From: a virus | Strand: one strand, 5' to 3' | IMG/VR virus record: IMGVR_UViG_3300023184_000123 | Location: 1-62,669 of that record | DNA length: 62,669 bases | Shown here: positions 1 to 62,669 of the stretch, piece by piece | How positions within the stretch are numbered: position 1 is the stretch's first letter | Layout of the letters: every line of letters starts with the position of its first letter | Position numbers and translations under genes: made by a program | Notes under the pieces: model-generated | What the model saw: only the letters and a program-made list of their open reading frames with translations | The model's database searches: none | What the model was told of the DNA's origin: nothing

Positions 1-891
1 CACATTCCAGGCACCGACAGTCATGCCAGGACGCACAATGATGTTGTCTAATTCCATCATGGCTTTGAGGTTTGCTTCTACCTTACTCCACACTGTGCCA
101 GCACGTATTAGTTCAGCACGAGCTCCGATTTCGTCAATACTGGGCCATACTTCGATTTTGCCCGACTCCCATTGGCGCCAATAATCCAATACATTCTTGC
201 CACCATATGTTAACGTACTGGCATTTGTGTTATAACTGATGCGAACATCAAACCGCTTGTGTTCAACCAGCATATCAAGTATTTGCCAATGCTCGGGCAT
301 CATTAGTGGTTCACCGCCTGCAAAATATATTTTCTCCACGTGGTTTACTTGTTCTTTTAAGAAATCAAAGTTAGTCAAATCATCAACGCTGGCAATATTC
401 CAAACTTTATCTTGCTCATCTATCCACTTTAGTTTTTTGGCATCAGGCACCCATGTTGAACTGTAGCGTGGCCCACAACTGCGACATTTAAAATTACAAA
501 GATTACTGAAACGAAAATCCCAGTATTTCAACTCCATTGTGTCGCATGTGCCGTCGGGCTGGGTGATTTTTGGAATTTCTTTTAATACATCTGGAAAGTC
601 TCTAGCATGATGCACACGCCCACTTTCACCAGTTACACGTTCTTGATCAAAACATTTGTTGCAAATTGCCGGTTCAACACCATTGATCATGTCCTTACGA
701 ACAGACTTCATGTTATCGCTGTTCCAAATTTCTTCGATGGATTGCGTATTTAAATCACCAGCAAAATAATTGTGTGTACTGGTCAAACAACAGGGTATCA
801 CCATGCCGCTTGGCTCAAACGCAAGATGCATCCATGGCACAGCACATACCGTTTTTCTAAATTCGCTTATGTTTTTAATTTTGATTGGCAT
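1..891 (-). CDS. Radical SAM/SPASM-type protein, 3' end outside window
   Basis: The frame opens with ATG at 891 and runs off the left edge, so the C-terminus is missing. The N-terminal part has a SPASM-like cysteine set (CAVPW...IPCC, then CNKCFDQE). It is followed by the radical SAM cluster CNFKCRSC and the glycine-rich YFAGGEPLMM, which in this superfamily bind the 4Fe-4S cluster and S-adenosylmethionine. The same order is seen in the paralogues at 18705, 23399 and 25657. The substrate is unknown. The start overlaps the stop of the gene at 875 by 17 bases, suggesting translational coupling. Confidence 0.9.
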   Translation of the reverse strand, partial: MPIKIKNISEFRKTVCAVPWMHLAFEPSGMVIPCCLTSTHNYFAGDLNTQSIEEIWNSDNMKSVRKDMINGVEPAICNKCFDQERVTGESGRVHHARDFPDVLKEIPKITQPDGTCDTMELKYWDFRFSNLCNFKCRSCGPRYSSTWVPDAKKLKWIDEQDKVWNIASVDDLTNFDFLKEQVNHVEKIYFAGGEPLMMPEHWQILDMLVEHKRFDVRISYNTNASTLTYGGKNVLDYWRQWESGKIEVWPSIDEIGARAELIRAGTVWSKVEANLKAMMELDNIIVRPGMTVGAWNV

Positions 892-2014
892 TGTTGTCCT
901 GTGCATATAGTATTTTACTTATGTCGCTGTGTAAGGTGTCTTGAAAATTCCTGCATCGCTCTATGAAGGTACGATGATTATGTTCGAATATGGGATACAG
1001 CTCTTTCATAACTTCATGCAGGTCTTCTCGATTTATAAAATCTAAACTGGCCTGTATCGCTAGTTCAATTCGACGTTCGTTATCAGACTCAAGATCGTAA
1101 CTTTCATCAATGTATCCGCTAAAAGTTTGATAACCCATGTCTCTAAGATATTGCAAACTGTACTGACCGTTTATTAGCACAAATGGTTGAAAATATTTTA
1201 TGGGTTTGTATGTTTTTTCGCTAAAGAATACATGACTGACAAATGTTTCACTCACAATGTGCAAATAGCTGTGATAAAACTTATCTTCAAATTTGTCTAT
1301 AATTATTGGATAGTCTAATGTATCTTGGTAATCCAAGGTGGTTGACACTCTTAAAGTCACGCAAGGATCTAAGTTTCCCCATTTTATTCTATAATTGGGA
1401 TAATATTCTGTAAATTTATCAAATGATGCTTTTCTATAATTAGATCGAATGGAATATTCTGCATTAACAAAACTTAAAAGTCCGTGTTCTCGATATGGGT
1501 ACAATGCTGTTACTACTGCAAACCTATGGGGGTGACATATCCTATTGAGAGAAATAAATTTATAAGGCCTGTGGCTATCCTTGAAAATATGTCCTCTACC
1601 TAAACTCTGTTCTTTTATGACATTACTGCTAAAACTAGATGGCTCCCAAGAATTAAAATATACTGATTTATAATGTGTAGACAATGTTGCATTACCTGTT
1701 ACAAAAATAATCTTGTTATCGTCTATCTTATTAAAAGTTTGTAAATATTTTATTATGTTATTGTATAGATTCCAGCTGTAACCTTCCCCATGATGCAACA
1801 TTGCTACTATACAATTGCCATGTTGCATCTCATGCAAGATCACATTTGGTATCCTTATATCCTGTACATGCGGAAAACCCGATGAGATACAAATGGGATA
1901 GAGGAATTTTGAGTTAGGAACTTGATTTACTATTTTAAATATTGATGACTCTAAGATTTCATTTTGAAAGTTATTAGAGTCATCAATGTACAATAATATT
2001 GGCGTTAAGTCCAT
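875..2014 (-). CDS. Glycosyltransferase-like protein (C-terminal EKTYKP motif)
   Basis: This is a 379-residue soluble protein without signal peptide. Its C-terminal half contains SEKTYKPIKYFQPFVL, then a glycine-rich turn and GYIDESYD, resembling the conserved C-terminal part of GT10/fucosyltransferase-like viral glycosyltransferases. The protein at 50989-52173 shares this layout (TEKTLNS...FPVLIS...DHSYD), so the two are paralogues. Donor and acceptor sugars cannot be inferred. The assignment rests on motif resemblance only. Confidence 0.55.
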   Translation of the reverse strand: MDLTPILLYIDDSNNFQNEILESSIFKIVNQVPNSKFLYPICISSGFPHVQDIRIPNVILHEMQHGNCIVAMLHHGEGYSWNLYNNIIKYLQTFNKIDDNKIIFVTGNATLSTHYKSVYFNSWEPSSFSSNVIKEQSLGRGHIFKDSHRPYKFISLNRICHPHRFAVVTALYPYREHGLLSFVNAEYSIRSNYRKASFDKFTEYYPNYRIKWGNLDPCVTLRVSTTLDYQDTLDYPIIIDKFEDKFYHSYLHIVSETFVSHVFFSEKTYKPIKYFQPFVLINGQYSLQYLRDMGYQTFSGYIDESYDLESDNERRIELAIQASLDFINREDLHEVMKELYPIFEHNHRTFIERCRNFQDTLHSDISKILYAQDNNANQN

Positions 2015-2850
2015 AGGCTATCTCTAGCCTTGATAAGACGAATCATCATGGCTTCGTCTTCTGCTTCATACGCTGATTCAATTTCCTGTAGCAGTGCATG
2101 AGACTTATCGCTCATGGCTTCAAGTTCGGGACTCTTCTCACCGCTGAAACGTAGCTTGCCGCCATTGGCTATTCTGCTGGCTTCACAGTACTCGGTCCAG
2201 CCACTGGCATCATATGGATCAGGCCGATTTGGATAGGTCACAGTCCACCATGTGTAAAGTTCTTTTATTTCTCGGGCACGTTCTGCTTGGCCAGTAGGCT
2301 TGCCGTGGTTGGGATCAGTTTCTTCCACACCCCAGTCCGAACCCATGGTCAATGTCATTGCCCAGTCAAGATGATCTAGGCCTGCTTGTGGCGAACGCCA
2401 TGTTCTCCAACGCCACCATCCACTGGCCCAGAATGGAGGATCGTATTTGGCTCTTGCATCTTTGTCTCCCCAAGCAATGTGACTCCATGCGGATTCTATT
2501 TCGACAAAATCCACCAACTCATTGAAAAGGCAAGGAAGGAAACGGTTGCCAACATCCTGCCACTGTCCCGGTTTGATATCTCTGGGATGAGCAGTAAGAC
2601 TATGAGTGCGACTAACCCAACGGTTATTAATATAGTACTTGATATCATATAATTTCCTTACGGGCCATGTTACAAAATCTTGGATATGTCCCAGTGCTTC
2701 TTCCGCTAACCAGTAACGAAAGTTGTGTTTCATTTGAGCGGCTGTGTTCCAGTCGTCCCATTCTTCGGCTGTGCCGGCACTGAGTTTTTTAGTGCCGCGA
2801 ATCCAGTCTGCAAAAGGAGTACAACTCCAATAGTTAGTGTGCTGTGCCAT
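2005..2850 (-). CDS. Conserved tryptophan-rich phage protein, function unknown
   Basis: This 281-residue protein is unusually rich in tryptophan, including WASGWWRWRTWRSPQ near residue 165, and in charged residues. It has no signal peptide or membrane segment. The tail has alternating acidic and hydrophobic residues and could form a helix. It overlaps the downstream gene by 10 bases and has no nearby promoter downstream, so it is probably co-transcribed with the genes at 875 and 1. I recognise no enzymatic motif. Confidence 0.75.
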   Translation of the reverse strand: MAQHTNYWSCTPFADWIRGTKKLSAGTAEEWDDWNTAAQMKHNFRYWLAEEALGHIQDFVTWPVRKLYDIKYYINNRWVSRTHSLTAHPRDIKPGQWQDVGNRFLPCLFNELVDFVEIESAWSHIAWGDKDARAKYDPPFWASGWWRWRTWRSPQAGLDHLDWAMTLTMGSDWGVEETDPNHGKPTGQAERAREIKELYTWWTVTYPNRPDPYDASGWTEYCEASRIANGGKLRFSGEKSPELEAMSDKSHALLQEIESAYEAEDEAMMIRLIKARDSLWT

Positions 2851-2982
2851 CTTGTATCTTATTCATTGAATGTATGCTGTTTAACGGCGCTGTGTACACC
2901 GCAAACTGTGTTGCCTCATGCAGGTTGGAGAAATACCGTGTTGTCAAAGTACCTCCCACCATATAATACCTAACTTCCCACA

Positions 2983-3672
2983 TTATTTCCTATCCCCGAA
3001 CAAGTGCAACAAGTTGATAAACAAGTTGATAAAGTCCATGTAAAGAGTTAAGGCACCTCGAATCTCCACAGCATCGTTGGTATCGTAACTGACTTCTTCT
3101 CGAATCTTTTGTGTGTCGTATGCGGTCAATCCTAGGAATATGATAATTGCTAGAGCAGAGATCACCATCTGCATTACCGTTGAACCAATAAAGATATTCA
3201 CAATACTGGCAATCACAATAGCAATTAGTCCCACAAACATGAACTTGCCTAGACTATCAAGACTCTGTTTGGTAAAATAACCATACCCACTCATTACCGC
3301 AAACAATACGGCTGCACCCATAAATGCTGACACAATTGATCCCATGGTGAACACAGCAAAGATGGTGGCAAAACTCAGTCCCATCAGTGCCGCAAAGCCA
3401 TGCAAGCATAACTGTGCCACGCCTTTACTAGGATTAGTGGCCAATACCATACTGACTCCAAAGATTGCCGCTAGCGGAGCAAATATCACAATCCACTTTA
3501 GCACACCGGTAAAAAAGAATTCCAGCAACTCCGGGCTGGTGCCCACAAAGTAACTGACCACCATGGACATAACAACAGCCAAACTCATGTGCCCATACAC
3601 ACGTGCCATTGCTGAGTTGATTTCGCTGGCAGAACGATATGACATTCCACCTGTATAAGTTGTTCCAAACAT
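2983..3672 (-). CDS. Bax inhibitor-1 family membrane protein
   Basis: The 229-residue protein has about seven hydrophobic segments and the BI-1/YccA-type C-terminus (LTAYDTQKIRE, with an acidic residue inside the last hydrophobic region). Family members are inner-membrane proteins; YccA inhibits the FtsH protease, and phage versions have been proposed to modulate host membrane proteolysis. The start at 3672 is preceded by an AAAGGAG ribosome-binding site. An upstream in-frame extension to 3720 overlaps the previous gene and is less likely. One base separates it from the MazG-like gene. Confidence 0.9.
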   Translation of the reverse strand: MFGTTYTGGMSYRSASEINSAMARVYGHMSLAVVMSMVVSYFVGTSPELLEFFFTGVLKWIVIFAPLAAIFGVSMVLATNPSKGVAQLCLHGFAALMGLSFATIFAVFTMGSIVSAFMGAAVLFAVMSGYGYFTKQSLDSLGKFMFVGLIAIVIASIVNIFIGSTVMQMVISALAIIIFLGLTAYDTQKIREEVSYDTNDAVEIRGALTLYMDFINLFINLLHLFGDRK

Positions 3673-3673
3673 T

Positions 3674-4042
3674 TTATTCTCCTTTAATAAATTGCGCCAA
3701 TTCAGGCGACTTCCAACCAACGGGTTTCAAAACTTTACCATCTTCACGTTTACGTACTTTGCCAGTTGCATGATCAATCTTGGCAAAGTTTGTCTGCATT
3801 ACTTCTTTCCACGCACCTTCAGCATCTGCACCCATGCTATGGACAGCACCAATAGTAACAACTAATATATCAATCAGTGCATCTAATTGCTCTACCCGAT
3901 CATCGGATAAAGTGGCTTCTAACAATTCTTGATGTTCTTCACTGATAAGTTTAACATACATTGCATACTGTAGTTCATTAAATGAGTCTACAGTTTGATC
4001 GCAAGCCCGCATAAATTTTTCTTGATCTCTAAACGGATTCAT
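3674..4042 (-). CDS. MazG-like / PRA-PH superfamily nucleotide pyrophosphohydrolase
   Basis: The 122-residue all-alpha protein has the metal-binding signature of the MazG/HisE/dUTPase-2 superfamily: ISEEHQELLEA around residues 34-44 and DALIDILVV about 20 residues later. These enzymes hydrolyse NTPs or dNTPs to monophosphates, and phage copies are thought to adjust nucleotide pools or ppGpp signalling. It is a single-domain form. It sits in a tight operon with the BI-1-like and ligase genes. Confidence 0.8.
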   Translation of the reverse strand: MNPFRDQEKFMRACDQTVDSFNELQYAMYVKLISEEHQELLEATLSDDRVEQLDALIDILVVTIGAVHSMGADAEGAWKEVMQTNFAKIDHATGKVRKREDGKVLKPVGWKSPELAQFIKGE

Positions 4043-4043
4043 A

Positions 4044-4241
4044 TTAAGCCATCCTATCTACATTTTGTCCCGGGCGATTTAGTTGCCGGTTAATTTCCAT
4101 GCGTCTGGCTTCGTTGGCTTTGAGATCTTCTCGAACTCTTAGTTCTTCAACACGCTGTGCTTCGTGTCGTTTATCTAAATTATTAATTGACATCTGTCTA
4201 TACATTTCATTATTGTATTCTGTGATTCTACTAACTGTCAT
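4044..4241 (-). CDS. Small hypothetical protein, helical and charged
   Basis: This 65-residue protein is highly charged (VEELRVREDLKANEARR) and probably forms one long helix or coiled coil. It lies between the DNA ligase gene, with a 4-base overlap, and the MazG-like gene, with a 1-base gap. That packing supports it being translated. I recognise no family. Confidence 0.65.
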   Translation of the reverse strand: MTVSRITEYNNEMYRQMSINNLDKRHEAQRVEELRVREDLKANEARRMEINRQLNRPGQNVDRMA

Positions 4242-5563
4242 AATTTTTCTCCTATTTCAAAGCCCCTGAATCTGAGGAACCTGGGGAACCGCAAACTAAA
4301 CGATCCGTCTTGATTTTGTGTGACTGCGTCTGCTCGCACTTCCACAATCTGTCCAACGACTTCACTACCTGCACTCCAAAAAGTATCACGATCATTATCA
4401 CTAAAACCACTACCCACATTGACCATAATTGATTTACCGTCGTCCACGCCCTTGCAGACCAATGCCCCAAGACGTCCGACATTTCTTCCAGTGCCTTCTT
4501 CCAGCGACTTGACCTCAAGACTAACTTCGATAAACGGCTTGAGCTTGAGCCAAGCAACACTTCTTTTACATTCATATTGTGCCTCTGGATCCTTAATCAT
4601 AATACCTTCATAACCACCTGCAACTGCTTTTTGATTAATTTCTTTAAAACGTACTTGGCCGGCTTCCGTATCTAAATCAACAAGTTCGTGCCCCACAACT
4701 GTCACGTTAGGTAACAGGTCTTTATATGTTTTATGCCAATAATAAATCATATCACTTCGAGCAGCTTGATCTTTATTCCAAAAACCTTTTTCAAAATCCT
4801 CTAAGGGTAACACATCAAACAAATTAAGAACAGCATCACCTGCTGCTACATTGTCTTTACGATGAACTTGTTTCATTAAGTCTTGAAAACTGCTGCTCAT
4901 AATCTCGCCGTCTAGTACAACATCTATATTTTTGTCAGTGCCGTGTGTTTTCACCACATTACTGAGTTGTTCTACAATGTGTGGGAAATTAGCAAGCTCT
5001 TTGCCATTGCGACTAAACATATCCACACGACCGTCACTACGTACAATAGTGATAACCCTAACGCCATCCAGTTTAACTTCGATAAGTTTCTTCCCTGCCA
5101 CTTTAGATTCATGATTTGCACTATCATGAGCAAGCTGACAACCAAAAACAGGAATAGCATAATCAGCATATTTCTTCTCCACCACTTTGTTGATTGTTTT
5201 TTCACTAACACCGCAACGCAGATCTTTGATCAGTATGCGTCGATACCATCCATTCCATTCTGCCTTGGTGGCAGATGCCATCATCTTAGCAACAGTGTCA
5301 CGGGCAAGGTTGCCGGTGAGTTCACGATTAACAAAACCAGTAATAATGAGACTAAAACTATCCCAATCCAAGCCATCACCATCTTCATCTTTTTTCTCCG
5401 GTATTTGTTTAAGTCCAAATGTTATCATAGGGTCTAATGCAAGTCGGCAACCCGCAAAGAATTCGTTATCGCCTTCTTGGGCAATAACTTCAATAATGGC
5501 TTCTTTGTTTAAACGACTTGGATGGCACTCCAAGTCCCAAATGTGGCTAGCGCAACGACTCAT
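4238..5563 (-). CDS. ATP-dependent DNA ligase
   Basis: The 441-residue protein carries the nucleotidyltransferase motifs in order: I (EVKLDGVR, with the AMP-accepting lysine near residue 164), III (VLDGEIM), IV (YEGIMIKD) and V (AWLKLKP). A C-terminal OB-fold region follows. The length and N-terminal helical domain resemble T4 gp30-type ligases, which seal nicks during replication and repair. A near-perfect sigma-70 promoter lies 33 bases upstream, so this gene probably heads the operon running down to 875. Confidence 0.95.
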   Translation of the reverse strand: MSRCASHIWDLECHPSRLNKEAIIEVIAQEGDNEFFAGCRLALDPMITFGLKQIPEKKDEDGDGLDWDSFSLIITGFVNRELTGNLARDTVAKMMASATKAEWNGWYRRILIKDLRCGVSEKTINKVVEKKYADYAIPVFGCQLAHDSANHESKVAGKKLIEVKLDGVRVITIVRSDGRVDMFSRNGKELANFPHIVEQLSNVVKTHGTDKNIDVVLDGEIMSSSFQDLMKQVHRKDNVAAGDAVLNLFDVLPLEDFEKGFWNKDQAARSDMIYYWHKTYKDLLPNVTVVGHELVDLDTEAGQVRFKEINQKAVAGGYEGIMIKDPEAQYECKRSVAWLKLKPFIEVSLEVKSLEEGTGRNVGRLGALVCKGVDDGKSIMVNVGSGFSDNDRDTFWSAGSEVVGQIVEVRADAVTQNQDGSFSLRFPRFLRFRGFEIGEKL

Positions 5564-5595
5564 TTCAACTCCGTTAATTAACTGTTTATGTATGT

Positions 5596-5624
5596 ATTAT
5601 ACAGTGTAATTATCAGTATGTCAA
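5596..5624 (-). promoter_or_regulatory. Sigma-70 promoter upstream of the DNA ligase gene
   Basis: On the minus strand TTGACA is followed after exactly 17 bases by TATAAT, both consensus. Transcription would begin close to 5588 and enter the ligase operon. Confidence 0.85.
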
Positions 5625-6341
5625 GTGTGTTGATGTCTTAAATGGCTTACCTACTTCAGCATATTCCAATTGTTTCATAATTTTGTGTTTCATTTGGCAA
5701 ACTTTTGGATGAGCATGATCGTACTCAAATGCTTTCATAAAGCGCCCCCAACCATTTGGTCTAGCACGTTTTGGAACACGACTGTCCAAATACGTGCTGA
5801 TAGCTGTGGTGTCAAAACCAAATTTATCAATCAGTTCCTGTGCTAGATTAAAAGAATGGGCTCCCATTTCGTCTCGGTGTCCATAGTACTCTTGCTCTCT
5901 GCGATCCTTGGCATAGTATGCAGTGCTTTCGTATCCAGGAATATCTTTGAAATTTCTAGCACGATATTGACGAGTATGAATGATTTCGTGAAGCACAGTG
6001 TCTGCAAAAACTGTGCAAATTCGACTCCATCTGTACTCACTGGTTTTCATAGTCAATGCATCGGGCGGACAGGCCAGTTGTATTTCAATAAATCTTTTAT
6101 TTCCTGCATTATCCAAATAGCTGTGGTAAACGCCGCCAATCCAAATTTCACCTTTGCGTACAGGTGCAAATCGACTGGTTGTTACCTTTACAGGTAACAG
6201 TGTTTTGATGTGCTTGCTCACAAGGCTGGTGAACTGACCAATGGTGAGACGTTTATCCACAATTTCGGGTTTGAGATTGTGGAGCATTGAATACAGCATA
6301 TCTCGATCCAACAAAGACCAGTTAAACGCCTTACGGGCCAC
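5613..6341 (-). CDS. Zinc metallopeptidase-like protein (HExxH)
   Basis: The 242-residue protein contains LHEIIHTRQ, a classic HExxH zinc site, and about 45 residues later GHRDEMGAHSFNLAQEL, whose glutamate could supply a third ligand. A paralogue at 13698 has VHEFRHRYQ and DELDAYSFSIAIEL in the same arrangement. There is no signal peptide, so it should act in the cytoplasm or virion. The start codon is GTG at 6341, preceded by TAGGAG and a TATAAATA box at 6362. The substrate is unknown. Confidence 0.7.
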   Translation of the reverse strand: MARKAFNWSLLDRDMLYSMLHNLKPEIVDKRLTIGQFTSLVSKHIKTLLPVKVTTSRFAPVRKGEIWIGGVYHSYLDNAGNKRFIEIQLACPPDALTMKTSEYRWSRICTVFADTVLHEIIHTRQYRARNFKDIPGYESTAYYAKDRREQEYYGHRDEMGAHSFNLAQELIDKFGFDTTAISTYLDSRVPKRARPNGWGRFMKAFEYDHAHPKVCQMKHKIMKQLEYAEVGKPFKTSTHLTY

Positions 6342-6361
6342 GGCACACTCCTATACATACG

Positions 6362-6369
6362 TATTTATA
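6362..6369 (-). promoter_or_regulatory. T4-type late promoter box TATAAATA
   Basis: The exact octamer TATAAATA lies on the minus strand 20 bases before the GTG start at 6341, with a ribosome-binding site between. This matches the late-promoter -10 sequence of T4-like phages. Confidence 0.55.
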
Positions 6370-6400
6370 GTGTACTAGGGCTTTCAGTTATATGCGCATT

Positions 6401-7021
6401 TTATGGGCGTTTTTCAATGACCTTATCAGCCAAGCCGTAAGCAACCGCTTCTGCGGCACTCAAAAACGTATCAAATTTCATAGCTTCGTACAGCTGAGCA
6501 TATGTTTTTCCAGCAGTATTATGCTTGACATACAATTCGGTTAGGCGTTCGTTGATACGTTTGGATTCTTCAAAACCACGTCTTGCGTCTTCAAACTCCA
6601 GTTCCTGTACATGCACTGTGCCACGTGTGCCCGGAGTACCAGAACTAACACGGTGGATCATGGTGCGTGATTCAGGCAACACAAACCGCTTGCCAGCCGC
6701 ACCCGCTTGTGACAAGAAACTGCCCATGCTGCATGCTTGACCCATGACATAGGTTGCTACATCTGGTCGAATAAACTGCATGGTATCGTAGATAGCTAGT
6801 CCTGCTGTAACACTACCACCTGGGCTATTGATAAACAAATTGATGTCTTCATTTCCTTGACTTTCCAAAAACAGCAACTGGGCAACCAACAAACTTGACG
6901 TGTGTTCGTTAACATCAGTGTCCAACATGATCACACGGTCTTTGAGCAAACGACTATAAATGTCATAAGCTCGTTCACCCTTGGGCTCACTTTCAATAAC
7001 CATTGGTACCAAATTTGGCAT
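6401..7021 (-). CDS. clpP: ClpP-type ATP-dependent protease proteolytic subunit
   Basis: The 206-residue protein is full length for ClpP. It shows the nucleophile context GQACSMGSF (Ser98), the histidine in MIHRVSSG (His123), an aspartate in the [11 protein letters not shown] segment, and the [10 protein letters not shown] oxyanion strand. ClpP forms tetradecamers fed by ClpX or ClpA; the phage subunit could replace or mix with the host enzyme. No Clp ATPase is visible in this window. The tmRNA at 62 kb would also deliver tagged proteins to such a protease. Confidence 0.95.
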
Positions 7022-7022
7022 T

Positions 7023-7448
7023 TTATTCCTTATGTCCTAGTAGTTTTATCATTGTGCGTACATGAACGCGATCTTTTTCTTTTTCATCTTCAGGTAACTC
7101 GTCATAAGGTACATGCTGTGCCGCATTGTAATCGGCCATAGGATTACGTTCCATCCACTTGATATGAATATACTCTGAGGCCTTTTCAATATCACGAGGA
7201 AATTTTTTCACAGCATGTTCCGCAGCCTGCCCAGCCGCAAGATTTTCTTTTTGCCAATCTGGATGTAGTTTGTTAAAAGGTACATTAATGTCACCTTCAG
7301 TGCCGTCGCTATTTTTCTTAATACGGGGCTTAGTTCCACTTGGATCAAAATTCCTACGCCATTCCTCGTGAGCCATGCTAGCAAATTGTTGTACAGCATT
7401 CTCTGCTAGCATAGCAGTTTCGACAATATTAATAAACTCTTTGATCAT
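7023..7448 (-). CDS. RyR-domain-like small protein
   Basis: The 141-residue protein contains HEEWRRNF near residue 28 and [19 protein letters not shown] near the C-terminus. This pattern is typical of the RyR domain, found in ryanodine receptors and also in many phage and bacterial proteins. The bacterial role is not known. It is one base from ClpP and overlaps the lipoprotein gene by 4 bases. Confidence 0.6.
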
Positions 7449-8017
7449 TGCTTGTCCAGCTCTTTGAATGCTTCAGATGAACGTGTGTTTTCGTTTTGTT
7501 CACGAACATTTCGTTCCTTGGCTCGACGCAGCACGTTTGCATCACCGGTGGGCAGTGCCACCAGCACAAATGCTGTGTACTTGTTGCCTGAACGAACCAC
7601 AACTGGATTCTCGTCTACGTTCTTGGCACCGTATGTTTCAACCCCAGTCACATCCACAGCATTACAACTGGTCTTGGTGGCCTTTTCAATTCTGCTGGAC
7701 TGTGTTGAGCCAGTTTCAAATTGCTTGGTGTTTGAACTCACTGTGCCGCCTGCACTGTAACAGATCTCTGTCAAGGCATTGGTACGAGCCAAATGCACAG
7801 CCATGTTGTAGCTTTCAGAAGTACCTTCTGCAGCTGCAAAAACAGCACTGTCGCTGGTGGGCAACTTGCCCATGAAACTTGGACGGCGCTTCAATGCCTG
7901 GTCAATGGATTTTTCTTTATACTCGCGTTCGTTTTCCACACGCTTTTGATAAACATCAGTTGTGCCGCATGCTGTCAAAAGAGCAACAATGGGTAAAAGT
8001 GTTAGAATTTTTTTCAT
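7445..8017 (-). CDS. LPP20-like lipoprotein
   Basis: The N-terminus is a lipoprotein signal peptide with a lipobox (LLTACG; modified cysteine at residue 17). The rest of the 190-residue protein resembles LPP20-family lipoproteins, with AVHLARTNALTEIC and a C-terminal region rich in charged residues. It should be anchored in a host membrane on the periplasmic side. It follows the entericidin-like gene by one base, in a cluster of envelope genes driven by the promoter at 8308. Confidence 0.75.
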   Translation of the reverse strand: MKKILTLLPIVALLTACGTTDVYQKRVENEREYKEKSIDQALKRRPSFMGKLPTSDSAVFAAAEGTSESYNMAVHLARTNALTEICYSAGGTVSSNTKQFETGSTQSSRIEKATKTSCNAVDVTGVETYGAKNVDENPVVVRSGNKYTAFVLVALPTGDANVLRRAKERNVREQNENTRSSEAFKELDKQ

Positions 8018-8018
8018 C

Positions 8019-8147
8019 TCAGTTTCCTACTTTCTTAATATATTGACCTGCTTTGTTTAAATCCTGTCCCGCACCTTCTACAGCACCACCAATGGTGCCG
8101 CATGCGGTTAGGGTCATAACTACCAAACTCAAAATTATCATTTTCAT
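8019..8147 (-). CDS. Entericidin-like small lipoprotein
   Basis: This 42-residue peptide has a hydrophobic signal segment, the lipobox LTACG and a tail (GAVEGAGQDLNKAGQYIKK) very similar to the entericidin EcnA/EcnB pattern (GxGxDxxxAGxxI). Entericidins are an antidote/toxin lipoprotein pair of enterobacteria; which role applies here is unknown. Its ATG overlaps the stop of the upstream membrane peptide gene (ATGA). Confidence 0.75.
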   Translation of the reverse strand: MKMIILSLVVMTLTACGTIGGAVEGAGQDLNKAGQYIKKVGN

Positions 8148-8272
8148 TTTGCCATCTCCTGACTGTGTGTTTTAACTGTGTCTATGCCGTTGTCCAACAT
8201 TCTAGCAATACCGGAAAATCCAACAGTTGCCAAAATTAGTCCAAAGACAGTGCCTAAAATAAATGCCTTCAT
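8144..8272 (-). CDS. Small single-span membrane peptide
   Basis: This 42-residue ORF has one clear transmembrane helix (FILGTVFGLILATVGFSG) and a short polar tail. It is the first gene after the sigma-70 promoter at 8308 and overlaps the entericidin-like gene by four bases. It could be a lysis or envelope accessory peptide, but nothing in the sequence fixes a function. Confidence 0.65.
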   Translation of the reverse strand: MKAFILGTVFGLILATVGFSGIARMLDNGIDTVKTHSQEMAK

Positions 8273-8307
8273 AAAGTTGCCTTTCTATGTGTGTTAAACA
8301 TGTTAGT

Positions 8308-8336
8308 ATTATAGCGCATCAACTGTCCAGTGTCAA
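8308..8336 (-). promoter_or_regulatory. Sigma-70 promoter for the small-lipoprotein operon
   Basis: Consensus TTGACA and TATAAT are separated by 17 bases on the minus strand. The first start codon is 36 bases downstream of the -10 box. Confidence 0.85.
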
Positions 8337-8352
8337 CAACGAATTTCACCAA

Positions 8353-8766
8353 TTAACTGGTATGATACTTGCAATTAACATTGGATTCACTTTTGAAAGT
8401 TCCACCAATATCCAAAAGAAGATTCTTCCTAGCACGTTCTCTTGCATAGTAGCAAAGACTGTCTTGCTGTTCTAGCCCAACTTCAGATTCTGTCAATTTG
8501 TAAGTTTTGCCATCGATATCAATTTCAAATTCCACAGTACACAAGTTCCTAGGGCCGTCCTTGCCTTTGACTTTGATTAGATTTTTAATTGGACTCACCG
8601 TGTGTTCAGTAACCAAATTGCTTGTGGTATTCACTTTGCAGCCATCCGGACCTTCGGGTATTGCCGCAACTTCCACAATAACTTCTTTGATTTGAACAAT
8701 CACCTGTGGAGGTGCTTGATCACATGCCGACAACAGTAAGGCCAAACATATAATTGAATACCGCAT
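8353..8766 (-). CDS. Lipoprotein of unknown function
   Basis: The 137-residue protein begins with a lipoprotein signal peptide (LALLLSAC, modified cysteine at residue 15) followed by a proline-rich linker. Four more cysteines in the mature part could form disulfides in the periplasm. It ends just upstream of the promoter at 8308, so it belongs to a separate transcript from the smaller lipoproteins. Confidence 0.7.
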   Translation of the reverse strand: MRYSIICLALLLSACDQAPPQVIVQIKEVIVEVAAIPEGPDGCKVNTTSNLVTEHTVSPIKNLIKVKGKDGPRNLCTVEFEIDIDGKTYKLTESEVGLEQQDSLCYYARERARKNLLLDIGGTFKSESNVNCKYHTS

Positions 8767-8808
8767 ATCAACTTTCTATCAAGTTACAATAGTGTTAGTA
8801 TACTTGAA

Positions 8809-9234
8809 TTATTTGTATTTGTCATCCAGTGTGACACTCGAAAGAGCAGCAATGGTTTGGAACTTTTCCCAAGCCAATTTGGCAGTGGGATTGGCCTCCA
8901 ATTCACTATTGGGCAACACTGCTTCCAACCAAATTTCAGGCCGGCGTTGCGGTCGAGCACCAAATTTACGAGGTTGATGCATCTTGCCATCTTCGTACAG
9001 CATACAGCTCACACTGCGGAATTTGTCCTCATCGTCTTTGCTGTGGAAATCATAATTGCTCCATTCGGGATTACTCAGTCCTCCTAGGCAGTAACCCGTC
9101 CAAATTCCTGTCCACTGCACATCATCCCGTGGATCAAAATCTGTACGAGTGATCAATACCAACACATCATCCATGCTCACACGGCCTTCCACAATGTCCA
9201 ATACACAACGGCTGTAGCTTAGTCCAATTTTCAT
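8809..9234 (-). CDS. Conserved hypothetical protein with RPEIW motif
   Basis: The 141-residue protein has no signal or membrane segment. Its motif ARPQRRPEIWLEAV resembles ANPQRFPEIWAFES in the protein at 10073-10387, so the two appear distantly related. It lies 10 bases from the SGNH-like gene in the same operon. Function unknown. Confidence 0.7.
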   Translation of the reverse strand: MKIGLSYSRCVLDIVEGRVSMDDVLVLITRTDFDPRDDVQWTGIWTGYCLGGLSNPEWSNYDFHSKDDEDKFRSVSCMLYEDGKMHQPRKFGARPQRRPEIWLEAVLPNSELEANPTAKLAWEKFQTIAALSSVTLDDKYK

Positions 9235-9244
9235 TTGTTATCCT

Positions 9245-10072
9245 TTATGACCATGAGCCGGCTCTTTTCGAACCAGCTAACATTGTATTAAAATCCACCA
9301 TGCAAAGATTTTCCTTTGCAAAATTCAAATCGTTATAATTATCTAAAGTGATAATTTCTTTATGGAATCCTACATTGATCAAATCTAGTTGTTTGTCTTT
9401 TTCAATTGATTCAATTACTGCTTTTGCTAGAATTTCATGATTGATTTTACAGAGGTGATTGAATCTACATTCCATTCCCTTCCATAGGTCTCTCATGACT
9501 TCTGTAACATTAAATGTTTTTTTCAATTCAAGTGCTTGCGCATCTTCTGTTAAACAGCCATGTGCTATGTTAAGATGTGGCCACTCTTGTGCGTTTATAC
9601 TGTTGATAAATGCTGGTATAATTATGGGTTTACGCAGGTCCAGCTCTAAACAACGATAACTTATTTCACCCAATCGATGGCGTTGAAGACGAAGGGCTTG
9701 CGCATCTCGCCAGATTTTACTTGCAAAATTTTGACCAGCATCCCATATACTCCTGTCGGGTACAAATTTTCGCCATGCTTCATATCTATAATTAGAAAGA
9801 TTACTAAGGTACGGCGCATTTTCAAAATACCAAAATCTGTGTTCACTGGTGAGCACAAAAACCAGTTGGTCGTGTTTGGTGAGATTTCCAGATTTGATCT
9901 GTTTATCAAACATGTCCATTTGCCAATCTTGGCAACAGCCCTCTATGCTGTTATTCAAAACAGAGTCAACTTGAAAATAGTTTCCTACCTGTACTGGCCA
10001 GAGATCAAATTGGCTAGTGGGATGTGGGAAAGCAAAGCTGTCGCCAATAACGATTAAATTACGCATGGTCAT
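9245..10072 (-). CDS. SGNH-hydrolase-like protein
   Basis: The 275-residue protein begins with LIVIGDSFAF, the GDS block I of SGNH/GDSL hydrolases. Blocks further in (asparagine around NNSIEGCC, a VFVLTSEHR strand) are weaker. It is a paralogue of the two plus-strand proteins at 19845 and 20525. SGNH enzymes include esterases and glycan O-acetyl hydrolases, but activity here is not certain because the C-terminal catalytic histidine is not obvious. It abuts the gene at 10073 without spacing. Confidence 0.6.
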   Translation of the reverse strand: MTMRNLIVIGDSFAFPHPTSQFDLWPVQVGNYFQVDSVLNNSIEGCCQDWQMDMFDKQIKSGNLTKHDQLVFVLTSEHRFWYFENAPYLSNLSNYRYEAWRKFVPDRSIWDAGQNFASKIWRDAQALRLQRHRLGEISYRCLELDLRKPIIIPAFINSINAQEWPHLNIAHGCLTEDAQALELKKTFNVTEVMRDLWKGMECRFNHLCKINHEILAKAVIESIEKDKQLDLINVGFHKEIITLDNYNDLNFAKENLCMVDFNTMLAGSKRAGSWS

Positions 10073-10387
10073 TTATGAAATTACTGTTTCAGGTTTATGA
10101 GTTTTAAAAACATTTTGTCCGCAACGCCTAACAGCGTCTGCCAGCACCTGCGGCGATTCTTCTGCAATTTCTTCCAATTCAGTTTGAGTCATTTCACTTT
10201 CGAATGCCCATATCTCAGGAAACCTCTGTGGGTTGGCCCGTGCCCTTAATACAGCATGTCTAGGTATAGGTAAGTCAATCTTCTCGTCTCCCTTTAGCAC
10301 AGCCCAGAACTTTTTCTTGTCATATTCAGTTACATTAAAGATCCATTCAAAACCCACTGTATCAAAATAACACATGTATGCATTCAT
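10073..10387 (-). CDS. Conserved hypothetical protein with RFPEIW motif
   Basis: The 104-residue protein is taken from the ATG at 10387, which follows AAGAGGTTAAT; the upstream in-frame extension overlaps the neighbouring gene. It shares the NPQRFPEIW signature with the 8809 protein. The C-terminal helix ends in a basic tail. No function is recognised. Confidence 0.65.
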   Translation of the reverse strand: MNAYMCYFDTVGFEWIFNVTEYDKKKFWAVLKGDEKIDLPIPRHAVLRARANPQRFPEIWAFESEMTQTELEEIAEESPQVLADAVRRCGQNVFKTHKPETVIS

Positions 10388-10388
10388 A

Positions 10389-10586
10389 TTAACCTCTTGA
10401 TGCTGTTTGACTACGGGTAATAGTGGGACCGCTGCTTTCAAAGTCCATGCCAGCACCACGTCCTTCGTAACACCGGCCATTCCATTTCATGCTGATCTTA
10501 ACGGCCTTGTTCACAATTACATTGAGCAGGACCTTGTCTTCAAAGTCCTGCACAACAGCTTCAGTCATCTTGGCAGATTTTGCCAT
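10389..10586 (-). CDS. Hypothetical protein, possibly nucleic-acid binding
   Basis: This 65-residue basic protein starts MAKSAKMTEAVVQD and has a VKISMKWNGRCYEGRG segment. A longer version from GTG at 10628 is possible but overlaps the coiled-coil gene by 26 bases. One base separates it from the gene at 10073. No family is recognised. Confidence 0.55.
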   Translation of the reverse strand: MAKSAKMTEAVVQDFEDKVLLNVIVNKAVKISMKWNGRCYEGRGAGMDFESSGPTITRSQTASRG

Positions 10587-10602
10587 TTTGATTTGACACG
10601 TA

Positions 10603-10788
10603 TCACTGTGCCTCAGTACTGTTGCCACTTGCGGCCTCCAATTCTAAAACACGATTGCGCAACCGATTGACTTCTTGTTCCAAACTAGCAATATGGTCAG
10701 CAATCTGTTGCATGAACACGCTGGTGTTTATGCCAGTTGTACGCAACAGTTCTGGTATGCTGAGCTGTGTTGAGTCTGTATCTGTCAT
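10603..10788 (-). CDS. Small coiled-coil protein
   Basis: The 61-residue ORF contains heptad-like HIASLEQEVNRLRNRVLELE, a predicted coiled coil, so it probably oligomerises. Its ATG directly abuts the stop of the metallophosphoesterase gene. Function unknown. Confidence 0.6.
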   Translation of the reverse strand: MTDTDSTQLSIPELLRTTGINTSVFMQQIADHIASLEQEVNRLRNRVLELEAASGNSTEAQ

Positions 10789-11637
10789 TTAAATCTCCAA
10801 TAAAATGTCGGGATTCCAACCACTTTGTTCACTGTAGCCGTCGTTTTCGTAACCACGTGGGTTGCACACCACACGAGTTTCGCCAATCACATAATCAAAC
10901 GGCTGATGCATGTGTCCATGTGTCCACAGTTTAATTTGAGGATGATCCATTATAAATTCACTTAGGTCACTGGCATATCCACCGTTCATAAGTGTTTGAC
11001 TAGCATATTGTTCACTCACACTTTTAAAACTGGGAGCATGATGTCCAACAACCACACACTTTTTGTCCTTGTGTTCTTGCACGATCAGTTTGATGTAACC
11101 CAGTGTCTTGTCATGCCTGATAGCAACATCCAGCGCACTCATGGCTGCATACTCACGTTGGTCATTACGAACAATACGAAAGTCGTTCATCATGTCTTTC
11201 ATGGCATGCATGGTGAGTGGATCACGCTTGTTCATGTTGGTCCAAAGTGTTCCACCAACAAACACAACGTCATTGATAATCTTAGTATTTTGCTCTAACA
11301 TATACACGTTGGGGTACTTGGCGCACTCGTCACGCATGTAGTCAACAGCCGCATAGAACTTGCCGTGGTAGAATTCGTGATTGCCCATGATGTAGATCAC
11401 ATGGGGAAACTGAAAACTGCAACGCTTGAAGAAGTCACGGAACCGTTGTGCTTTTTCCTGTCTGCTACTAAGCATTTCAAGCATGGCTGCAGTTCTGACA
11501 TTTTGCTCTGGAAAGTCGTGCAGATCTTGAGCAATACAAATATCGCCACCTAGGATCAGTACATCGTAGTTCTGATCATTCTTAATGTTAATGTCACTAA
11601 ACTCCAAGTGGAGGTCACTGACTAATTTGATTTTCAT
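10789..11637 (-). CDS. Calcineurin-like metallophosphoesterase
   Basis: The 282-residue protein has the full metallophosphoesterase motif set: SDLHLEF (DxH), GGDICI (GD), MGNHEFYHG (GNHE), VVGHHAPS (H) and WTHGHMHQ (GHxH). These bind two metal ions and hydrolyse phosphomono- or diesters. The substrate cannot be inferred. It overlaps no neighbour but is packed head to tail with the genes on both sides. Confidence 0.9.
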   Translation of the reverse strand: MKIKLVSDLHLEFSDINIKNDQNYDVLILGGDICIAQDLHDFPEQNVRTAAMLEMLSSRQEKAQRFRDFFKRCSFQFPHVIYIMGNHEFYHGKFYAAVDYMRDECAKYPNVYMLEQNTKIINDVVFVGGTLWTNMNKRDPLTMHAMKDMMNDFRIVRNDQREYAAMSALDVAIRHDKTLGYIKLIVQEHKDKKCVVVGHHAPSFKSVSEQYASQTLMNGGYASDLSEFIMDHPQIKLWTHGHMHQPFDYVIGETRVVCNPRGYENDGYSEQSGWNPDILLEI

Positions 11638-12204
11638 TTAAATCTCGTCGTAGTTTTCTTTAATAAATTTCTTTGCATCTGCTTTGGTAAGCCTGCCTGA
11701 TTCGTATTCATCAATAGCATGTTGCAACGCTTCTTCAACAAAACTGTTAAATGTCATATCACGTTCGTGAGCCAGCTTCATGTATTGTAACAGATCTTCA
11801 TCAGGAATATCAATCGGCAAGCTGACTCGTGTGTCGTAGTCTTCGCCTTCTTGAATAGCCAGACACTTTTGAAAAAAGTCGTCATCCACTTCAAGATCAA
11901 CATAGTTGACATCGTCCCATGCTTCATCTTTGCTCACATCTCGACGCTTGGCTTCTTTACGATTCTTCTTGCGGAAGTCCGGGTTGATCATACGGTATGC
12001 ACGATTATGCACATAGTCATGTGCCTGCACTTCATACACAGTTTGATCTCGAGTATCAAATGTGATTGTAAAACTGTGACCATCTTGCTCACCGTTCCAA
12101 CTGTCTAGCTGATAGACATTGTCTCCGTAACATTGCCACATGTAGTCGCTACCTTCAGTAATTCGATAGCCAACCAATTCCATCCATTCTTTCATCGTAA
12201 TCAT
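11638..12204 (-). CDS. Hypothetical protein with ribbon-helix-helix-like C-terminus
   Basis: The 188-residue protein has an N-terminal beta-rich region and an acidic middle. A segment around residues 125-166 (RVSLPIDIPDEDLLQY, then a helix ending HAIDEYESG) resembles a ribbon-helix-helix DNA-binding unit. It overlaps the next gene by 4 bases. A regulatory role is possible but unproven. Confidence 0.6.
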   Translation of the reverse strand: MITMKEWMELVGYRITEGSDYMWQCYGDNVYQLDSWNGEQDGHSFTITFDTRDQTVYEVQAHDYVHNRAYRMINPDFRKKNRKEAKRRDVSKDEAWDDVNYVDLEVDDDFFQKCLAIQEGEDYDTRVSLPIDIPDEDLLQYMKLAHERDMTFNSFVEEALQHAIDEYESGRLTKADAKKFIKENYDEI

Positions 12205-12785
12205 TGTTCGTTTCCTTCTTCGTTATAAACAATAGACCTTGCCTCAGCATGTGCTTCGCACAAAGTAGTAACCCATCCGCCACCAACACGTTTGCCAGTT
12301 CCGCCACATTCTTCACAGGTAACACCACTCATGCTTTCTGCCATACGAACCATGCCGTCAATGACATCATCACCGCCTGTGTAGTAGAAACGCAGTGTGC
12401 CAAATTTCTCTTTGACTTGATCCAGGGTAACTTGCGGAATTGATTCTGGAACCTGTCTAAAGTCTCCAGCAATAATTTCTGCCAATCTTTCATCTTTGTA
12501 TGCTTGACTGGTAATAGAACTATTCTGTTCAAAAAATAATTTACAATCACCTGCTTTAGCCTGTGTTGCCATTTCATTATATTCAATAGCCCAATTGCGC
12601 TGTTTTTCTTTCCAATCAATGTGATGCTGAATATTACCCATGAGCTGATCCAAAATATTGAACCAACCATCACCGCAAGTAAACCCCCAACACATACAAG
12701 TTTCCATCATGGGCAAATTACGGTTCACCATCATCTGCGGATACTTGGTACACAGTAGTTCGTCCAGTTCTTGTTTCATCACCAA
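12201..12785 (-). CDS. Conserved phage protein with zinc-ribbon
   Basis: The 194-residue protein contains CMCWGFTCGDGWF near the N-terminus and DQVKEKFGTLRFYYTGG near residue 120. A CEECGGTGK knuckle follows, with a later TTLCEAH that could complete a zinc site. I recall this arrangement from uncharacterised phage proteins. The function is unknown. Confidence 0.7.
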   Translation of the reverse strand: MVMKQELDELLCTKYPQMMVNRNLPMMETCMCWGFTCGDGWFNILDQLMGNIQHHIDWKEKQRNWAIEYNEMATQAKAGDCKLFFEQNSSITSQAYKDERLAEIIAGDFRQVPESIPQVTLDQVKEKFGTLRFYYTGGDDVIDGMVRMAESMSGVTCEECGGTGKRVGGGWVTTLCEAHAEARSIVYNEEGNEQ

Positions 12786-12970
12786 TTCTCCACGCCAGAT
12801 ATTTCTGTTTTGAACACACCATCCAAACCATTAACAGAGGTATGCACAGTTAATGTAGTAACACTACCAATACCGCCACTGTTGTCTTGCAGCAACTCAA
12901 ATGAGATTGCTTCTGGAAACAGGTCCATGGTGTCTAAAATCTTAACAACTTCTTCTCTACATAGATACAT
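12779..12970 (-). CDS. Small hypothetical protein
   Basis: This 63-residue protein has a helical N-terminus and a beta-rich C-terminus (VTTLTVHTSVNG). It overlaps the gene at 12201 by 7 bases and the gene at 12970 by one base, consistent with translational coupling. No family is recognised. Confidence 0.6.
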   Translation of the reverse strand: MYLCREEVVKILDTMDLFPEAISFELLQDNSGGIGSVTTLTVHTSVNGLDGVFKTEISGVENW

Positions 12971-13662
12971 TATTGTGCCGCTTTCACATAGTTGAGTCTA
13001 GTAACATCGTTTTGATGTTTCCAGTGTTTGGTGTGATCTTTTACTTTGGCTTTGACCAACACACATGCTCCCAAGTTAAGATTGGTCTTGTTCAACCAAG
13101 ACACCATCTTATTATCTATTATAGCAGAAATATTGTAACCTTCAAAGTTTTTTGACTTGATTGCTTCAAGTATTTCACAATCTAAATCTTTCAAATTACT
13201 GCCAATTTCTCCAAGGTAACCTTCTGACACAGTACGGGCAACTTTTTTAATTTTGTTTTGTGACTTGTCTCGAACATAAACACTGGGTAAACAGGCCACA
13301 TAACCAAACTGGTTTGTTTTTACCATGTCTCCACTGAGTATGCTGTTGATGTTGGTTTGAAATTCGTTTTCGCCTTCGATAGCTGCAAACAACAATCTCT
13401 TGAAGTATGTTTTAATTTCTTGAGCCAGTGCAACATCCTCCTCTGTGATCTTAAGTGGCATCGGAGCTTCTTTAGGATCAGCGGTCCAATTGTTTGGCAG
13501 TAGAGTACACAACATCAGCATCTTGTTAGGTTGTTTTGAACACAAGTACACGCTGTCGGATGAATAAACAGCTTCGGATTCTTTCAAGTATGCACCGTTG
13601 ACTCGTTGTGCGGAGCAAGCCATTTCTAAAACTGTTTGAGTGGAGAATTCTTTAACGTCCAT
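12970..13662 (-). CDS. Conserved hypothetical protein
   Basis: The 230-residue soluble protein has no signal peptide and no motif that I recognise. It is the first gene after the sigma-70 promoter at 13695 and heads a run of tightly packed genes down to 8809. It contains many lysines in its second half (KVKDHTKHWKHQ). Confidence 0.7.
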   Translation of the reverse strand: MDVKEFSTQTVLEMACSAQRVNGAYLKESEAVYSSDSVYLCSKQPNKMLMLCTLLPNNWTADPKEAPMPLKITEEDVALAQEIKTYFKRLLFAAIEGENEFQTNINSILSGDMVKTNQFGYVACLPSVYVRDKSQNKIKKVARTVSEGYLGEIGSNLKDLDCEILEAIKSKNFEGYNISAIIDNKMVSWLNKTNLNLGACVLVKAKVKDHTKHWKHQNDVTRLNYVKAAQ

Positions 13663-13694
13663 ATCGCTCTCTGTGTGTAGTTGCTATACTTTGT

Positions 13695-13723
13695 ATTTTA
13701 CAGGAAAACGTACCTCTTGTCAA
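13695..13723 (-). promoter_or_regulatory. Sigma-70 promoter before the 12970-13662 gene
   Basis: TTGACA, 17 bases, then TAAAAT on the minus strand. It lies inside the 3' end of the upstream metallopeptidase gene, with the start codon 33 bases downstream. Confidence 0.75.
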
Positions 13724-14366
13724 TCGTTTCCAAATGATAATATACTTTTTTGGCCAGTCTTTTGGTGAGATGATTTATACCAAAATGCTCAATGTAAGAT
13801 CTAAGTTGTGGGCTTGAGTAGTTTGGGCCAGTTCGCATTTTGCTCAAAACGCTTATCTTAGCCATTCTTCGTTTGGCACGTTCAGCATCCATTGTTCTCA
13901 ACAGTTCAATTGCTATGCTGAATGAGTAAGCATCTAATTCGTCGTCGTTGGCAAGGTATCTCCAGTACGGAGCGTCACAATGTTCTTCATATTGACGATG
14001 CCCTCTTCGAATACTTTGGTATCGATGTCTAAACTCGTGTACAGTGGCATCAAATATTTCTGTAAGGAAAGCAGTTATTTGATGAGAACCCAGCGGCTCA
14101 TCTCCTTTTAAATTATGATACACAATAACTTCAATGGCAGTGTCTTGATCTCGATCATTTTCGCAATCATAATAGGCCATGACATACCATTTGTCCGAGT
14201 CTAACGTTTTATCTTTTTTACTTCGGATAGCAATGTCAAATTCATATAATTTGAATGTGTTGCGGGTGCGACTTATCAAGTTTCTAAAAGTTGCTTGAAC
14301 GGGACTTTGTTCTCGAACTCGTTTACATACATTACATACCTGTTCAAGAATCATGTTCATACTCAC
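13698..14366 (-). CDS. Zinc metallopeptidase-like protein (HExxH), paralogue
   Basis: The 222-residue protein contains TVHEFRHRYQ (HExxH) and downstream DELDAYSFSIAIELL. The spacing and sequence match the protein at 5613, so they are paralogues. No signal peptide is seen. Its start overlaps the stop of the IF-1 gene by 4 bases. The target is unknown. Confidence 0.7.
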   Translation of the reverse strand: MSMNMILEQVCNVCKRVREQSPVQATFRNLISRTRNTFKLYEFDIAIRSKKDKTLDSDKWYVMAYYDCENDRDQDTAIEVIVYHNLKGDEPLGSHQITAFLTEIFDATVHEFRHRYQSIRRGHRQYEEHCDAPYWRYLANDDELDAYSFSIAIELLRTMDAERAKRRMAKISVLSKMRTGPNYSSPQLRSYIEHFGINHLTKRLAKKVYYHLETIDKRYVFL

Positions 14367-14581
14367 AACCTATAAGTTACGCGACCTTTTGTTAAGTCGT
14401 ATGGACTAATTTCTAACTTAACTTTATCACCGAGGATAATTCTTATTTTGTTTTGTTTCAACTTGCCACCCATGTAGCAAAGCAAAGTATTTGGCATGTT
14501 TTCCACTTTTACTCTAAACATGCTGCCTGGTAATACTTCTTCAACTGAACCGGTCAGTTCAATAATATCGTCTTTAGCCAT
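14363..14581 (-). CDS. infA: Translation initiation factor IF-1
   Basis: The 72-residue protein matches bacterial IF-1 along its whole length, including MAKDDIIELTGSVEEVLPG, MFRVKVEN, KIRIILGDKVK and SPYDLTKGRVTYR. IF-1 is an OB-fold protein that occupies the ribosomal A site with IF-2 and IF-3 during initiation. A phage copy, next to a full tRNA bank with its own initiator tRNA, suggests control of host translation. The length and core residues are intact. Confidence 0.95.
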   Translation of the reverse strand: MAKDDIIELTGSVEEVLPGSMFRVKVENMPNTLLCYMGGKLKQNKIRIILGDKVKLEISPYDLTKGRVTYRL

Positions 14582-14750
14582 TGGTTATTTTTGTAAGACT
14601 CCAAGAGCCATCTCCGTTGTCGTTCCAATCAAGGGTATCTCCTTCCTTCCATCCTGCAGATTCTAAAAAGTCTTGGGGGAATGGCAGAATTAAATCTCCA
14701 CTGCCATCTTCAGCTTCTTCCACAGTTACGGTCCACTTTGTTGTATTCAT
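14574..14750 (-). CDS. Small acidic phage protein (58 aa)
   Basis: ATG at 14750 opens a 58-codon frame containing FPQDFLESAGWKEGDTLDW and DGSWSLTKI. This pattern recalls small SpoVT/AbrB-like or phage-conserved proteins in which W-x-x-GD precedes a strand. It ends inside the IF-1 start (overlap 8 bases). No ribosome-binding site is visible; TAAATA sits five bases before the ATG. Confidence 0.75.
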   Translation of the reverse strand: MNTTKWTVTVEEAEDGSGDLILPFPQDFLESAGWKEGDTLDWNDNGDGSWSLTKITNG

Positions 14751-14766
14751 AATATTATTTACTCTG

Positions 14767-15303
14767 TTATCGATTATCTTCGTATGGAACTGGTCTCCAA
14801 CCCAAGCGGTTTAAATCCAATTCAATTTCTTCAGTGACAGTACCTTCGGGAACATAGTTAGTACCATCAGCACCAGTTAAGCCGTTGCCTAGTTCTGCAT
14901 TGCCAATGCCGCTACAGTACCAATCAATATAGTCGCCTGTTTCCTTCATGTCAGCAACAATACCACCAGCATGACGCCAGCTGCAACCCCAGTTTTCTTC
15001 CTTCATTTCAGGCCATAGATCTCGTCTACGCCATTCCATGTTGCACATTGCGGCATACAAGTTTTGCGCATAGTTGTCAGACTCTTTGACCTTGTTGCAA
15101 AGTTCTTTTGAGCCGCGCAGATCATACTCCATGTTGTTCTTTTGCCATTTGGGATCCACAAGGTTAGCTTCATCCTGTTTTCTGAAAGTGTTGTACATAT
15201 TAACATAATCGGGATTGGGCTCTTTGCCCTCTTCCTCGCAACGTTTGATATACCCTTCTTTTTGAAAGGTGTGCCGTTCTGGACTTGAATTTATTTTGGT
15301 CAT
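14767..15303 (-). CDS. Hypothetical protein
   Basis: The 178-residue acidic protein is rich in tryptophan and aspartate (MEWRRRDLWPEMKEENWG). It has no signal peptide. It overlaps the periplasmic HExxH gene by 4 bases. I recognise no family. Confidence 0.65.
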   Translation of the reverse strand: MTKINSSPERHTFQKEGYIKRCEEEGKEPNPDYVNMYNTFRKQDEANLVDPKWQKNNMEYDLRGSKELCNKVKESDNYAQNLYAAMCNMEWRRRDLWPEMKEENWGCSWRHAGGIVADMKETGDYIDWYCSGIGNAELGNGLTGADGTNYVPEGTVTEEIELDLNRLGWRPVPYEDNR

Positions 15304-15626
15304 TTTTTATGAAAGTTACCCTGTAGGCAATGGCGTAGTTCATGTCCTAGTGTGTGAAAGTTTGCTCGGGGTGCTGTGACAATGGTACACTCAGTAAAAC
15401 TGCCGTTCCAAAAACTACATGCTTCTATGCTGTAGCCAAATGCGCCTTTGCCACGTTTAACTGATTCTGCACTACACACGCCCTGCACATCCCGTGTTTG
15501 AATAAAAGAAATCTTAATCTGATTCGATTGGTTACGAGTCATGTCAAATTGTTCGTGTGGATCTTCATAGTACGCAAATGCGTTAACGGATATCAAAATT
15601 CCCAATGCAAGTATAGCCTTTTTCAT
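15300..15626 (-). CDS. Small secreted HExxH protein
   Basis: The 108-residue protein starts at ATG 15626 with a Sec signal peptide (KKAILALGILISVNAFA). The mature part has three cysteines before the motif TLGHELRHCLQG, a zinc-metallopeptidase HExxH. This suggests a small periplasmic metallopeptidase. A longer frame to 15740 runs through the upstream tRNA and is not used. Confidence 0.7.
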   Translation of the reverse strand: MKKAILALGILISVNAFAYYEDPHEQFDMTRNQSNQIKISFIQTRDVQGVCSAESVKRGKGAFGYSIEACSFWNGSFTECTIVTAPRANFHTLGHELRHCLQGNFHKK

Positions 15627-15649
15627 GTGTGCCTCTGTGTAGTTAACAA

Positions 15650-15750
15650 TGGTGTAGACGGTAGGATTCGAACCTACAAAGCCACCACTAAGGGCAAGGC
15701 CCAGTCCCTCCCCAAAGGGAGGAGGTATACCAAATTCCACTCACGTCTAC
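15650..15750 (-). tRNA. Atypical long tRNA (Leu/Ser-type), anticodon unclear
   Basis: A perfect 7-bp acceptor stem (GTAGACG/CGTCTAC), encoded CCA, canonical T arm (GTAGG TTCGAAT CCTAC) and Leu-type D arm (GTGGAATTTGGTA) are present. It spans 101 bases, about 14 longer than usual. The hairpin where the anticodon arm should be (CCTCC...GGAGG) gives an even-sized loop, so no 7-base anticodon loop can be drawn. It could be degenerate or need editing. Confidence 0.6.
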
Positions 15751-15756
15751 CACTGT

Positions 15757-15785
15757 ATTATATACTTATTTGTAAATACTGTCAA
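15757..15785 (-). promoter_or_regulatory. Sigma-70 promoter for the atypical tRNA and downstream genes
   Basis: TTGACA and TATAAT are separated by 17 bases on the minus strand, 7 bases upstream of the tRNA. The -35 box overlaps the ATG of the divergent radical SAM gene by one base. Confidence 0.85.
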
Positions 15786-16768
15786 TGAGCCATTCCACCA
15801 TTCCATTTGAAAAAATTGTTCGATTTGGGCAACGCACCATGTTGATTAATCGATTATTTTCCATAAGTTGGATTTTGGGAAGATTTTGTAACTACAATTG
15901 CAGCTACTGTTGGCCATATGCTAGGTCAGATGTACCAGATCACCAACCAATCGAAGTGTATAAAAACGTTGTTAACGAAATCAAACGTCAGGCCCGCAAC
16001 AATGGATTCAATCAATTTCATTGGAGTTTCAGTGGTGGTGAACCCACTGCTTACAAACACCTATTGGAGTTGACGGCACATTTGGACGATGGGCCATCTA
16101 CTGCATATCAAACTGTACACATGACCACTAATCTGAGTCCCAGTTTGGCTTGGTGGCGGCGATGGGCCGGTGCCACCGCTATGCTACAACGTAGAAGTAT
16201 AACAGCCAGCTTTCACGACGAGTTTGCCAAGGAACAAGAGTTTGGTGATAAGATTTTGCAACTGATGTATGATGGTGTTCATGTTACTATAAATCAAGTC
16301 ATGGTTCCAGAAAAGTTTCACGAGTTGTATGCCAGACTAGAACGATTTGCCGCCCGTGGTATCAATGTGACTCTCAAACCGCAAAGCGATCCCACAGCCA
16401 GTAGATTGGTAGATGGATATACCAACGAAATGATTCACACGATGCAAACTAAATTCTCGCAACAATCCGATGGTGAAGAAACTTATCAGATAGCACTGTA
16501 CGAGCAAGATGGTACTGAACATTTATTTGACCAAGCTGAGAGATTCAATGCATTTGGATTTAACAAGTTTGCAGGCTGGCAGTGCAACTCAGGATTTCAA
16601 AGTGTAATAATTAGAGGAGACCAAATAAAAAGAAGTTACAGTTGTCATGACACGCCGTTAGGCAATGTGTTAACAGGATTTAAATTGTTTGAAGATCCAC
16701 AACTTTGTTCCACTCCAAGCTGTGTTAGTTCAGCAGATAGTAAAATTCCTAAAATTCGTATAATTTAA
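15785..16768 (+). CDS. Radical SAM protein
   Basis: The 327-residue protein has the cluster motif CNYNCSYC at about residues 35-42, SFSGGEPTAY, and a C-terminal cysteine set (CNSG, YSCHD, CSTPSC). The set suggests an auxiliary cluster as in SPASM/twitch enzymes. It is most like the proteins at 21298 and 24747. Substrate unknown. It ends tail to tail with the gene at 16749, with a 20-base overlap. A TGTAAATA box lies six bases before the start. Confidence 0.9.
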   Translation: MSHSTIPFEKIVRFGQRTMLINRLFSISWILGRFCNYNCSYCWPYARSDVPDHQPIEVYKNVVNEIKRQARNNGFNQFHWSFSGGEPTAYKHLLELTAHLDDGPSTAYQTVHMTTNLSPSLAWWRRWAGATAMLQRRSITASFHDEFAKEQEFGDKILQLMYDGVHVTINQVMVPEKFHELYARLERFAARGINVTLKPQSDPTASRLVDGYTNEMIHTMQTKFSQQSDGEETYQIALYEQDGTEHLFDQAERFNAFGFNKFAGWQCNSGFQSVIIRGDQIKRSYSCHDTPLGNVLTGFKLFEDPQLCSTPSCVSSADSKIPKIRII

Positions 16769-17381
16769 TCATTTCAAAAAGTGACTTAACAGCGATTTGC
16801 AAATTTGGATAATTGCTTGCTTTAACAATTATCTTAGTTTTTCTAAAGGATGGATAGAATTCTTTTCCAATAATTCGTATATGATGCATGCCCGGACTCA
16901 CATAGAATACTTTTCCTTGGTATTCTAAACCCCATTTATTTTTTACATTTTTTGTGATCCATTTATATGCATCAAGAAACCAGTATTCATCGTCTGTGAT
17001 TTGAGATCCTATTCCCCATTGGTGAATCGCATTAGAAGGAATATTATTTAATTCCAAATTACTACCACACCAGTCAATACTATCCACTTTATGTAATATT
17101 TCAATCTCGTCTATGTTTACTACTTCGTCTGTAATTAGCACACCATCAATCCACTCATTGTTTCCTCGTAGTGCAGTTCCAATGTACCTGTTAGTTCCTG
17201 GCTGTAATTGCCAATGAGGCGTGCTAGATATTTTCCAAATGACGATAGGTTTGATTGGCTCATTCATATAAAAATAAAACCATTTATCCAATATCCTGTG
17301 CCTAGAAAATGCACCTGCAAAATAACCAAATAGATTGCTATCTAGTAGTGGTTTAACTTTGCAATTATATTTGTGTAGCAT
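16749..17381 (-). CDS. Hypothetical protein of the glycan-like locus
   Basis: The 210-residue protein is rich in aromatic residues and has a DDEYWFLDAYKW segment but no recognised catalytic motif. It overlaps the start-side glycosyltransferase gene by 17 bases, so the two are probably translated together. A role linked to glycosylation is inferred from context only. Confidence 0.6.
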   Translation of the reverse strand: MLHKYNCKVKPLLDSNLFGYFAGAFSRHRILDKWFYFYMNEPIKPIVIWKISSTPHWQLQPGTNRYIGTALRGNNEWIDGVLITDEVVNIDEIEILHKVDSIDWCGSNLELNNIPSNAIHQWGIGSQITDDEYWFLDAYKWITKNVKNKWGLEYQGKVFYVSPGMHHIRIIGKEFYPSFRKTKIIVKASNYPNLQIAVKSLFEMIKLYEF

Positions 17382-18036
17382 GATTAGTTAAAATGCGTTC
17401 TCGATGCCACTCGTCAGCCATGGGCCCAACAGAACTTTTATCAAAGCACGGCGTACCTAATGTGTAGTGCAATAATTTGGCATCAGTGTTTATTCCATAT
17501 TCGTCTGGCAACCAATTCCATTCAATGGGCAAACTGCCAATGTCGTTGTCATCCAACCAACAAAACCTGTGTATGTATTTGCCACTGGTATTTTTTATAT
17601 AAGTTTGAGTTAAGGTTAAATTTTTAGGATGACTACAATTCCAAAGTATTACACTACTCCAATTTTTACGTGGATAATCTAAATTTTTAGATCCTGTGTA
17701 TTTGGTGGGAGACTTGGTTTTATAGTCATGTTTGACTACCATAACAGCTTTACGATCATCTCTTAAACTCCATAACTTACTGATATCGTCTTTTAAGATC
17801 ATGTCGCCGTCGATATAGATTGCCCAACCTTGATTGTTGGCCAATCGGGGAACTAAAAATCTAGTGTACGTAAATGTATTACTGCCATCCAAATGATTTT
17901 CGCTGTAGCCGTTTAATAGATTCAAAGCTAATGGTGTTATAGCCACAGGTTCAGAACTATGTCTAATAATACTGTTTACACAAGTATGGTAAGCTATTGC
18001 TTCCTTTGTATCGTAACCTATAAAAATTGGTATCAT
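17365..18036 (-). CDS. GT8-like glycosyltransferase (DxD motif)
   Basis: From ATG 18036 the 223-residue protein begins IPIFIGYDTKEAIAY. It contains WAIYIDGDMIL, the metal-binding DxD of GT-A enzymes, and a late LLHYTLGTPCF resembling the HxxG of family 8. These features suit a nucleotide-sugar-dependent transferase. The start lies four bases after TATAAATA and lacks a ribosome-binding site. An upstream in-frame extension to 18108 is unlikely. Confidence 0.75.
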   Translation of the reverse strand: MIPIFIGYDTKEAIAYHTCVNSIIRHSSEPVAITPLALNLLNGYSENHLDGSNTFTYTRFLVPRLANNQGWAIYIDGDMILKDDISKLWSLRDDRKAVMVVKHDYKTKSPTKYTGSKNLDYPRKNWSSVILWNCSHPKNLTLTQTYIKNTSGKYIHRFCWLDDNDIGSLPIEWNWLPDEYGINTDAKLLHYTLGTPCFDKSSVGPMADEWHRERILTNHATQI

Positions 18037-18040
18037 GAAA

Positions 18041-18048
18041 TATTTATA
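18041..18048 (-). promoter_or_regulatory. Late-type TATAAATA box, four bases before ATG
   Basis: TATAAATA then TTTC then ATG on the minus strand. With a T4-like late start about six bases downstream, the mRNA would begin at or next to the ATG (leaderless). Confidence 0.6.
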
Positions 18049-18087
18049 TACTACTATTACTTGGTTAAATACAATCTGACTAAAAAT

Positions 18088-18705
18088 ATGAAAATAGATA
18101 CCGAACACTTACACTACTGGATGCAGGCTATTCGTCAAAGCGAATCTCCTATGCGAACTATGGATGCGTTTTGGAGCGGACAACTTAAAAGCAAAGAATG
18201 GTTAATCGATGCACTAGAACTAGCAGTACATCCAAAAGTTGATTGTACGCTGCCCAAGCCGTTTTCTATTGATATACACGGCGGTTGGGTAGGCGTATTA
18301 GCCAGTATGTTATTTCAAAGCAGAATTCCTGTTGCCAACATTCGTAGTATTGATATTGATCTTTGTTGTGAGTCTGTTGCCACTATGATGAATAAAGGCG
18401 AAGAAATAGAAGGTAGGTTTTGTGCTGTAACATCTGATATGTGTACTATTCAAAGTAATGCAGATATTATTATCAATACTAGTTGCGAACATATTACACA
18501 AGAGAAATACAATGTATGGTTAAGCGGGATGCCAAACAATAGTTTATTTGTGTTACAAAGTAATAACTATAATATTCCCGAACATGTTCGTACAGCATCT
18601 AGTCTAGAAGAATTTAAAAATCAATGCGGGATTAATGTCAAGTGGGCAGGCGAATTGAAATTATCGCTGTATACTAGATATATGGTAATAGGTAATAACA
18701 GGTAA
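18088..18705 (+). CDS. SAM-dependent methyltransferase-like protein
   Basis: The 205-residue protein has a Rossmann-like pattern: IDIHGGWVGVLASMLF, then IRSIDIDLCCESVA (acidic residue for ribose binding), then ADIIINTSCEHI. The glycine loop is not canonical GxGxG. It overlaps the next radical SAM gene by one base (TAATG), starting a plus-strand operon to 24784. The methyl acceptor is unknown. Confidence 0.6.
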   Translation: MKIDTEHLHYWMQAIRQSESPMRTMDAFWSGQLKSKEWLIDALELAVHPKVDCTLPKPFSIDIHGGWVGVLASMLFQSRIPVANIRSIDIDLCCESVATMMNKGEEIEGRFCAVTSDMCTIQSNADIIINTSCEHITQEKYNVWLSGMPNNSLFVLQSNNYNIPEHVRTASSLEEFKNQCGINVKWAGELKLSLYTRYMVIGNNR

Positions 18706-19844
18706 TGAATCAAAGTCTTTGCTCACATCCTTGGAAGGCTATGGCTGTACGACCAAATGGCCTAGTTATTCCTTGCTGTAGATTTAATCAACAAGGATTA
18801 GACACTTATATAAATTCTGGTGATAATCTGCGTAATTCTGATATTTGGAAAACAATACGTTTAGATATGTTGCAAGGTAAATTGATTAAAGGTTGCAATA
18901 AGTGTTACGAGGAAGAAAAAATTGGCATAACAAGTTTAAGACAAACTGAATCGATAGATTTTAATCCTATAGATAATCAAGCACTACCTATTGAAAATTT
19001 AGAAATAGCATTTAGTAATTTATGTAATTTATCTTGCGTACATTGTTCAAGTTTTTTTTCAACTAAATGGTATTCGATAGATGTACTAGCAGGGCGTGCA
19101 ACTAAATCTGCTATCTCAACACACTCAACTAGTTTTAAAGATTGGGATTTATCGAAGGTAACTAAGTTAAAAATTATAGGAGGTGAACCTATGATGGAAC
19201 AAGAAAAATTTATTGAACTGATGTCGTGTATAGATTTAAGCAATGTAGTATTAGAAATTAATACCAACGGTACAATACTACCCAACAACACTTTAAAGTC
19301 CTACATTGACAAATGCAAGAGAGTTTATTTTTGTGTGAGCATAGACGGGCTTAAATCAGTTAATGACTGGTATCGTTGGCCCAGCAATTTTGACAACATA
19401 GTTGCTAACATGCAAACATATAACAAATGGTGGGCAGCTGATAAATCTATTGATCCTTTGTTTCACAACATACAATTAATGATTCATCATGTATGTAATA
19501 TGTTTAGTGTAATTGAACTAGAAGAATTTATTGATTATGTAGAATCAAATTTGCCTGATTGGAGAATAAACTGGGATTGGATTTCTCATCCGCAATGGCA
19601 AACTATTGAGTCGTTGCCTGAAGAATACAAACACCAGCTGATTGAAAAATTCAAAATTGCTGCTGTTAAATATAAAGCAAATAAAAAAACTAGAGCCGCC
19701 AATCCTTACTTAGTTGCAATACACTATCTTAAAAATTCTGCACCTGTACAATGGGAACAAGTAAAACAACACATTGAAGATACTGCCAGTGAACGTAAAC
19801 TGGATTTTTTTGCTATGGTTCCTAAATTTAAAAATATTTGGTAA
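18705..19844 (+). CDS. Radical SAM/SPASM-type protein
   Basis: The 379-residue protein has an N-terminal cysteine set (CSHPWKAM, IPCC, GCNKCYEEE), then radical SAM CNLSCVHC and KIIGGEPMMEQ. This order, auxiliary cysteines before the CxxxCxxC cluster, is shared with the proteins at 1, 23399, 25657 and 39778. The downstream SGNH-like gene starts immediately after its stop. Substrate unknown. Confidence 0.9.
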   Translation: MNQSLCSHPWKAMAVRPNGLVIPCCRFNQQGLDTYINSGDNLRNSDIWKTIRLDMLQGKLIKGCNKCYEEEKIGITSLRQTESIDFNPIDNQALPIENLEIAFSNLCNLSCVHCSSFFSTKWYSIDVLAGRATKSAISTHSTSFKDWDLSKVTKLKIIGGEPMMEQEKFIELMSCIDLSNVVLEINTNGTILPNNTLKSYIDKCKRVYFCVSIDGLKSVNDWYRWPSNFDNIVANMQTYNKWWAADKSIDPLFHNIQLMIHHVCNMFSVIELEEFIDYVESNLPDWRINWDWISHPQWQTIESLPEEYKHQLIEKFKIAAVKYKANKKTRAANPYLVAIHYLKNSAPVQWEQVKQHIEDTASERKLDFFAMVPKFKNIW

Positions 19845-20534
19845 ATGAAAAAACTTGCAATATTTGGTGATAGTTATGCACGTAAAGATGCTTCTGACAT
19901 AAATGAAAAATCATGGCCTGAATTTCTAATAGGATACGATATAACTAACTTTGGAGATGCAGGAACTGATTTGTGGTTTAGTTACAATCTTTTTTTAAAA
20001 AATTATCAACAATTTGATAATATCATATTCTTAATAACATCTCCTCACAGACTTACATTGTTTAATCCAAATGTAAAAATATATCCAAATCAGAATTATA
20101 CTACTGCATCTATTAAACTAGAATCTGCCACAGGAGTAGAGAACGAACAATATAAACTTATTGTAGACTACTATAACTTGATACATAATAATGAGAAAGA
20201 AGAAAAATTACATCAACTTATGATAGACAGTGTACAACAACTTCGTACAGATGCAATAGTATATCCATGTTTTGATAATACATGGTCTAATGAAATACCA
20301 TTATATTCTATTACAAAATTTGAAGATAAATTATTAGGGTTAGATAAAGACGCTCGGAATAATTTTTACCGCAAAGGTATCCGAGATAGTAGAGCTTGCC
20401 ATATGACCGAAGCAAATAACAAAATTGTAGCTGAATTATTTCTTTCTAGGTTAAACGGAACAAAGTTGCCGCTAGGACAATTAGTTAATCCTGTTAATGA
20501 TTTAAATTATTATTATCAATCACCATGGCATTAA
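19845..20534 (+). CDS. SGNH-hydrolase-like protein
   Basis: The 229-residue protein begins KKLAIFGDSYARKD, a GDS block, followed by NFGDAGTDLWFSYN (block with Gly/Asn) and FLITSPHR. It is a paralogue of the proteins at 9245 and 20525. It overlaps the next gene by 10 bases. It could remove or transfer acyl groups on a glycan, but a catalytic histidine is not clear. Confidence 0.6.
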   Translation: MKKLAIFGDSYARKDASDINEKSWPEFLIGYDITNFGDAGTDLWFSYNLFLKNYQQFDNIIFLITSPHRLTLFNPNVKIYPNQNYTTASIKLESATGVENEQYKLIVDYYNLIHNNEKEEKLHQLMIDSVQQLRTDAIVYPCFDNTWSNEIPLYSITKFEDKLLGLDKDARNNFYRKGIRDSRACHMTEANNKIVAELFLSRLNGTKLPLGQLVNPVNDLNYYYQSPWH

Positions 20535-21307
20535 CCACTATAGGATTCTTTGGAGATAGCTTTTGTGCATTAGAAAATAATGAGCACAGTACTAAGCACG
20601 ATTACAAAACATATATAGAACAGTTAGTATCTCATTACAATGCTGAGATTTCAAATCTCGGCATGGGCGGGAGTAGTGTTTGGGATTTATATTTCAATCA
20701 ACTTTTGCCGTTAATAAAAAAGAACACAGTGCCTGACATATGTGTATTTGTGTGGACACACTCCGGTAAACTTTTTCATCGAACATCTCGTAGTTTGCAT
20801 GCGTCAGCTGCTCTAAAAGGTTTTAACAAGGAAAAGTTTGATTGGTTTGCTAAAACGTATCCAAATGAAAAATATAATTTTTTTGATAAAGATATATATG
20901 AAGCAGCTAAAGAATATTACTTATATTTGTATGATCAAGAAAAAGAAGATGTAGAACATGTGGCCCAATTACAATACATTGATAATAATGTTTTAAATTT
21001 GCTACCTGCGTCTACTAAAATTGTACACATGTGGGCGTTTGGTTCTAGTAATTTTTCTAAATCTAACGGATGGCATCCGGAAAATATTTCATATCCTCAT
21101 ACGTGGAGGCATGGCGTTGCTATACATCCGTGTTTAATGTCATTATCGATATCTAATTACCCATGGCCTGTTTATCCTATTTCAGATGAACGTCCAAACC
21201 ACCTCGAAGGTGATAAAAATAAGTTGGTATTTGAATCAATAAAGACTGCAATTGATACCAATAAAAGTATTGATATCACTCCTGAAGTCCTTAGGAGATG
21301 GACGTGA
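20525..21307 (+). CDS. SGNH-hydrolase-like protein
   Basis: The 260-residue protein starts with TTIGFFGDSFCALEN and has SNLGMGGSSVWDLYFNQL and VFVWTHSG, close to SGNH blocks I-III. A DERPNHLEGDKN segment near the C-terminus could carry the catalytic Asp/His pair (DxxPNHL). It overlaps both neighbours by 10 bases, indicating coupled translation with the radical SAM genes. Confidence 0.65.
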   Translation: MALTTIGFFGDSFCALENNEHSTKHDYKTYIEQLVSHYNAEISNLGMGGSSVWDLYFNQLLPLIKKNTVPDICVFVWTHSGKLFHRTSRSLHASAALKGFNKEKFDWFAKTYPNEKYNFFDKDIYEAAKEYYLYLYDQEKEDVEHVAQLQYIDNNVLNLLPASTKIVHMWAFGSSNFSKSNGWHPENISYPHTWRHGVAIHPCLMSLSISNYPWPVYPISDERPNHLEGDKNKLVFESIKTAIDTNKSIDITPEVLRRWT

Positions 21308-22296
21308 GTATTGTTAAAGTTGAACAACAAAGTTCACCTAACAAATTATTGATTAATTATGCAATACATAACGTATGTAACTACAAATGTTGGTATTGTT
21401 TTCCAGGTTCTAATACCGGAGAACACAGATGGCCAGATCTTGATGTAGTTGCCAACAACTTTATTCAACTTTTAAAGTATTATAAAACACACCTTAATAA
21501 AAGTCAATTTGAATTAAATTTGTTGGGTGGTGAACCCACCATGTGGCCAGAGTTGGGCAATTTCATAAAAATTTTAAAATTAGAATTTGGAAAAGATATA
21601 CAGATCAGAATAACCACAAATGCATCTCGTACTATTCGATGGTGGTCTGAACACAGCCGATATTTTGATAAAGTACTTATCAGTTGTCATCCCAATGAAG
21701 CTGATGAAAATCATATAATAGCAGTAGCCGATTTGTTATATATTGCACCTGTGTATGTTGATGTAATAGTACTAATGGATCCTACTGTTTGGGATAGGGC
21801 TATCGATATAGTACAGAATTTGAAAAAAAGTAAAAAAACCTGGAGTATACAAACGTCTCAAGTTATACACAATAGTATAAAATATAACGCAGAGCAAACA
21901 ACATATCTTGAATCGTATGTAAAACGTAGACCTAATCTATTTTGGTATTGGAGTACATCAAAAAATTTTAATTACAAAAATAAATTACATTTTGATAACG
22001 GTGAAGTTATTGGTATCAAAAAAAATTATTTGCTTTTTAATAATTTAAATCACTTTAAAGGCTGGGAGTGCAATATAGGTGTAGACAATATATTAATTAA
22101 TTTTGATGGCCGACTTTCAGCTAATTGCGGAGAAAATTTATATAAACTTCCAATTAGTTATAATTTATATGATAAGAATTTTGTAAATATGTTTCATCCT
22201 AAGTTAGTTCCGACTATTTGTACCAAAGAAGGGTGTTACTGTGAACACGAAATTAACACAACAAAACAAGTTATTCCAATCAAATTAATAGGTTAA
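21298..22296 (+). CDS. Radical SAM protein
   Basis: The 332-residue protein has CNYKCWYC, LLGGEPTMW and a C-terminal cysteine set (CNIGVDN, NCGEN, CTKEGCYC), the same plan as the proteins at 15785 and 24747. The GEP segment binds SAM. Substrate unknown. It is part of the plus-strand operon with the SGNH-like proteins. Confidence 0.9.
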   Translation: MDVSIVKVEQQSSPNKLLINYAIHNVCNYKCWYCFPGSNTGEHRWPDLDVVANNFIQLLKYYKTHLNKSQFELNLLGGEPTMWPELGNFIKILKLEFGKDIQIRITTNASRTIRWWSEHSRYFDKVLISCHPNEADENHIIAVADLLYIAPVYVDVIVLMDPTVWDRAIDIVQNLKKSKKTWSIQTSQVIHNSIKYNAEQTTYLESYVKRRPNLFWYWSTSKNFNYKNKLHFDNGEVIGIKKNYLLFNNLNHFKGWECNIGVDNILINFDGRLSANCGENLYKLPISYNLYDKNFVNMFHPKLVPTICTKEGCYCEHEINTTKQVIPIKLIG

Positions 22297-22301
22297 ACAT
22301 T

Positions 22302-23402
22302 ATGTTTAAATTTAAAGATCTCAAACAAATACATCTTGAAATAACTAACAATTGCCAAGCTAGTTGTCCCATGTGTAGTCGCAACATAAGCGGCGGATTA
22401 GAAAATCCTCTGATTAAAATACAAAATTGGTCACTAGAAGATTTTAAAATTATAATGAATCAAGAAGTACTTGATCAACTTGACGGATTTTACTTTTGTG
22501 GTAACTTTGGAGATCCAATATTAAATAATGATTTAATTGATATGTGCCGTCTTGCAAGGGAAATTGCACATCCTGAGACTCATGTTTCAATACACACAAA
22601 TGGCGGAGCAAGATCCACATCTTGGTGGCGAGAGTTGGCCCATTCTTTGCCTAAAAACCATCGAGTTGTTTTTGCTTTAGATGGCCTAGCAGATACTCAT
22701 AGCCTATATAGAATTGGTACAGATTTTAATAACATAATTAAAAATGCATCGGCATTTATTGAGGAAGGTGGCATAGCCGAGTGGGCATTTATAAAATTTA
22801 AACATAACGAACATCAAGTTGATGCATGTAGAACACTTTCAAAAACACTTGGATTTTCCAGTTTCACGGTTAAGAATAGTATTAGATTTGTAGGACAAGC
22901 AAGAACTAAAGTTCTTGATAAAAATAGCAATATCACACACTATTTAGAACCAGCTTCAGATACCACTATAAAATTTATAGATAGGAAAATAATAGATTCT
23001 TTTAAAGATCTAGTGTCCACTGCCAAAATTGACTGCAAAGTTTTAAAGAGCAAAGAAGTCTATATCGATGCATATAAGAATTTATATCCATGTTGTCACA
23101 CAGCCAGTGTACCTTATATGAGAGAGCAGACAAACTTCCATGAATGGGGAGAAAATGTACACAGTATAGTACAAACCATGTTGCTACAACATCATGACAT
23201 GATTAACTATCTTGGTAATATGGATACTACCAAACGTTCTGTGAGAGAAATAATAGATTCTCCTGAGTATCAAACAGTATGGCGAGAATATTGGACAACA
23301 AAAAAGTTGTTCATGTGTGTTAGAACCTGTGGTGTTGGGCCGGGAATGGATTTTTCTAAACCAAAAGATCAATTTATTGAAACTACGAATACTTACCAAT
23401 GA
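22302..23402 (+). CDS. Radical SAM/SPASM protein
   Basis: The 366-residue protein has CQASCPMC, the GNFGDPILN region in place of GGEP, and SIHTNGG. A SPASM-like C-terminus follows (YIDAYKNLYPCCHT and late CVRTCGVGPG). This order resembles classical SPASM enzymes that modify peptides or proteins. It overlaps the next gene by 4 bases. Confidence 0.9.
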   Translation: MFKFKDLKQIHLEITNNCQASCPMCSRNISGGLENPLIKIQNWSLEDFKIIMNQEVLDQLDGFYFCGNFGDPILNNDLIDMCRLAREIAHPETHVSIHTNGGARSTSWWRELAHSLPKNHRVVFALDGLADTHSLYRIGTDFNNIIKNASAFIEEGGIAEWAFIKFKHNEHQVDACRTLSKTLGFSSFTVKNSIRFVGQARTKVLDKNSNITHYLEPASDTTIKFIDRKIIDSFKDLVSTAKIDCKVLKSKEVYIDAYKNLYPCCHTASVPYMREQTNFHEWGENVHSIVQTMLLQHHDMINYLGNMDTTKRSVREIIDSPEYQTVWREYWTTKKLFMCVRTCGVGPGMDFSKPKDQFIETTNTYQ

Positions 23403-24784
23403 CTGATAAAATTAAAAGTTACATCAAACTGATAGAAGAAAAAACAGGTAGCCCCACTTTTTGTGCATTACCGTGGATACATTTAGCTACTCGTCCAAAC
23501 GGTGATGCCAGACTGTGTTGTGTCACCAATGCAAGCGGAGCAGCAACGGGTGACCATACTGTGGGATTAGTTAAAAAAGAAAACGGAGTGCCTGCTAATT
23601 TTGGCCGTGAAACTCCATTAGAAGCATTTAACAATCAATACATGCGTAGTGTAAGATTAACCATGTTGGAAGGCAAAATACCTGCAAGTTGCACTAAATG
23701 TTTTGAAGAAGAATCGAACGGAGTTGTAAGCAAACGCCTATGGGAAATGTATGAGTGGAATCGTGATGGTCTTGATTTCAAAAAACTCATCAGCGACACT
23801 GATGCTGCTGGTGCTGTTCCTCCAATCATTAGGTATTTGGATCTCAGACTAGGACATACTTGTAATCTTAAATGTGTTATGTGCAGCCCCCATGACAGCA
23901 GTCGTTGGTTACAAGATTACGATAAGTTGATTAAAAAAACTAAAAGTGTTCAAGTTCTAAAACAAGTAGGGTTTAACAAAGATACATTCAATAACACATG
24001 GTATGAAAAACCTGAGTTTTGGGATGATGTGTTTGAACAGATTCCTAACATAACACAATTGTATTTTGCAGGCGGCGAGCCTTTAATGATTAAAGAACAT
24101 AGAAGATTTTTAGACGAAATTATTAAACGTGGGTACGCTAAGAATATCAGCTTGCGATATAACAGCAACGGGCTGTTTGTCAACAAAGACATCATCGATG
24201 TCTGGAGTCAATTTAAGCAAGTTCGATACGCATTTAGTATCGATGCTGCTACAGAGCGTAACAATTACATACGATATCCTGCCGACTGGGATGCTATTGA
24301 ACGTAGTTTATGGCTAATGGACAATGCACCTGAAAATGTTCACTGTGCCATTGCTTGTGCGGTGCAGGTATTCAATATAAAACATATTATTGATTTCGCC
24401 AAATGGAAATTAAATATGGGTTTTAAAAAAATTAATAAGTTTAGTTTGGACGAATATGAAACAGGCGGCGGAATAATTAATCTTCATCTGTTGTATATTC
24501 CAACTTTTTTAAGTGCTAGGATATTACCGCAAAAAGACAAAGAAGAGATTGCACACGCATTTGCTGATTTTAAACAATGGTTGTGGGACAATTATAGGCA
24601 AGATGATAATTTTTGGAAGGACAATCCGTATGGATGGAAACGTTGGGAAGGTATCCTTAAATTTGTTATGGCCAACGACCAATCGCATTTATTACCAGAT
24701 TTTAAAGAATATGTTACACACTTAGATTCCATCCGTAATTTAAATGCTAAGTTGGTATTTCCTGAATTGTCGCATATTTTGTAA
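23399..24784 (+). CDS. Radical SAM/SPASM-type protein
   Basis: The 461-residue protein begins with FCALPWIHLATRPNGDARLCC and SCTKCFEEE, followed by the radical SAM cluster CNLKCVMC and YFAGGEPLM. It is the largest of the N-terminal-cysteine subfamily in this window. Its 3' end overlaps the convergent gene at 24747 by 38 bases. Confidence 0.9.
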   Translation: MTDKIKSYIKLIEEKTGSPTFCALPWIHLATRPNGDARLCCVTNASGAATGDHTVGLVKKENGVPANFGRETPLEAFNNQYMRSVRLTMLEGKIPASCTKCFEEESNGVVSKRLWEMYEWNRDGLDFKKLISDTDAAGAVPPIIRYLDLRLGHTCNLKCVMCSPHDSSRWLQDYDKLIKKTKSVQVLKQVGFNKDTFNNTWYEKPEFWDDVFEQIPNITQLYFAGGEPLMIKEHRRFLDEIIKRGYAKNISLRYNSNGLFVNKDIIDVWSQFKQVRYAFSIDAATERNNYIRYPADWDAIERSLWLMDNAPENVHCAIACAVQVFNIKHIIDFAKWKLNMGFKKINKFSLDEYETGGGIINLHLLYIPTFLSARILPQKDKEEIAHAFADFKQWLWDNYRQDDNFWKDNPYGWKRWEGILKFVMANDQSHLLPDFKEYVTHLDSIRNLNAKLVFPELSHIL

Positions 24785-25664
24785 GTGGTATATCAGCGGC
24801 ACAGGTACAGAAATTACGATCACACGTAATTGGCTCAGTTGGAACACTGAACGTGCTGTTGTATATATTGCCAAGACTTCCGCCCACACGGCAAGTGGCT
24901 CTGTGTACGTCACCGTCCCAATTTATCATTAGACTTTCTATTCCTGCATTACAGGTCCAGCCGTTATATTGATTTAGTTTTAGTTTAATTACATCATTGG
25001 CATGACGTTGTTCCATGGCCTTGTCTTTATAAAATATAATAGTATTAGGTTGCACAGTGGCCTCTTGACTCTTGAGCCATTCTAAATCAAAAGGATTATA
25101 ACGCATGTCATCAAACAAATCATGATCACCTTGTGTCCATCGTATACGCCTTAGGGTACTGGGTATTTGAGATTGCAACATCATAGCACGAACTTGTACT
25201 GCTTCATTCATGCGGTCATGATGGCACATGATCTGTGCTATGACTTTGATACTGCTCATATCTGCTATTTTCTGTACAGTGTTTACTGCACGTAACCACT
25301 CATACTCAAAGTGTATGCTAAACACATACTGATCCACTGGTAAGCTAGCATAAAATTCGTAGGGTATGGTTCCGTTGGTTGTTACACTGATCCACTGTAT
25401 ATTTTTATGTCGTGCATATTTTACTAGTTCGTCAAACTTGGGATGCACACAGGGCTCGCCTCCTGTGAAACTAAGCCGTATGGGTTTGCCCAATGATGCA
25501 AGTTGATCCACAACAGCTTTGAGTATTTCTATATCAGTATGCGGGCTGGTGTTATCGTGTATCTCACTTGGGCAATAGCTGCAATCGTAGTTACATCGTT
25601 TGCCGAGATTCCATTCAATCTTGATAGCATTAGCATGGTCCCAACGATTAGCTACTTTATACAT
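24747..25664 (-). CDS. Radical SAM protein
   Basis: From ATG 25664 the 305-residue protein has CNYDCSYC, SFTGGEPCVHP and a C-terminal CNAGIES/CRVGGS/CDRNFCTC cysteine set. The ATG overlaps the stop of the upstream radical SAM gene by 8 bases, which supports this start over the longer frame to 25715. Confidence 0.9.
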   Translation of the reverse strand: MYKVANRWDHANAIKIEWNLGKRCNYDCSYCPSEIHDNTSPHTDIEILKAVVDQLASLGKPIRLSFTGGEPCVHPKFDELVKYARHKNIQWISVTTNGTIPYEFYASLPVDQYVFSIHFEYEWLRAVNTVQKIADMSSIKVIAQIMCHHDRMNEAVQVRAMMLQSQIPSTLRRIRWTQGDHDLFDDMRYNPFDLEWLKSQEATVQPNTIIFYKDKAMEQRHANDVIKLKLNQYNGWTCNAGIESLMINWDGDVHRATCRVGGSLGNIYNSTFSVPTEPITCDRNFCTCAADIPLTKYATIQEIPT

Positions 25665-26928
25665 AGTCTTTGAACTCTGGAGTAACATCAAAGAAACTTT
25701 GATTCCTTGTAACATCTAATCTGCGATTAAATTCTACACAATCATTCCACAAATGTGTCAAATCTTTTGCCAGTAAAAAGTTAATGATGCCGTCAATTTG
25801 TTTATAAGTTAGTTCTTTTAACATTGGGTGCTGTTTTACTAGATTAAACTCAGGTACACGTTCTCTTACAGCCTTTAATTTTGTAATTGCTTCTGCTTTA
25901 AGTTCACTGGGTAACACTTGTGCAGATAATACGTTTGGGTATTGTACCATATTAGTGTAAAATACAATACCTAACTTATCTAAGAAATGTTCAATCATCT
26001 TATCTAAGGTTAAAACATTACTAACTTGTACAGCAACCGCACCAACTATTCGATTGATATTGGGGATTGTTTGTATATCCCTAATGTTTTTTTCAACGAC
26101 AGAAAAATCCCCGTTGCCGCGAATATAATCGTAAACATTATAAATGCCGTCAATGCTGACGTTAACGGCAACTGATCTAAAATGAGGCCAATATTCATGT
26201 ATAGTTCTTCCTTTACTAATTCCTAATGTAGTAGCATTAGTAGCATACTTAATTTCAATATTTTTGCCGTAGGGCTTTAACATATCTAATATTCGATAAT
26301 GTTGTGGATCCATTAAAGGTTCGCCGCCTGCAAATTCAACACGACGAAAGTAAGGCAAGTTCTTTTCTAAACTTGTCCACCAATTGGGATTATCTTCAAA
26401 TTTGTCTAACAGCGGTTTACGTTCTAAATTGTGTTTATCAACTAGATCAAAAATAATCTGACCCGATCCTTTATAAAAATCTTTAATCTCTCCCCAGTCG
26501 TTCCAACTAGTGCTATCACCGGGATGACACATACGGCATTTGAGATTGCACAAGTTATTAAGTTTTAATTCCATTGTAGGAATTTCAAACGGCATAGTAA
26601 AATTGCTATCCATTTTGTTTACAGCATCAGGGTATAATGTAATTCTGGCCTCGGGGATTTTTCCAGCAATGTGGCGTTGTCTAAGACTTTCTACTCCTTG
26701 ATCTTCTAATCCAAAACAAGGACTGCATTCAGAAGGCCGATCACCTGTAAGAACTTGTTTTCGGATACGCTTTATAGTTTCTCCGTTCCATATTTCTTCC
26801 AATGTATTCTGTTGTATATCCCCAATCGGATGGCTGCGACAACATACTTGTATAGCACCATCTTCTCTAGTTGCTAGGCCAGTAAACGGATGCATGCAAA
26901 ATGTAGGAGAATTATTGTTCGGCAACAT
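25657..26928 (-). CDS. Radical SAM/SPASM-type protein
   Basis: The 423-residue protein has FCMHPFTGLATREDGAIQVCC, CSPCFGLED, then CNLKCRMC and EFAGGEPLMD. It is the minus-strand counterpart of the protein at 23399. It overlaps the PLP-like gene by 17 bases. The substrate is unknown. Confidence 0.9.
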   Translation of the reverse strand: MLPNNNSPTFCMHPFTGLATREDGAIQVCCRSHPIGDIQQNTLEEIWNGETIKRIRKQVLTGDRPSECSPCFGLEDQGVESLRQRHIAGKIPEARITLYPDAVNKMDSNFTMPFEIPTMELKLNNLCNLKCRMCHPGDSTSWNDWGEIKDFYKGSGQIIFDLVDKHNLERKPLLDKFEDNPNWWTSLEKNLPYFRRVEFAGGEPLMDPQHYRILDMLKPYGKNIEIKYATNATTLGISKGRTIHEYWPHFRSVAVNVSIDGIYNVYDYIRGNGDFSVVEKNIRDIQTIPNINRIVGAVAVQVSNVLTLDKMIEHFLDKLGIVFYTNMVQYPNVLSAQVLPSELKAEAITKLKAVRERVPEFNLVKQHPMLKELTYKQIDGIINFLLAKDLTHLWNDCVEFNRRLDVTRNQSFFDVTPEFKDYV

Positions 26929-27763
26929 AACGGATTAGCGGACTTAGTCCCACTGGTTGGTTGTTGCGTAATGCAAGGTAAATGCTGGCAGTTGGAGTCA
27001 AATTAAAGTCTTTGCATACCTGATTGTAGATATTGCCGTATTTGTTCCACAAATAATCGGGCGGTAATTGACGAATAAAATATAATCCTATCATAGCAGG
27101 TGCCCGCAAATTCATGTTAAAGTCATTCATTATTGTAACACTGTCAGCAGTAGGTTGTCTAGTCCAACGTAGTCCTATCCTATTCCAACCTAGACCTAAG
27201 CCTTTACTTAAACTTATCCCTACACTTTTTATAGAAGGATAACTAAAATTAAATGCAACATCTTTACAGCATGTGATCCATGCACCATCTATATGCACAT
27301 CGATTTTTTTAATAGTTGCTTCATTTAATAATTCCAACATGTCAGCGTGTGGTGCACCAACTTGCGGAAAAGGCATTGCAATAATTAATGGCGTATTTGG
27401 AATTAATGAGCCCACATCCTTAATATAACTTAATTTTAATCGTTCGTGGTATCTATAATCTCCACGTATTGTTTGTACTGGACCTTGCATATACAAGTTA
27501 TCAATAAATTGTGTGCAACCATTAATAATATCTATGCGATTAAAAACTTCAAATCCTATCAAGTCGTTCAATTTACTCCTATGCAACCATGCTGTCATTT
27601 CAGATTTAAAATCAGTGTAGACCTTATTACTAATGTCTTTGTCTAATTTTCCAGAAAGCACTTCCTGCTGTAATTGTTCAATAAACAAATCTGATAAGGG
27701 TTGAGGTCTATCTGTTTCTAGCCACTCGGCACTGTAACTAGTTGCTCGTTTTATTCGTTCCAT
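26912..27763 (-). CDS. PLP-dependent aminotransferase-like protein
   Basis: The 283-residue protein contains VHIDGAWITCC, then VGISLSKGLGLGWNRIGLRW. This resembles the aspartate and the SxSKxxxxxGxRxG lysine motif that bind pyridoxal phosphate in fold-type I aminotransferases. It is about 100 residues shorter than typical members, so it may be reduced. The ATG at 27763 lies four bases after TGTAAATA. Confidence 0.6.
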   Translation of the reverse strand: MERIKRATSYSAEWLETDRPQPLSDLFIEQLQQEVLSGKLDKDISNKVYTDFKSEMTAWLHRSKLNDLIGFEVFNRIDIINGCTQFIDNLYMQGPVQTIRGDYRYHERLKLSYIKDVGSLIPNTPLIIAMPFPQVGAPHADMLELLNEATIKKIDVHIDGAWITCCKDVAFNFSYPSIKSVGISLSKGLGLGWNRIGLRWTRQPTADSVTIMNDFNMNLRAPAMIGLYFIRQLPPDYLWNKYGNIYNQVCKDFNLTPTASIYLALRNNQPVGLSPLIRYVAEQ

Positions 27764-27767
27764 CTTC

Positions 27768-27775
27768 TATTTACA
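27768..27775 (-). promoter_or_regulatory. Late-type TGTAAATA box, four bases before ATG
   Basis: TGTAAATA then GAAG then ATG on the minus strand, before the PLP-like gene. No Shine-Dalgarno sequence fits. Confidence 0.5.
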
Positions 27776-27789
27776 CTATAAAAGTATCA

Positions 27790-27797
27790 CATAAATA
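27790..27797 (+). promoter_or_regulatory. Late-type CATAAATA box, four bases before ATG
   Basis: CATAAATA then TTTC then ATG on the plus strand. It is divergent from the box at 27768, so both genes would be fired from a 30-base region. Confidence 0.5.
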
Positions 27798-27801
27798 TTT
27801 C

Positions 27802-28467
27802 ATGTTAAATCCCACTAATTATACAGTTGATACAAGTTTATTTCAAGAAGCCTGTGATTACTTGCCAAAGCAGGATATGAAAACAACTATTAATCAACCA
27901 ACTGGCAATTTCTTTTACGATCCATGGATTATAAAAAATGAATATAAAGGTACAGTTTGGGAGGTACTTTATAACTCGTTACCTGTCGTTAAAGGTGAAG
28001 CACGGATTATTATATTAGATCCGGGCCACTGCTATCAAGAGCACGCTGATATCGATGACAGATATCATCTAAACATTTTTGGTGACAGTAGTTATTTGAT
28101 TAATCTGGTACAAGAGATAATGTATCCGGTATCTCAAGATGGTGTCTGGTATGATATGGATGCCAGTTTTATACATACGGCAACTAATTTTGGACGTAAG
28201 GCTAGAGTGCAACTAGTTGTTCGTAAACTATTAAAGAATAATAAGTTGTCAAATCCAGTAGCAGTATCACTAGTCACAAGTATGGACAATCCTAACCATA
28301 CCAGGTTCCTATTTGATAATACGTTAAGTCCGTGGTTCAACGAAGCAAACAAGTTAGGTTTCATAAACAATTTTGCACAACACAATGTAGCAATAACATT
28401 TAACATAGAGCAGGATAAACTAGAATTTTTAAAAAGTATTTTACCAGAAGAATTTAAATTAATATGA
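27802..28467 (+). CDS. 2-oxoglutarate/Fe(II) oxygenase-like protein (Asp/Asn hydroxylase type)
   Basis: From ATG 27802 the 221-residue protein shows EHADIDDRYHLNIFG (HxD followed by RxH) and a distal SFIHTATNFGRKARVQLVV. This resembles the jelly-roll metal and 2-oxoglutarate sites of aspartyl/asparaginyl beta-hydroxylases. Substrate unknown. It overlaps the kinase-like gene by 4 bases. Confidence 0.6.
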   Translation: MLNPTNYTVDTSLFQEACDYLPKQDMKTTINQPTGNFFYDPWIIKNEYKGTVWEVLYNSLPVVKGEARIIILDPGHCYQEHADIDDRYHLNIFGDSSYLINLVQEIMYPVSQDGVWYDMDASFIHTATNFGRKARVQLVVRKLLKNNKLSNPVAVSLVTSMDNPNHTRFLFDNTLSPWFNEANKLGFINNFAQHNVAITFNIEQDKLEFLKSILPEEFKLI

Positions 28468-29078
28468 AATATCTTTACAAGATAGATTACGTTGATGGAA
28501 CACTTAATTCAACTAATTTAATATATGCTCCTTTGGTGAAAGATAATGTACTATGCATGGATTTTGCAGATAATGGTTATCACAAGAATCTACTCAGCAC
28601 AAAAATTAGGGATTATTTTTTTGAACGCGAAATTTCTAATTTAGAAAAATTTAAAGACTATGTTTGGTGCCCTAAGGTATTAGACATAAAAGGAAAAAAA
28701 ATATTTGTAGAGTTTGGAGAAGAAACTCTTAATAATATTGTTTTAGACAACACACGTGATATAGACCATGAATGTGTTAATTGGCAAGAACAAATTCGAT
28801 CAATTGTAGACGATATTAACAAACAACAATACTATAAAGTAACGCTGTACCCACATTGCTTTTTTATACTGAACGGTACTGTTAAAACAATAGACTTTTA
28901 TGGTTGTGTGGCATTTAAAGATAGAATGATGCCATTAGACATTATTAGAGAGATGATAGGTAAAGATTCTGTAGATAGGTTTAACGAAGCGATAGTGGGC
29001 AATACAATAGATTTTGAAATATTTTATAATAGATTATTAACACATCATCTGTTTAAATATTGGCCTAAGTTATTTTGA
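28464..29078 (+). CDS. Kinase-fold-like protein
   Basis: The 204-residue protein has a central SLYK-type pattern, YYKVTLYPHCFFILNGTVK then IDFYG. This resembles the catalytic-loop and DFG region of small kinase-like (APH/lipopolysaccharide-kinase) proteins. A paralogue at 30453 has YKYSMHPSSYFVVGGKLK then INYF. Key acidic residues differ, so activity is uncertain. It ends tail to tail with the gene at 29070 (9-base overlap). Confidence 0.5.
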   Translation: MKYLYKIDYVDGTLNSTNLIYAPLVKDNVLCMDFADNGYHKNLLSTKIRDYFFEREISNLEKFKDYVWCPKVLDIKGKKIFVEFGEETLNNIVLDNTRDIDHECVNWQEQIRSIVDDINKQQYYKVTLYPHCFFILNGTVKTIDFYGCVAFKDRMMPLDIIREMIGKDSVDRFNEAIVGNTIDFEIFYNRLLTHHLFKYWPKLF

Positions 29079-29627
29079 ATACCAAACGTTAAACAAATAC
29101 ATGGGTTCAAATCCGCAATTAGCACCGCCATGCCAGGCTTTGCGATCACTCCACAAATATGTTTCTCCAGGCTTTTGATTATATAAACAAGTATCCTCTA
29201 CTATAAGTGTATGCCCGACTATTTCAGGTAAAGCCTGTATGTGGCAATGATAACGTATAGCAGACTGTCCTAATAATGTCGCTTCATTATCTGTTACATC
29301 CCAATGCCAGGGTGCAACACATCCGGGATTTATTCTGCTGACCCATGCATTTGTGTATCCGTCGAGTCCTACAAAGTCTATAAATTTATGAACTATTTCT
29401 CTATCAAAGTTTACATCAGGAATAAACATATCCCAAGTTGCATTGCCACCTTTATCAATAGTTTTATAACCTGCAGATTCCCACACACCCGCAACTTCAT
29501 TAACGCCGGGAGCCTTTTCATCATTTGCCCTGTGCCTTGGACCCACGTATGCTGGTTGTTGTGACTTGAGAGATTCTACCAATGCAGCCCAATCAACTCC
29601 TTGAAAGTTTCCATAATATTTTAACAT
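29070..29627 (-). CDS. 2-oxoglutarate oxygenase / Asp-Asn hydroxylase-like protein
   Basis: From ATG 29627 the 185-residue protein contains APWHWDVTDNEA (HxD), RYHCHIQ, PGETYLWSDRKAWHGGANCG (distal His) and a final strand. These match the metal-binding and cosubstrate positions of beta-hydroxylase-like oxygenases. It is one base downstream of the 29629 gene, a second oxygenase-like protein. Confidence 0.65.
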   Translation of the reverse strand: MLKYYGNFQGVDWAALVESLKSQQPAYVGPRHRANDEKAPGVNEVAGVWESAGYKTIDKGGNATWDMFIPDVNFDREIVHKFIDFVGLDGYTNAWVSRINPGCVAPWHWDVTDNEATLLGQSAIRYHCHIQALPEIVGHTLIVEDTCLYNQKPGETYLWSDRKAWHGGANCGFEPMYLFNVWYSK

Positions 29628-29628
29628 A

Positions 29629-30429
29629 TCAATAACTCTCCAAATGATCAATACCTAACTTCTTACGAAAATCTTCTGTAAACTTTCCGTCAATGCGTAG
29701 GCCATAACTTTGCTCCATAATACGTTCGCCGCCGTGCCAGTCAACATCGTTCCACCATGCTGCTCGAGTATTTAAATATACCTTGTTTTGTTTCTCTGGA
29801 TCCCATATGTAAAATGCTTTTTTTGTGTTGGGACGTATGTGTATAAATTCGTTACGATGAGGTTTAACCACATCGATTCCATTTTTAGCATCCAAGTCTC
29901 TGTGCTCAAAAGGAATACCATCTGCTTCGCAATGGAAAAATATAACACGACCAATATCTTTGAAGATAGAACCGATCATACTTTCAATCCATTTAACTAC
30001 ATTGGGAAAGTGTTCAGCTTCAGGTGTTAGTTTACGAGACGCTGTTCGATCATCCCAACTGCCTTGCTCCCAAAGAAAATAGTATAGGTAAGGATCATAC
30101 GCACCCATAGCCATTTTAATATAACGTGTAAATTTATTACGGACACGAAAATCATTAAAATCTCTGTACAAATCTATTCCGCCTTTTTTAATAGGATCAT
30201 CATCCGGCAATGCTAAAAATTCTTCTATTGCTTTATAGATAGGTTTCCAATGAGGTTGATAGCTGGCGTTTTTAAAAGTAAACCCAGGAGTCATCCATGT
30301 TCCTTCTTTGGCAAATTCTCTTGCTTCAGAAAATCCTCGAATAATTTCCGGTTGCATGTGTTCAAATGCATCCATGTCTAAGTAAGGTTCCATATCATAA
30401 TACGGACTGCCGTTTATGCCTTTGATCAT
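29629..30429 (-). CDS. 2-oxoglutarate oxygenase-like protein
   Basis: The 266-residue protein has EADGIPFEHRDLDAKNG (HxD) and DVDWHGGERIMEQSYGLRI (distal His, then Arg on a strand), as in jelly-roll oxygenases. The N-terminal half is helical and specific to this family. It is co-transcribed with 29070. Substrate unknown. Confidence 0.55.
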   Translation of the reverse strand: MIKGINGSPYYDMEPYLDMDAFEHMQPEIIRGFSEAREFAKEGTWMTPGFTFKNASYQPHWKPIYKAIEEFLALPDDDPIKKGGIDLYRDFNDFRVRNKFTRYIKMAMGAYDPYLYYFLWEQGSWDDRTASRKLTPEAEHFPNVVKWIESMIGSIFKDIGRVIFFHCEADGIPFEHRDLDAKNGIDVVKPHRNEFIHIRPNTKKAFYIWDPEKQNKVYLNTRAAWWNDVDWHGGERIMEQSYGLRIDGKFTEDFRKKLGIDHLESY

Positions 30430-30452
30430 ATTTTCCTTTGATAATTAATACT

Positions 30453-31139
30453 ATGAACTACGAATATTATTACAATAACGTTCCAGGCGATGGGCCGTCT
30501 CGTAACAATCTTATTTACACAAGTTTGATCAGTACTGATAAAAAAACATTTGTTCAGTGGTACCACAACGATGTGACTTATCACAAGAATCAAAATCAAG
30601 TTGTGGACGCAGCCAAAATGGAAGAAAAATGGTTGCGTGAAGTCAACTATCTCACACAAATGCGTAATAAGTATCCTGAATTAGTTCCAATAATTAAAAA
30701 TATCGATTTAGAAAAAAAGAAATTATTTTTAGAGATAGACGGACCTGACTTTTGGGAACGTGCTGGATGCGATACAGCAAACTATGATAGTGTGTTACCT
30801 GACTGGCAGGATCAAATGTTAGAAATTATCCGGGCACACAAATCATTAGGGTTATACAAATATAGTATGCACCCCAGCAGTTATTTTGTAGTTGGCGGCA
30901 AACTCAAAAGTATCAATTATTTTTTCACATATAGCAAAAACGAACCGCATTTTAGTATTGCTGATGTTGAAAGTCACATTTACACAACTCGTCAACAAGA
31001 GATGAAAAAACACATTGCTACATTGGGAATAGCCTGGGATAAGCCGCAACCGTTTGCAGTAATGGAACAGTTATGCTGGGCAAGTTTTAGTACAAACTAT
31101 CCTGCAGATTTTATAGAGAAAGTAAAATGTTTGAAGTGA
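30453..31139 (+). CDS. Kinase-fold-like protein, paralogue
   Basis: The 228-residue protein contains REVNYLTQMRNKYPEL, KKKLFLEIDGPDF (hinge-like), IIRAHKSLGLYKYSMHPSS and KLKSINYFF. The order resembles a reduced protein-kinase/aminoglycoside-kinase fold. A TTG at 30438 is an alternative start. It overlaps the GNAT gene by 13 bases. Confidence 0.5.
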   Translation: MNYEYYYNNVPGDGPSRNNLIYTSLISTDKKTFVQWYHNDVTYHKNQNQVVDAAKMEEKWLREVNYLTQMRNKYPELVPIIKNIDLEKKKLFLEIDGPDFWERAGCDTANYDSVLPDWQDQMLEIIRAHKSLGLYKYSMHPSSYFVVGGKLKSINYFFTYSKNEPHFSIADVESHIYTTRQQEMKKHIATLGIAWDKPQPFAVMEQLCWASFSTNYPADFIEKVKCLK

Positions 31140-31690
31140 GAAAATGGTCTCCTGATTTGGATCTTACAGAATTTTATGCTGTTGCTAATTCAAAAGGATT
31201 TGCAAACAACGCTAGCCAAAAAATGTTGGTTGATAGTTTAGCAAAAGAAAAAGAATGGTGTGTGTGGATACTTTATCATGACAATAAAGCCATAGGTAGC
31301 GTTGGTGCTCACTCATTTCCTGAAATGGGAGATAATGCATATCGTATTGCTGCACGTACTTGTGTGTTTACAGATATGATTTCTGGTAAGTATGGTACGG
31401 GATTACGTACTATAAGTGTTATCACTCAGCATCAAAATCCCACAGCACAATTTTTAATCCCTGCTTGTATTGACTGGGCACCTACCGGATCAAATTTATA
31501 TATCACAAGTAATGAAAGCAGCGTAGGAACTCAACGCAGAGTACATCGTACATTTGGCCCAACTTTAGAAAAACTGGGCCAAATGAAACGTATAAAAGAA
31601 ATTGATTATCGGGGAACAACTCAAACTGTTTGGCAATTGTTTCCTGAAGAGTTTTTAAAAGAACTTAATAAGTATGATAGATGGTGTTAG
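31127..31690 (+). CDS. GNAT-like N-acyltransferase
   Basis: The 187-residue protein has the GNAT architecture: WCVWILYHDNKAIGSVGAHS (strands 2-3 with an acidic turn), then a central region and late helix. The acetyl-CoA P-loop (Q/RxxGxG/A) is not clear, although KYGTGLRTI may serve. It ends the accessory block and overlaps the tail-fibre stop by 4 bases. Confidence 0.55.
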   Translation: MFEVRKWSPDLDLTEFYAVANSKGFANNASQKMLVDSLAKEKEWCVWILYHDNKAIGSVGAHSFPEMGDNAYRIAARTCVFTDMISGKYGTGLRTISVITQHQNPTAQFLIPACIDWAPTGSNLYITSNESSVGTQRRVHRTFGPTLEKLGQMKRIKEIDYRGTTQTVWQLFPEEFLKELNKYDRWC

Positions 31691-32649
31691 CCGATATACC
31701 AACTTGTTCCGTTTGAATAAACTGGTACGCTGTTTGATCCACCGCTGGTGTATGCTGTGCCAAATGTTGATGCATTTGCATCGGTTACAAATGCTCTTGC
31801 ACCCACACCCGAAGTTGCTGCACTGGGAATTGCTGTGCCAGCTGCTGAGTATGTGGTTGTATTTAATAGTGGAGCATTAAACACTCCTGATGAATTAAAT
31901 GTAGCTCTACGAAGTGTAGTTCCTCCTCCAGCTACTCCCAAGGTTATTGTGGATTTGGGCAATGTTTCAGATAATACAGCTCCTGCTTCCCAAGCAGAGG
32001 AAATTATTGCTGATCCTTGATAAGCGGTACCGTTATAACCAGCAATAACAACTCCTCCCAAGTTGTCGCCAGCAACAGTTGTGGTCGGTGATGCTGTTGT
32101 TCCTTTGCTGGCTCGTATACTTACAAATAATTGTCCGTTGGCGCCGCCTGTTATTATTCCCGTGACAGTTAACGGTACAGTGTTGGAAGAACTTATTGCT
32201 AAACCTTCAATGCCAGCACTAATCTTCTGTGCAGTAATGGTGTTTGATACACCAATAGTGATATTCCCAGTGATACTAATATTGCCAGTGCCAGCAATAT
32301 TATACCCACTTAAAGTTAAGTTGCCCCCCAGTGATGGGTTGGTGTCAGCTGCAACTGATGATGTTGTGGTTGTTGTCCACGACAGACTTCCTGCGCCGTC
32401 ATTCCTTAAGAATCCCAATGCATTTGGTGGCAACGTGTTGCCGCCGCTGGCTGTGGATTGCAATGTTTGACTGATGTTATCCCAAACTAGATTATTACCC
32501 GCCAGTGCTTCGCCAATGTTTCTGCCGCCCACTGTGGCTCCATCACCCACGTATAATTTACGTGAGTTGGTAACATAGATCAACTCGCCTTCATCGGGCG
32601 TAATAGTTAATCGATCGGTGTTTGTTCCTCTTCTAATTCTAAGCGACAT
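31687..32649 (-). CDS. Tail fibre / tropism-determinant-like structural protein
   Basis: The 320-residue protein begins SLRIRRGTNTDRLTI and LIYVTNSRKLYVGDGAT, typical of the N-terminal domain of phage tropism determinants and tail fibres. A low-complexity Gly/Ser/Thr/Ala-rich fibrous body follows, with repeated TGNI and NTITAQKISAG-like segments. It likely contributes to receptor binding. A hairpin that could stop transcription from either side lies upstream at 32708. Confidence 0.8.
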   Translation of the reverse strand: MSLRIRRGTNTDRLTITPDEGELIYVTNSRKLYVGDGATVGGRNIGEALAGNNLVWDNISQTLQSTASGGNTLPPNALGFLRNDGAGSLSWTTTTTSSVAADTNPSLGGNLTLSGYNIAGTGNISITGNITIGVSNTITAQKISAGIEGLAISSSNTVPLTVTGIITGGANGQLFVSIRASKGTTASPTTTVAGDNLGGVVIAGYNGTAYQGSAIISSAWEAGAVLSETLPKSTITLGVAGGGTTLRRATFNSSGVFNAPLLNTTTYSAAGTAIPSAATSGVGARAFVTDANASTFGTAYTSGGSNSVPVYSNGTSWYIG

Positions 32650-32707
32650 GGGCTATCTCCAGTATTCTGTAGTGTATTTATTCAAATATACAGAAGCTCA
32701 AGCCACA

Positions 32708-32733
32708 AAAATAGGGCCCGTAGGCCCTATTTT
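32708..32733 (-). terminator. Bidirectional terminator hairpin
   Basis: An 11-bp perfect stem (AAAATAGGGCC / GGCCCTATTTT) with a 4-base loop and T-rich flanks on both strands. It ends transcription of the phosphoesterase gene at 32746. Confidence 0.8.
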
Positions 32734-32745
32734 ATACCACTATTA

Positions 32746-33351
32746 TCACATGGTGGGTCCGTTGCCACTTTTGAATCCAATACTGCCGCCTTCTGCTTCG
32801 ATACGTGCAACGACATCTTCAAACAAAATAGGTGCAAAATCGGGAGTTTGTTCCACACAAACACAATGGTACCTAACATCGTTTTCTTCACTGTATAAGA
32901 TATCACCTGTACGTGCGTCAACACCACGAGCCCGCTTCACACGATTTGCGTGGGTGTGTCCGTGAATGTTGGTACCAAACCGGCCCATGCTGTCACTGTG
33001 CAACGGAATATGACTTAATATCATTCCGTTCATCACATGGTAAGCCCGTAACTCACGAAAGTATTCACGATACTCATCATCACGGAAGATGTCGTGGTTG
33101 CCGCGGATTAACACTTTGTCACCGTTTAAACGAGCTAATGTCTTTAAAGCCTTACGGTTGATAACAACATCCCCCAAATGGTACACTTTGTCACTGGGCT
33201 TTACCCGCTCGTTCCACGCCTTGACCATGGCTTCGTCCATCTCATCTGGATCTGTCCATGGCCGCAATTTTGTTACCCCGTCATTTCGGGTAAACTTACA
33301 TACGCCAGTGTGACCAAAGTGTGTGTCGCTGACTAAAAATACACTAGGCAT
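32746..33351 (-). CDS. Metallophosphoesterase
   Basis: From ATG 33351, after AAAGGAGGGC, the 201-residue protein shows SDTHFGHT (DxH), YHLGDVV (GD), IRGNHDIF (GNHD), SHIPLH and IHGHTH. It thus contains the full metal-binding set of the calcineurin-like family. Its position next to a polynucleotide-kinase-like and an RNA ligase gene suggests an RNA or nucleotide phosphatase role. The longer frame to 33465 is rejected. Confidence 0.85.
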   Translation of the reverse strand: MPSVFLVSDTHFGHTGVCKFTRNDGVTKLRPWTDPDEMDEAMVKAWNERVKPSDKVYHLGDVVINRKALKTLARLNGDKVLIRGNHDIFRDDEYREYFRELRAYHVMNGMILSHIPLHSDSMGRFGTNIHGHTHANRVKRARGVDARTGDILYSEENDVRYHCVCVEQTPDFAPILFEDVVARIEAEGGSIGFKSGNGPTM

Positions 33352-33378
33352 AATGCCCTCCTTTCTTGTTAAGTATAT

Positions 33379-33407
33379 ATTATACTGCCAAAAGGAGAAG
33401 TTGTCAA
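33379..33407 (-). promoter_or_regulatory. Sigma-70 promoter for the phosphoesterase gene
   Basis: TTGACA, 17 bases, TATAAT on the minus strand. It overlaps the last codon of the kinase-like gene and is 28 bases before the start codon. Confidence 0.8.
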
Positions 33408-33868
33408 CCTGCGTTCCAAATCTCCTTAAAGCCTTCTTGTTCGGTGGGTTCTTCCCAGCTGGCAATCATGCTGGCAACCACATGGTCTGGAATTTCTTTC
33501 CCAGGCCGACTCATCAAACGCCGCACAAGTTCTTTATGTTCAGGTGTACGAAACACCACAGCAATATGTTCGTAGTCAGGCAGCATATGGAACTTACGAG
33601 CACGACTTTTAACTGTGGTACTGGTTTGATCCCAAATTATAGTATGACCGTGCTCACGTGCAAACACAACTTGTTCAACCATTAAGTCAATGGCTGTGGG
33701 CATGTAGTCTACAAACACTTCACTATAGGTCTTACCTTGTGCTCTTGCATAATCTTCCACAAATGCGTCTGTATTAACTATGGTCAACCCCAACGCCCAC
33801 TCTTGATTTTTAACCCATGTACTTTTACCTGATGCAGGCACGCCAATTAGTTGATAGCATTTTGGCAT
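33404..33868 (-). CDS. Polynucleotide-kinase-like P-loop protein
   Basis: The 154-residue protein has a Walker A loop GVPASGKST at residues 9-17, an IIWDQTSTTVKSR segment and an HKELVRRLMSRPGKEIP lid region. This matches the kinase domain of T4 Pnkp-type enzymes and related nucleotide kinases. No phosphatase domain is fused. It starts directly after the RNA ligase stop, which supports a 5'-end healing role in RNA repair. Confidence 0.7.
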   Translation of the reverse strand: MPKCYQLIGVPASGKSTWVKNQEWALGLTIVNTDAFVEDYARAQGKTYSEVFVDYMPTAIDLMVEQVVFAREHGHTIIWDQTSTTVKSRARKFHMLPDYEHIAVVFRTPEHKELVRRLMSRPGKEIPDHVVASMIASWEEPTEQEGFKEIWNAG

Positions 33869-33869
33869 T

Positions 33870-34898
33870 TTAATCACCACCCTTTAATAAAAATTTATTA
33901 CTAATTGCCTTGAACGAACATTGTGCAGCCTTGCTTTTGAACACAACGCCTTCACGTTCACAGCCAATCATTCCCATAACTGATTTGCCTTCTGCAAATT
34001 TCAGAATACCGTCAATGCTGTTGATACCTAAAGTATCCAACAATTCAGCACCAAATGCCAGCACAGGCACATGTTTGATATCATGTTCCTCAACAAATGC
34101 CTTGCGTTCAGCAGGAGTTAGATATTTGCTGGTATCAATATCGTAGATATCAAACAAGAAAAATTCCTGTCCTTTCTGCTTGTACGGATTACCTTGGATA
34201 CCTTCTCCAATCAACTCACCTTGTAGTGCAAGATTACGATTGGCACGCCGAAGCTTCAACTCCAACTCATTGCGTATTGCAACCTTCCACAGGCTGTTGG
34301 TTTCGCTGGGCTTGAGTTCAAGATTACGGCTACACACACCAAACTCTCCGTCACGCAGGTACACAGTCATTGAGCTGCCATCCAGCTTTTCAGTAACTTC
34401 CCATGCATGTTGTTCCTTGAGCCAGTAGTCAAATTCTTCTGTTAAGTTTTGAACACGTTCTTGGTCAGTCTTTTGGATCCAACCTGGGAACATGCCTTTG
34501 ACTTCACCTGCTAACTGTGCTGGGATTGGTGCTTCGTATTTCACAATGCCAAGTAGTTCAGATACATCCATTCCCTCGTAAATTTCTCCAACCTTGTCTA
34601 GTGCAATTTGTCGCCAAAGCAAAAGTCCTTGGCTCAATTGTCCACGTAGTTTCATTGTACGTAGTCGTTCGCCTTTGACTTCATTGTACACACGAGGGAA
34701 GTTTCCTCTTGATAGAAATGGTGCTATTTCATGAGGGATCCACGAATCAATTTCACAGTACACTGCCAGATCACCAGCGGCATATTCACCCTTCTTTACC
34801 ACGCAGGTCCATCCACCCACAACTGCACATTCAATAGCATCTGCATCCGGGATAGGACGCAGTGCATCAATCTTCCTAATGGTTGCTAACTTTCTCAT
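33870..34898 (-). CDS. RNA ligase (Rnl5/DraRnl-like)
   Basis: From ATG 34898 the 342-residue protein has an N-terminal OB-fold-like domain, followed by nucleotidyltransferase motif I VTEKLDGSS (Lys near 171), ALQGELIGEG (motif III), FFLFDIYD (IIIa), EGVVFKSK (IV) and SFKAISNKF (V). An N-terminal OB domain is characteristic of the Deinococcus Rnl5 family, which seals nicks with 3'-OH RNA. The longer frame to 34979 overlaps the upstream gene and is rejected. Confidence 0.9.
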   Translation of the reverse strand: MRKLATIRKIDALRPIPDADAIECAVVGGWTCVVKKGEYAAGDLAVYCEIDSWIPHEIAPFLSRGNFPRVYNEVKGERLRTMKLRGQLSQGLLLWRQIALDKVGEIYEGMDVSELLGIVKYEAPIPAQLAGEVKGMFPGWIQKTDQERVQNLTEEFDYWLKEQHAWEVTEKLDGSSMTVYLRDGEFGVCSRNLELKPSETNSLWKVAIRNELELKLRRANRNLALQGELIGEGIQGNPYKQKGQEFFLFDIYDIDTSKYLTPAERKAFVEEHDIKHVPVLAFGAELLDTLGINSIDGILKFAEGKSVMGMIGCEREGVVFKSKAAQCSFKAISNKFLLKGGD

Positions 34899-34899
34899 G

Positions 34900-35127
34900 T
34901 TATGTTCTCTCTTTTTTAACGCGACCAATTCGGCTCGCTTTGTTCCAATCATAGGCAATGCCATCTGGGCACAGGCCATCCTTTACTGTGTCAACGCCAA
35001 ATCTTCCAACAATTTCAAATTCACCTCCTTTGATAGAAACAAATTTATCAATCAATTTTGCATGTTCCATTGCGGAGTTCAAATCATCAAACTCTACTGC
35101 TACATTATTAAATATTACTTTGTACAT
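34900..35127 (-). CDS. Small hypothetical protein
   Basis: The 75-residue protein has a short alpha/beta pattern (MYKVIFNNVAVEFDDL) and a basic tail RIGRVKKERT. It is first in the RNA ligase operon, one base upstream of the ligase start. Function unknown. Confidence 0.65.
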   Translation of the reverse strand: MYKVIFNNVAVEFDDLNSAMEHAKLIDKFVSIKGGEFEIVGRFGVDTVKDGLCPDGIAYDWNKASRIGRVKKERT

Positions 35128-35133
35128 GTGAGT

Positions 35134-35162
35134 ATTATACAGTCAAAAAGAAACCCAGTCAA
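35134..35162 (-). promoter_or_regulatory. Sigma-70 promoter for the RNA ligase operon
   Basis: TTGACT, 17 bases, TATAAT on the minus strand. Its -35 region lies inside the terminator of the upstream TROVE-like gene, so the two signals share bases. Confidence 0.75.
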
Positions 35163-35180
35163 TCTAAGCCAACTGGGTTC
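35143..35180 (-). terminator. Intrinsic terminator of the TROVE-like gene
   Basis: The minus strand folds as AACCCAGT / ACTGGGTT around a 12-base loop, followed by TTCTTTTTG. Confidence 0.75.
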
Positions 35181-35201
35181 AGTGTTGTATTTTTACAACA
35201 G

Positions 35202-36614
35202 TCAGACGTTGTAGCGTGGAACCATCACAGTCTTAAGCATGATGCCTTCTGGAGTGAATTTATCCATGTCAGCGGCCAGCAAGCTGGTCATTATACTTGG
35301 GCTGAATCCACTCACCAAAGCCGCACCACTCTTGTCTGCTGCCACAGGCACGTTGTCTGAACTCTTTAGGTTCCAGAACACAATCTGTGGCATGCTGTAG
35401 CCAGCGGCTTCAAACTTGCGTTCGATCATGGCCATTGCACTGTCGTCATTCTTGACACATTGGTTGAACTGCATGTCACTCAAAATCAGCAACATCTTTG
35501 GCATGTCGCTGGCTGGTACAGATGCCTTGACCGCCACGTCTAGAATCTTGTTCATAGCCGCGTTTAGGTCAGTGCTCATGTCCCAATCGCTACTGGACAT
35601 TTGGCTAACCTTTTGAACAATATTACCCTTTAGAGTAACAAGTTCTGGCTTGCTAGAGAAAGTCAAGAAAGTGTCCTTGAACACACCCTTGTTCTTGTCT
35701 GCTAGGTACAAGCCCAAGCTGACGGAAACATCCATGCAAGTCACATTAGTGTTCTTTCCTGCTGGGCAAGACATAGAACCGCTAACGTCTACGATTGGCA
35801 TGATGCTGGCATCTCCAACGTAGTTAGGCAAAGCGTTCCACTGTGCCACAATGTGGTCAGTTTCTGTCTTGTCCAAACTTGAACGGTAAGAACCGATAAC
35901 ACCCTTCAACACATCATGTGGGAAGATTGCGTTGGCGTTAACCTTAACAGTCTTATCACCACTTACCAACTTGGCCACATACTCTGCAAATGCAAGTGTG
36001 TGACGGTTGAATGCCTTCTTGTATAGTCGAGACGCTACAGAAGGAACGTGACTGAAGTTGATGTTGTCCCAATCTCCTGCACACATTTGGGTTTCAACAA
36101 CTGTGGTCATACCCACCAAACTCTTACGGTATTGCTTGGGAGTCATGCCAAAGAAGGCACGAACTTCAGCCGCGATCTTGCCCTTGCGAGGACACCACTT
36201 TGCAGCCAAACCGTTCTTGGCACGTAGGGCATCGCCCAACATGGCATAAGCGGCCGACTTCAATGCTGAAGTTTGGAACACAAAGATGTCATCCCAACGA
36301 CCCACTTCTGGTATCTTCTTCAACAGTGCCAGTGCGGCATCTGGGTCAGTCTTTTCCAGGTGAACCAAAAGGTCACGGAATAGCTGACGTTCACCTGCAC
36401 CACCACGCACATCACGTGCCCATTGTGCAATGCGTAGTGCCATGTCAGAATTTTCCACATAAGCGGCGGTGAATTCGCCAGTGATGTTCTTACCACGGCT
36501 TGCACCGATCTTGTAGAACAGGTCAACACAAGCCGAAGCTGTGGACTTGCGAGCCTTCATGCCATTGGCAGTACGGGCTTCTTGATTTTGAATTGCTGTT
36601 ACAAATGCGTTCAT
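35202..36614 (-). CDS. DUF2828/TROVE-like protein with von Willebrand A domain
   Basis: The 470-residue protein has an N-terminal helical-repeat half with ARDVRGGAGERQLFRDLL and IPEVGRWDDIF, as in the DUF2828/TROVE (Ro60-like) ring proteins. The C-terminal vWA domain has a complete MIDAS set: DVSGSMS near residue 280, a threonine in MSTDLNAA, and LILSDMQF. Ro proteins bind misfolded RNA and Y RNAs. The gene has a 270-base structured leader and neighbours RNA repair genes, which supports an RNA role. Confidence 0.75.
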   Translation of the reverse strand: MNAFVTAIQNQEARTANGMKARKSTASACVDLFYKIGASRGKNITGEFTAAYVENSDMALRIAQWARDVRGGAGERQLFRDLLVHLEKTDPDAALALLKKIPEVGRWDDIFVFQTSALKSAAYAMLGDALRAKNGLAAKWCPRKGKIAAEVRAFFGMTPKQYRKSLVGMTTVVETQMCAGDWDNINFSHVPSVASRLYKKAFNRHTLAFAEYVAKLVSGDKTVKVNANAIFPHDVLKGVIGSYRSSLDKTETDHIVAQWNALPNYVGDASIMPIVDVSGSMSCPAGKNTNVTCMDVSVSLGLYLADKNKGVFKDTFLTFSSKPELVTLKGNIVQKVSQMSSSDWDMSTDLNAAMNKILDVAVKASVPASDMPKMLLILSDMQFNQCVKNDDSAMAMIERKFEAAGYSMPQIVFWNLKSSDNVPVAADKSGAALVSGFSPSIMTSLLAADMDKFTPEGIMLKTVMVPRYNV

Positions 36615-36628
36615 TTTATTTTACCTTT

Positions 36629-36690
36629 ACAGAATGTATTTTATTTTCGATTATAGTGAAATTTAAAGTTGCTGTTAACATTCTAAAACT
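36629..36690 (-). repeat. Covarying RNA element, copy 1
   Basis: On the minus strand it reads TTTTAGAATGT, AACAGCAA, an AT-rich interior, then ACATTCTGT. The terminal stem is GAATGT/ACATTC. It lies 14 bases upstream of the TROVE-like start and abuts its AAAGG ribosome-binding site. Confidence 0.65.
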
Positions 36691-36692
36691 TT

Positions 36693-36855
36693 AACAGGAT
36701 CGTTGTCTACTTTTTGTTTTTATCGAGGAGACTTGTCGAAACTCCTCTATCTAATCCTATACATGCTGACAACCTTCAAAGCCCTTTCAGGCTCCAGCTG
36801 TCAGCATAAGATTAGCGTTCCATTGTAATATGTAGTTGCTGTACCGATCCTAAAA
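36693..36855 (-). repeat. Covarying RNA element, copy 2, with large internal insert
   Basis: The terminal stem is GGATCG/CGATCC with the same TTTTAGGAT and ATCCTGTT flanks. The 120-base insert holds a perfect 9-bp stem (ATGCTGACA/TGTCAGCAT) around an inner AGCC hairpin, and a GAGGAG/CTCCTC hairpin followed by ATAAAAAC. This is the best candidate for a separate small RNA linked to the TROVE-like protein. Confidence 0.6.
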
Positions 36856-36885
36856 CTTCTTAGCAAGTTTCCTTGCTATGCGACT

Positions 36886-36914
36886 ATTATAGTACAAACA
36901 ACATGTGTTGTCTA
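36886..36914 (-). promoter_or_regulatory. Sigma-70-like promoter for the TROVE-like gene
   Basis: TAGACA, 17 bases, TATAAT on the minus strand. Transcription would start near 36878, giving a leader of about 265 bases containing element copies 1 and 2. Confidence 0.65.
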
Positions 36915-36926
36915 TACATTTTGGTG

Positions 36927-36984
36927 AAACAGGATACATTTTTCTTCATTTGGATTGAAATAAAATTGCTGTTAGTATCCTAAT
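36927..36984 (-). repeat. Covarying RNA element, copy 3
   Basis: The terminal stem is GGATAC/GTATCC with the conserved AACAGCAA next to the 5' arm (minus strand) and ATCCTGTTT after the 3' arm. It sits between tRNA-Cys and the TROVE-like promoter. Confidence 0.6.
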
Positions 36985-37041
36985 AGGGGCCACTGGTTAG
37001 TGACACATCCACCATCTAGTTAGAATGAACTAGCACATGTT

Positions 37042-37119
37042 TGGAACAACGGGAGGGATTTGAACCCCCGGTTTTCAGGATTTGCAATCCCGTGCATTGG
37101 ACCTCTCTGCCACCGTTGC
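37042..37119 (-). tRNA. tRNA-Cys(GCA)
   Basis: The acceptor is GCAACGG/CCGTTGT, the anticodon loop TTGCAAA, and the discriminator T (U73, typical of tRNA-Cys) with encoded CCA. The last 15 codons of the HldD-like frame lie inside it. Confidence 0.9.
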
Positions 37120-37869
37120 ATTAAATTTGCTCATATCAGCACAAGTGTACTTTTGGTACGAGTCTTTCAAGTTGTTGGGCATGGGAATTGTTTCAACAGG
37201 TACACCAAAACTTTTTGCCACATCCATAAAACTCATTGTGCGCCCAGTTCCCAAGTTCCACAAGCCACTAGGTGTATTATACAAGAAATCCAAGTGTGTG
37301 TCAACCAGTTTAGACACATGCACAAAGTCTCTTAGATAGTGTTCACTGCCTTCAAAAACTTGTATGCGTCCTTGTGTTTCAGCTTGGCGTTTGAATTGCA
37401 TAAACGGACTGGCTTGGTTGCCTTTGTGTTCTTCACCTTCAGGACCATACACATTAAAATAACGGAAACCTTGTACTACACTGCCGCTGGGATGATCTCG
37501 CACATAGCGTTCGAACAAGTATTTGCTCCATGCATAAGGAGTACGTGGATCCACAGGAGCATCTTCTCTAAATGTACTGGTTAACCCGTAAACACTTGCT
37601 GTACTTGCGTATTGGAAGTTAACTCCGTACGTTTTACAAGCATCATACAGCTGGCGACTGAAATCAAAGTTCTGTCGCAACACTTTATCTATATCTCTTT
37701 CAGTTGTGCTGCTGATGGCCCCAATATGTATAACCCAATCTTGTTCCATTACGCTGGGAAAATTACCGTCGCCCCAATCGTATGTACTCACAGTGTGTCC
37801 AGCAGACTCCAGTGCTGTCAGCACACGACTACCAATAAAACCTTTATGGCCTGTTAACAGTATGTTCAT
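37075..37869 (-). CDS. hldD: ADP-heptose epimerase-like (HldD/RfaD-type) NAD-dependent epimerase, C-terminally truncated
   Basis: The 264-residue protein is a short-chain epimerase: TGHKGFIGS (NAD-binding), YASTASVYG (Ser/Thr) and YAWSKYLFER (YxxxK). The C-terminal NLKDSYQKYTCADMSKF matches the end region of HldD. Family members are about 310 residues. Here the frame enters the tRNA-Cys gene and stops there, so about 30 terminal residues are missing and the last ones are encoded by tRNA sequence. It forms an operon with the cupin and HldE-like genes. Confidence 0.8.
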   Translation of the reverse strand: MNILLTGHKGFIGSRVLTALESAGHTVSTYDWGDGNFPSVMEQDWVIHIGAISSTTERDIDKVLRQNFDFSRQLYDACKTYGVNFQYASTASVYGLTSTFREDAPVDPRTPYAWSKYLFERYVRDHPSGSVVQGFRYFNVYGPEGEEHKGNQASPFMQFKRQAETQGRIQVFEGSEHYLRDFVHVSKLVDTHLDFLYNTPSGLWNLGTGRTMSFMDVAKSFGVPVETIPMPNNLKDSYQKYTCADMSKFNATVAERSNARDCKS

Positions 37870-38225
37870 TTTTGATTGTCGCCTTTGCCCACACGATAGT
37901 TGTCTTCCACACTGTCTGCTGTGCTGACTTCGATAACTGTGCCTTCTTCAACGCATATCAACTGATGCGGCTCCAACGGTTTGTTTCGCCAAGTGTCGCC
38001 GGGTTTGAGCACAGTAGTTGTTTGATCAGCATTTGCAGTTTCAATACTGGTCACAGTGAACAAACCGTCCAACACATACCAGGTTTCGTCTTTGACAGCA
38101 TGAAAGTGCATGCTGAACTTGGCGCCCGTGTTGAACTTCATAAGTTTGCCACAGTAGTGTTCGTTGGTGGCCCAGATCAATTCGTGGCCCCAGCCTTTTG
38201 GTACTAACCCTGATAATTGTGTCAT
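37866..38225 (-). CDS. Cupin-fold protein
   Basis: The 119-residue protein has the two cupin motifs: SMHFHAVKDETWYVLDG (HxH...E) and KPLEPHQLICVEEGTVIE (late His). This is typical of sugar-phosphate isomerase-like cupins. It overlaps both neighbours by 4 bases, within a heptose-sugar operon, so an activated-sugar role is likely but not specific. Confidence 0.75.
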   Translation of the reverse strand: MTQLSGLVPKGWGHELIWATNEHYCGKLMKFNTGAKFSMHFHAVKDETWYVLDGLFTVTSIETANADQTTTVLKPGDTWRNKPLEPHQLICVEEGTVIEVSTADSVEDNYRVGKGDNQK

Positions 38226-38983
38226 CCTATTTCCTCTAGTGTTGGAGCATAAACTCCCAAATGTTGCACAGTGACCGCACTCGCTGCATTGGCGAATGTA
38301 ATGGCTTTTTTGATATCTCCAGTGTCAAGATACTGGTAAGCTAATGCAGACAAAAAGGTATCACCTGCACCAGTCACATCCACCACTTCTACACTGGGCG
38401 CAGCAACATCTATATCATGATGAACAGCACTGGCGCCTCGACTGCCTCTAGTGACAATTAATCCGGTGCATTCACTTTTAATTCTGCTGTGTTCTAATTC
38501 GTTAATCTTTACCCAGGCACCCTGCATACGTGCTAGGTCTGTTTTCTTAGTGTCGATAAAGATAGGAATACTCAATGCAATCAGCTCTTCGATTAGTTCG
38601 TAGCTGACTGTGCCTTTGTTGTAGTCACTGATTACCACAGCATCGTACACATGGGGGATTGCAGTTTCAAATGTGATAGGCGTTGATTCAACATCCGAAT
38701 CAATACGAACAATCTGTTGTCGACTACGTTCGTCAAGGAGCCTAGTTTTGACACTGGTTTCACCATGCAAATAATTAACGTCACAGCCCAAGGCTTCTAA
38801 GTTGTTGGCCACATTACCAGCCATGCCAGCACGAGTTTCTGTGCGAGTAGGAACAAACACAGGAACAGGAGCTTCGGGGCTTAGTCTATCGATGGTACCA
38901 TACTGGTACACATCAGTACAGTTATCGCCTATTAGCAATATCTTGAATTGTGTTTGTTGTTGAGTATTCACCGACTCTGTCAT
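38222..38983 (-). CDS. HldE/RfaE kinase domain-like (PfkB family) protein
   Basis: The 253-residue protein shows LLIGDNCTDVY, TRAGMAGNVANNLEALG and VVDVTGAGDTFLSALA. The GAGD segment is the catalytic base region of PfkB/ribokinase enzymes. It matches the heptose-7-phosphate kinase half of HldE, but is shorter by about 60 residues. The separate nucleotidyltransferase gene overlaps it by 62 bases. Confidence 0.8.
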   Translation of the reverse strand: MTESVNTQQQTQFKILLIGDNCTDVYQYGTIDRLSPEAPVPVFVPTRTETRAGMAGNVANNLEALGCDVNYLHGETSVKTRLLDERSRQQIVRIDSDVESTPITFETAIPHVYDAVVISDYNKGTVSYELIEELIALSIPIFIDTKKTDLARMQGAWVKINELEHSRIKSECTGLIVTRGSRGASAVHHDIDVAAPSVEVVDVTGAGDTFLSALAYQYLDTGDIKKAITFANAASAVTVQHLGVYAPTLEEIG

Positions 38984-39323
38984 AAAATATCACTTGATCA
39001 ACATGTTGTTGTGCCACTATACTTTTGCCCCGCCAGTCACTGCCCTTGACCATGATGTTGGGTTTGTACAGTTTAATTAAATCCACTAACTCTTCACGTG
39101 TGTTAAAGATCTCAACATGGTCTACACATTTTAAACTGTTCAGCATGAACTGTCTATCAGTTTGAGTGTTTATGGGACGAGTAGCACCTTTGAGTTCTTT
39201 CACACGAGCGTCGGAATCTATACAAACCAAAAGATAGTCACCTTGACTTTTTGCATAGTGCAACATTTCTAAATGTCCACGATGCAAGATATCAAATGTT
39301 CCGTTTACAATTACTTTGGTCAT
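38922..39323 (-). CDS. HldE/RfaE nucleotidyltransferase domain-like protein
   Basis: The 133-residue protein has the nucleotidyltransferase motif NGTFDILHRGHLEML (HxGH) and KGSDWRGKSIV, as in the adenylyltransferase half of HldE, which makes ADP-heptose. Kinase and transferase are one fused protein in most bacteria and are split here. Together with the HldD-like gene, this covers three of the steps to ADP-L-glycero-D-manno-heptose. Confidence 0.85.
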   Translation of the reverse strand: MTKVIVNGTFDILHRGHLEMLHYAKSQGDYLLVCIDSDARVKELKGATRPINTQTDRQFMLNSLKCVDHVEIFNTREELVDLIKLYKPNIMVKGSDWRGKSIVAQQHVDQVIFYDRVGEYSTTNTIQDIANRR

Positions 39324-39329
39324 AATATT

Positions 39330-39404
39330 TGGTACCTGGACACGGTTTCGAACCGCGGACCCTTTCCGTGTAAAGGAAACGCTCTACCCCTGAGCTATCC
39401 AGGC
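39330..39404 (-). tRNA. tRNA-Val(TAC)
   Basis: The acceptor is GCCTGGA/TCCAGGT, the anticodon loop TTTACAC, the T arm CGCGG TTCGAAA CCGTG, with A73 and encoded CCA. It lies 7 bases from the omega-like gene. Confidence 0.95.
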
Positions 39405-39411
39405 AATGTTT

Positions 39412-39693
39412 TTATCGGTGGTACTTGGCCTTGTGATCAATATTGCGATCTCCGGGTTCGTTAAATTTGATCTTCTTCATGTAGCCAGCATCAAGTTTTC
39501 CTTCTTGGAACTCTAACAATGCAGTAACAGCTGAATGCAAGTGTTCAAATTTTTCACTGTCTCGATTCTGTCGACGAATTTCACGTGCTCTAGCAGAAGC
39601 CATGATCACAAGATTGAACCTGTTGCCACCACTCTGTTCAACACACAAATCAGTATCGAGTTCTGGACTACGACTTTGAGTTTTTTTAATCAT
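39412..39693 (-). CDS. rpoZ: RNA polymerase omega-subunit-like protein
   Basis: The 93-residue protein contains GGNRFNLVIMASARAREIRR, followed after a short gap by SAVTALLEFQEGKL. These correspond to the GNRFxLVxxAxxRARQL and AxxEIxxGKL conserved parts of bacterial omega. Omega assists beta-prime folding and binds ppGpp in proteobacteria. A phage copy could alter host polymerase assembly or promoter choice. A sigma-70-type promoter lies at 39725. Confidence 0.75.
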   Translation of the reverse strand: MIKKTQSRSPELDTDLCVEQSGGNRFNLVIMASARAREIRRQNRDSEKFEHLHSAVTALLEFQEGKLDAGYMKKIKFNEPGDRNIDHKAKYHR

Positions 39694-39724
39694 AATTTAC
39701 CTTAGTACCCTTTGTTAAAATGTT

Positions 39725-39753
39725 ATTATACACAGTGTTTGTAACAAAGTCAA
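39725..39753 (-). promoter_or_regulatory. Sigma-70 promoter for the omega-like gene
   Basis: TTGACT, 17 bases, TATAAT on the minus strand, 31 bases before the start codon. Confidence 0.75.
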
Positions 39754-39777
39754 CTTCAAAAATAGTACAAACACAAA

Positions 39778-40854
39778 CTATCCAATAATTTTTAAAACTT
39801 CTAAAAACGTATCTTTATAGGATACATTTCGTTTTTCATCCAGCATTTCCATATTTTCAATAAGTTTTTGAAATTTGCCCGGAACTTCAGGATGAGATTT
39901 TAACAAACGAGTTATAATATGATCAGTTCCAAACTTGTCTTCAATATGCTTTCTCAATTGTAACGGAGTAGCATCTATGCCCCATGTACCAAAGCATGGA
40001 CTAACTTGCAATCCAGAAAACTCATTGCTTCTGCTAGGCCATGATCTTTTTGAATGCCACGTTTCTAATTCTTTAAAATAAAAGATATTCATGGGATTAG
40101 CTGTAAACTGTATGTAAAAGCCCAGCTTGTCTTTTAATATACTATCATAGTGTAGCATGTTATGCTCTACTTTCTTCCAACTCAGTGGCCAACGTATGTA
40201 ATCAAACTGCTCATTCATTCCATCTATGCTGAATGCAAGATCGACCTGTTTAAATGTTGACCATAATTCTATTAATTCAGAATCTGGCAAAATACTACCG
40301 TTTGTGTTATAGAACACTTCTACATTTGACGGGGTAGTTACACGTTTCAAAAAATCTACATTGTGTTCACTGAGTAATGGTTCTCCACCCACAAAATCCA
40401 AACGGGTAAGTTTATCAAAGTTAGTAAAAGATATTAACTTTTGATATTGAAGCGAATAATTTTTTAATTTAGCATTAGGGTTATTTTGTTTCTGCCAAAG
40501 ACTACTAGAATGCGGCCCACAGATTGTACATGCCGCATTACATGTTAAATCGATCTGTACCGCAATGTGGTACATATCACCGTCCACTGCATCTTCTGGT
40601 ATAGAAGTTTTGGCAACTTGTCTATGACTGACTCCGTATTGGTTTTGCTCGCGTCCAAGACACTCATGGCAATTTTTTTCAGTATCGGAAAGTACATTTT
40701 TTGTAAACTGTCGTCTAACTGAAGTTAGTTGTATTTTATGTTCTATAGGCGTGGTACTTGGAGCAATCCAACAGCATGGCTGATACACAATGTTGCCATC
40801 TTTTTCAAGGAAACGAAAAGAGTTACTTAGTTTTCTACAAAATTCATTGGCCAT
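39778..40854 (-). CDS. Radical SAM/SPASM-type protein
   Basis: The 358-residue protein has an N-terminal QPCCWI and ENCHECLGRE cysteine set, then CNAACTIC and DFVGGEPLLSE, the plan of the N-terminal-cysteine subfamily. It ends just before the omega-like promoter. Its start is 17 bases from the initiator-like tRNA at 40872. Substrate unknown. Confidence 0.9.
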   Translation of the reverse strand: MANEFCRKLSNSFRFLEKDGNIVYQPCCWIAPSTTPIEHKIQLTSVRRQFTKNVLSDTEKNCHECLGREQNQYGVSHRQVAKTSIPEDAVDGDMYHIAVQIDLTCNAACTICGPHSSSLWQKQNNPNAKLKNYSLQYQKLISFTNFDKLTRLDFVGGEPLLSEHNVDFLKRVTTPSNVEVFYNTNGSILPDSELIELWSTFKQVDLAFSIDGMNEQFDYIRWPLSWKKVEHNMLHYDSILKDKLGFYIQFTANPMNIFYFKELETWHSKRSWPSRSNEFSGLQVSPCFGTWGIDATPLQLRKHIEDKFGTDHIITRLLKSHPEVPGKFQKLIENMEMLDEKRNVSYKDTFLEVLKIIG

Positions 40855-40871
40855 TTTTTGTTTCCTTGTTT

Positions 40872-40947
40872 TGGTTGCGGGACTTGGATTCGAACCACCG
40901 ACCTCTAGGTTATGAGCCTAGCCAGATACCACTTCTAACACTCTGCG
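40872..40947 (-). tRNA. tRNA-Met(CAT), degenerate initiator-like
   Basis: The anticodon arm CTAGG CTCATAA CCTAG is perfect. The acceptor CGCAGAG against TCCCGCA shows the C1xA72 mismatch of initiators, but also two internal mismatches, and the T stem is weak. It could be a decayed copy of the tRNA at 43600. Confidence 0.6.
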
Positions 40948-40953
40948 TCAACT

Positions 40954-41027
40954 TGGTGGAGGATAACAGAATCGAACTGTTACGAAGACCTTGCAAAGGT
41001 CCCAGGCTCCCATTACATCAATCCCCC
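40954..41027 (-). tRNA. tRNA-Ala(TGC)
   Basis: The acceptor is GGGGGAT/ATCCTCC with the G3-U70 alanine identity pair. The anticodon loop is TTTGCAA and CCA is encoded. Confidence 0.95.
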
Positions 41028-41032
41028 AAACT

Positions 41033-41109
41033 TGGTCGGAGTACAAGGATTCGAACCTTGGACCCCCTGGTCCCAAACCAGGTGCGCTACCAGACTGCGC
41101 TACACTCCG
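41033..41109 (-). tRNA. tRNA-Pro(TGG)
   Basis: The acceptor is CGGAGTG/TACTCCG, the anticodon stem-loop CCTGG TTTGGGA CCAGG, with encoded CCA. Confidence 0.95.
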
Positions 41110-41115
41110 AAAAAC

Positions 41116-41189
41116 TGGAGCGGGGTGCGAGAATCGAACTCGCGCTATCAGCTTGGAAGGCTGAAATCCTACCATTAAATGAACCCCGC
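41116..41189 (-). tRNA. tRNA-Gly(TCC)
   Basis: The acceptor is GCGGGGT/ACCCCGC, the loop CTTCCAA, U73, with encoded CCA. Confidence 0.95.
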
Positions 41190-41190
41190 A

Positions 41191-41284
41191 CACTTTATTA
41201 AAATACATTCATGGCTTTTGCTACGCTGGTGCCCTGTCCTTACTACCCATCTTATAGATAAGTTAAATGTATTTTAATAAAGTG
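41191..41284 (-). ncRNA. Structured non-coding element closed by a 19-bp inverted repeat
   Basis: Positions 41191-41209 and 41266-41284 are perfect inverted repeats of 19 bases enclosing 56 bases. No ORF or tRNA fits inside. It lies directly upstream of tRNA-Gly on the minus strand and would form a long hairpin in the tRNA precursor. Confidence 0.55.
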
Positions 41285-41490
41285 TCCGGCCACTCACACC
41301 ACATGAGCCCCGGACTGAGCAGTTACTCTGTCCATAACATTTGTTCTTCTGGAAAGGTGCTAAACCTCACCCAATGCGTTCCCGCCACTCTTCAGCAGAG
41401 TACGGATGGTCATGGCATTGAATACCCAGCACTCTCTATGGTGACTGCCCCACCCACTTTCTTAACGGAAAAAGTGTAATCCGGGTTTCC
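41285..41490. other. Non-coding stretch between inverted repeat and tRNA-Thr
   Basis: About 200 bases without an ORF. A GTCCGG/CCGGAC pair (41284-41318) could form a hairpin. Nothing else is recognised. Confidence 0.4.
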
Positions 41491-41564
41491 TGGTGCCCCG
41501 TGACAGAATCGAACTGCCAATACCTGATTACAAAACAGGTGTTATACCACTTAACTAACAGGGC
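41491..41564 (-). tRNA. tRNA-Thr(TGT)
   Basis: The acceptor is GCCCTGT/ACGGGGC, the loop TTTGTAA with one T-T mismatch at the base of the loop, with encoded CCA. Confidence 0.9.
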
Positions 41565-41569
41565 CTATT

Positions 41570-42613
41570 TTAATTTATCTGTTTGATGTGTATGATATTA
41601 TTTTTCACAATAGAAATTGTGTCTCCTAAATCATAACCTTTAGTCATGTCATCAAACTGTTCTTTTTTAATGTTTATGGACTGACAACACACCACTGTGT
41701 TACATGGATAACCAATCTCTTCATACCGGTGTGCTTTGAGTCTTTGAATAAACACTCGTCTTGTTTCTGAATCGTGTATTTCCATCAGTGTGGATTCCAT
41801 CACATTGCCCAGCACAATGTCATTGTTGTCATCGTAGCAACAGGGATACAAGTCACCGTTGGGTGCAATAAAAACTTCTTTTTCCACACGCATTAACAAT
41901 GGGCAATCCAGTGTGGTTTGATCCACATTGATTCTGGCTCTGCCTGAAGTGATCAAACCACGTTCAGCCCATAAACCACTTTTACTGTGCTTGATAAAGA
42001 TGTCATCCGGCACAAATTTTCTAAGACTTTTCACAGTTTCTTCATATGTACTGAACGGAATCTTTCGCTTGTACTGATCCGGTTTGGTTTGCATAAACGC
42101 ATTCACACTTACAGTGTATTCAAACGCTGTCATCACATTAATAGAAAAATCAAATTTTGGATCATACACCGCACGTAGTTCTAAAAACTTTTTTACATTT
42201 TTAATAACGCCAGCATAGCTGATACCCTTGACAGCTTTGTAACTCTTGGCATCATGTCCATCAATATTGACCTGTATGCTACTGAGCAGCTTTTCTTCCA
42301 GCAAGGGTTTTGCTATCTTTGCTGACATTAGGCCAAAGTTGCTCAACAAGTTAAGTGCTGTGTTGGGTAACTTGGCTCGGATGTAGCGCACAATTTCCAA
42401 AAATTCAGGATGATACAATGCCTCGCCATTTTCGCTGAGATGTATCATTTTGATTGGATTTGGAAACGCAGGATCAGCTGCTTCGTCGATGATCTTCTTT
42501 ACCACATCAAACGGCATGTCAAAATTGTGTTTGGTGCCACGCGATGTGGGACACCAAATACAAGTGGCGTTACAGCGATTGGACAATGCTAGATTGATGC
42601 AATCAATTGACAT
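41570..42613 (-). CDS. Radical SAM/SPASM protein
   Basis: The 347-residue protein has CNATCIWC at residues 14-21, HLSENGEALYHP in the GEP position and a SPASM-type C-terminus (CPLLMRVEKEVFIAPNGDLY then CC, later CNTVVCC). This C-terminus is typical of peptide- or protein-modifying enzymes. It lies within the tRNA bank, 5 bases from tRNA-Thr. Confidence 0.9.
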   Translation of the reverse strand: MSIDCINLALSNRCNATCIWCPTSRGTKHNFDMPFDVVKKIIDEAADPAFPNPIKMIHLSENGEALYHPEFLEIVRYIRAKLPNTALNLLSNFGLMSAKIAKPLLEEKLLSSIQVNIDGHDAKSYKAVKGISYAGVIKNVKKFLELRAVYDPKFDFSINVMTAFEYTVSVNAFMQTKPDQYKRKIPFSTYEETVKSLRKFVPDDIFIKHSKSGLWAERGLITSGRARINVDQTTLDCPLLMRVEKEVFIAPNGDLYPCCYDDNNDIVLGNVMESTLMEIHDSETRRVFIQRLKAHRYEEIGYPCNTVVCCQSINIKKEQFDDMTKGYDLGDTISIVKNNIIHIKQIN

Positions 42614-42615
42614 GA

Positions 42616-42831
42616 TTATTCCGCGCTGACAGCACTGGTGTTGGTGACTTGATAGCCACTGGCGCCGCGTGGTGCATTCTTGTCACGACTAGGAGTTTTG
42701 ATAACAACCTCACTGCATAACTGTGCGTCGATCATGGCACGTTTCCACGCATTACGCTGTACTGGATCCACAATAGATGCTAGCAGGGTCTTTGTGGTTT
42801 TTTTCAATTTGAATGTCTTAGTGGGTTTCAT
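42616..42831 (-). CDS. Small basic hypothetical protein
   Basis: The 71-residue protein starts with a lysine/threonine-rich segment (KPTKTFKLKKTTKTLLAS) after AAAGGTAAAAC. It precedes the radical SAM gene by two bases in one operon. A role as a substrate peptide or nucleic-acid binder is possible but unsupported. Confidence 0.6.
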   Translation of the reverse strand: MKPTKTFKLKKTTKTLLASIVDPVQRNAWKRAMIDAQLCSEVVIKTPSRDKNAPRGASGYQVTNTSAVSAE

Positions 42832-42851
42832 GTTTTACCTTTTATTAAATT

Positions 42852-42941
42852 TGGCGGAACGAAAGAGACTCGAACTCTTAAAGCGGCTTTCACCACTCGA
42901 CGGATTAGCAATCCGCTCCAATACCATTATGGGACCGTTCC
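42852..42941 (-). tRNA. tRNA-Ser(GCT)
   Basis: Class II tRNA with a long variable arm, acceptor GGAACGG/TCGTTCC, loop TTGCTAA, G73 and encoded CCA. Confidence 0.95.
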
Positions 42942-42946
42942 AAATC

Positions 42947-43087
42947 TTATCTTGTTATTGCACGTATTAATTTATGCCAGTAATATCTCACACCTCGCCA
43001 AGTTGGCGCAGTATCCCAATTCCAGGCAAATCCCACTTCGTTGGGAATATTGCGGTATGCTTTATCGATAACTTCTTTGGGTGTCAT
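42947..43087 (-). CDS. Small hypothetical protein between tRNAs
   Basis: From ATG 43087, after AAAGGAAAAC, a 46-residue protein MTPKEVIDKAYRN... with a WRGVRYYWHKLIRA tail. It lies between tRNA-Leu and tRNA-Ser, suggesting co-transcription. Function unknown. Confidence 0.5.
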   Translation of the reverse strand: MTPKEVIDKAYRNIPNEVGFAWNWDTAPTWRGVRYYWHKLIRAITR

Positions 43088-43105
43088 ACTGTTTTCCTTT
43101 ACGCA

Positions 43106-43192
43106 TGGTGCGACTGGCCGGAATCGAACCGGCACGCCTGTTAGAGCGAGAGATTTTAAGTCTCTTGTGTCTACCTATTTCACCACAGTCGC
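43106..43192 (-). tRNA. tRNA-Leu(TAA)
   Basis: Class II with a long variable arm, acceptor GCGACTG/CAGTCGC, loop CTTAAAA, encoded CCA. Confidence 0.95.
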
Positions 43193-43212
43193 ATTATTTG
43201 TTACTTGTGCTT

Positions 43213-43241
43213 ATTATACTGCAAGTGTCACACAATGTCAA
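43213..43241 (-). promoter_or_regulatory. Sigma-70 promoter inside the tRNA bank
   Basis: TTGACA, 17 bases, TATAAT on the minus strand, 21 bases before tRNA-Leu(TAA). Confidence 0.8.
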
Positions 43242-43250
43242 CACTTATTT

Positions 43251-43324
43251 TGGCGTACCCACTAGGACTCGAACCTAGACTGACGGTTTTGGAGACCGCG
43301 ATGCTGCCATTACACTATGGATAC
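43251..43324 (-). tRNA. tRNA-Trp(CCA)
   Basis: The acceptor is GTATCCA/TGGGTAC, the loop CTCCAAA, G73 as in tRNA-Trp, with encoded CCA. Confidence 0.95.
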
Positions 43325-43329
43325 ATTGT

Positions 43330-43419
43330 TGGCGGAAGTAGTAGGATTCGAACCCACGGACCCTTTCGAGTCTTCAGTTTTCAAGACTGCTGCCTTAAGC
43401 CATGCTCAGCCATACTTCC
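43330..43419 (-). tRNA. tRNA-Ser(TGA)
   Basis: Class II, acceptor GGAAGTA/TACTTCC, loop CTTGAAA, G73, encoded CCA. Confidence 0.95.
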
Positions 43420-43425
43420 TTTATT

Positions 43426-43511
43426 TGGTGGATGCGGTTGGAGTCGAACCAACAGTGCCGTGAAGCGGGAGATTTACAGTCTCCTGGGGTTACCAGTTTT
43501 CCTACACATCC
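43426..43511 (-). tRNA. tRNA-Tyr(GTA)
   Basis: Class II with a long variable arm as in bacterial tRNA-Tyr, acceptor GGATGTG/CGCATCC, loop CTGTAAA, encoded CCA. Confidence 0.95.
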
Positions 43512-43517
43512 ATATTT

Positions 43518-43593
43518 TGGCTCCCCGAGTACGGATCGAACGTACGACATCTTCGTTAACAGCGAAGCGCAACTACCTCTGTGCTATCGGGGA
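43518..43593 (-). tRNA. tRNA-Asn(GTT)
   Basis: The acceptor is TCCCCGA/TCGGGGA, the loop CTGTTAA, G73, with encoded CCA. Confidence 0.95.
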
Positions 43594-43599
43594 ATTGAT

Positions 43600-43678
43600 T
43601 GGTTGCAGAGGCAGGATTCGCACCTGCGATCTCCAGCTTATGAGACTGGCGAGGACGACTGGACTCCTCTACTCTGCG
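43600..43678 (-). tRNA. Initiator tRNA-fMet(CAT)
   Basis: The acceptor CGCAGAG/CTCTGCA has the C1xA72 mismatch that marks bacterial initiators, with all other pairs intact. The loop is CTCATAA and CCA is encoded. The T loop reads TGCGAAT, an uncommon change at position 55. Confidence 0.85.
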
Positions 43679-43683
43679 ATAAT

Positions 43684-43760
43684 TGGTGCCCTGGGAGAGA
43701 CTCGAACTCTCAGCTTACGGCTTCTAAGACCGCTGTGTTTACCAATTTCACCACCGGGGC
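43684..43760 (-). tRNA. tRNA-Leu(TAG) with short variable loop
   Basis: Leu-type D arm (GTGAAATTGGTAAACAC), loop CTTAGAA, acceptor GCCCCGG/CCAGGGC and encoded CCA. The variable region is only about five bases instead of a long arm. Confidence 0.85.
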
Positions 43761-43764
43761 ATTA

Positions 43765-43848
43765 CATATAAAAACACACTCAAGTCCGCGGCACGGAAGG
43801 CACTATACCCGCAATGGTCTATGACCAGTCCTAATGTGTTTTTATATG
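43765..43848 (-). ncRNA. Structured non-coding element closed by a 14-bp inverted repeat
   Basis: CATATAAAAACACA at 43765-43778 pairs perfectly with TGTGTTTTTATATG at 43835-43848, enclosing 56 bases between tRNA-Leu and tRNA-Glu. No ORF or tRNA fits. Confidence 0.5.
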
Positions 43849-43922
43849 GCGTCCCTACGGGGATTCGAACCCCGGTACTCACCGTGAAAGGGTGATGTCC
43901 TAGGCCTCTAGACGATAGGGAC
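43847..43922 (-). tRNA. tRNA-Glu(TTC)
   Basis: The acceptor is GTCCCTA/TAGGGAC, the loop CTTTCAC, G73, with encoded CCA that overlaps the adjacent inverted repeat. Confidence 0.95.
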
Positions 43923-43977
43923 AAACTAAATTTTATATTTTTAAAGAACGTTGCTAGTGTTTGCTAGACAAGTGTTT

Positions 43978-44006
43978 ATTATACAATCTCTACTGAGCAA
44001 TGTCAA
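43978..44006 (-). promoter_or_regulatory. Sigma-70 promoter for tRNA-Glu and downstream tRNAs
   Basis: TTGACA, 17 bases, TATAAT on the minus strand. Confidence 0.8.
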
Positions 44007-44026
44007 CAACTTTTTTAAAAAATATT

Positions 44027-44101
44027 TGGCCGGCCTTGAGAGGATCGAACTCCCACCGCTGGTTTCGAAGACCAGAATGATATCCATTTCACCAAAGGCC
44101 G
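44027..44101 (-). tRNA. tRNA-Arg(TCG)
   Basis: The acceptor is CGGCCTT/AAGGCCG, the anticodon arm CTGGT CTTCGAA ACCAG, G73, with encoded CCA. Confidence 0.95.
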
Positions 44102-44108
44102 ATTTGAG

Positions 44109-44183
44109 TGGTCCGGCGTAACGGAATCGAACCGCTATTAGGGGAGTAGAAATCCCCTGTATTATCCATTATACGAACGCCAG
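44109..44183 (-). tRNA. tRNA-Arg(TCT)
   Basis: The acceptor is CTGGCGT/ACGCCGG, the loop TTTCTAC, with encoded CCA. Confidence 0.95.
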
Positions 44184-44192
44184 TGAACATGT

Positions 44193-44221
44193 ATTATACT
44201 TTATTTACCGACTGATGTCAA
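44193..44221 (-). promoter_or_regulatory. Sigma-70 promoter for tRNA-Arg(TCT)
   Basis: TTGACA, 17 bases, TATAAT on the minus strand, overlapping the stop region of the B12-binding radical SAM gene. Confidence 0.8.
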
Positions 44222-45674
44222 TGGTGTTGATTCCTAACTTTTTATTTTTGTAAGATTCCACTCTTGTTTTCATAATTCTGGCGTCGTTTTCTTCCTCTGC
44301 ACACCGATTGAGTCTCGCCGTTAAATCTCCATCAATGCCATTTGATGAAATATTCCAGCAGTTCAATGTAAATCCGTTTTCTTTTTCATACAATTCTTTA
44401 TACATTTTTTTTTGTAGTTCGATTGCTTGATTTATATTCATAAATTTATTTTGCCAAGGCAGTACAGTGTTACTGACGCCGCCGCGCTGGCCGCTGGGAT
44501 TCCAGTTAATATCACTATCCTCCATCACAGTGTAACCATACTTTTTGTAATCTGCACTTAACTTAGACAGTGTATCAAACTCCCCGACTGGTATTTCTAA
44601 TGCAAATGGAATAAATGATTGTCCCCTCCAGTTTTCTTTCAGCCAGGAGATTGTGTTTTCCGTTTGTTGTACAGTATCCTCTGGCAATCCAATGATAAAA
44701 CTCATAGTTCCTCGATAACGTCCTTTGCTGGTAAAGTAGTTTTTAGCATCTATCAACCCTGCTTTGATCTTTTCAGGATCCATTCCTTTACCAACAACTT
44801 TAACTGACTCTTTATTAAAACTTTCTATACCATAAAGGTGGCCAAGAAACCCTAATCTAGACAATTCTTCTTTATCTTCTTTTCTAGATATCATCAAGTC
44901 TGCTCTAACAAATCCAGTAAACCAAGGTTTGAACGACATTAGCTGTGTTGCGTCGGCAAACTTGGTTATTTTTTCTGTTCGATCATTAAACGTTTCGTCT
45001 GCCACAAGATAGTTAGTAACACCAAATCTATCGTAAGCATCCATCAGTTGTGTGTAATAATCCGCGGCATCTCTACTGTAATCGCCCTTTACACCCAGTA
45101 CAGGAAAATTACAAAACGCACATTTAAATTTACAACCTCTGGCAAACTCAATGCCCAACCACTCATCAGGACGAATGAAATCTCGGTCTTGATACTTCAC
45201 CATCAAACTTTTCATTGGAAATGAAGGATACATTTCATTTCCGTTGATTAATTTTTTATTGAATATAGAAAACTTTGGAAGTTCGCCGTTGCTAAAAAGC
45301 CATTTCAGCAAAACTAACAAAGCATTCTCACCAAACCCTTGAATGTAATAATCTATACACTTCGATTTGAATTGCGGAGCAACTCCTGATCCTGATATTA
45401 TCACAACATCAGGGTATTCAACTTTTAACCATGCTGTAAAGTCTTCTAAGATTTCACTCCATAGTGAAAACATGTGGCTGAATCCTATAAACTTTGTGTT
45501 TTTATCAATTCTTGATCTAGCTAGATCTTTAAACTCTTCCGGAGTCCAATACATAGCATAATCAATAATTTCAACGTCCCAGTTGTGTTCTCTAAGACAG
45601 TGTGCTATTCTGTATGCACCCACGGTCCTTCCTAGTTTTTCAGTAGATACATTGAATATCAAACATTTATACAT
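44205..45674 (-). CDS. B12-binding-domain radical SAM protein
   Basis: From ATG 45674 the 489-residue protein starts with a cobalamin-binding-like Rossmann half (LIFNVSTEKLGRTVGAYRIA, DVVIISGSGVAPQF), then radical SAM ARGCKFKCAFCNFP and SFIIGLPEDT. This two-domain order matches class B enzymes that often methylate unactivated carbons. The Dx(H)xxG cobalamin histidine is not visible. The start lies four bases after TGTAAATA. Confidence 0.85.
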   Translation of the reverse strand: MYKCLIFNVSTEKLGRTVGAYRIAHCLREHNWDVEIIDYAMYWTPEEFKDLARSRIDKNTKFIGFSHMFSLWSEILEDFTAWLKVEYPDVVIISGSGVAPQFKSKCIDYYIQGFGENALLVLLKWLFSNGELPKFSIFNKKLINGNEMYPSFPMKSLMVKYQDRDFIRPDEWLGIEFARGCKFKCAFCNFPVLGVKGDYSRDAADYYTQLMDAYDRFGVTNYLVADETFNDRTEKITKFADATQLMSFKPWFTGFVRADLMISRKEDKEELSRLGFLGHLYGIESFNKESVKVVGKGMDPEKIKAGLIDAKNYFTSKGRYRGTMSFIIGLPEDTVQQTENTISWLKENWRGQSFIPFALEIPVGEFDTLSKLSADYKKYGYTVMEDSDINWNPSGQRGGVSNTVLPWQNKFMNINQAIELQKKMYKELYEKENGFTLNCWNISSNGIDGDLTARLNRCAEEENDARIMKTRVESYKNKKLGINTIDISR

Positions 45675-45678
45675 CCTA

Positions 45679-45686
45679 TATTTACA
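45679..45686 (-). promoter_or_regulatory. Late-type TGTAAATA box, four bases before ATG
   Basis: TGTAAATA then TAGG then ATG on the minus strand, before the B12-binding radical SAM gene. Confidence 0.5.
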
Positions 45687-45690
45687 TAAA

Positions 45691-45768
45691 TGGTACCCCA
45701 CCCCTGATTCGAACAGGGAGAACTTCTCCTTTTGAGAGAGATGACTTTACCAATTTGTCCAGTGGGGC
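45691..45768 (-). tRNA. tRNA-Leu(CAA) with short variable loop
   Basis: The acceptor is GCCCCAC/GTGGGGT, the D arm Leu-like (GGACAAATTGGTAAAGTC), the loop CTCAAAA, with encoded CCA. The variable region is about six bases, not a long arm. Confidence 0.8.
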
Positions 45769-45780
45769 ATAAATATTTTT

Positions 45781-45945
45781 GTGAAAACACACGATCACAT
45801 AACATCTCAAGGATTGTATTTTCATCTTTGTTTGTACCAAGGTGTGTGTTGCGTCATGGTACAAGATGTGTACGACAACACCTACTTTGAAATGCAGTAC
45901 TTCACTGATGTCAACAAAGCATTGCGCTATATCAACAATCTCTAA
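45781..45945 (+). CDS. Possible 54-residue protein within the tRNA bank
   Basis: A GTG-started plus-strand frame (KTHDHITSQGLYFHLC...) has an amphipathic C-terminus FTDVNKALRYINNL. It is the only plus-strand candidate among minus-strand tRNAs. No strong ribosome-binding site is seen; an internal ATG at 45856 gives a 29-residue version. It ends one base before the tRNA at 45947. Confidence 0.4.
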   Translation: MKTHDHITSQGLYFHLCLYQGVCCVMVQDVYDNTYFEMQYFTDVNKALRYINNL

Positions 45946-45946
45946 A

Positions 45947-46038
45947 TGGTACCAGCGGAGGGAATCAAACCCTCTCAAGAACGCTAATCTGGCGCTAAAA
46001 GTCTTATAAGGACTCTCTGACTGTCAAGTCTCGCTGGC
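45947..46038 (-). tRNA. Class II-like tRNA with TAT anticodon
   Basis: The acceptor is GCCAGCG/CGCTGGT, the loop CTTATAA and CCA is encoded, but a long variable arm is present, which tRNA-Ile normally lacks. Position 8 is A rather than T. The isotype (Ile by anticodon, Leu/Ser by form) is therefore uncertain. Confidence 0.75.
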
Positions 46039-46045
46039 ATTGTTG

Positions 46046-46120
46046 TGGTCTCCTTGGCGGGAATCGAACCCACATTTACTCTTTAGGAGAGAGTGGTTCT
46101 ATCCATTGAACTACAAGGAG
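46046..46120 (-). tRNA. tRNA-Arg(CCT)
   Basis: The acceptor is CTCCTTG/CAAGGAG, the anticodon arm ACTCT CTCCTAA AGAGT, with encoded CCA. Confidence 0.95.
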
Positions 46121-46125
46121 ATGTT

Positions 46126-46201
46126 TGGAGCGGGTGATCGGGATCGAACCGACGACAATCACGTTGGCAACGTGGCGCTCTACCAACTGAGCTACACCCG
46201 C
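46126..46201 (-). tRNA. tRNA-Gly(GCC)
   Basis: The acceptor is GCGGGTG/CACCCGC, the loop TTGCCAA, U73, with encoded CCA. Confidence 0.95.
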
Positions 46202-46211
46202 ATAAAAGATA

Positions 46212-46456
46212 TTAGTAGAAAACACTAGAGGTTTTTGGTTCACGAGAGTGCAACTTGCCTACCCGGGCTTTACAGGCCCGCCTCATTTGTCTAGCAAACA
46301 TGGAGCACCTTTACTGCCCAATCCAGAATCTTTGACTGTAAATCATTATTCTTTCAACAGCTCGCATGCAGTTTATAACTACCTTTTCTCCGCAACGTTC
46401 CGTGTTACAAATACTTGTCTTTTCAGAATGCTTGTATGCTTTGTGTTTTCTACTAA
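46212..46456 (-). ncRNA. Structured non-coding region closed by a 14-bp inverted repeat
   Basis: TTAGTAGAAAACAC at 46212-46225 pairs with GTGTTTTCTACTAA at 46443-46456, enclosing 217 bases. A GGGC/GCCC hairpin lies near 46265. Short frames inside look like chance, so this is a candidate structured RNA of about 245 bases. Confidence 0.5.
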
Positions 46457-46737
46457 CAACTCTATTTAATAAAATGTCAAGTTGTTTACCGCACAACCTG
46501 ACAAAGCGGGGGTCTGTTGAATTTGTAAGTAGTGCTACCACATTATAAGCACCATTCACCCGAATTAACAAGCTCGAGCGGGATTCGGTAAGTCACTTAG
46601 GATACTAGTCCAGTTTGTCTCCGTTTCAGACACCACCCTTGCGAGTGGTTGGGAGTTGAACCCATCACCTTCTACTGCTTCGGTCCTTCGAAGAAACCTA
46701 GACAGAATGACATTCTCTTGCTGACACTTACAAAACT
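46457..46737. other. Non-coding stretch with a tRNA-like relic
   Basis: About 280 bases without a convincing gene. Positions 46645-46710 hold a T-arm-like TGGG TTCAACT CCCA and an anticodon-like CTTCGAA loop on the minus strand. No acceptor stem can be formed, so this is probably a decayed tRNA. Confidence 0.4.
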
Positions 46738-46827
46738 TGGAGGAAGAAGGAGGAATTGAACCCCGGCCAGCTAATGCCAACCGCCTGTTTTCCAAACAGG
46801 TGTAGTAACCATACTACCGCATCTTCC
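46738..46827 (-). tRNA. tRNA-Ser(GGA)
   Basis: Class II, acceptor GGAAGAT/TTCTTCC, anticodon arm CCTGT TTGGAAA ACAGG, encoded CCA. The discriminator is U rather than the usual G73 of tRNA-Ser. Confidence 0.9.
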
Positions 46828-46832
46828 ATGAT

Positions 46833-46908
46833 TGGTACACCCTGTTGGAATCGAACCAACTTCCACGGTTCTTCAAACCGCCGCTATGACCACATCAGCT
46901 AAAGGTGC
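46833..46908 (-). tRNA. tRNA-Phe(GAA)
   Basis: The acceptor is GCACCTT/AGGGTGT, the loop TTGAAGA, A73, with encoded CCA. Confidence 0.95.
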
Positions 46909-46915
46909 ATATACT

Positions 46916-46989
46916 TGGTAGTTCCTGAAAGAATTGAACTTTCATCTGCGCGATGTCAACGCACTGTTCTTCCATTAAACTAAGGAACT
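46916..46989 (-). tRNA. tRNA-Val(GAC)
   Basis: The acceptor is AGTTCCT/AGGAACT, the loop TTGACAT, A73, with encoded CCA. Confidence 0.95.
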
Positions 46990-46991
46990 AA

Positions 46992-47087
46992 AATCTACTT
47001 AGGGGTGACCACTGGGAATTGAACCCAGATAAGCGGAATCACAATCCACGACTTTACCATTAAGTTATGGCCACACCTAAGTAGATT
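46992..47087 (-). repeat. 12-bp inverted repeats flanking tRNA-His
   Basis: AATCTACTTAGG (46992-47003) and CCTAAGTAGATT (47076-47087) are perfect inverted repeats immediately outside the acceptor stem. A helix of about 20 bp would sheath the tRNA ends in the precursor. Confidence 0.75.
47004..47074 (-). tRNA. tRNA-His(GTG), CCA not encoded
   Basis: The acceptor is GTGGCCA/TGGTCAC, the loop TTGTGAT and C73. The bases after C73 read CCT, so the CCA must be added. Flanking 12-bp inverted repeats extend the acceptor stem. Confidence 0.9.
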
Positions 47088-47092
47088 AAAAT

Positions 47093-47167
47093 TGGTACCG
47101 CCAAAAGGAATCAAACCTCTATTCCCACGTTCGTAGCGTAGTGTATTATTCATTATACTATGGCGAT
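47093..47167 (-). tRNA. tRNA-Arg(ACG)
   Basis: The acceptor is ATCGCCA/TGGCGGT, the anticodon arm CTACG CTACGAA CGTGG, with encoded CCA. Decoding of CGN as in bacteria would need A34-to-I editing. Confidence 0.9.
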
Positions 47168-47172
47168 ATATT

Positions 47173-47250
47173 TGGCAGAGGAAGTGGGATTCGAACCCAC
47201 GATGACGATTTCAAAGACCGTTGCCTTAGGCCGGGCTAGGCGATTCCCCA
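47173..47250 (-). tRNA. tRNA-Gln(TTG)
   Basis: The acceptor TGGGGAA/TTCCTCT has an open 1-72 pair, as expected for tRNA-Gln. The loop is CTTTGAA, with G73 and encoded CCA. Confidence 0.95.
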
Positions 47251-47256
47251 ACAATT

Positions 47257-47332
47257 TGGTAGTAACGGTGGGACTCGAACCCACGATAAACACCGTATGA
47301 AGGTGGTGCATTAGCCACTATGCTACGTTACC
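47257..47332 (-). tRNA. tRNA-Met(CAT), elongator or Ile2-type
   Basis: The acceptor is GGTAACG/CGTTACT, the loop TTCATAC, with encoded CCA. There is no C1xA72 mismatch. Lysidine-modified tRNA-Ile2 cannot be excluded. Confidence 0.9.
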
Positions 47333-47460
47333 ATAGAAAAACACACTCGGCTCTCCTTACAACCTTGTTCCTGTCAATTCAGGATGAAACTGGATGAACC
47401 CAGAGGCTCCCCTTGGTTGTTTGTATCTGTCAATTCAGATTGAAAGTGTGTTTATCTATG
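47332..47460 (-). ncRNA. Structured non-coding element closed by a 16-base inverted repeat
   Basis: Positions 47332-47347 and 47445-47460 pair at 15 of 16 bases. Two direct repeats (CTGTCAATTCAG) lie inside. The element fills the space between tRNA-Met and tRNA-Lys. Confidence 0.5.
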
Positions 47461-47534
47461 GTAGGACCGCTGGGACTCGAACCCAGAATTGGCAGATTAA
47501 AAGTCTGCTGTGATAACCATTTCACCACGATCCC
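47459..47534 (-). tRNA. tRNA-Lys(TTT)
   Basis: The acceptor is GGGATCG/CGGTCCT, the anticodon arm GCAGA CTTTTAA TCTGC, with encoded CCA. Confidence 0.95.
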
Positions 47535-47538
47535 ATAT

Positions 47539-47614
47539 TGGTCCCTAGCGACAGATTCGAACTGTCACCTCATCGGTTAAGAGCCGAGTACGCTACCGTT
47601 AACGCCAGCTAGGG
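47539..47614 (-). tRNA. tRNA-Lys(CTT)
   Basis: The acceptor is CCCTAGC/GCTAGGG, the loop CTCTTAA, with encoded CCA. Confidence 0.95.
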
Positions 47615-47697
47615 TTAGTTGTATTAAATTGATTTAATGTGCCAACCCTAGACCAATACGGGATCTAGAGCGACACTAACGTTTAGCACGTTTCATG

Positions 47698-47826
47698 CTA
47701 TTCTCCTTTGTTGATATTACGCTTTTGTGCTTGGCGTTCTGATTTCCAGAACACTCGTTTCCAATCTTTCAAATGCTTCCACCATTGTGGACTGCGTGTT
47801 AGAATACCTTGTTGTTTATGTGCCAT
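47698..47826 (-). CDS. Small basic protein (42 aa)
   Basis: The frame from ATG 47826 encodes a basic, tryptophan-containing peptide (RSPQWWKHLKDWKRVFWKS). It overlaps the stop of the 31-residue ORF at 47816 by 11 bases. Its last codons AAAGGAGAA form a ribosome-binding site for a further possible 6-codon frame MKRAKR at 47676-47696. Function unknown; such peptides may bind nucleic acid or membranes. Confidence 0.55.
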   Translation of the reverse strand: MAHKQQGILTRSPQWWKHLKDWKRVFWKSERQAQKRNINKGE

Positions 47827-47911
47827 AAAGTGACCCCCTGTACTGACCACAAAGATCAGTCCATGCTAGAATCTCTTTTTCATTTAGCTTCATTGATTCA
47901 ATCCAAGACAT
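47816..47911 (-). CDS. Small protein (31 aa)
   Basis: ATG at 47911 follows TAAAGGAGACATCT, an excellent ribosome-binding site, and opens SWIESMKLNEKEILAWTDLC. It lies directly downstream of element copy 4, which would be its 5' leader. Function unknown. Confidence 0.55.
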   Translation of the reverse strand: MSWIESMKLNEKEILAWTDLCGQYRGSLYGT

Positions 47912-47927
47912 AGATGTCTCCTTTATA

Positions 47928-47990
47928 AAACAGGATGCTTATTTTTCAATTAAAAGTTGAATTTTTGAATTTGCTGTTCGCATCCTAAAA
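47928..47990 (-). repeat. Covarying RNA element, copy 4
   Basis: The terminal stem is GGATGC/GCATCC with the conserved AACAGCAA and ATCCTGTTTT. It is followed after three bases by the ribosome-binding site of the 31-residue ORF and lies just downstream of tRNA-Thr(GGT). Confidence 0.65.
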
Positions 47991-47991
47991 T

Positions 47992-48065
47992 TGGTGCTCT
48001 AACGTAGAATCAAACTACGATTCCTGTCATACCAAGACAGTGTTCTATCATTAAACTATAAGAGC
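47992..48065 (-). tRNA. tRNA-Thr(GGT)
   Basis: The acceptor is GCTCTTA/TTAGAGC with one mismatch, the anticodon arm CTGTC TTGGTAT GACAG, with encoded CCA. Confidence 0.9.
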
Positions 48066-48071
48066 AAAAAT

Positions 48072-48147
48072 TGGTCTCTCTGCTAGGATTCGAACCTAGA
48101 CCACACGGCCCCAAACCGTGTACGCAACCTGATAACGCTTCAAAGAG
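48072..48147 (-). tRNA. tRNA-Pro(TGG), second copy
   Basis: The acceptor is CTCTTTG/CAGAGAG, the anticodon arm CACGG TTTGGGG CCGTG, with encoded CCA. It differs from the copy at 41033. Confidence 0.9.
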
Positions 48148-48154
48148 ATAAAAT

Positions 48155-48229
48155 TGGTGGAGGCCGAGGGAATCGAACCCTTCTAGACAAGATGCTTGCA
48201 AGGCAACTCCGTAGCCCACTACTGCCCCC
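48155..48229 (-). tRNA. tRNA-Ala(TGC), second copy
   Basis: The acceptor GGGGGCA/GGCCTCC keeps the G3-U70 pair. The loop is CTTGCAA and CCA is encoded. One acceptor and one anticodon-stem mismatch are present. Confidence 0.85.
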
Positions 48230-48236
48230 AATTAAA

Positions 48237-48292
48237 AAACACATTCACCCGAATGGACATTGTCACCTCCGCCTGCTGTCGGAAATGTGTTT
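48237..48292 (-). ncRNA. Short non-coding element closed by a 9-bp inverted repeat
   Basis: AAACACATT (48237-48245) and AATGTGTTT (48284-48292) enclose 38 bases between tRNA-Ala and tRNA-Glu, using the same AAACAC-type arm as the larger elements. Confidence 0.4.
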
Positions 48293-48298
48293 GTTGAT

Positions 48299-48373
48299 TG
48301 GTACTGTCGACGGGTATCGATCCCGCTTCTCCACCTTGAAAGGGTAGCGTCCTAGCCACTAGACGACAACAGT
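48299..48373 (-). tRNA. tRNA-Glu(TTC), second copy
   Basis: The acceptor is ACTGTTG/CGACAGT, the loop CTTTCAA, with encoded CCA. The T loop is ATCGATA rather than TTCGAAT, so it is divergent. Confidence 0.85.
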
Positions 48374-48378
48374 GTAAA

Positions 48379-48445
48379 AAACAGGATAGCATTTTTGGCT
48401 TTTTTTCAAGAAAAGGTTTTTAATGTTTGCTGTTGCTATCCTAAA
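48379..48445 (-). repeat. Covarying RNA element, copy 5
   Basis: The terminal stem is GGATAGC/GCTATCC, with AACAGCAA and ATCCTGTTTTTTA conserved. It lies between tRNA-Ile and tRNA-Glu on the minus strand. Confidence 0.65.
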
Positions 48446-48447
48446 CT

Positions 48448-48521
48448 TGGTTCCCAGAGCAAGAATCGAACTTGCGAAGACCGGTTATCAGCCGATTATT
48501 ATACCATTTAATTATCCGGGA
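48448..48521 (-). tRNA. tRNA-Ile(GAT)
   Basis: The acceptor is TCCCGGA/TCTGGGA, the anticodon arm ATCGG CTGATAA CCGGT, with encoded CCA. Confidence 0.95.
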
Positions 48522-48526
48522 AAATT

Positions 48527-48601
48527 TGGCGGCTCCAAGGAGAATCGAACTCCTATTAATGGCGTGACAAGCCACCGTACTGACCATTATACTATGAAGC
48601 C
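48527..48601 (-). tRNA. tRNA-Asp(GTC)
   Basis: The acceptor is GGCTTCA/TGGAGCC, the loop TTGTCAC, G73, with encoded CCA. Confidence 0.95.
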
Positions 48602-48607
48602 AAATTT

Positions 48608-48695
48608 TGGTGGATCTTGATGGAATCGAACCACTTGCCGCCACCCCACTTGTTAATGGCTACCGGGTTACAGCCGGCAATGGGGGACAAGATCC
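48608..48695 (-). tRNA. tRNA-like element lacking a D arm (GTA loop)
   Basis: A perfect acceptor GGATCTT/AAGATCC, encoded CCA and a T-like arm (AGTGG TTCGATT CCATC) flank a hairpin with loop CTGTAAC. Only ten bases lie between acceptor and that hairpin, so no D arm forms. TTGCCG and CGGCAA could pair instead. It may be a modified tRNA-Tyr or a tRNA mimic. Confidence 0.45.
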
Positions 48696-48718
48696 ATAAC
48701 ACACTGTTTCCAATGTGT

Positions 48719-48795
48719 ATATTAAAGCATACTGATAACGCCACTATGTGTACTGCACTGTGAGCACAGCCGTCCCTTTCAGTATGCTTTAATAT
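48719..48795 (-). ncRNA. Structured non-coding element closed by a 17-bp inverted repeat
   Basis: Positions 48719-48735 and 48779-48795 are perfect inverted repeats enclosing 43 bases. It closes the upstream end of the tRNA bank. The interior has no ORF. Confidence 0.55.
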
Positions 48796-48905
48796 GACAG
48801 ATTTTTCGCTCTAGAAGAAGAGTTTCATCCTTGCCACCGCCCGTTTGCTCCGTGTTTATAGTGCAGAGCCAGGACCTCGTTTCCTGTATGTTCACACTTT
48901 GCGGT

Positions 48906-49064
48906 CTACAACTGCTCTTGAGCAGTCTCGCGCTTTCTAACAGCTTGACTATACATCTTTGCACGTTCTGTCTTTTCCAAAATCATCTTGCGAAAATCTT
49001 GTGGAGTCAGTGTATGCTCACGTGTAAAATCAGCTTCTTGTTTCTTCTTATCTGTTTCTGTCAT
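48906..49064 (-). CDS. Small charged protein (52 aa)
   Basis: ATG at 49064 opens TETDKKKQEADFTREHTLTP and continues through a lysine/arginine-rich helix to TAG. It is probably a helical basic protein. The intrinsic terminator at 49081 separates it from the upstream RNA region, though read-through could express it. Function unknown. Confidence 0.5.
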   Translation of the reverse strand: MTETDKKKQEADFTREHTLTPQDFRKMILEKTERAKMYSQAVRKRETAQEQL

Positions 49065-49080
49065 TTTTCGTTTTCACAAA

Positions 49081-49113
49081 ACAAAAAACCCCAGGAGTTT
49101 TAATTCCCAGGGT
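49081..49113 (-). terminator. Intrinsic terminator
   Basis: The minus strand forms ACCCTGGGA / TCCTGGGGT (two wobble pairs) with an 8-base loop, followed by TTTTTG. Confidence 0.65.
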
Positions 49114-49216
49114 CCTTGAAGTTTGCGATGTAAGTTTTAAGTTACACTACAGTCCTCCGGACCCTTGAAATCTCTGGTGTGCGATCATATGATAGACTTC
49201 CGCCATTAATCGATAA

Positions 49217-49239
49217 CCAAAAACAGGCTATTACGCCTG
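49217..49239 (-). terminator. Intrinsic terminator in the leader region
   Basis: CAGGC / GCCTG stem with loop GTAATA, then TTTTTGG on the minus strand. It would end a transcript of about 120 bases started from the promoter at 49348. Confidence 0.65.
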
Positions 49240-49341
49240 CCAATTTGGGCATCGTATTAAACAGCTGATGTTTAAAATTTGATTGCATTTAGTTTCTCGT
49301 TTATCCTTTTGTTGCCAACAAGCACCATTGCCTGCTAACTA
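49240..49341 (-). ncRNA. Candidate small RNA
   Basis: No ORF of note lies between the promoter at 49348 and the terminator at 49217. This unit of about 120 bases, with its own consensus promoter and terminator, is best explained as a small non-coding RNA. Confidence 0.45.
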
Positions 49342-49347
49342 GTCCTA

Positions 49348-49376
49348 ATTATAGTGCCTTTCAGCACACTTGTCAA
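49348..49376 (-). promoter_or_regulatory. Sigma-70 promoter, proximal
   Basis: TTGACA, 17 bases, TATAAT on the minus strand. Confidence 0.8.
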
Positions 49377-49426
49377 CAACTTTTGAAATCTTTCTTTGTT
49401 GTATTTTCACAACACTGTCCGATGCC

Positions 49427-49456
49427 TTGTTTGCTGACTTGTTTGCTGACTTGTTT
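49427..49456. repeat. Tandem direct repeat of TTGTTTGCTGAC
   Basis: Two and a half copies of the 12-base unit TTGTTTGCTGAC lie between two promoters, possibly as a protein-binding site. Confidence 0.5.
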
Positions 49457-49458
49457 CT

Positions 49459-49487
49459 ATTGTATATCTATTTAGTCTCCTTGTCAA
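49459..49487 (-). promoter_or_regulatory. Sigma-70 promoter, distal
   Basis: TTGACA, 17 bases, TACAAT on the minus strand, 110 bases upstream of a second promoter. Confidence 0.65.
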
Positions 49488-49520
49488 GACCCATATGATA
49501 ATGTGGCGTTTTTACAACAT

Positions 49521-50381
49521 TTATTTTAGTCCCAGTTCTTTACGAATTTTTGTGGCACTGATGTCTGTAACGGCGTCATCAAATGTTTCCTCGCCATGAG
49601 TATATCCCACGCCACGGCCCCAACCAATGTGAACAATGTTGGGAACAACTTGTATTTCGTATTGCCCTTGATATATGGGATCTAAATCACGCCGGATAAA
49701 ACTTTTGACCTTTGCCACTTCAAATGGGTTTGATCCTTGCCACCCTTGCACATCACGCACTTGAATAACCACTTGTCCAGTTTTAGCTATCAGTCTTTCA
49801 AACAACGCACGATGTCCGTCATGCCACGGTTGCCAACGTCCCAACATTTGTACTGTTTCTCGTTGCCAATCAAATACAGGACGTCTACGATCAGCTAATA
49901 TATGCTCACCAATAAACTCAGCCCATTTTTCGCAATTTTGTTCTGTAACACGGAAATCATATTGTTCAGGGGGAATAAATGCTTTGTTGGTATCTTCGTA
50001 ACGGCCTTGTTTGATAGTGTCTACCCAGACGGTCCAGTCTGCTTTGAAGTTGTTGCGCATTTCAACCAACGGTGCAACAAAGTCACAAATTACAAATTCA
50101 CCTGTACACTCCACAGCAAACTGAAACATACGTAAACTTTGACGAATACGTCCTGCGTTTGAAAAATCCCAATCGTTGTGCTTTTTACGAACATCATCCG
50201 CATTGAACCAATCAACTCCTACCCGCATAAAACCAGGACCTGGTATACCTTCATAGGTCAGCACACGCTGAGGATTAATTTTCATCAAATCCCCGTTGGT
50301 TTCGAGATATTTTTTAAGTGCTTGAGCAAGGTATGTTTTACCTGCACCCGGCAATCCCATGATTAAAATACGTTTTGTCAT
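49521..50381 (-). CDS. APS-kinase-like P-loop domain fused to a NadM-type nucleotidylyltransferase
   Basis: Residues 1-160 carry Walker A GLPGAGKT and DWFNADDVRKKHNDWDFS, close to adenylylsulfate kinase (its GDNVR...L..DLGFS region). Residues 170-286 carry LGRWQPWHDGHRALF (HxGH) and ISATKIRKELG, the signature of NMN/pantetheine-type adenylyltransferases. The fusion implies two nucleotide-transfer steps in one protein. It follows the sulfotransferase-like gene by 9 bases, which favours a link to activated sulfate but does not prove it. Confidence 0.75.
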   Translation of the reverse strand: MTKRILIMGLPGAGKTYLAQALKKYLETNGDLMKINPQRVLTYEGIPGPGFMRVGVDWFNADDVRKKHNDWDFSNAGRIRQSLRMFQFAVECTGEFVICDFVAPLVEMRNNFKADWTVWVDTIKQGRYEDTNKAFIPPEQYDFRVTEQNCEKWAEFIGEHILADRRRPVFDWQRETVQMLGRWQPWHDGHRALFERLIAKTGQVVIQVRDVQGWQGSNPFEVAKVKSFIRRDLDPIYQGQYEIQVVPNIVHIGWGRGVGYTHGEETFDDAVTDISATKIRKELGLK

Positions 50382-50390
50382 AATTTTCCT

Positions 50391-51005
50391 TTAAAATTTA
50401 TAATCAAATCTGTCAATGTCTTCTTTGAACACAGCTGCTACTATGTCTTTGGTTTGTTTGTTGTAAAACTTTTTATAACTGGGGAGTTTTTTAGGTAAAT
50501 CCAATGGAGTTTTTGTGCAAAAATAATCTTGTAATGTTTGAAAATCTTCTGCTATAGTATTATCTTTTAAGATATAATTCACAGTTTTTGATTCACCATC
50601 TTGCACATAATCAAACCATTTGCACATGGGTGTTGCCAGTGTAAACCAAAATTTATCAGTTGGTTGCATTGTGGGCAAACTATCAATAAACTCGTCAAAG
50701 CTATCCAATTGCAATAATTTCAAATACGAATCATTGCTTATTTCTTTCATCTTACAAAGCTGTGTGTACGCATAACGCATACGTGCCCACGGATTAACTA
50801 CTATACTGATTGTCTTTATTCCCGGGTATATATCATCTACCTGTTCCAACTTCCAAAATTCAGTTTCAATTTCTGTATCTCGTATGTATCTAAACTTTGA
50901 TGAGGAATTATTAGCAAACCAAAATTTAACACAGGTACCATAAAACACAAATGGTGGGAACATTGTGGTAAAAAAAGAATCGTCAGTTTTATAAGTCAAG
51001 TTCAT
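50391..51005 (-). CDS. Sulfotransferase-like protein
   Basis: From ATG 51005 the 204-residue protein has SIVVNPWARMRYAYTQLC, matching the 3'-phosphate-binding RDPxxRxxSxY region of sulfotransferases, and a C-terminal KKFYNKQTKDIVAAVFKEDI with DRFDYKF, typical of family 2. The N-terminal PAPS loop is less clear. It overlaps the glycosyltransferase-like gene by 17 bases. Confidence 0.6.
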   Translation of the reverse strand: MNLTYKTDDSFFTTMFPPFVFYGTCVKFWFANNSSSKFRYIRDTEIETEFWKLEQVDDIYPGIKTISIVVNPWARMRYAYTQLCKMKEISNDSYLKLLQLDSFDEFIDSLPTMQPTDKFWFTLATPMCKWFDYVQDGESKTVNYILKDNTIAEDFQTLQDYFCTKTPLDLPKKLPSYKKFYNKQTKDIVAAVFKEDIDRFDYKF

Positions 51006-52173
51006 GAAAGGCGTCCGTGGTACGTTGTGTGTAAAAATTGTACAATCTAACTTTGGCAAAGTCAATGTTTTTGATAAATCTATGCTCGTGTTGTTTCCAT
51101 AATGCTTTGACTTTGGCGTTGTCCGTTAGTAATTCCATATTGGACACCACAGCTTGATGTATTCTGTCAATGGGATTTTCAACAGTGTCGTAACTGTGAT
51201 CTATGATATCGTCAAACATGTCCATGCCCATGCCGCGTAAAAACGCCACAACACCTGGACTGGAAATCAATACAGGAAAAGATTTTCCGTAGATGCTGTT
51301 CAGCGTTTTTTCTGTTAGATTGAAACAGCGTTCGGTGCAGGATGTTTCTGTAATAATTTCCACAAATGTTTCTCGATAGTAGTGTATCAAACTATTTTTA
51401 AAGTTATTGCCGTTGGCACTGTTGGGGTAATTGCCATTTGTTTCTCTATCTGCTGGCAATGCAATTTCTGTATTTTTTAAAAGGTTAAATCCGTTACATA
51501 GCACAGTTTTTATAGTTGCTTGTTCGGCAGTAAATTCCCATTGTACGTACTCTAATAAATCTGACATGTTGTCTTTGAACATGCAACTGATCAAGCCCGA
51601 GTTGTTTATATCCAATCCATACAATAAGGAAGCAAGCACGGCTCTATGGCTTCTCAATCCTCTATTGAGGCTAAGGTAAGTGTAAGGGCTATCGAAATTT
51701 TTAGTATCCAAGGGTTCTAGTTTTTCATATTCTGCCTTGTGGTTGGTAAGATCACCGCCCCATGGTATAATCTTAACACTGGGATTAGTTATGTAGTAAT
51801 CCAAATTTTCTAGACTTGTAAAAATAATAAAATGTTTGTCTGGGTAATAGTCAAACATATCATCCCAATATGCTACCAAATCAGGTTTTTCATCCTTCCA
51901 AGGATTAAAATCCGTAGAAGTCAAATGATCTTTGATCCCTAGAATTACTAATTCATTCTTTATGTTATTCATTAATACATTTCTGTATAATGCTTCGTCT
52001 TCGTAAAAGTAAATTTTTAAACTATCTATAAGACCTGATATCCTTACATGTTTTGGATCTACACAAGCTGACCACATGTAAAATGCATCTTTTGGTTGTT
52101 TAACAGTTCTCATAAGATTAGTGAATAATCTAAGAGTATACGTATCTCCAGATGGGCGTTTCAATACATGCAT
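50989..52173 (-). CDS. Glycosyltransferase-like protein, paralogue
   Basis: The 394-residue protein shares with the 875-2014 protein a C-terminal block (TEKTLNSIYGKSFPVLISS, then DIIDHSYDTVENP). It likely transfers a sugar; details are unknown. It overlaps the TctC-like gene by one base, so a periplasmic binding protein and a cytoplasmic transferase are made from the same operon. Confidence 0.5.
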   Translation of the reverse strand: MHVLKRPSGDTYTLRLFTNLMRTVKQPKDAFYMWSACVDPKHVRISGLIDSLKIYFYEDEALYRNVLMNNIKNELVILGIKDHLTSTDFNPWKDEKPDLVAYWDDMFDYYPDKHFIIFTSLENLDYYITNPSVKIIPWGGDLTNHKAEYEKLEPLDTKNFDSPYTYLSLNRGLRSHRAVLASLLYGLDINNSGLISCMFKDNMSDLLEYVQWEFTAEQATIKTVLCNGFNLLKNTEIALPADRETNGNYPNSANGNNFKNSLIHYYRETFVEIITETSCTERCFNLTEKTLNSIYGKSFPVLISSPGVVAFLRGMGMDMFDDIIDHSYDTVENPIDRIHQAVVSNMELLTDNAKVKALWKQHEHRFIKNIDFAKVRLYNFYTQRTTDAFHELDL

Positions 52174-52922
52174 TATCTTTCAAAGCCCATGTCACTGTAA
52201 AATTTAAGGTCTTGAGATTTTAATGCATTTGATATTATTTGTCGATCTGCCTTTGAAATATTTTTAGAAAATAATTTAAACCAACTTTTGTCTTTTGAAG
52301 ATACTATATTGTGTATTGGTACTAATTTATCGTTTTCAAAAAATTGTTTAGTACCATAAGTGGTAATTGCGTATGCATCTATTTCGCCTGACATCAGTGC
52401 CAACATTCCTTGAGATCCACCTTTGTATGCCACATCCAAACACCTCAGTGTTTTTTCGCACACTGTTTGCTGTGCCTGATGGCTGTAAGTTCCAACGCCG
52501 CCGTGTCCAAAAACAATTTCTCTTGTGTTGGATAAATCTGCTAGTTCTCTAATACTTTTAATACCAGATTTTTTAGAAACAAATAGCGTGTTTGTAAAAT
52601 AACCTGCATTGTACACTTCATCCAACGTTGGATATACATCATGTTTGATTATTTCTGGAGTTGACATTATCAGTGTGGGTTTATCGCTGTGAAGTACATA
52701 ATTATAACTAATAACATGGGCAGCACCTGCTTTATTAAGCACAATAAATTTTAAAGCTGTGTCCTTTTCTAATTTTTCAACTAGCTTACGTGTAACTGTG
52801 TCATTAGGTCCGCCTGCGGCTGCTGTTACCACAAACTCAATCGCTGGTTGAGCACTGACATTAAAAGTCAATACTAAACTTGCTAGTAGGATTAACATTT
52901 TCATGGTAATATTTAGTTTCAT
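52173..52922 (-). CDS. TctC/Bug-type periplasmic binding protein, short form
   Basis: The 249-residue protein has a Sec signal peptide (LILLASLVLTFNVSAQ) and TAAAGGPNDTVTRKLVEKL, the ligand-binding loop of tripartite tricarboxylate receptors. Typical receptors are about 320 residues, so this one is shortened. The start could instead be M7 at 52904. No TctA/TctB membrane partners are visible. Confidence 0.7.
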   Translation of the reverse strand: MKLNITMKMLILLASLVLTFNVSAQPAIEFVVTAAAGGPNDTVTRKLVEKLEKDTALKFIVLNKAGAAHVISYNYVLHSDKPTLIMSTPEIIKHDVYPTLDEVYNAGYFTNTLFVSKKSGIKSIRELADLSNTREIVFGHGGVGTYSHQAQQTVCEKTLRCLDVAYKGGSQGMLALMSGEIDAYAITTYGTKQFFENDKLVPIHNIVSSKDKSWFKLFSKNISKADRQIISNALKSQDLKFYSDMGFER

Positions 52923-52954
52923 AAACTACTCACTTAATATTATTCCAAATAAGA

Positions 52955-54178
52955 CTAGAGTATATACTTTCTAGATTTTATAATTTTATATCTAGTGGGC
53001 AATTTATCAATATCAGTTATGATGTTTTTATGAACAAAATCTACAGTTTGTGAGAACACGCTTTGCTGCAACAGATTCATTTTTTTATAAATCTGTATTC
53101 TTTTTACCATATAAGTTGGCTGAAAAAATCTACTGTCTATAAGTTTATGCGTATTTAAAACAACATCTTTGTATCTACCTATCTCTGTGGTATCAAAATT
53201 TTTAAAAAAGTAATCATTATGAGAGTGGCTTGTGACTGAAACATAAACCCCGGATGGCTTTTTTTCATAGAATAAGTTTTTTACATATGTAACATCTTCT
53301 GAATATATAATATCATTTATTAAATTCAAATATACTGGACTATGTAGGTCACGTTGTGCAATAATTTTTTTAATTTCTTCAGATCTTAAACATGCTTCTT
53401 TTATTAACTGACATTGCTTTACTATTAATAAAGGAACATCTGGAGTCCAATAAAAATATTCAAAAGAAAAATTATCGTCTGCTGAAGTCAGTTTATTTTG
53501 ATTTAATTTAGGCCGTTGGTTCATTTGTGCCACACTATCAGAAAAAGAACAATAAAAATTATTATTTTCAATAGAGAGGGGCGGCTTATCAATGCCAACT
53601 ATGAAAGCTATTTTTTTATTTTTTGTATACAAAGAGTTCCAAAATTTATCATGAGCGATGGTTGACGATATGTACATATAGCTTGGGGATAACCAATTGG
53701 ATGTATTAAGATCTATATCTAACTTATTTTCTAAGAAAGTTTTAGTAGAATCCATAATGTTGATGATACGAACTTTGGTTTTTGAATCTTTTAAATATTT
53801 TTTTAAATACGGTATTGCCGCTAACTTTGTCTCGTTCCAAAAATGTGGTTGATTTTTATCGTCTTCCGGGTTAAACATTACAATTTCATCTAATCGTATA
53901 TTGTTTTTGATAAATGTTTGTAGTATATTTGTACTGTCGGCTCCGCCGCTGTAAGACAGTGCTAAATGATCGTATTTTTCTCTTAACTGGATAGCCCGTT
54001 TTTTATACAAATCCGAGACAGTCTCAGTGACCGGAACCTTCCAATCTATTTGTGAAAAAACTTCATCATAAAAACTCCATTCAACTGTAGTAGTTTTATC
54101 GCAAGTACTTGCGTATATAAGAGCATCTACTTTACTATCAAATGCCAAGTTCTTGACATAATAAATACCATTTTGCAT
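52955..54178 (-). CDS. PP-loop ATP-pyrophosphatase protein
   Basis: The 407-residue protein has YDHLALSYSGGADSTNIL near residue 75, the SGGxDS PP-loop of N-type ATP pyrophosphatases, which adenylate a substrate before amide or thiol transfer. The N-terminal 60 residues resemble those of 56374. Cysteines typical of QueC or TtcA are absent. Substrate unknown. Confidence 0.75.
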   Translation of the reverse strand: MQNGIYYVKNLAFDSKVDALIYASTCDKTTTVEWSFYDEVFSQIDWKVPVTETVSDLYKKRAIQLREKYDHLALSYSGGADSTNILQTFIKNNIRLDEIVMFNPEDDKNQPHFWNETKLAAIPYLKKYLKDSKTKVRIINIMDSTKTFLENKLDIDLNTSNWLSPSYMYISSTIAHDKFWNSLYTKNKKIAFIVGIDKPPLSIENNNFYCSFSDSVAQMNQRPKLNQNKLTSADDNFSFEYFYWTPDVPLLIVKQCQLIKEACLRSEEIKKIIAQRDLHSPVYLNLINDIIYSEDVTYVKNLFYEKKPSGVYVSVTSHSHNDYFFKNFDTTEIGRYKDVVLNTHKLIDSRFFQPTYMVKRIQIYKKMNLLQQSVFSQTVDFVHKNIITDIDKLPTRYKIIKSRKYIL

Positions 54179-54183
54179 GTGTT

Positions 54184-55086
54184 TTATTTTACTACCATTA
54201 AAGAGTTGTATTTTAATAAGTGATTTTGTATGTTTTCAATTTTCAATGTGTTGATAATTTTATAATTAACTTTATTAAACATTGCTTGTACTTCTGGAGT
54301 AGTTAGAACATTATTAATACGGTTGTTCATTTCGATTAAATCTTCCTGAGAGTAGTTTTTTAGAGATGACATACCTAGGAAATTTGCTACACCAATAGCC
54401 TCAGGGTATTCAGTATTTAAATTTGGGCCAACAGCATTAGCAGAAGATGTATCTACATTGATGTGGCCTAGCATTCTTAATTTTCCTGATTCTGCTAATC
54501 CAAGTAGTGGACTAATGCCTCCAACAAACAAATCTAGTTCGCCGGAATTTAGTGATGCGGCTGCATCACCAGGTTGTTTATATTGTACCCATGTAACAGG
54601 AGTATTTCCAATAATCTTACTAGCAATACTTTTAGATCCAAGTCCTTCAAATCCAACCATGATAGGTTTATTAGTTGTGCTAGAATTAAGTAGACTTTTT
54701 AATGTTTTGTGCGGATTGGTATTTCCTGTAATATAGTAAATACCAGTAAAACTCATAATGTTAATTAATTTTATTTCTTGATAAACATGGTGGAAAGTCT
54801 CTGGAACGTTAACTTTGTATAAAACTGCATCTGTAGCTCCGGTTCCACAAATCATTACAAAATCTTTTTCGTGTATGGCTTCCTGTAGTGCAATAAGGCC
54901 ACCGGCGCCAGCTTTTGGGATCACAACTGCTGATGCATTGTAAATTCTATTATATGCTTCTACGATGCTCAAACATACAGGTGTAACACCACTGTAAGAA
55001 ACATATACCTTTATCTTTGTTGGAATCTCTGCATTAGCAAATACACTAGCTAACATAAACATACAAGCTATCAATATTTTTTTCAC
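54184..55086 (-). CDS. TctC/Bug-type periplasmic binding protein
   Basis: The 300-residue protein begins at GTG 55086 with a Sec signal peptide (CMFMLASVFANAE). It shows the family features VIPKAGAGGLIALQE, VGFEGLGSKSIASKI and YKQPGDAAASLNSGELD. The mature size fits the receptors, which bind carboxylates with high affinity. Whether it feeds a host transporter is unknown. Confidence 0.75.
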   Translation of the reverse strand: MKKILIACMFMLASVFANAEIPTKIKVYVSYSGVTPVCLSIVEAYNRIYNASAVVIPKAGAGGLIALQEAIHEKDFVMICGTGATDAVLYKVNVPETFHHVYQEIKLINIMSFTGIYYITGNTNPHKTLKSLLNSSTTNKPIMVGFEGLGSKSIASKIIGNTPVTWVQYKQPGDAAASLNSGELDLFVGGISPLLGLAESGKLRMLGHINVDTSSANAVGPNLNTEYPEAIGVANFLGMSSLKNYSQEDLIEMNNRINNVLTTPEVQAMFNKVNYKIINTLKIENIQNHLLKYNSLMVVK

Positions 55087-55150
55087 TTTATCACCCTTAT
55101 TAAAATATGAAATATTTAGCGAGTAGTTTATTCTTGTTAAAATTTTCTAA

Positions 55151-56044
55151 TCAAAGAAGACTAATTAGTTGTTGTTTGTTGTACAATGAAGTATTGTGTG
55201 ATATATTGATGCTATTGATATATATATTTTGAAATTCTAATAATTCTTGAACAGCACACTGTTTTGGAATAATATTGTTGCCTTCAAATCCGTTTCGTTT
55301 GGGTCTTATTGCAATTTCTGGCCATAATTTTTTGTACAAAAAATGTTTTATTTGATCGTAGTCTACATCAACTTTTGAATTTACTAAATTTTGTATTCTT
55401 GGCAGTAGTGCATGTGATACTAAAACTTCCGGAGAATATTCGTACCAATCTGCAATCATAGTTCTGTTAATACTGGAACAATATATACTTTGTCCGTGCC
55501 AACTTTCTTCGAGATGAAACTGCCAGTTACCGTTGTTAAATTTCCACGAAGGAACGCCTTCGCCCATCAGCGGAATATTGTCTAAGTATTCTATCATTTT
55601 CATGTGTGGCAGTGTGCCGGCCCTCTGGAAATAGCCAATTTTCCAAATATCGTATGCATCCGTTTCAAAAAACTTTGCCAGATCAAAATCAATGACTGTG
55701 GGAGTAACATTTAATTCTTCACATATACGCAAAGCATGTCGAACATCGTGGCAATTGTAATCTTTTTCATATTTGAAAATAAAAACGTTAATGGGTATTT
55801 TTAATTCAACATGACAGCGTAATACAATTTCACTGTCAATACCACCGGAAAACAGCAAATCAAACGGCTCGTTAAAACTGTCTCGTATTACCCTAGTATT
55901 TTCTAACAACTCTTGTTTGTGAGATTTTAAAGGACGAAGGATTGTTTTGTTAATCTGGAATTCAAACTTGGACTGTGGTGTGGTCTTGCTTCCAAATTTG
56001 ACACCATCGTAAGTCCATGCAAGCCAGTTGTCCTTATAGAACAT
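55151..56044 (-). CDS. PP-loop ATP-pyrophosphatase protein
   Basis: The 297-residue protein has EPFDLLFSGGIDSEIVLR near residue 55 and later VFIFKYEKDYNCHDVRHAL. It is a shorter, distant relative of the two larger PP-loop proteins, resembling the synthetase half of asparagine-synthetase-like enzymes without the glutaminase domain. Product unknown. Confidence 0.75.
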   Translation of the reverse strand: MFYKDNWLAWTYDGVKFGSKTTPQSKFEFQINKTILRPLKSHKQELLENTRVIRDSFNEPFDLLFSGGIDSEIVLRCHVELKIPINVFIFKYEKDYNCHDVRHALRICEELNVTPTVIDFDLAKFFETDAYDIWKIGYFQRAGTLPHMKMIEYLDNIPLMGEGVPSWKFNNGNWQFHLEESWHGQSIYCSSINRTMIADWYEYSPEVLVSHALLPRIQNLVNSKVDVDYDQIKHFLYKKLWPEIAIRPKRNGFEGNNIIPKQCAVQELLEFQNIYINSINISHNTSLYNKQQLISLL

Positions 56045-56046
56045 CG

Positions 56047-56340
56047 TTAAGAAATTGTTTTGCTGGCTGTTATATTATTGGCGGTGTTGTGAGCAACTAT
56101 TTTAACCTGCTCTTCCACCGATCGTGCATCATTCCGAAATGTATCATAATCTGCTTGTGAGGTATATGACACAACATGTGTTCTAGACAGCATATCAGAC
56201 GCTGATGTCCAACCATAAACGGTACGGTGACGGATATCGTTGTATTTTTGTATATAATCAACGAAATCTTTTGAGGCTCTGAACCAGGCAACATCTAGCG
56301 TTGGTCTAGTTTCGGTATATGTTATGGTTACTGTTGACAT
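56047..56340 (-). CDS. Small hypothetical protein
   Basis: From ATG 56340, after TTGGAGAAC, the 97-residue protein contains TVTITYTETRPTLDVAWFRA and a Thr/Ser-rich C-terminus. The sequence looks like a ferredoxin-like or antibiotic-monooxygenase-like alpha/beta fold but no motif proves it. It lies between two PP-loop genes. Confidence 0.6.
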   Translation of the reverse strand: MSTVTITYTETRPTLDVAWFRASKDFVDYIQKYNDIRHRTVYGWTSASDMLSRTHVVSYTSQADYDTFRNDARSVEEQVKIVAHNTANNITASKTIS

Positions 56341-56373
56341 AATGTTCTCCAATGCTGTATTTAGCATAAATTT

Positions 56374-57507
56374 TTACAGCTTGTAGAGTCTAGACCTATG
56401 TCCTTTTAACCCTGTGCTAATATCTCCGTCAGTACAATTAGTAGAGTTTATATTTTTACGCAAATAATCAATAGCCTCTCGGTAGTTAAATTTTTGCAAT
56501 TCGCTAGCAATATCCCAAAACCACTGATCTTTCTTCCTAGGGCCGCCGCCAGTTAATATGCCTTTTGATACTTGAAAAGGAACTTCAGGAGAAGATGGAT
56601 AAATTATAGGATGAAGCACAGCCCTAAGTTCTCCTATATGCGTGTTAATATCACATACTAGTGTTCGTATTCTAAGATCCAACTCGCAATGTTGTTTAAC
56701 TTGTTGTGCTTGTTTCACAGCAATTTCCGGCATATCTGGAGTCCAATAAAAGAATTCAGTATAGTATGCTTTGTCAGATATTTCTCGTTTTGTTAAATCT
56801 ATTGGAGGAGCATGCAATGCTGTGACGTCTAAAAAATACGAATAGTAATCTTGCCCGTCGTACATGAGTAAAGGTTTATCAGTGCCAATAAGTTGGGCTA
56901 TACGTTTTCCTGTATCGCATAATTTTAAAATATGTTTATCTGTAAAGGCTGAGTGCTGTCTAGCTAAAGGATTCAGGGCCAGTGTAACACCAAATGGATG
57001 TTGTTCAAACCAGTCGTCGTGATTAAACAGTTCTATCAATCCTTGTGACGTATCTTGGTATCTAATAACAGTGTTAGGATGTATTGAATTTGTTAACTCA
57101 TTGAGAATAGGCACAGCAGAGTAGGGGATTTCGCTGTACACATTAGCATCGGAGGTGTCTTCAGTATTGAATGTGTGTTTGACTGGCTCTGGACTTTGCA
57201 TCACAATCTCATCTACAAAAATATCATTGTTAACAAATGCTCTTAACATGTTTGAACTATCAGCACCGCCGCTGAAATATAGTGCGAGATAATCATAATT
57301 ATTTCTAAGTTGTTGAGCTCTTTTTTTGTACAATTCATCCAAACTTTCAGGAACTGGGACGCTCCAGTCAATTGCACCGTATACCGTGTCATTGAATATC
57401 CACTCTAATGGCTGTTTAGTTTTAGTGTGTTCAATCAGGGCCAATGTTTTGTGATGAAATTTCTTCCATCCAACCTGATAGTAGCCTAGTCTATCTATAT
57501 TTGTCAT
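56374..57507 (-). CDS. PP-loop ATP-pyrophosphatase protein
   Basis: The 377-residue protein has YDYLALYFSGGADSSNMLR near residue 78 and an N-terminal region (SLDELYKKRAQQLRNN) matching that of 52955, so they are paralogues. The presence of three such enzymes in one operon suggests serial activation of related substrates. It overlaps the sulfotransferase-like gene by 17 bases. Confidence 0.75.
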   Translation of the reverse strand: MTNIDRLGYYQVGWKKFHHKTLALIEHTKTKQPLEWIFNDTVYGAIDWSVPVPESLDELYKKRAQQLRNNYDYLALYFSGGADSSNMLRAFVNNDIFVDEIVMQSPEPVKHTFNTEDTSDANVYSEIPYSAVPILNELTNSIHPNTVIRYQDTSQGLIELFNHDDWFEQHPFGVTLALNPLARQHSAFTDKHILKLCDTGKRIAQLIGTDKPLLMYDGQDYYSYFLDVTALHAPPIDLTKREISDKAYYTEFFYWTPDMPEIAVKQAQQVKQHCELDLRIRTLVCDINTHIGELRAVLHPIIYPSSPEVPFQVSKGILTGGGPRKKDQWFWDIASELQKFNYREAIDYLRKNINSTNCTDGDISTGLKGHRSRLYKL

Positions 57508-58066
57508 ATTCTTGTTCTATCACTGTTTTTATTTCATCGTAATTGATTGGAGGCATTATTTTTACTATACCCGTACTATCTAAATTCATAGTGGTAATCA
57601 GATTTTCGTAAGTAAAGGTTTCGTCAAAATTGATATCCGAGCTATTAAATACTCTATCGTTGTTAATGACGGATTGTATTGTGTAATTAATAAGATTCAT
57701 ATCTATGTCCACGGTGTATTCTACTCCTCTTGCATACCGGTCGTTAGAATTCCAAATCCGTGTAGAATGTGCGATGTATTGACTAACAATGTGATCTATT
57801 TTATTTGCTCTTGTGAGTTTAATTTTATAACAATCTGTTTTGAGAATTGTTTGGTATACTTCGTTATTTACAAGTTGATGAGCTATAATTTTTAGTACAT
57901 AATCAGTGCTTCCAGCGGCGAGCCATCTTTCAAAAGCTTCAAATTCTTCTACACTCTTGTTAGGCTCTGACCAAATTTTTATCCCATGCATATTTCCAAG
58001 ATACCAGGCAAATGCAGTTGATCCAGATCGAGTACTTGCCACTATCACTATAGGTCTTTTGTTCAT
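57491..58066 (-). CDS. Sulfotransferase-like protein (Stf0-type)
   Basis: The 191-residue protein starts VIVASTRSGSTAFAWYLGNM, the 5'-phosphosulfate-binding loop (TxRSGST) of bacterial sulfotransferases. DYVLKIIAHQLVNN and CYKIKLTRANK follow, the latter resembling the 3'-phosphate-binding arginine. It heads the 49.5-58.1 kb operon. The acceptor is unknown. Confidence 0.7.
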   Translation of the reverse strand: MNKRPIVIVASTRSGSTAFAWYLGNMHGIKIWSEPNKSVEEFEAFERWLAAGSTDYVLKIIAHQLVNNEVYQTILKTDCYKIKLTRANKIDHIVSQYIAHSTRIWNSNDRYARGVEYTVDIDMNLINYTIQSVINNDRVFNSSDINFDETFTYENLITTMNLDSTGIVKIMPPINYDEIKTVIEQEYDKYR

Positions 58067-58096
58067 ACTTTATATATGCTTGCAAATTTCAGCCAC

Positions 58097-58122
58097 AAAA
58101 AAGCTACCAACGTAGCCTTTCT
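58097..58122 (-). terminator. Intrinsic terminator of the outer-membrane barrel gene
   Basis: GGCTAC / GTAGC stem with loop GTTG followed by TTTTTTG on the minus strand, 18 bases after the stop codon. Confidence 0.8.
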
Positions 58123-58139
58123 TGTTATTCCAAATTAGA

Positions 58140-58697
58140 TTAAAATGAGCGTGAGTAGAACAAGCTGTGACCATCTTGACGTGAATCACCAGTGATTCGG
58201 TCATAACGGAATCCAACTGAATCCTTGTTGTTGACAGCATATGTTACACCAACACGAACTGTGTCAGTTGTGTATTTGTTAACATTGGTATTTTCCAGGG
58301 CTGTGCGATAACGATAGCCAACTCTAGCTGTTAAGCTAGGGCTCAGTGGCACAGTGACACCGGGCTCAACAGAGTAGTATGTGAAACTACCGGCAGTGCT
58401 ATACCTTTGTCCAAGACCGATCCTGGTGTATCCTTTAACCGAACTGAATAATGGCACAGTAGCAGTGCCGCCAATTTCTAATCGTGTGCTGACTGAATTT
58501 GTGTTGTCAGTTTGACTAGATGAAAATTGAGTATGAACATCAAATGTATTGTTGACACGTTCTCTTAATGTGAAGCTAGCACTCATTTGATCGTTGCCGC
58601 CTATGGTGTTGCCGTTTGTGCCTTCCACTGTGACTGAACCTGCTGATACCATGCCACTGATTGCTAGTGCAACTAAACCTGTTAAAATTTTCTTCAT
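58140..58697 (-). CDS. Outer-membrane beta-barrel-like protein
   Basis: The 185-residue protein has a Sec signal peptide (ILTGLVALAISGMVSAG) and alternating hydrophobic strands (TRIGLGQRYSTAG, TARVGYRYRTALEN). The C-terminus is LFYSRSF ending in phenylalanine, as in outer-membrane proteins. The size suits an eight-stranded barrel. It could mask or exclude receptors, but no family is recognised. Confidence 0.75.
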   Translation of the reverse strand: MKKILTGLVALAISGMVSAGSVTVEGTNGNTIGGNDQMSASFTLRERVNNTFDVHTQFSSSQTDNTNSVSTRLEIGGTATVPLFSSVKGYTRIGLGQRYSTAGSFTYYSVEPGVTVPLSPSLTARVGYRYRTALENTNVNKYTTDTVRVGVTYAVNNKDSVGFRYDRITGDSRQDGHSLFYSRSF

Positions 58698-58785
58698 TTA
58701 CTTCTCCTTTGTTTGAATGACTTGATGTCACTGAGCTTTATATATGTTTTTTCATCGGATAGTTCAGAATATTTAATCCAATATA

Positions 58786-59952
58786 TCAAACAGTTAAACT
58801 ATGGGTCTTTTTAAAAATATAAATGCCTTCGCTTTTGTAGCTGTTCTGTAGTTTGTTGTTGCCCACGCCCGGCCTCACATTCAACAGCATGTCCACAGTT
58901 TCTTGGTATTCAAACCCCAGTTTCTTGCTGAGTTGTATCCAAGTGTCTACAATTTTGGTGGGCTCTTTACCAACTTTGTAGTCTGCAATATTCACAGCAT
59001 AGATAGCATCATCTGCTAGACCAGTGTGTAACATACGTAATGTTGGTTCCACATACAATTCAAACCAAGCTTCTCTATTGGAATAGCGATTCATGCATTG
59101 AGTTGGCTCGTCGCAATATATTTCCAAATTGAAATAAGGTGGACTTGAAAATGCCGCATCATATTTGCCAGATTCAGGATCAAAATCTTCACTGCCTGAG
59201 TGATGCATCTCGAACCCAGTGCCTATCACATCAGTAATTAACTTGCCCAGTGCTGATAATCCATTATAAGTTTTTGTGTTTGGATCAATGCCAGTGTAAT
59301 GATATCGCATACCACTGGTCATTGCTCCCAGCATGCGGCCGCCGTATCCTGAACTAAAGTCTAATACATTGCCAAACATATTGGGACATATGTATTCCCA
59401 TACGGCTGTGGCGTTCAAGGGTTTGAAGTTTTGTATGGTGCCGCCACTTACCAACTCAAGAGCCCGTCTAACGTTGATTGGTAATGCAGTCTTTTCGCCT
59501 TCGTCCCTGTGTTTATAACATAGATTAATTGCTCGTCGTAATTTCCTATCGTCGTGGAAACGACTTTCCAAACTCACAGTTTTACTTCCTGCGGTAGTTG
59601 CTTCCTGCATATTGGGGAACCAAAATCTTGAAAGTCCCAATCCTGCAGTGTTACCAACAGGTATAGTTTTGTTTTTTACTGTGGGACTTTTGCCTCTTAA
59701 ATTTAAAATTTCATCTCTGCATCCATCTAAACTATAATAGGTTATTGGAAGTATATCAATACTACGATAGATATCAAATACAGAGTCTTCGATTGCCAGT
59801 TTTCCAGCATCAGTTTCATTGGTCCACAGTTCTTTGTTTAATTTAGACAAATCTGGGTACACTGATTCGTACCCAGTAGATGTGGGTTCTACTGATGTAT
59901 AATCCCACTCCTTACAAAGATGACCAAAATAATTAGTTATCAGATTGTCCAT
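58786..59952 (-). CDS. N6-adenine-type DNA methyltransferase-like protein
   Basis: From ATG 59952, after AAAGG, the 388-residue protein shows NVLDFSSGYGGRMLGAM (SAM-binding motif I) and the catalytic SSPPYFNLEIY (SPPY motif IV). These occur in amino-group DNA methyltransferases. A longer frame starts with GTG at 59976. It overlaps the HNH gene by 20 bases. The target sequence cannot be inferred. Confidence 0.75.
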   Translation of the reverse strand: MDNLITNYFGHLCKEWDYTSVEPTSTGYESVYPDLSKLNKELWTNETDAGKLAIEDSVFDIYRSIDILPITYYSLDGCRDEILNLRGKSPTVKNKTIPVGNTAGLGLSRFWFPNMQEATTAGSKTVSLESRFHDDRKLRRAINLCYKHRDEGEKTALPINVRRALELVSGGTIQNFKPLNATAVWEYICPNMFGNVLDFSSGYGGRMLGAMTSGMRYHYTGIDPNTKTYNGLSALGKLITDVIGTGFEMHHSGSEDFDPESGKYDAAFSSPPYFNLEIYCDEPTQCMNRYSNREAWFELYVEPTLRMLHTGLADDAIYAVNIADYKVGKEPTKIVDTWIQLSKKLGFEYQETVDMLLNVRPGVGNNKLQNSYKSEGIYIFKKTHSLTV

Positions 59953-60409
59953 TAGAGCCTTTGCGCCAATCTTCACTAATGATAGTCTTGTCCGAGTTGC
60001 AATTCAAACACATGGATCGAATATTTTCCTCAGAGTCGTCACCACCGTCTGCTTGTCTAATTTGATGGTCGCCAATGATACGATTGCGACACAGCCTATT
60101 AAACAACACAGGACTAGTTGTTTCTAGTGTAGGATATTTTAGTCTAACCTGTTCAGACACATCTACCCCGCACTCGTCACAAATCCATTTGCGATGTAAA
60201 GTGTGCAGTCTGTTTATCTTACCAGGTCCGCCGTATTCAACCAGTTTAAGACTGTGTTCTCTACACAGTAGATCACTGCCAGGCCCCTCAAACATGGACA
60301 GAGGATTTTTACACCCGTCCATGCAACAGATTCGATTTTGTCGAATCTGTTCTTTGAGGATACCTTGACCTTTTAACTTGTCTTTACTAGGGTCACGTAG
60401 TGTAGTCAT
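59933..60409 (-). CDS. HNH endonuclease-like zinc protein
   Basis: From ATG 60409 the 158-residue protein has CCMDGC, KWICDECG and an HNH core GDHQIRQADGGDDSEENIRS with MCLNCNSDKT. The cysteine pairs could bind zinc. HNH proteins nick or cut DNA. It is encoded between a methyltransferase and a DGQHT protein, which recalls restriction-like modules. Confidence 0.75.
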   Translation of the reverse strand: MTTLRDPSKDKLKGQGILKEQIRQNRICCMDGCKNPLSMFEGPGSDLLCREHSLKLVEYGGPGKINRLHTLHRKWICDECGVDVSEQVRLKYPTLETTSPVLFNRLCRNRIIGDHQIRQADGGDDSEENIRSMCLNCNSDKTIISEDWRKGSNGQSDN

Positions 60410-60410
60410 T

Positions 60411-61574
60411 TTACCACAAGTCTGCTTTGTTAACAACAGTAAAACCATTGTTAGGTACAAACTTGGGAGTCTTCAACTTGGTGCTCTTTTTAAGTTGAGC
60501 AATCAAGAATGGAATACCTGTACGCATCTCTGTTGTAAACCCACGCACAATGATGTCTCCGTTTGAATCAACATCCATGCTGCCGGTGTTAGCGGAACGA
60601 TACCAATTTTTGTATGCTGTTTGCACCTTGTCCCAAAACGGGCTTGACGGACTAAAGTCTGCACCAAAATTTTGTTTGGTAAAGTTAACAAACTCCAACA
60701 AGTATGCATCGTCCACCACAACATCTTGCTCGTAGCAAAGATTGAAATACTCGTACAACTGTCTAGCTTCCTTGGGTTCTACAGGACGCTGTTCATTTAA
60801 GAAACTCCAGTAACGTGCGAACATACGAGTAACTTCTGGATGCTTGCGAGTCTTCAAACTCTTGCTCATTAGCGTGTCAGCCAACAAGGTAAATGCACCA
60901 GGCTGGTCGTCATCACCTAATTTGCTGTGCGTGGCAAACAGGCCTGCGGCCGCAAGATAATCGTTCTTGAGTGCTGTATCGGTCCACTCTGTATCAGTGG
61001 CGCCGTCAACTTTGGCACCATTGACCATTTGGCAATAGATATCAATAAAGTCTAGTTCTTGTTTGGCATCGCCGTTCAACAAAATAAAGTTACGACGGAT
61101 TTCTAATTTGTGTTTGACATTGTAAACAACAACTGGAATCATTGCCTTTGCTGTTTGCTCGCCAAATACTTTGGTAAGGATAATGTAGAGTGCAATAGCA
61201 GTGTGCTGCCCGTCCCAGGCAATATAATAACCAGGTTTGTTTTCATCTTCATACACTTGAATAGCCATAGTCATTGTGCTACGGAAGTTCTGCAGAATAT
61301 TTAGAATATGTCGCATATTCAAACTACGTTGCATAGTAGTATCAATTAGGATTTTATCCATTGCAACTTGAATTGCTTCACACAATTGCAAATCCACAAA
61401 CTTTTGCCATTCTGTGTGCCTCCGTTTGAATTCGTCCACTACTGCTACCAACATGGGAGCAAACATAGGTGCAAATTTCAATGCTTCATTTAGTCGTTGC
61501 TGTAACGATATGAAGTTGGAGGTGCTGTTGAGATATCGCCCGTTGACAATTTGAGCGTGAGTTAGTGCTGTCAT
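60411..61574 (-). CDS. DGQHT-motif (ParB/DndB-like) protein
   Basis: The 387-residue protein contains AWDGQHTAIALYIIL, matching the DGQHR motif of DndB/ParB-like proteins, and RRNFILLNGDAKQELDFID. The rest is helical. DGQHR proteins regulate DNA phosphorothioation or act in DNA processing. One base separates it from the HNH gene. A sigma-70-type promoter lies at 61665. Confidence 0.65.
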   Translation of the reverse strand: MTALTHAQIVNGRYLNSTSNFISLQQRLNEALKFAPMFAPMLVAVVDEFKRRHTEWQKFVDLQLCEAIQVAMDKILIDTTMQRSLNMRHILNILQNFRSTMTMAIQVYEDENKPGYYIAWDGQHTAIALYIILTKVFGEQTAKAMIPVVVYNVKHKLEIRRNFILLNGDAKQELDFIDIYCQMVNGAKVDGATDTEWTDTALKNDYLAAAGLFATHSKLGDDDQPGAFTLLADTLMSKSLKTRKHPEVTRMFARYWSFLNEQRPVEPKEARQLYEYFNLCYEQDVVVDDAYLLEFVNFTKQNFGADFSPSSPFWDKVQTAYKNWYRSANTGSMDVDSNGDIIVRGFTTEMRTGIPFLIAQLKKSTKLKTPKFVPNNGFTVVNKADLW

Positions 61575-61664
61575 TTTAGTTTAGTTTCCTTTTTTGCGGG
61601 CATCTTGCCCATTTGTTCGGTCTTACACGACCATATGCACAACGGAACTGTTGCGCATCTAGTA

Positions 61665-61693
61665 ATTATATGTTCTATTGGCGCAACAGTCAA
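61665..61693 (-). promoter_or_regulatory. Sigma-70 promoter for the DGQHT gene, overlapped by an inverted repeat
   Basis: TTGACT, 17 bases, TATAAT on the minus strand. ACTGTTGCGC (61647-61656) and GCGCAACAGT (61681-61690) form a 10-bp inverted repeat spanning the -10 box, so the site may be an operator. Confidence 0.7.
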
Positions 61694-61713
61694 CTAAAAA
61701 TGTCATTAATTTA

Positions 61714-61742
61714 CTCAAAAGAAAAGCACCCGAAGGTGCTTT
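61714..61742 (-). terminator. Intrinsic terminator of the tmRNA gene
   Basis: AAAGCACC / GGTGCTTT with a TTCG tetraloop, followed by TCTTTT on the minus strand. Confidence 0.85.
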
Positions 61743-61957
61743 CTAGTTATTGGTTTACAAGGTGACTAACCCCGGAGTTGCGGTTTCTTAGGCCGCCATT
61801 TCCAATTCTGCTTCATTAGCAGCTGCCAATGTCACAGGAACTTGGAAATACTCGAATGTAGATGTTTTTGCATTTACGTTTATTTGCTTGATTTACAGTC
61901 ATCGCCTACTGAGTTGCCGTCTCTATTATCTCACCCTGTCGAAACCATGGCAGGCCC
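61743..61957 (-). ncRNA. ssrA: tmRNA, 5' (coding) piece of a circularly permuted gene
   Basis: The minus strand starts GGGCCTGCCATGGTTTCGAC, the canonical 5' end of tmRNA. It contains a tag frame at 61788-61826 coding A-AANEAELEMAA then TAA. Its GGGCCTG pairs with CAGGTCC of the acceptor piece, giving the G3-U70 alanine identity. In this gene the acceptor piece comes first, so the mature RNA would be two pieces, as in alphaproteobacteria, cyanobacteria and some betaproteobacteria. The 3' end of this piece is approximate. Confidence 0.9.
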
Positions 61958-61958
61958 A

Positions 61959-62078
61959 TCATAAGGAAACTTTTCGCCAGTAAGTGGTAAAGTCCGGAGT
62001 AATAACATATTCCCAGCCTGGACGAATATGTTCTGGGTGTATACTTTCTTTACCGTTACTATGTTTGAAAAATTTCAT
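61959..62078 (-). CDS. 39-residue ORF inside the tmRNA intervening segment
   Basis: ATG at 62078, three bases after the AAGGAAG sequence, opens KFFKHSNGKESIHPEHIRPG, followed by WEYVITPDFTTYWRK to TGA at 61959. It fills the whole segment between the two tmRNA pieces. The composition looks protein-like. Its ribosome-binding site and stop lie in a 12-bp helix of the precursor (62079-62090 with 61961-61972), which would hide the start. Function unknown. Confidence 0.6.
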   Translation of the reverse strand: MKFFKHSNGKESIHPEHIRPGWEYVITPDFTTYWRKVSL

Positions 62079-62089
62079 AAACTTCCTTA

Positions 62090-62160
62090 TGGTGGACCTG
62101 GCGGGAGTCGAACCCGCGTCCAGAATGCCTTCACTTTGAAGGGATTACAACTATTCTTTT
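62090..62160 (-). ncRNA. ssrA: tmRNA, 3' (acceptor) piece of a circularly permuted gene
   Basis: The minus strand contains GCGGG TTCGACT CCCGC (T arm), CAGGTCC, A73 and encoded CCA at 62090-62092. Upstream is the hairpin CCTTCA AAG TGAAGG. This is the 3' end of tmRNA, placed upstream of the coding piece, which is the signature of the permuted form. The 5' boundary near 62160 is approximate. Confidence 0.9.
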
Positions 62161-62162
62161 AG

Positions 62163-62228
62163 TCAACGTTTCTTTTTGGTAGCACGGCGGGCCGCACGTT
62201 CCATTGGTGTTCTTTTCTTCTGTGCCAT
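62163..62228 (-). CDS. Very small basic peptide (21 aa)
   Basis: ATG at 62228 follows GGAGAGCAAC and encodes AQKKRTPMERAARRATKKKR. The high lysine and arginine content suggests RNA binding. It sits between the cold-shock gene and the tmRNA acceptor piece in the same transcript. Confidence 0.5.
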   Translation of the reverse strand: MAQKKRTPMERAARRATKKKR

Positions 62229-62250
62229 GTTGCTCTCCGTATTATCTCAA

Positions 62251-62454
62251 TTACTTGGGTTGAATATTTGCTGCCTGCAAGCCTTTTTGACCTTGTACCA
62301 CATCAAAACTAACTGCCTGATTCTCTTGCAAGACTTTGAATCCTGATGTTTGAATCGCTGTGTAGTGAGCGAAGAGATCCTCGCCACCGCCGTCTGGAGT
62401 AATAAACCCAAAACCTTTGGTTTCATTAAACCATTTTACTTTACCTGTTGCCAT
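62251..62454 (-). CDS. Cold-shock protein (CspA family)
   Basis: The 67-residue protein matches the CspA family throughout: [15 protein letters not shown] (RNP1) and DLFAHYTAI (RNP2), and a C-terminal [10 protein letters not shown]. CspA proteins bind single-stranded RNA and melt structures. As the first gene before the tmRNA, it is probably co-transcribed with it. Confidence 0.95.
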
Positions 62455-62479
62455 TTACTTAATTTCCTATTAAAACACT

Positions 62480-62508
62480 ATTATAGTGCCATGTATTTAG
62501 TATAGCAA
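62480..62508 (-). promoter_or_regulatory. Sigma-70-like promoter for the csp-tmRNA unit
   Basis: TTGCTA, 17 bases, TATAAT on the minus strand, 25 bases before the start codon. Confidence 0.7.
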
Positions 62509-62528
62509 GTGGTTTGAATTAAAAAAAC

Positions 62529-62536
62529 TTATAAAT
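62529..62536 (+). promoter_or_regulatory. T4-type late promoter box TATAAATA
   Basis: Exact TATAAATA on the plus strand, 24 bases before ATG 62561 with a CGGGAG ribosome-binding site between. Confidence 0.65.
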
Positions 62537-62560
62537 ATACTATTACTCCGGGAGCAAATC

Positions 62561-62669
62561 GATGTCATTAATCGACTCAGTATTGAATTTAGTCACAAAA
62601 CAACCAAAAGATCCAGACGCACCTAAGCCTCCAGTGGGATCACGCTCAGAGCGTGAAGCAAAAATCAAA
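62561..62669 (+). CDS. Hypothetical protein, 3' end outside window
   Basis: The open frame begins SLIDSVLNLVTKQPKDPDAP and continues with a proline- and charge-rich segment to the window edge. It is preceded by a late-type promoter and a ribosome-binding site, so it is probably a late, possibly structural gene. Too little is visible for an assignment. Confidence 0.6.

What the first reader, a model, noticed from the sequence alone, without database searches (positions are those of the whole stretch)
61959..62078. A 39-codon ORF fills the spacer of the permuted tmRNA, with its start region hidden in a precursor helix
The intervening segment that is normally discarded is an uninterrupted frame with an AAGGAAG ribosome-binding site. 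Bases 62079-62090 pair with 61961-61972 over 12 pairs, extending the acceptor stem to about 21 pairs with one mismatch. The ribosome-binding site is within this helix. Cleavage of the precursor, or ribosome loading, could therefore compete, so tmRNA maturation might be linked to making the peptide.
Basis: partly seen in the sequence, partly recalled or inferred. Interest (0 to 1): 0.85.

Follow-up and report, generated by a model that had tools for sequence, protein, structure and literature searches.

The report
Protein genes carried inside phage tmRNA
In many uncultured phages the stretch that is normally cut out and discarded when a two-piece tmRNA (a ribosome-rescue RNA) is made carries a small protein gene, with unrelated genes (one is a complete thioredoxin) swapped in and out of the same slot, so one transcript appears to serve as both a structural RNA precursor and a messenger RNA.

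Summary
A 39-codon ORF (62078-61959, minus strand) fills the 132-nt intervening sequence (IVS) of a permuted tmRNA, with AAGGAAG directly after CCA and its TGA stop one base before the 5' acceptor strand; the arms of a 12-pair helix are also the gene's ribosome-binding site and last codons. It is not isolated. Scans of viral contigs gave about 280 permuted tmRNA loci; about 70 distinct IVSs (about 36 cargo families, including thioredoxin) have this architecture. Pooled homologous pairs show purifying selection only in the ORF frame (pN/pS 0.34; other frames 1.03 and 1.17), with no in-frame stops. Two contigs near-identical over 3 kb on each side carry unrelated cargo genes, so the slot exchanges cassettes. 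The helix covaries, but also occurs without an ORF, so it is a tmRNA-precursor feature the gene adapted to (weaker, more G-U pairs), not an ORF-specific switch. The ribosome-binding site is predicted closed once the 3' arm exists and about half open before, suggesting co-transcriptional translation. A link between maturation and translation is plausible but unproven. I found no precedent in the literature held here; nothing is experimentally tested.

The parts
62090..62152 (-). tmRNA acceptor piece (T arm and 3' acceptor strand CAGGTCC-ACCA), 5'-most in the permuted gene
   Evidence: RF04321 match 62152-61788 and ARAGORN; pairs with GGGCCTG at 61957-61951, including the G3-U70 alanine identity pair (read from sequence)
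61958..62089 (-). Intervening sequence (IVS) of the permuted tmRNA, 132 nt, the cargo slot
   Evidence: Lies between CCA and the 5' acceptor strand
62082..62088 (-). Shine-Dalgarno sequence AAGGAAG directly after CCA
   Evidence: Sequence; ribosome-binding site and ORF co-occur in the IVS-blind sample, Fisher p 7e-9
61959..62078 (-). Cargo ORF, 39 aa, MKFFKHSNGKESIHPEHIRPGWEYVITPDFTTYWRKVSL, TGA stop
   Evidence: homologue in the L137 IVS, dN/dS 0.24; no Pfam or PHROG match; AlphaFold pLDDT 69.5, mainly strands
62079..62090 (-). 5' arm of the precursor helix, contains the ribosome-binding site
   Evidence: 12 pairs with 61961-61972; covariation in relatives
61961..61972 (-). 3' arm of the precursor helix, also encodes the C-terminal VSL and the first base of the stop codon
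   Evidence: unrelated cargos share the ending SL (12 of 33 with the in-arm stop)
61788..61957 (-). tmRNA coding piece from the 5' acceptor strand GGGCCTG to the end of the tag
   Evidence: RF04321 alignment
61788..61871 (-). Proteolysis tag frame, probably 27 aa (AKTSTFEYFQVPVTLAAANEAELEMAA); ARAGORN reports only the last 12
   Evidence: Resume motif TAAATGCA at 61876-61869
61722..61743 (-). Intrinsic terminator after the tmRNA
   Evidence: GAAAGCACCTTCGGGTGCTTTT then CTTTTGAGTA

Best explanation
The IVS of this permuted phage tmRNA is a slot for small protein genes. One transcript serves first as mRNA for the cargo protein and then as precursor of a two-piece tmRNA. Shown by sequence: the ORF fills the IVS, with its ribosome-binding site directly after CCA and its stop at the 5' acceptor strand; ORFs in this slot are under purifying selection; unrelated cargos occupy the same slot and are exchanged between near-identical phages; the two ends of the IVS form a covarying helix that extends the acceptor stem, so gene ends and helix arms are the same bases. 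Inferred: ribosomes load on the nascent transcript, where the binding site is predicted to be half open; when the 3' arm and 5' acceptor strand are transcribed the helix closes, shuts initiation, and brings the two tmRNA halves together for RNase P and 3' processing. The cargo thus rides on tmRNA transcription, with expression limited to a window before folding. The function of the 39-aa protein itself is unknown; it is most likely a small accessory phage protein unrelated to trans-translation.
For: Frame test on 14 homologous IVS pairs: pN/pS 0.34 in the ORF frame (p 5e-13, 0 stop codons) against 1.03 and 1.17 in the other frames (45 and 46 stops); window against L137 dN/dS 0.24. IVSs of 120 nt or more: 17 of 20 with an ORF, 0.25 expected. 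Thioredoxin cargo with WCGPC, Pfam E 4e-21, in L072/L131/L185. About 36 cargo families. L051 and L060: 1 difference in 6,000 flanking bases, unrelated cargos. Cargo homologues as ordinary genes next to the tmRNA in relatives (L065 cargo in L050, L071 cargo in L048 and L258, L236 cargo in L279). Intact tmRNAs around cargos by Rfam. Helix: own arms pair 10.4 of 11 against 8.6 for swapped arms; coding helices weaker (-5.6 against -9.4 kcal/mol) and richer in G-U (2.46 against 1.17), with the first binding-site G facing U more often (p 5e-5). Binding-site open probability 0.09 with, 0.55 without, the 3' arm (window 0.03, 0.48).
Against: No transcript, ribosome footprint or peptide has been seen; all loci are metagenomic. 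The window's cargo has only one known homologue (L137), so its own selection estimate is small (12 differences). Twenty-four of 70 distinct ORFs lack an in-slot stop and read into the tmRNA body, which complicates a clean one-gene slot. Isolated phages with permuted tmRNAs that I read (XacN1, PA_L9) have non-coding IVSs. Part of the weaker pairing in coding helices follows from having AAGGA in the arm at all.
Confidence: 0.85

Rival explanations
1. Translation, not the peptide, matters: the ORF is a leader-like device whose ribosome melts the extended helix and so times or assists tmRNA processing.
For: Binding site and stop codon both lie in or at the helix; a ribosome reaching the stop would cover the 3' arm next to the expected RNase P site.
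Against: Amino acid sequences are conserved, cargos include an enzyme with its active site, some IVSs hold two consecutive ORFs (L186, L187), and many sister tmRNAs with the same helix have no ORF.
Confidence: 0.12
2. Self-limiting expression: RNase P cleavage leaves an IVS messenger that ends at or before the stop codon, so ribosomes on it become non-stop and are tagged by the tmRNA from the same transcript, as arfA mRNA is. (Compatible with the best explanation as an added layer.)
For: The stop lies 1 nt before the expected cleavage site in 33 of 70 ORFs, and 24 of 70 read past the site, so a cut would leave no stop. Carsonella smpB reading into ssrA is expected to give non-stop mRNA (PMC4131195).
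Against: 13 of 70 have an earlier stop, which should be safe from the loop. Not testable here.
Confidence: 0.1
3. The ORF is a chance open frame in a discarded spacer.
For: Chance of such an ORF in this one IVS is about 2% with the arms fixed; it has no database relatives.
Against: L137 conservation, the frame-specific selection and the many parallel cases.
Confidence: 0.03
4. The tmRNAs with cargo are decaying pseudogenes invaded by genes.
For: Phage tmRNAs are dispensable in relatives: the window's nearest contigs by the neighbouring gene (L002, L003) show no tmRNA beside it.
Against: Rfam scores of cargo-bearing tmRNAs are 101-136 bits for nearly all tested (one, L175, at 65), with acceptor pairing and tag ends kept.
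Confidence: 0.04

Closest known systems
Permuted (two-piece) tmRNA, Rfam RF04321 / RF01850 (beta type); phage example Melnitz (PMC9004378)
   Same: Same gene order, tRNA-like domain, tag frame and an IVS to be removed
   Different: Known IVSs are described as discarded sequence; in the passages I read, the survey of 97,179 tmRNAs (PMC11915505) mentions a tRNA-Ala and a repetitive element inside permuted IVSs, no protein genes. I could not read its supplements.
Group I introns in tmRNA genes with homing endonuclease genes (PMC11915505)
   Same: A protein gene inside a segment removed from a tmRNA precursor
   Different: No self-splicing intron here (no Rfam intron match); different position (between CCA and 5' acceptor strand); the cargos tested are not endonucleases
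arfA-type non-stop mRNA control by tmRNA (PMC10107115 abstract; own knowledge) and Carsonella smpB-ssrA overlap (PMC4131195)
   Same: A coding sequence whose mRNA end is set by RNA processing or by a tmRNA gene
   Different: Cargo is inside the tmRNA gene itself; no evidence yet of feedback
Phage morons and accessory-gene hot spots (own knowledge)
   Same: Small, exchangeable, lineage-specific genes in a fixed location
   Different: The location is inside an RNA gene and the gene's ends double as a structural RNA helix; no own promoter or terminator was found for the window's cargo

Membership tests
Permuted tmRNA (RF04321) | Acceptor piece upstream of coding piece, both matching the covariance model | tested here: met
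   129 bits, positions 1-213; 101-136 bits for nearly all cargo-bearing relatives tested, L175 65
Permuted tmRNA (RF04321) | Seven-pair acceptor stem with the alanine G-U third pair and CCA | tested here: met
   GGGCCTG with CAGGTCC, CCA encoded
Permuted tmRNA (RF04321) | Tag reading frame ending in a hydrophobic tail | tested here: met
   ...EAELEMAA stop
Permuted tmRNA (RF04321) | Precursor cleaved into two pieces, IVS removed, works with SmpB | not testable with these tools
   Needs RNA and host experiments
Protein-coding gene | Ribosome-binding site at usable spacing and start codon | tested here: met
   AAGGA core 5 nt before ATG; 68 of 70 distinct cargo ORFs start with ATG
Protein-coding gene | Frame-specific purifying selection | tested here: met
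   Pooled pN/pS 0.34 against 1.03 and 1.17; window with L137 dN/dS 0.24
Protein-coding gene | Expressed product | not testable with these tools
   No ribosome profiling or proteomics for these phages here
Group I intron with homing endonuclease | Group I intron core in the tmRNA T loop | tested here: not met
   T loop uninterrupted; no intron family match in the window

The most novel reading that the evidence does not exclude
Permuted tmRNA precursors in these phages are a general expression and exchange platform: any small gene captured between the helix arms is translated from the nascent RNA, then shut off by the folding that matures the tmRNA, with processing turning the remaining message into a non-stop substrate of that same tmRNA. 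Gene dose, timing and quality control would then be coupled in one RNA.
Probability: 0.15. Interest if true: 0.95.

Novelty: new variant of a known kind. Interest (0 to 1): 0.86.

Why it matters
A segment regarded as waste turns out to be a gene slot in a whole lineage of phages, which annotation pipelines probably miss because the genes are short and overlap an RNA gene. It offers a natural test of how translation and RNA processing share one precursor, shows RNA helix arms constraining protein ends (unrelated proteins ending in ...VSL), and gives a possible reason why permuted tmRNA genes persist in phages: the permutation creates a slot for cargo.

Tried and rejected
Free-standing homologue of the window's peptide: tblastn in phages gave only two weak partial hits (E 2); the degenerate motif HPEHIRPG found only L137. 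Pfam and PHROG: none. The neighbouring 387-aa gene brought 34 contigs, but none has a detectable tmRNA beside it, so that route was useless for the spacer. Genome-contig scan of the ribosome-binding-site pattern gave one match that is not a tmRNA (L212); this is not a fair bacterial control because bacterial acceptor stems differ, and a survey of bacterial relatives could not be started. ARAGORN tRNA calls inside IVSs at relaxed threshold are mostly spurious. Two homologous pairs (L231/L366, L042/L054) were misaligned and, with the other gapped pairs, left out. AlphaFold of the 39-aa protein is of middling confidence and was not used for fold searches.

Full report
Check of the observation. 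The tmRNA on the minus strand is permuted: RF04321 matches 62152-61788 with 129 bits and RF01850 (beta type) also matches; ARAGORN agrees. Reading the minus strand, CCA ends at 62090, the IVS runs 62089-61958, and the 5' acceptor strand GGGCCTG begins at 61957. The ORF 62078-61959 has AAGGAAG 3 nt before its ATG and a TGA one base before GGGCCTG. The precursor folds at -58.4 kcal/mol, z -2.4.

Finding relatives. The tmRNA core CTGCCATGGTTTCGACAGG, which says nothing about the IVS, brought 119 viral loci. A pattern with a ribosome-binding site right after CCA brought 95, the same for the CTCCACCA acceptor type 43, and a core of that second type 120. In all 280 loci with a permuted tmRNA were parsed. 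In the IVS-blind samples, 36 of 84 distinct IVSs of the GGGCC type and 3 of 89 of the GGGG type carry an ORF with a ribosome-binding site that spans at least 60% of the IVS. So the trait is common in the window's tmRNA lineage and sporadic outside it. These counts depend on my thresholds; some ORFs with poor binding sites (such as L276 and L336) were not counted.

The ORFs are genes. In the IVS-blind set, 17 of 20 IVSs of at least 120 nt have an ATG near the start and stay open to the end, against 0.25 expected from shuffles; for at least 80 nt, 36 of 52 against 2.5. Fourteen homologous pairs give pN/pS 0.34 in the ORF frame with no stops, and 1.03 and 1.17 with 45 and 46 stops in the other frames. 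Gaps between homologues aligned as proteins are whole codons. The window and L137 differ by 5.5 synonymous and 6.5 non-synonymous changes over 22 and 95 sites. Some of the pairs come from one family and are not fully independent, so the p-value is indicative.

Cargo diversity and exchange. The 70 distinct coding IVSs fall into 37 groups, one of which (L233, 10 codons) is probably not a gene. One cargo is a full thioredoxin (Pfam E 4e-21); one second ORF resembles an acetyltransferase weakly (E 0.02); many look like single membrane helices; one family has a CxxC...H.C zinc-ribbon-like pattern (read from sequence). L186 and L187 hold two consecutive ORFs in one IVS. L051 and L060 bear the names of different metagenomes, differ at 1 of 6,000 flanking bases, and carry unrelated cargos; L064 and L184 show the same with 99.4% identity downstream and lower upstream. 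Homologues of three cargos sit as ordinary genes immediately upstream of a tmRNA with a non-coding IVS. The slot is therefore modular. A population assembly bubble could underlie a single contig pair, but that would still be real variation.

The helix. Arms of the same IVS pair at 10.4 of 11 positions (coding) and 10.3 (non-coding), swapped arms at 8.6 and 6.6. Both-side changes occur at positions 1, 6, 7, 8, 10 and 11 in the coding set and at all positions in the non-coding set. The helix is thus a general precursor feature. In the coding set it is weaker and richer in G-U, and the first G of the ribosome-binding site faces U rather than C more often than the same position in the non-coding set (26:12 against 22:57, p 5e-5). 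The binding site is predicted 9% open in complete precursors and 55% open when the 3' arm is not yet made; 3% and 48% for the window. Because the 3' arm also encodes the C-terminus, unrelated proteins end alike: 12 of 33 with the in-arm stop end in SL.

Mechanism. Shown: coding capacity, selection, modularity, helix. Inferred: co-transcriptional translation followed by helix closure and processing. The unit is probably transcribed from TTGCTA-17-TATAAT at 62508 through a cold-shock gene, a 21-codon basic ORF and the tmRNA to the terminator at 61743-61722; the downstream 387-aa gene has its own promoter-like site. These promoter calls are consensus matches only.

Comparison with the literature. 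The largest tmRNA survey reports, in the passages read, a tRNA gene and a repeat inside permuted IVSs and endonuclease genes in group I introns, not protein genes in permuted IVSs (PMC11915505). Phage two-piece tmRNAs are known (PMC9004378). Further searches gave no precedent; subscription papers such as Mao et al. 2009 (Variations on the tmRNA gene) could not be read, so priority is not certain.

Limits. No expression data, no isolate, no fair bacterial control, and the 39-aa protein has no assigned function; its model (pLDDT 69.5) suggests a small strand-rich fold only.

Noticed in passing
window 61871-61788 (-); L137, L066: The tmRNA tag appears to be 27-31 residues long in part of this phage lineage (e.g. 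ANADTFDFSAMSFTGNTVRGAANESRFALAA in L066), about three times the usual length, while others (L101, L044) keep 10 residues. ARAGORN reports only the end of the window's tag.
   Followed up: partly
window 62228-62163 (-): A 21-codon basic ORF (MAQKKRTPMERAARRATKKKR) with its own ribosome-binding site lies just upstream of the tmRNA and has homologues in the tmRNA loci L130 and L146.
   Followed up: partly
window 62454-62251 (-); L137, L130, L146, L155, L194, L206: A cold-shock protein gene precedes the tmRNA in the window and lies close to it in several relatives, suggesting a conserved csp-tmRNA unit.
   Followed up: partly
L187 and L186, IVS: Single IVSs hold two consecutive ORFs, the second of L187 with its own ribosome-binding site and homologous to the single cargo of L157.
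   Followed up: partly
L036, L037, L247 and 21 other distinct IVSs: Cargo ORFs without an in-slot stop read into the tmRNA body and would give proteins with a constant tmRNA-encoded tail such as DGPAMVSTG. PHROG family phrog_12117 matches such a tail weakly (MGLPWFRQG region), so it may contain tmRNA-derived peptides.
   Followed up: partly
L062, L068, L075, L077, L079, L146, L305, L326: Several non-coding IVSs contain a tRNA T-arm motif (GGTTCGANTCC), as if tRNA remnants also enter the slot.
   Followed up: partly
L213 1480-1900 (Xanthomonas phage XacN1) and L214 1478-1898 (Pseudomonas phage PA_L9): Both isolates have a permuted tmRNA that is not annotated in the deposited record; its IVS is non-coding.
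   Followed up: yes
window 37042-48601 (-): About 36 tRNA genes for nearly all amino acids are clustered here.
   Followed up: no
window 15785-16768, 18705-19844, 23399-24784 (+); 25657-26928, 44205-45701 (-): Five radical SAM proteins, one with a B12-binding-like domain, in one phage fragment.
   Followed up: no
window 33870-36614 (-): An RNA ligase gene next to a large RNA-binding protein gene (PHROG 968 and 850), possibly an RNA repair pair.
   Followed up: no
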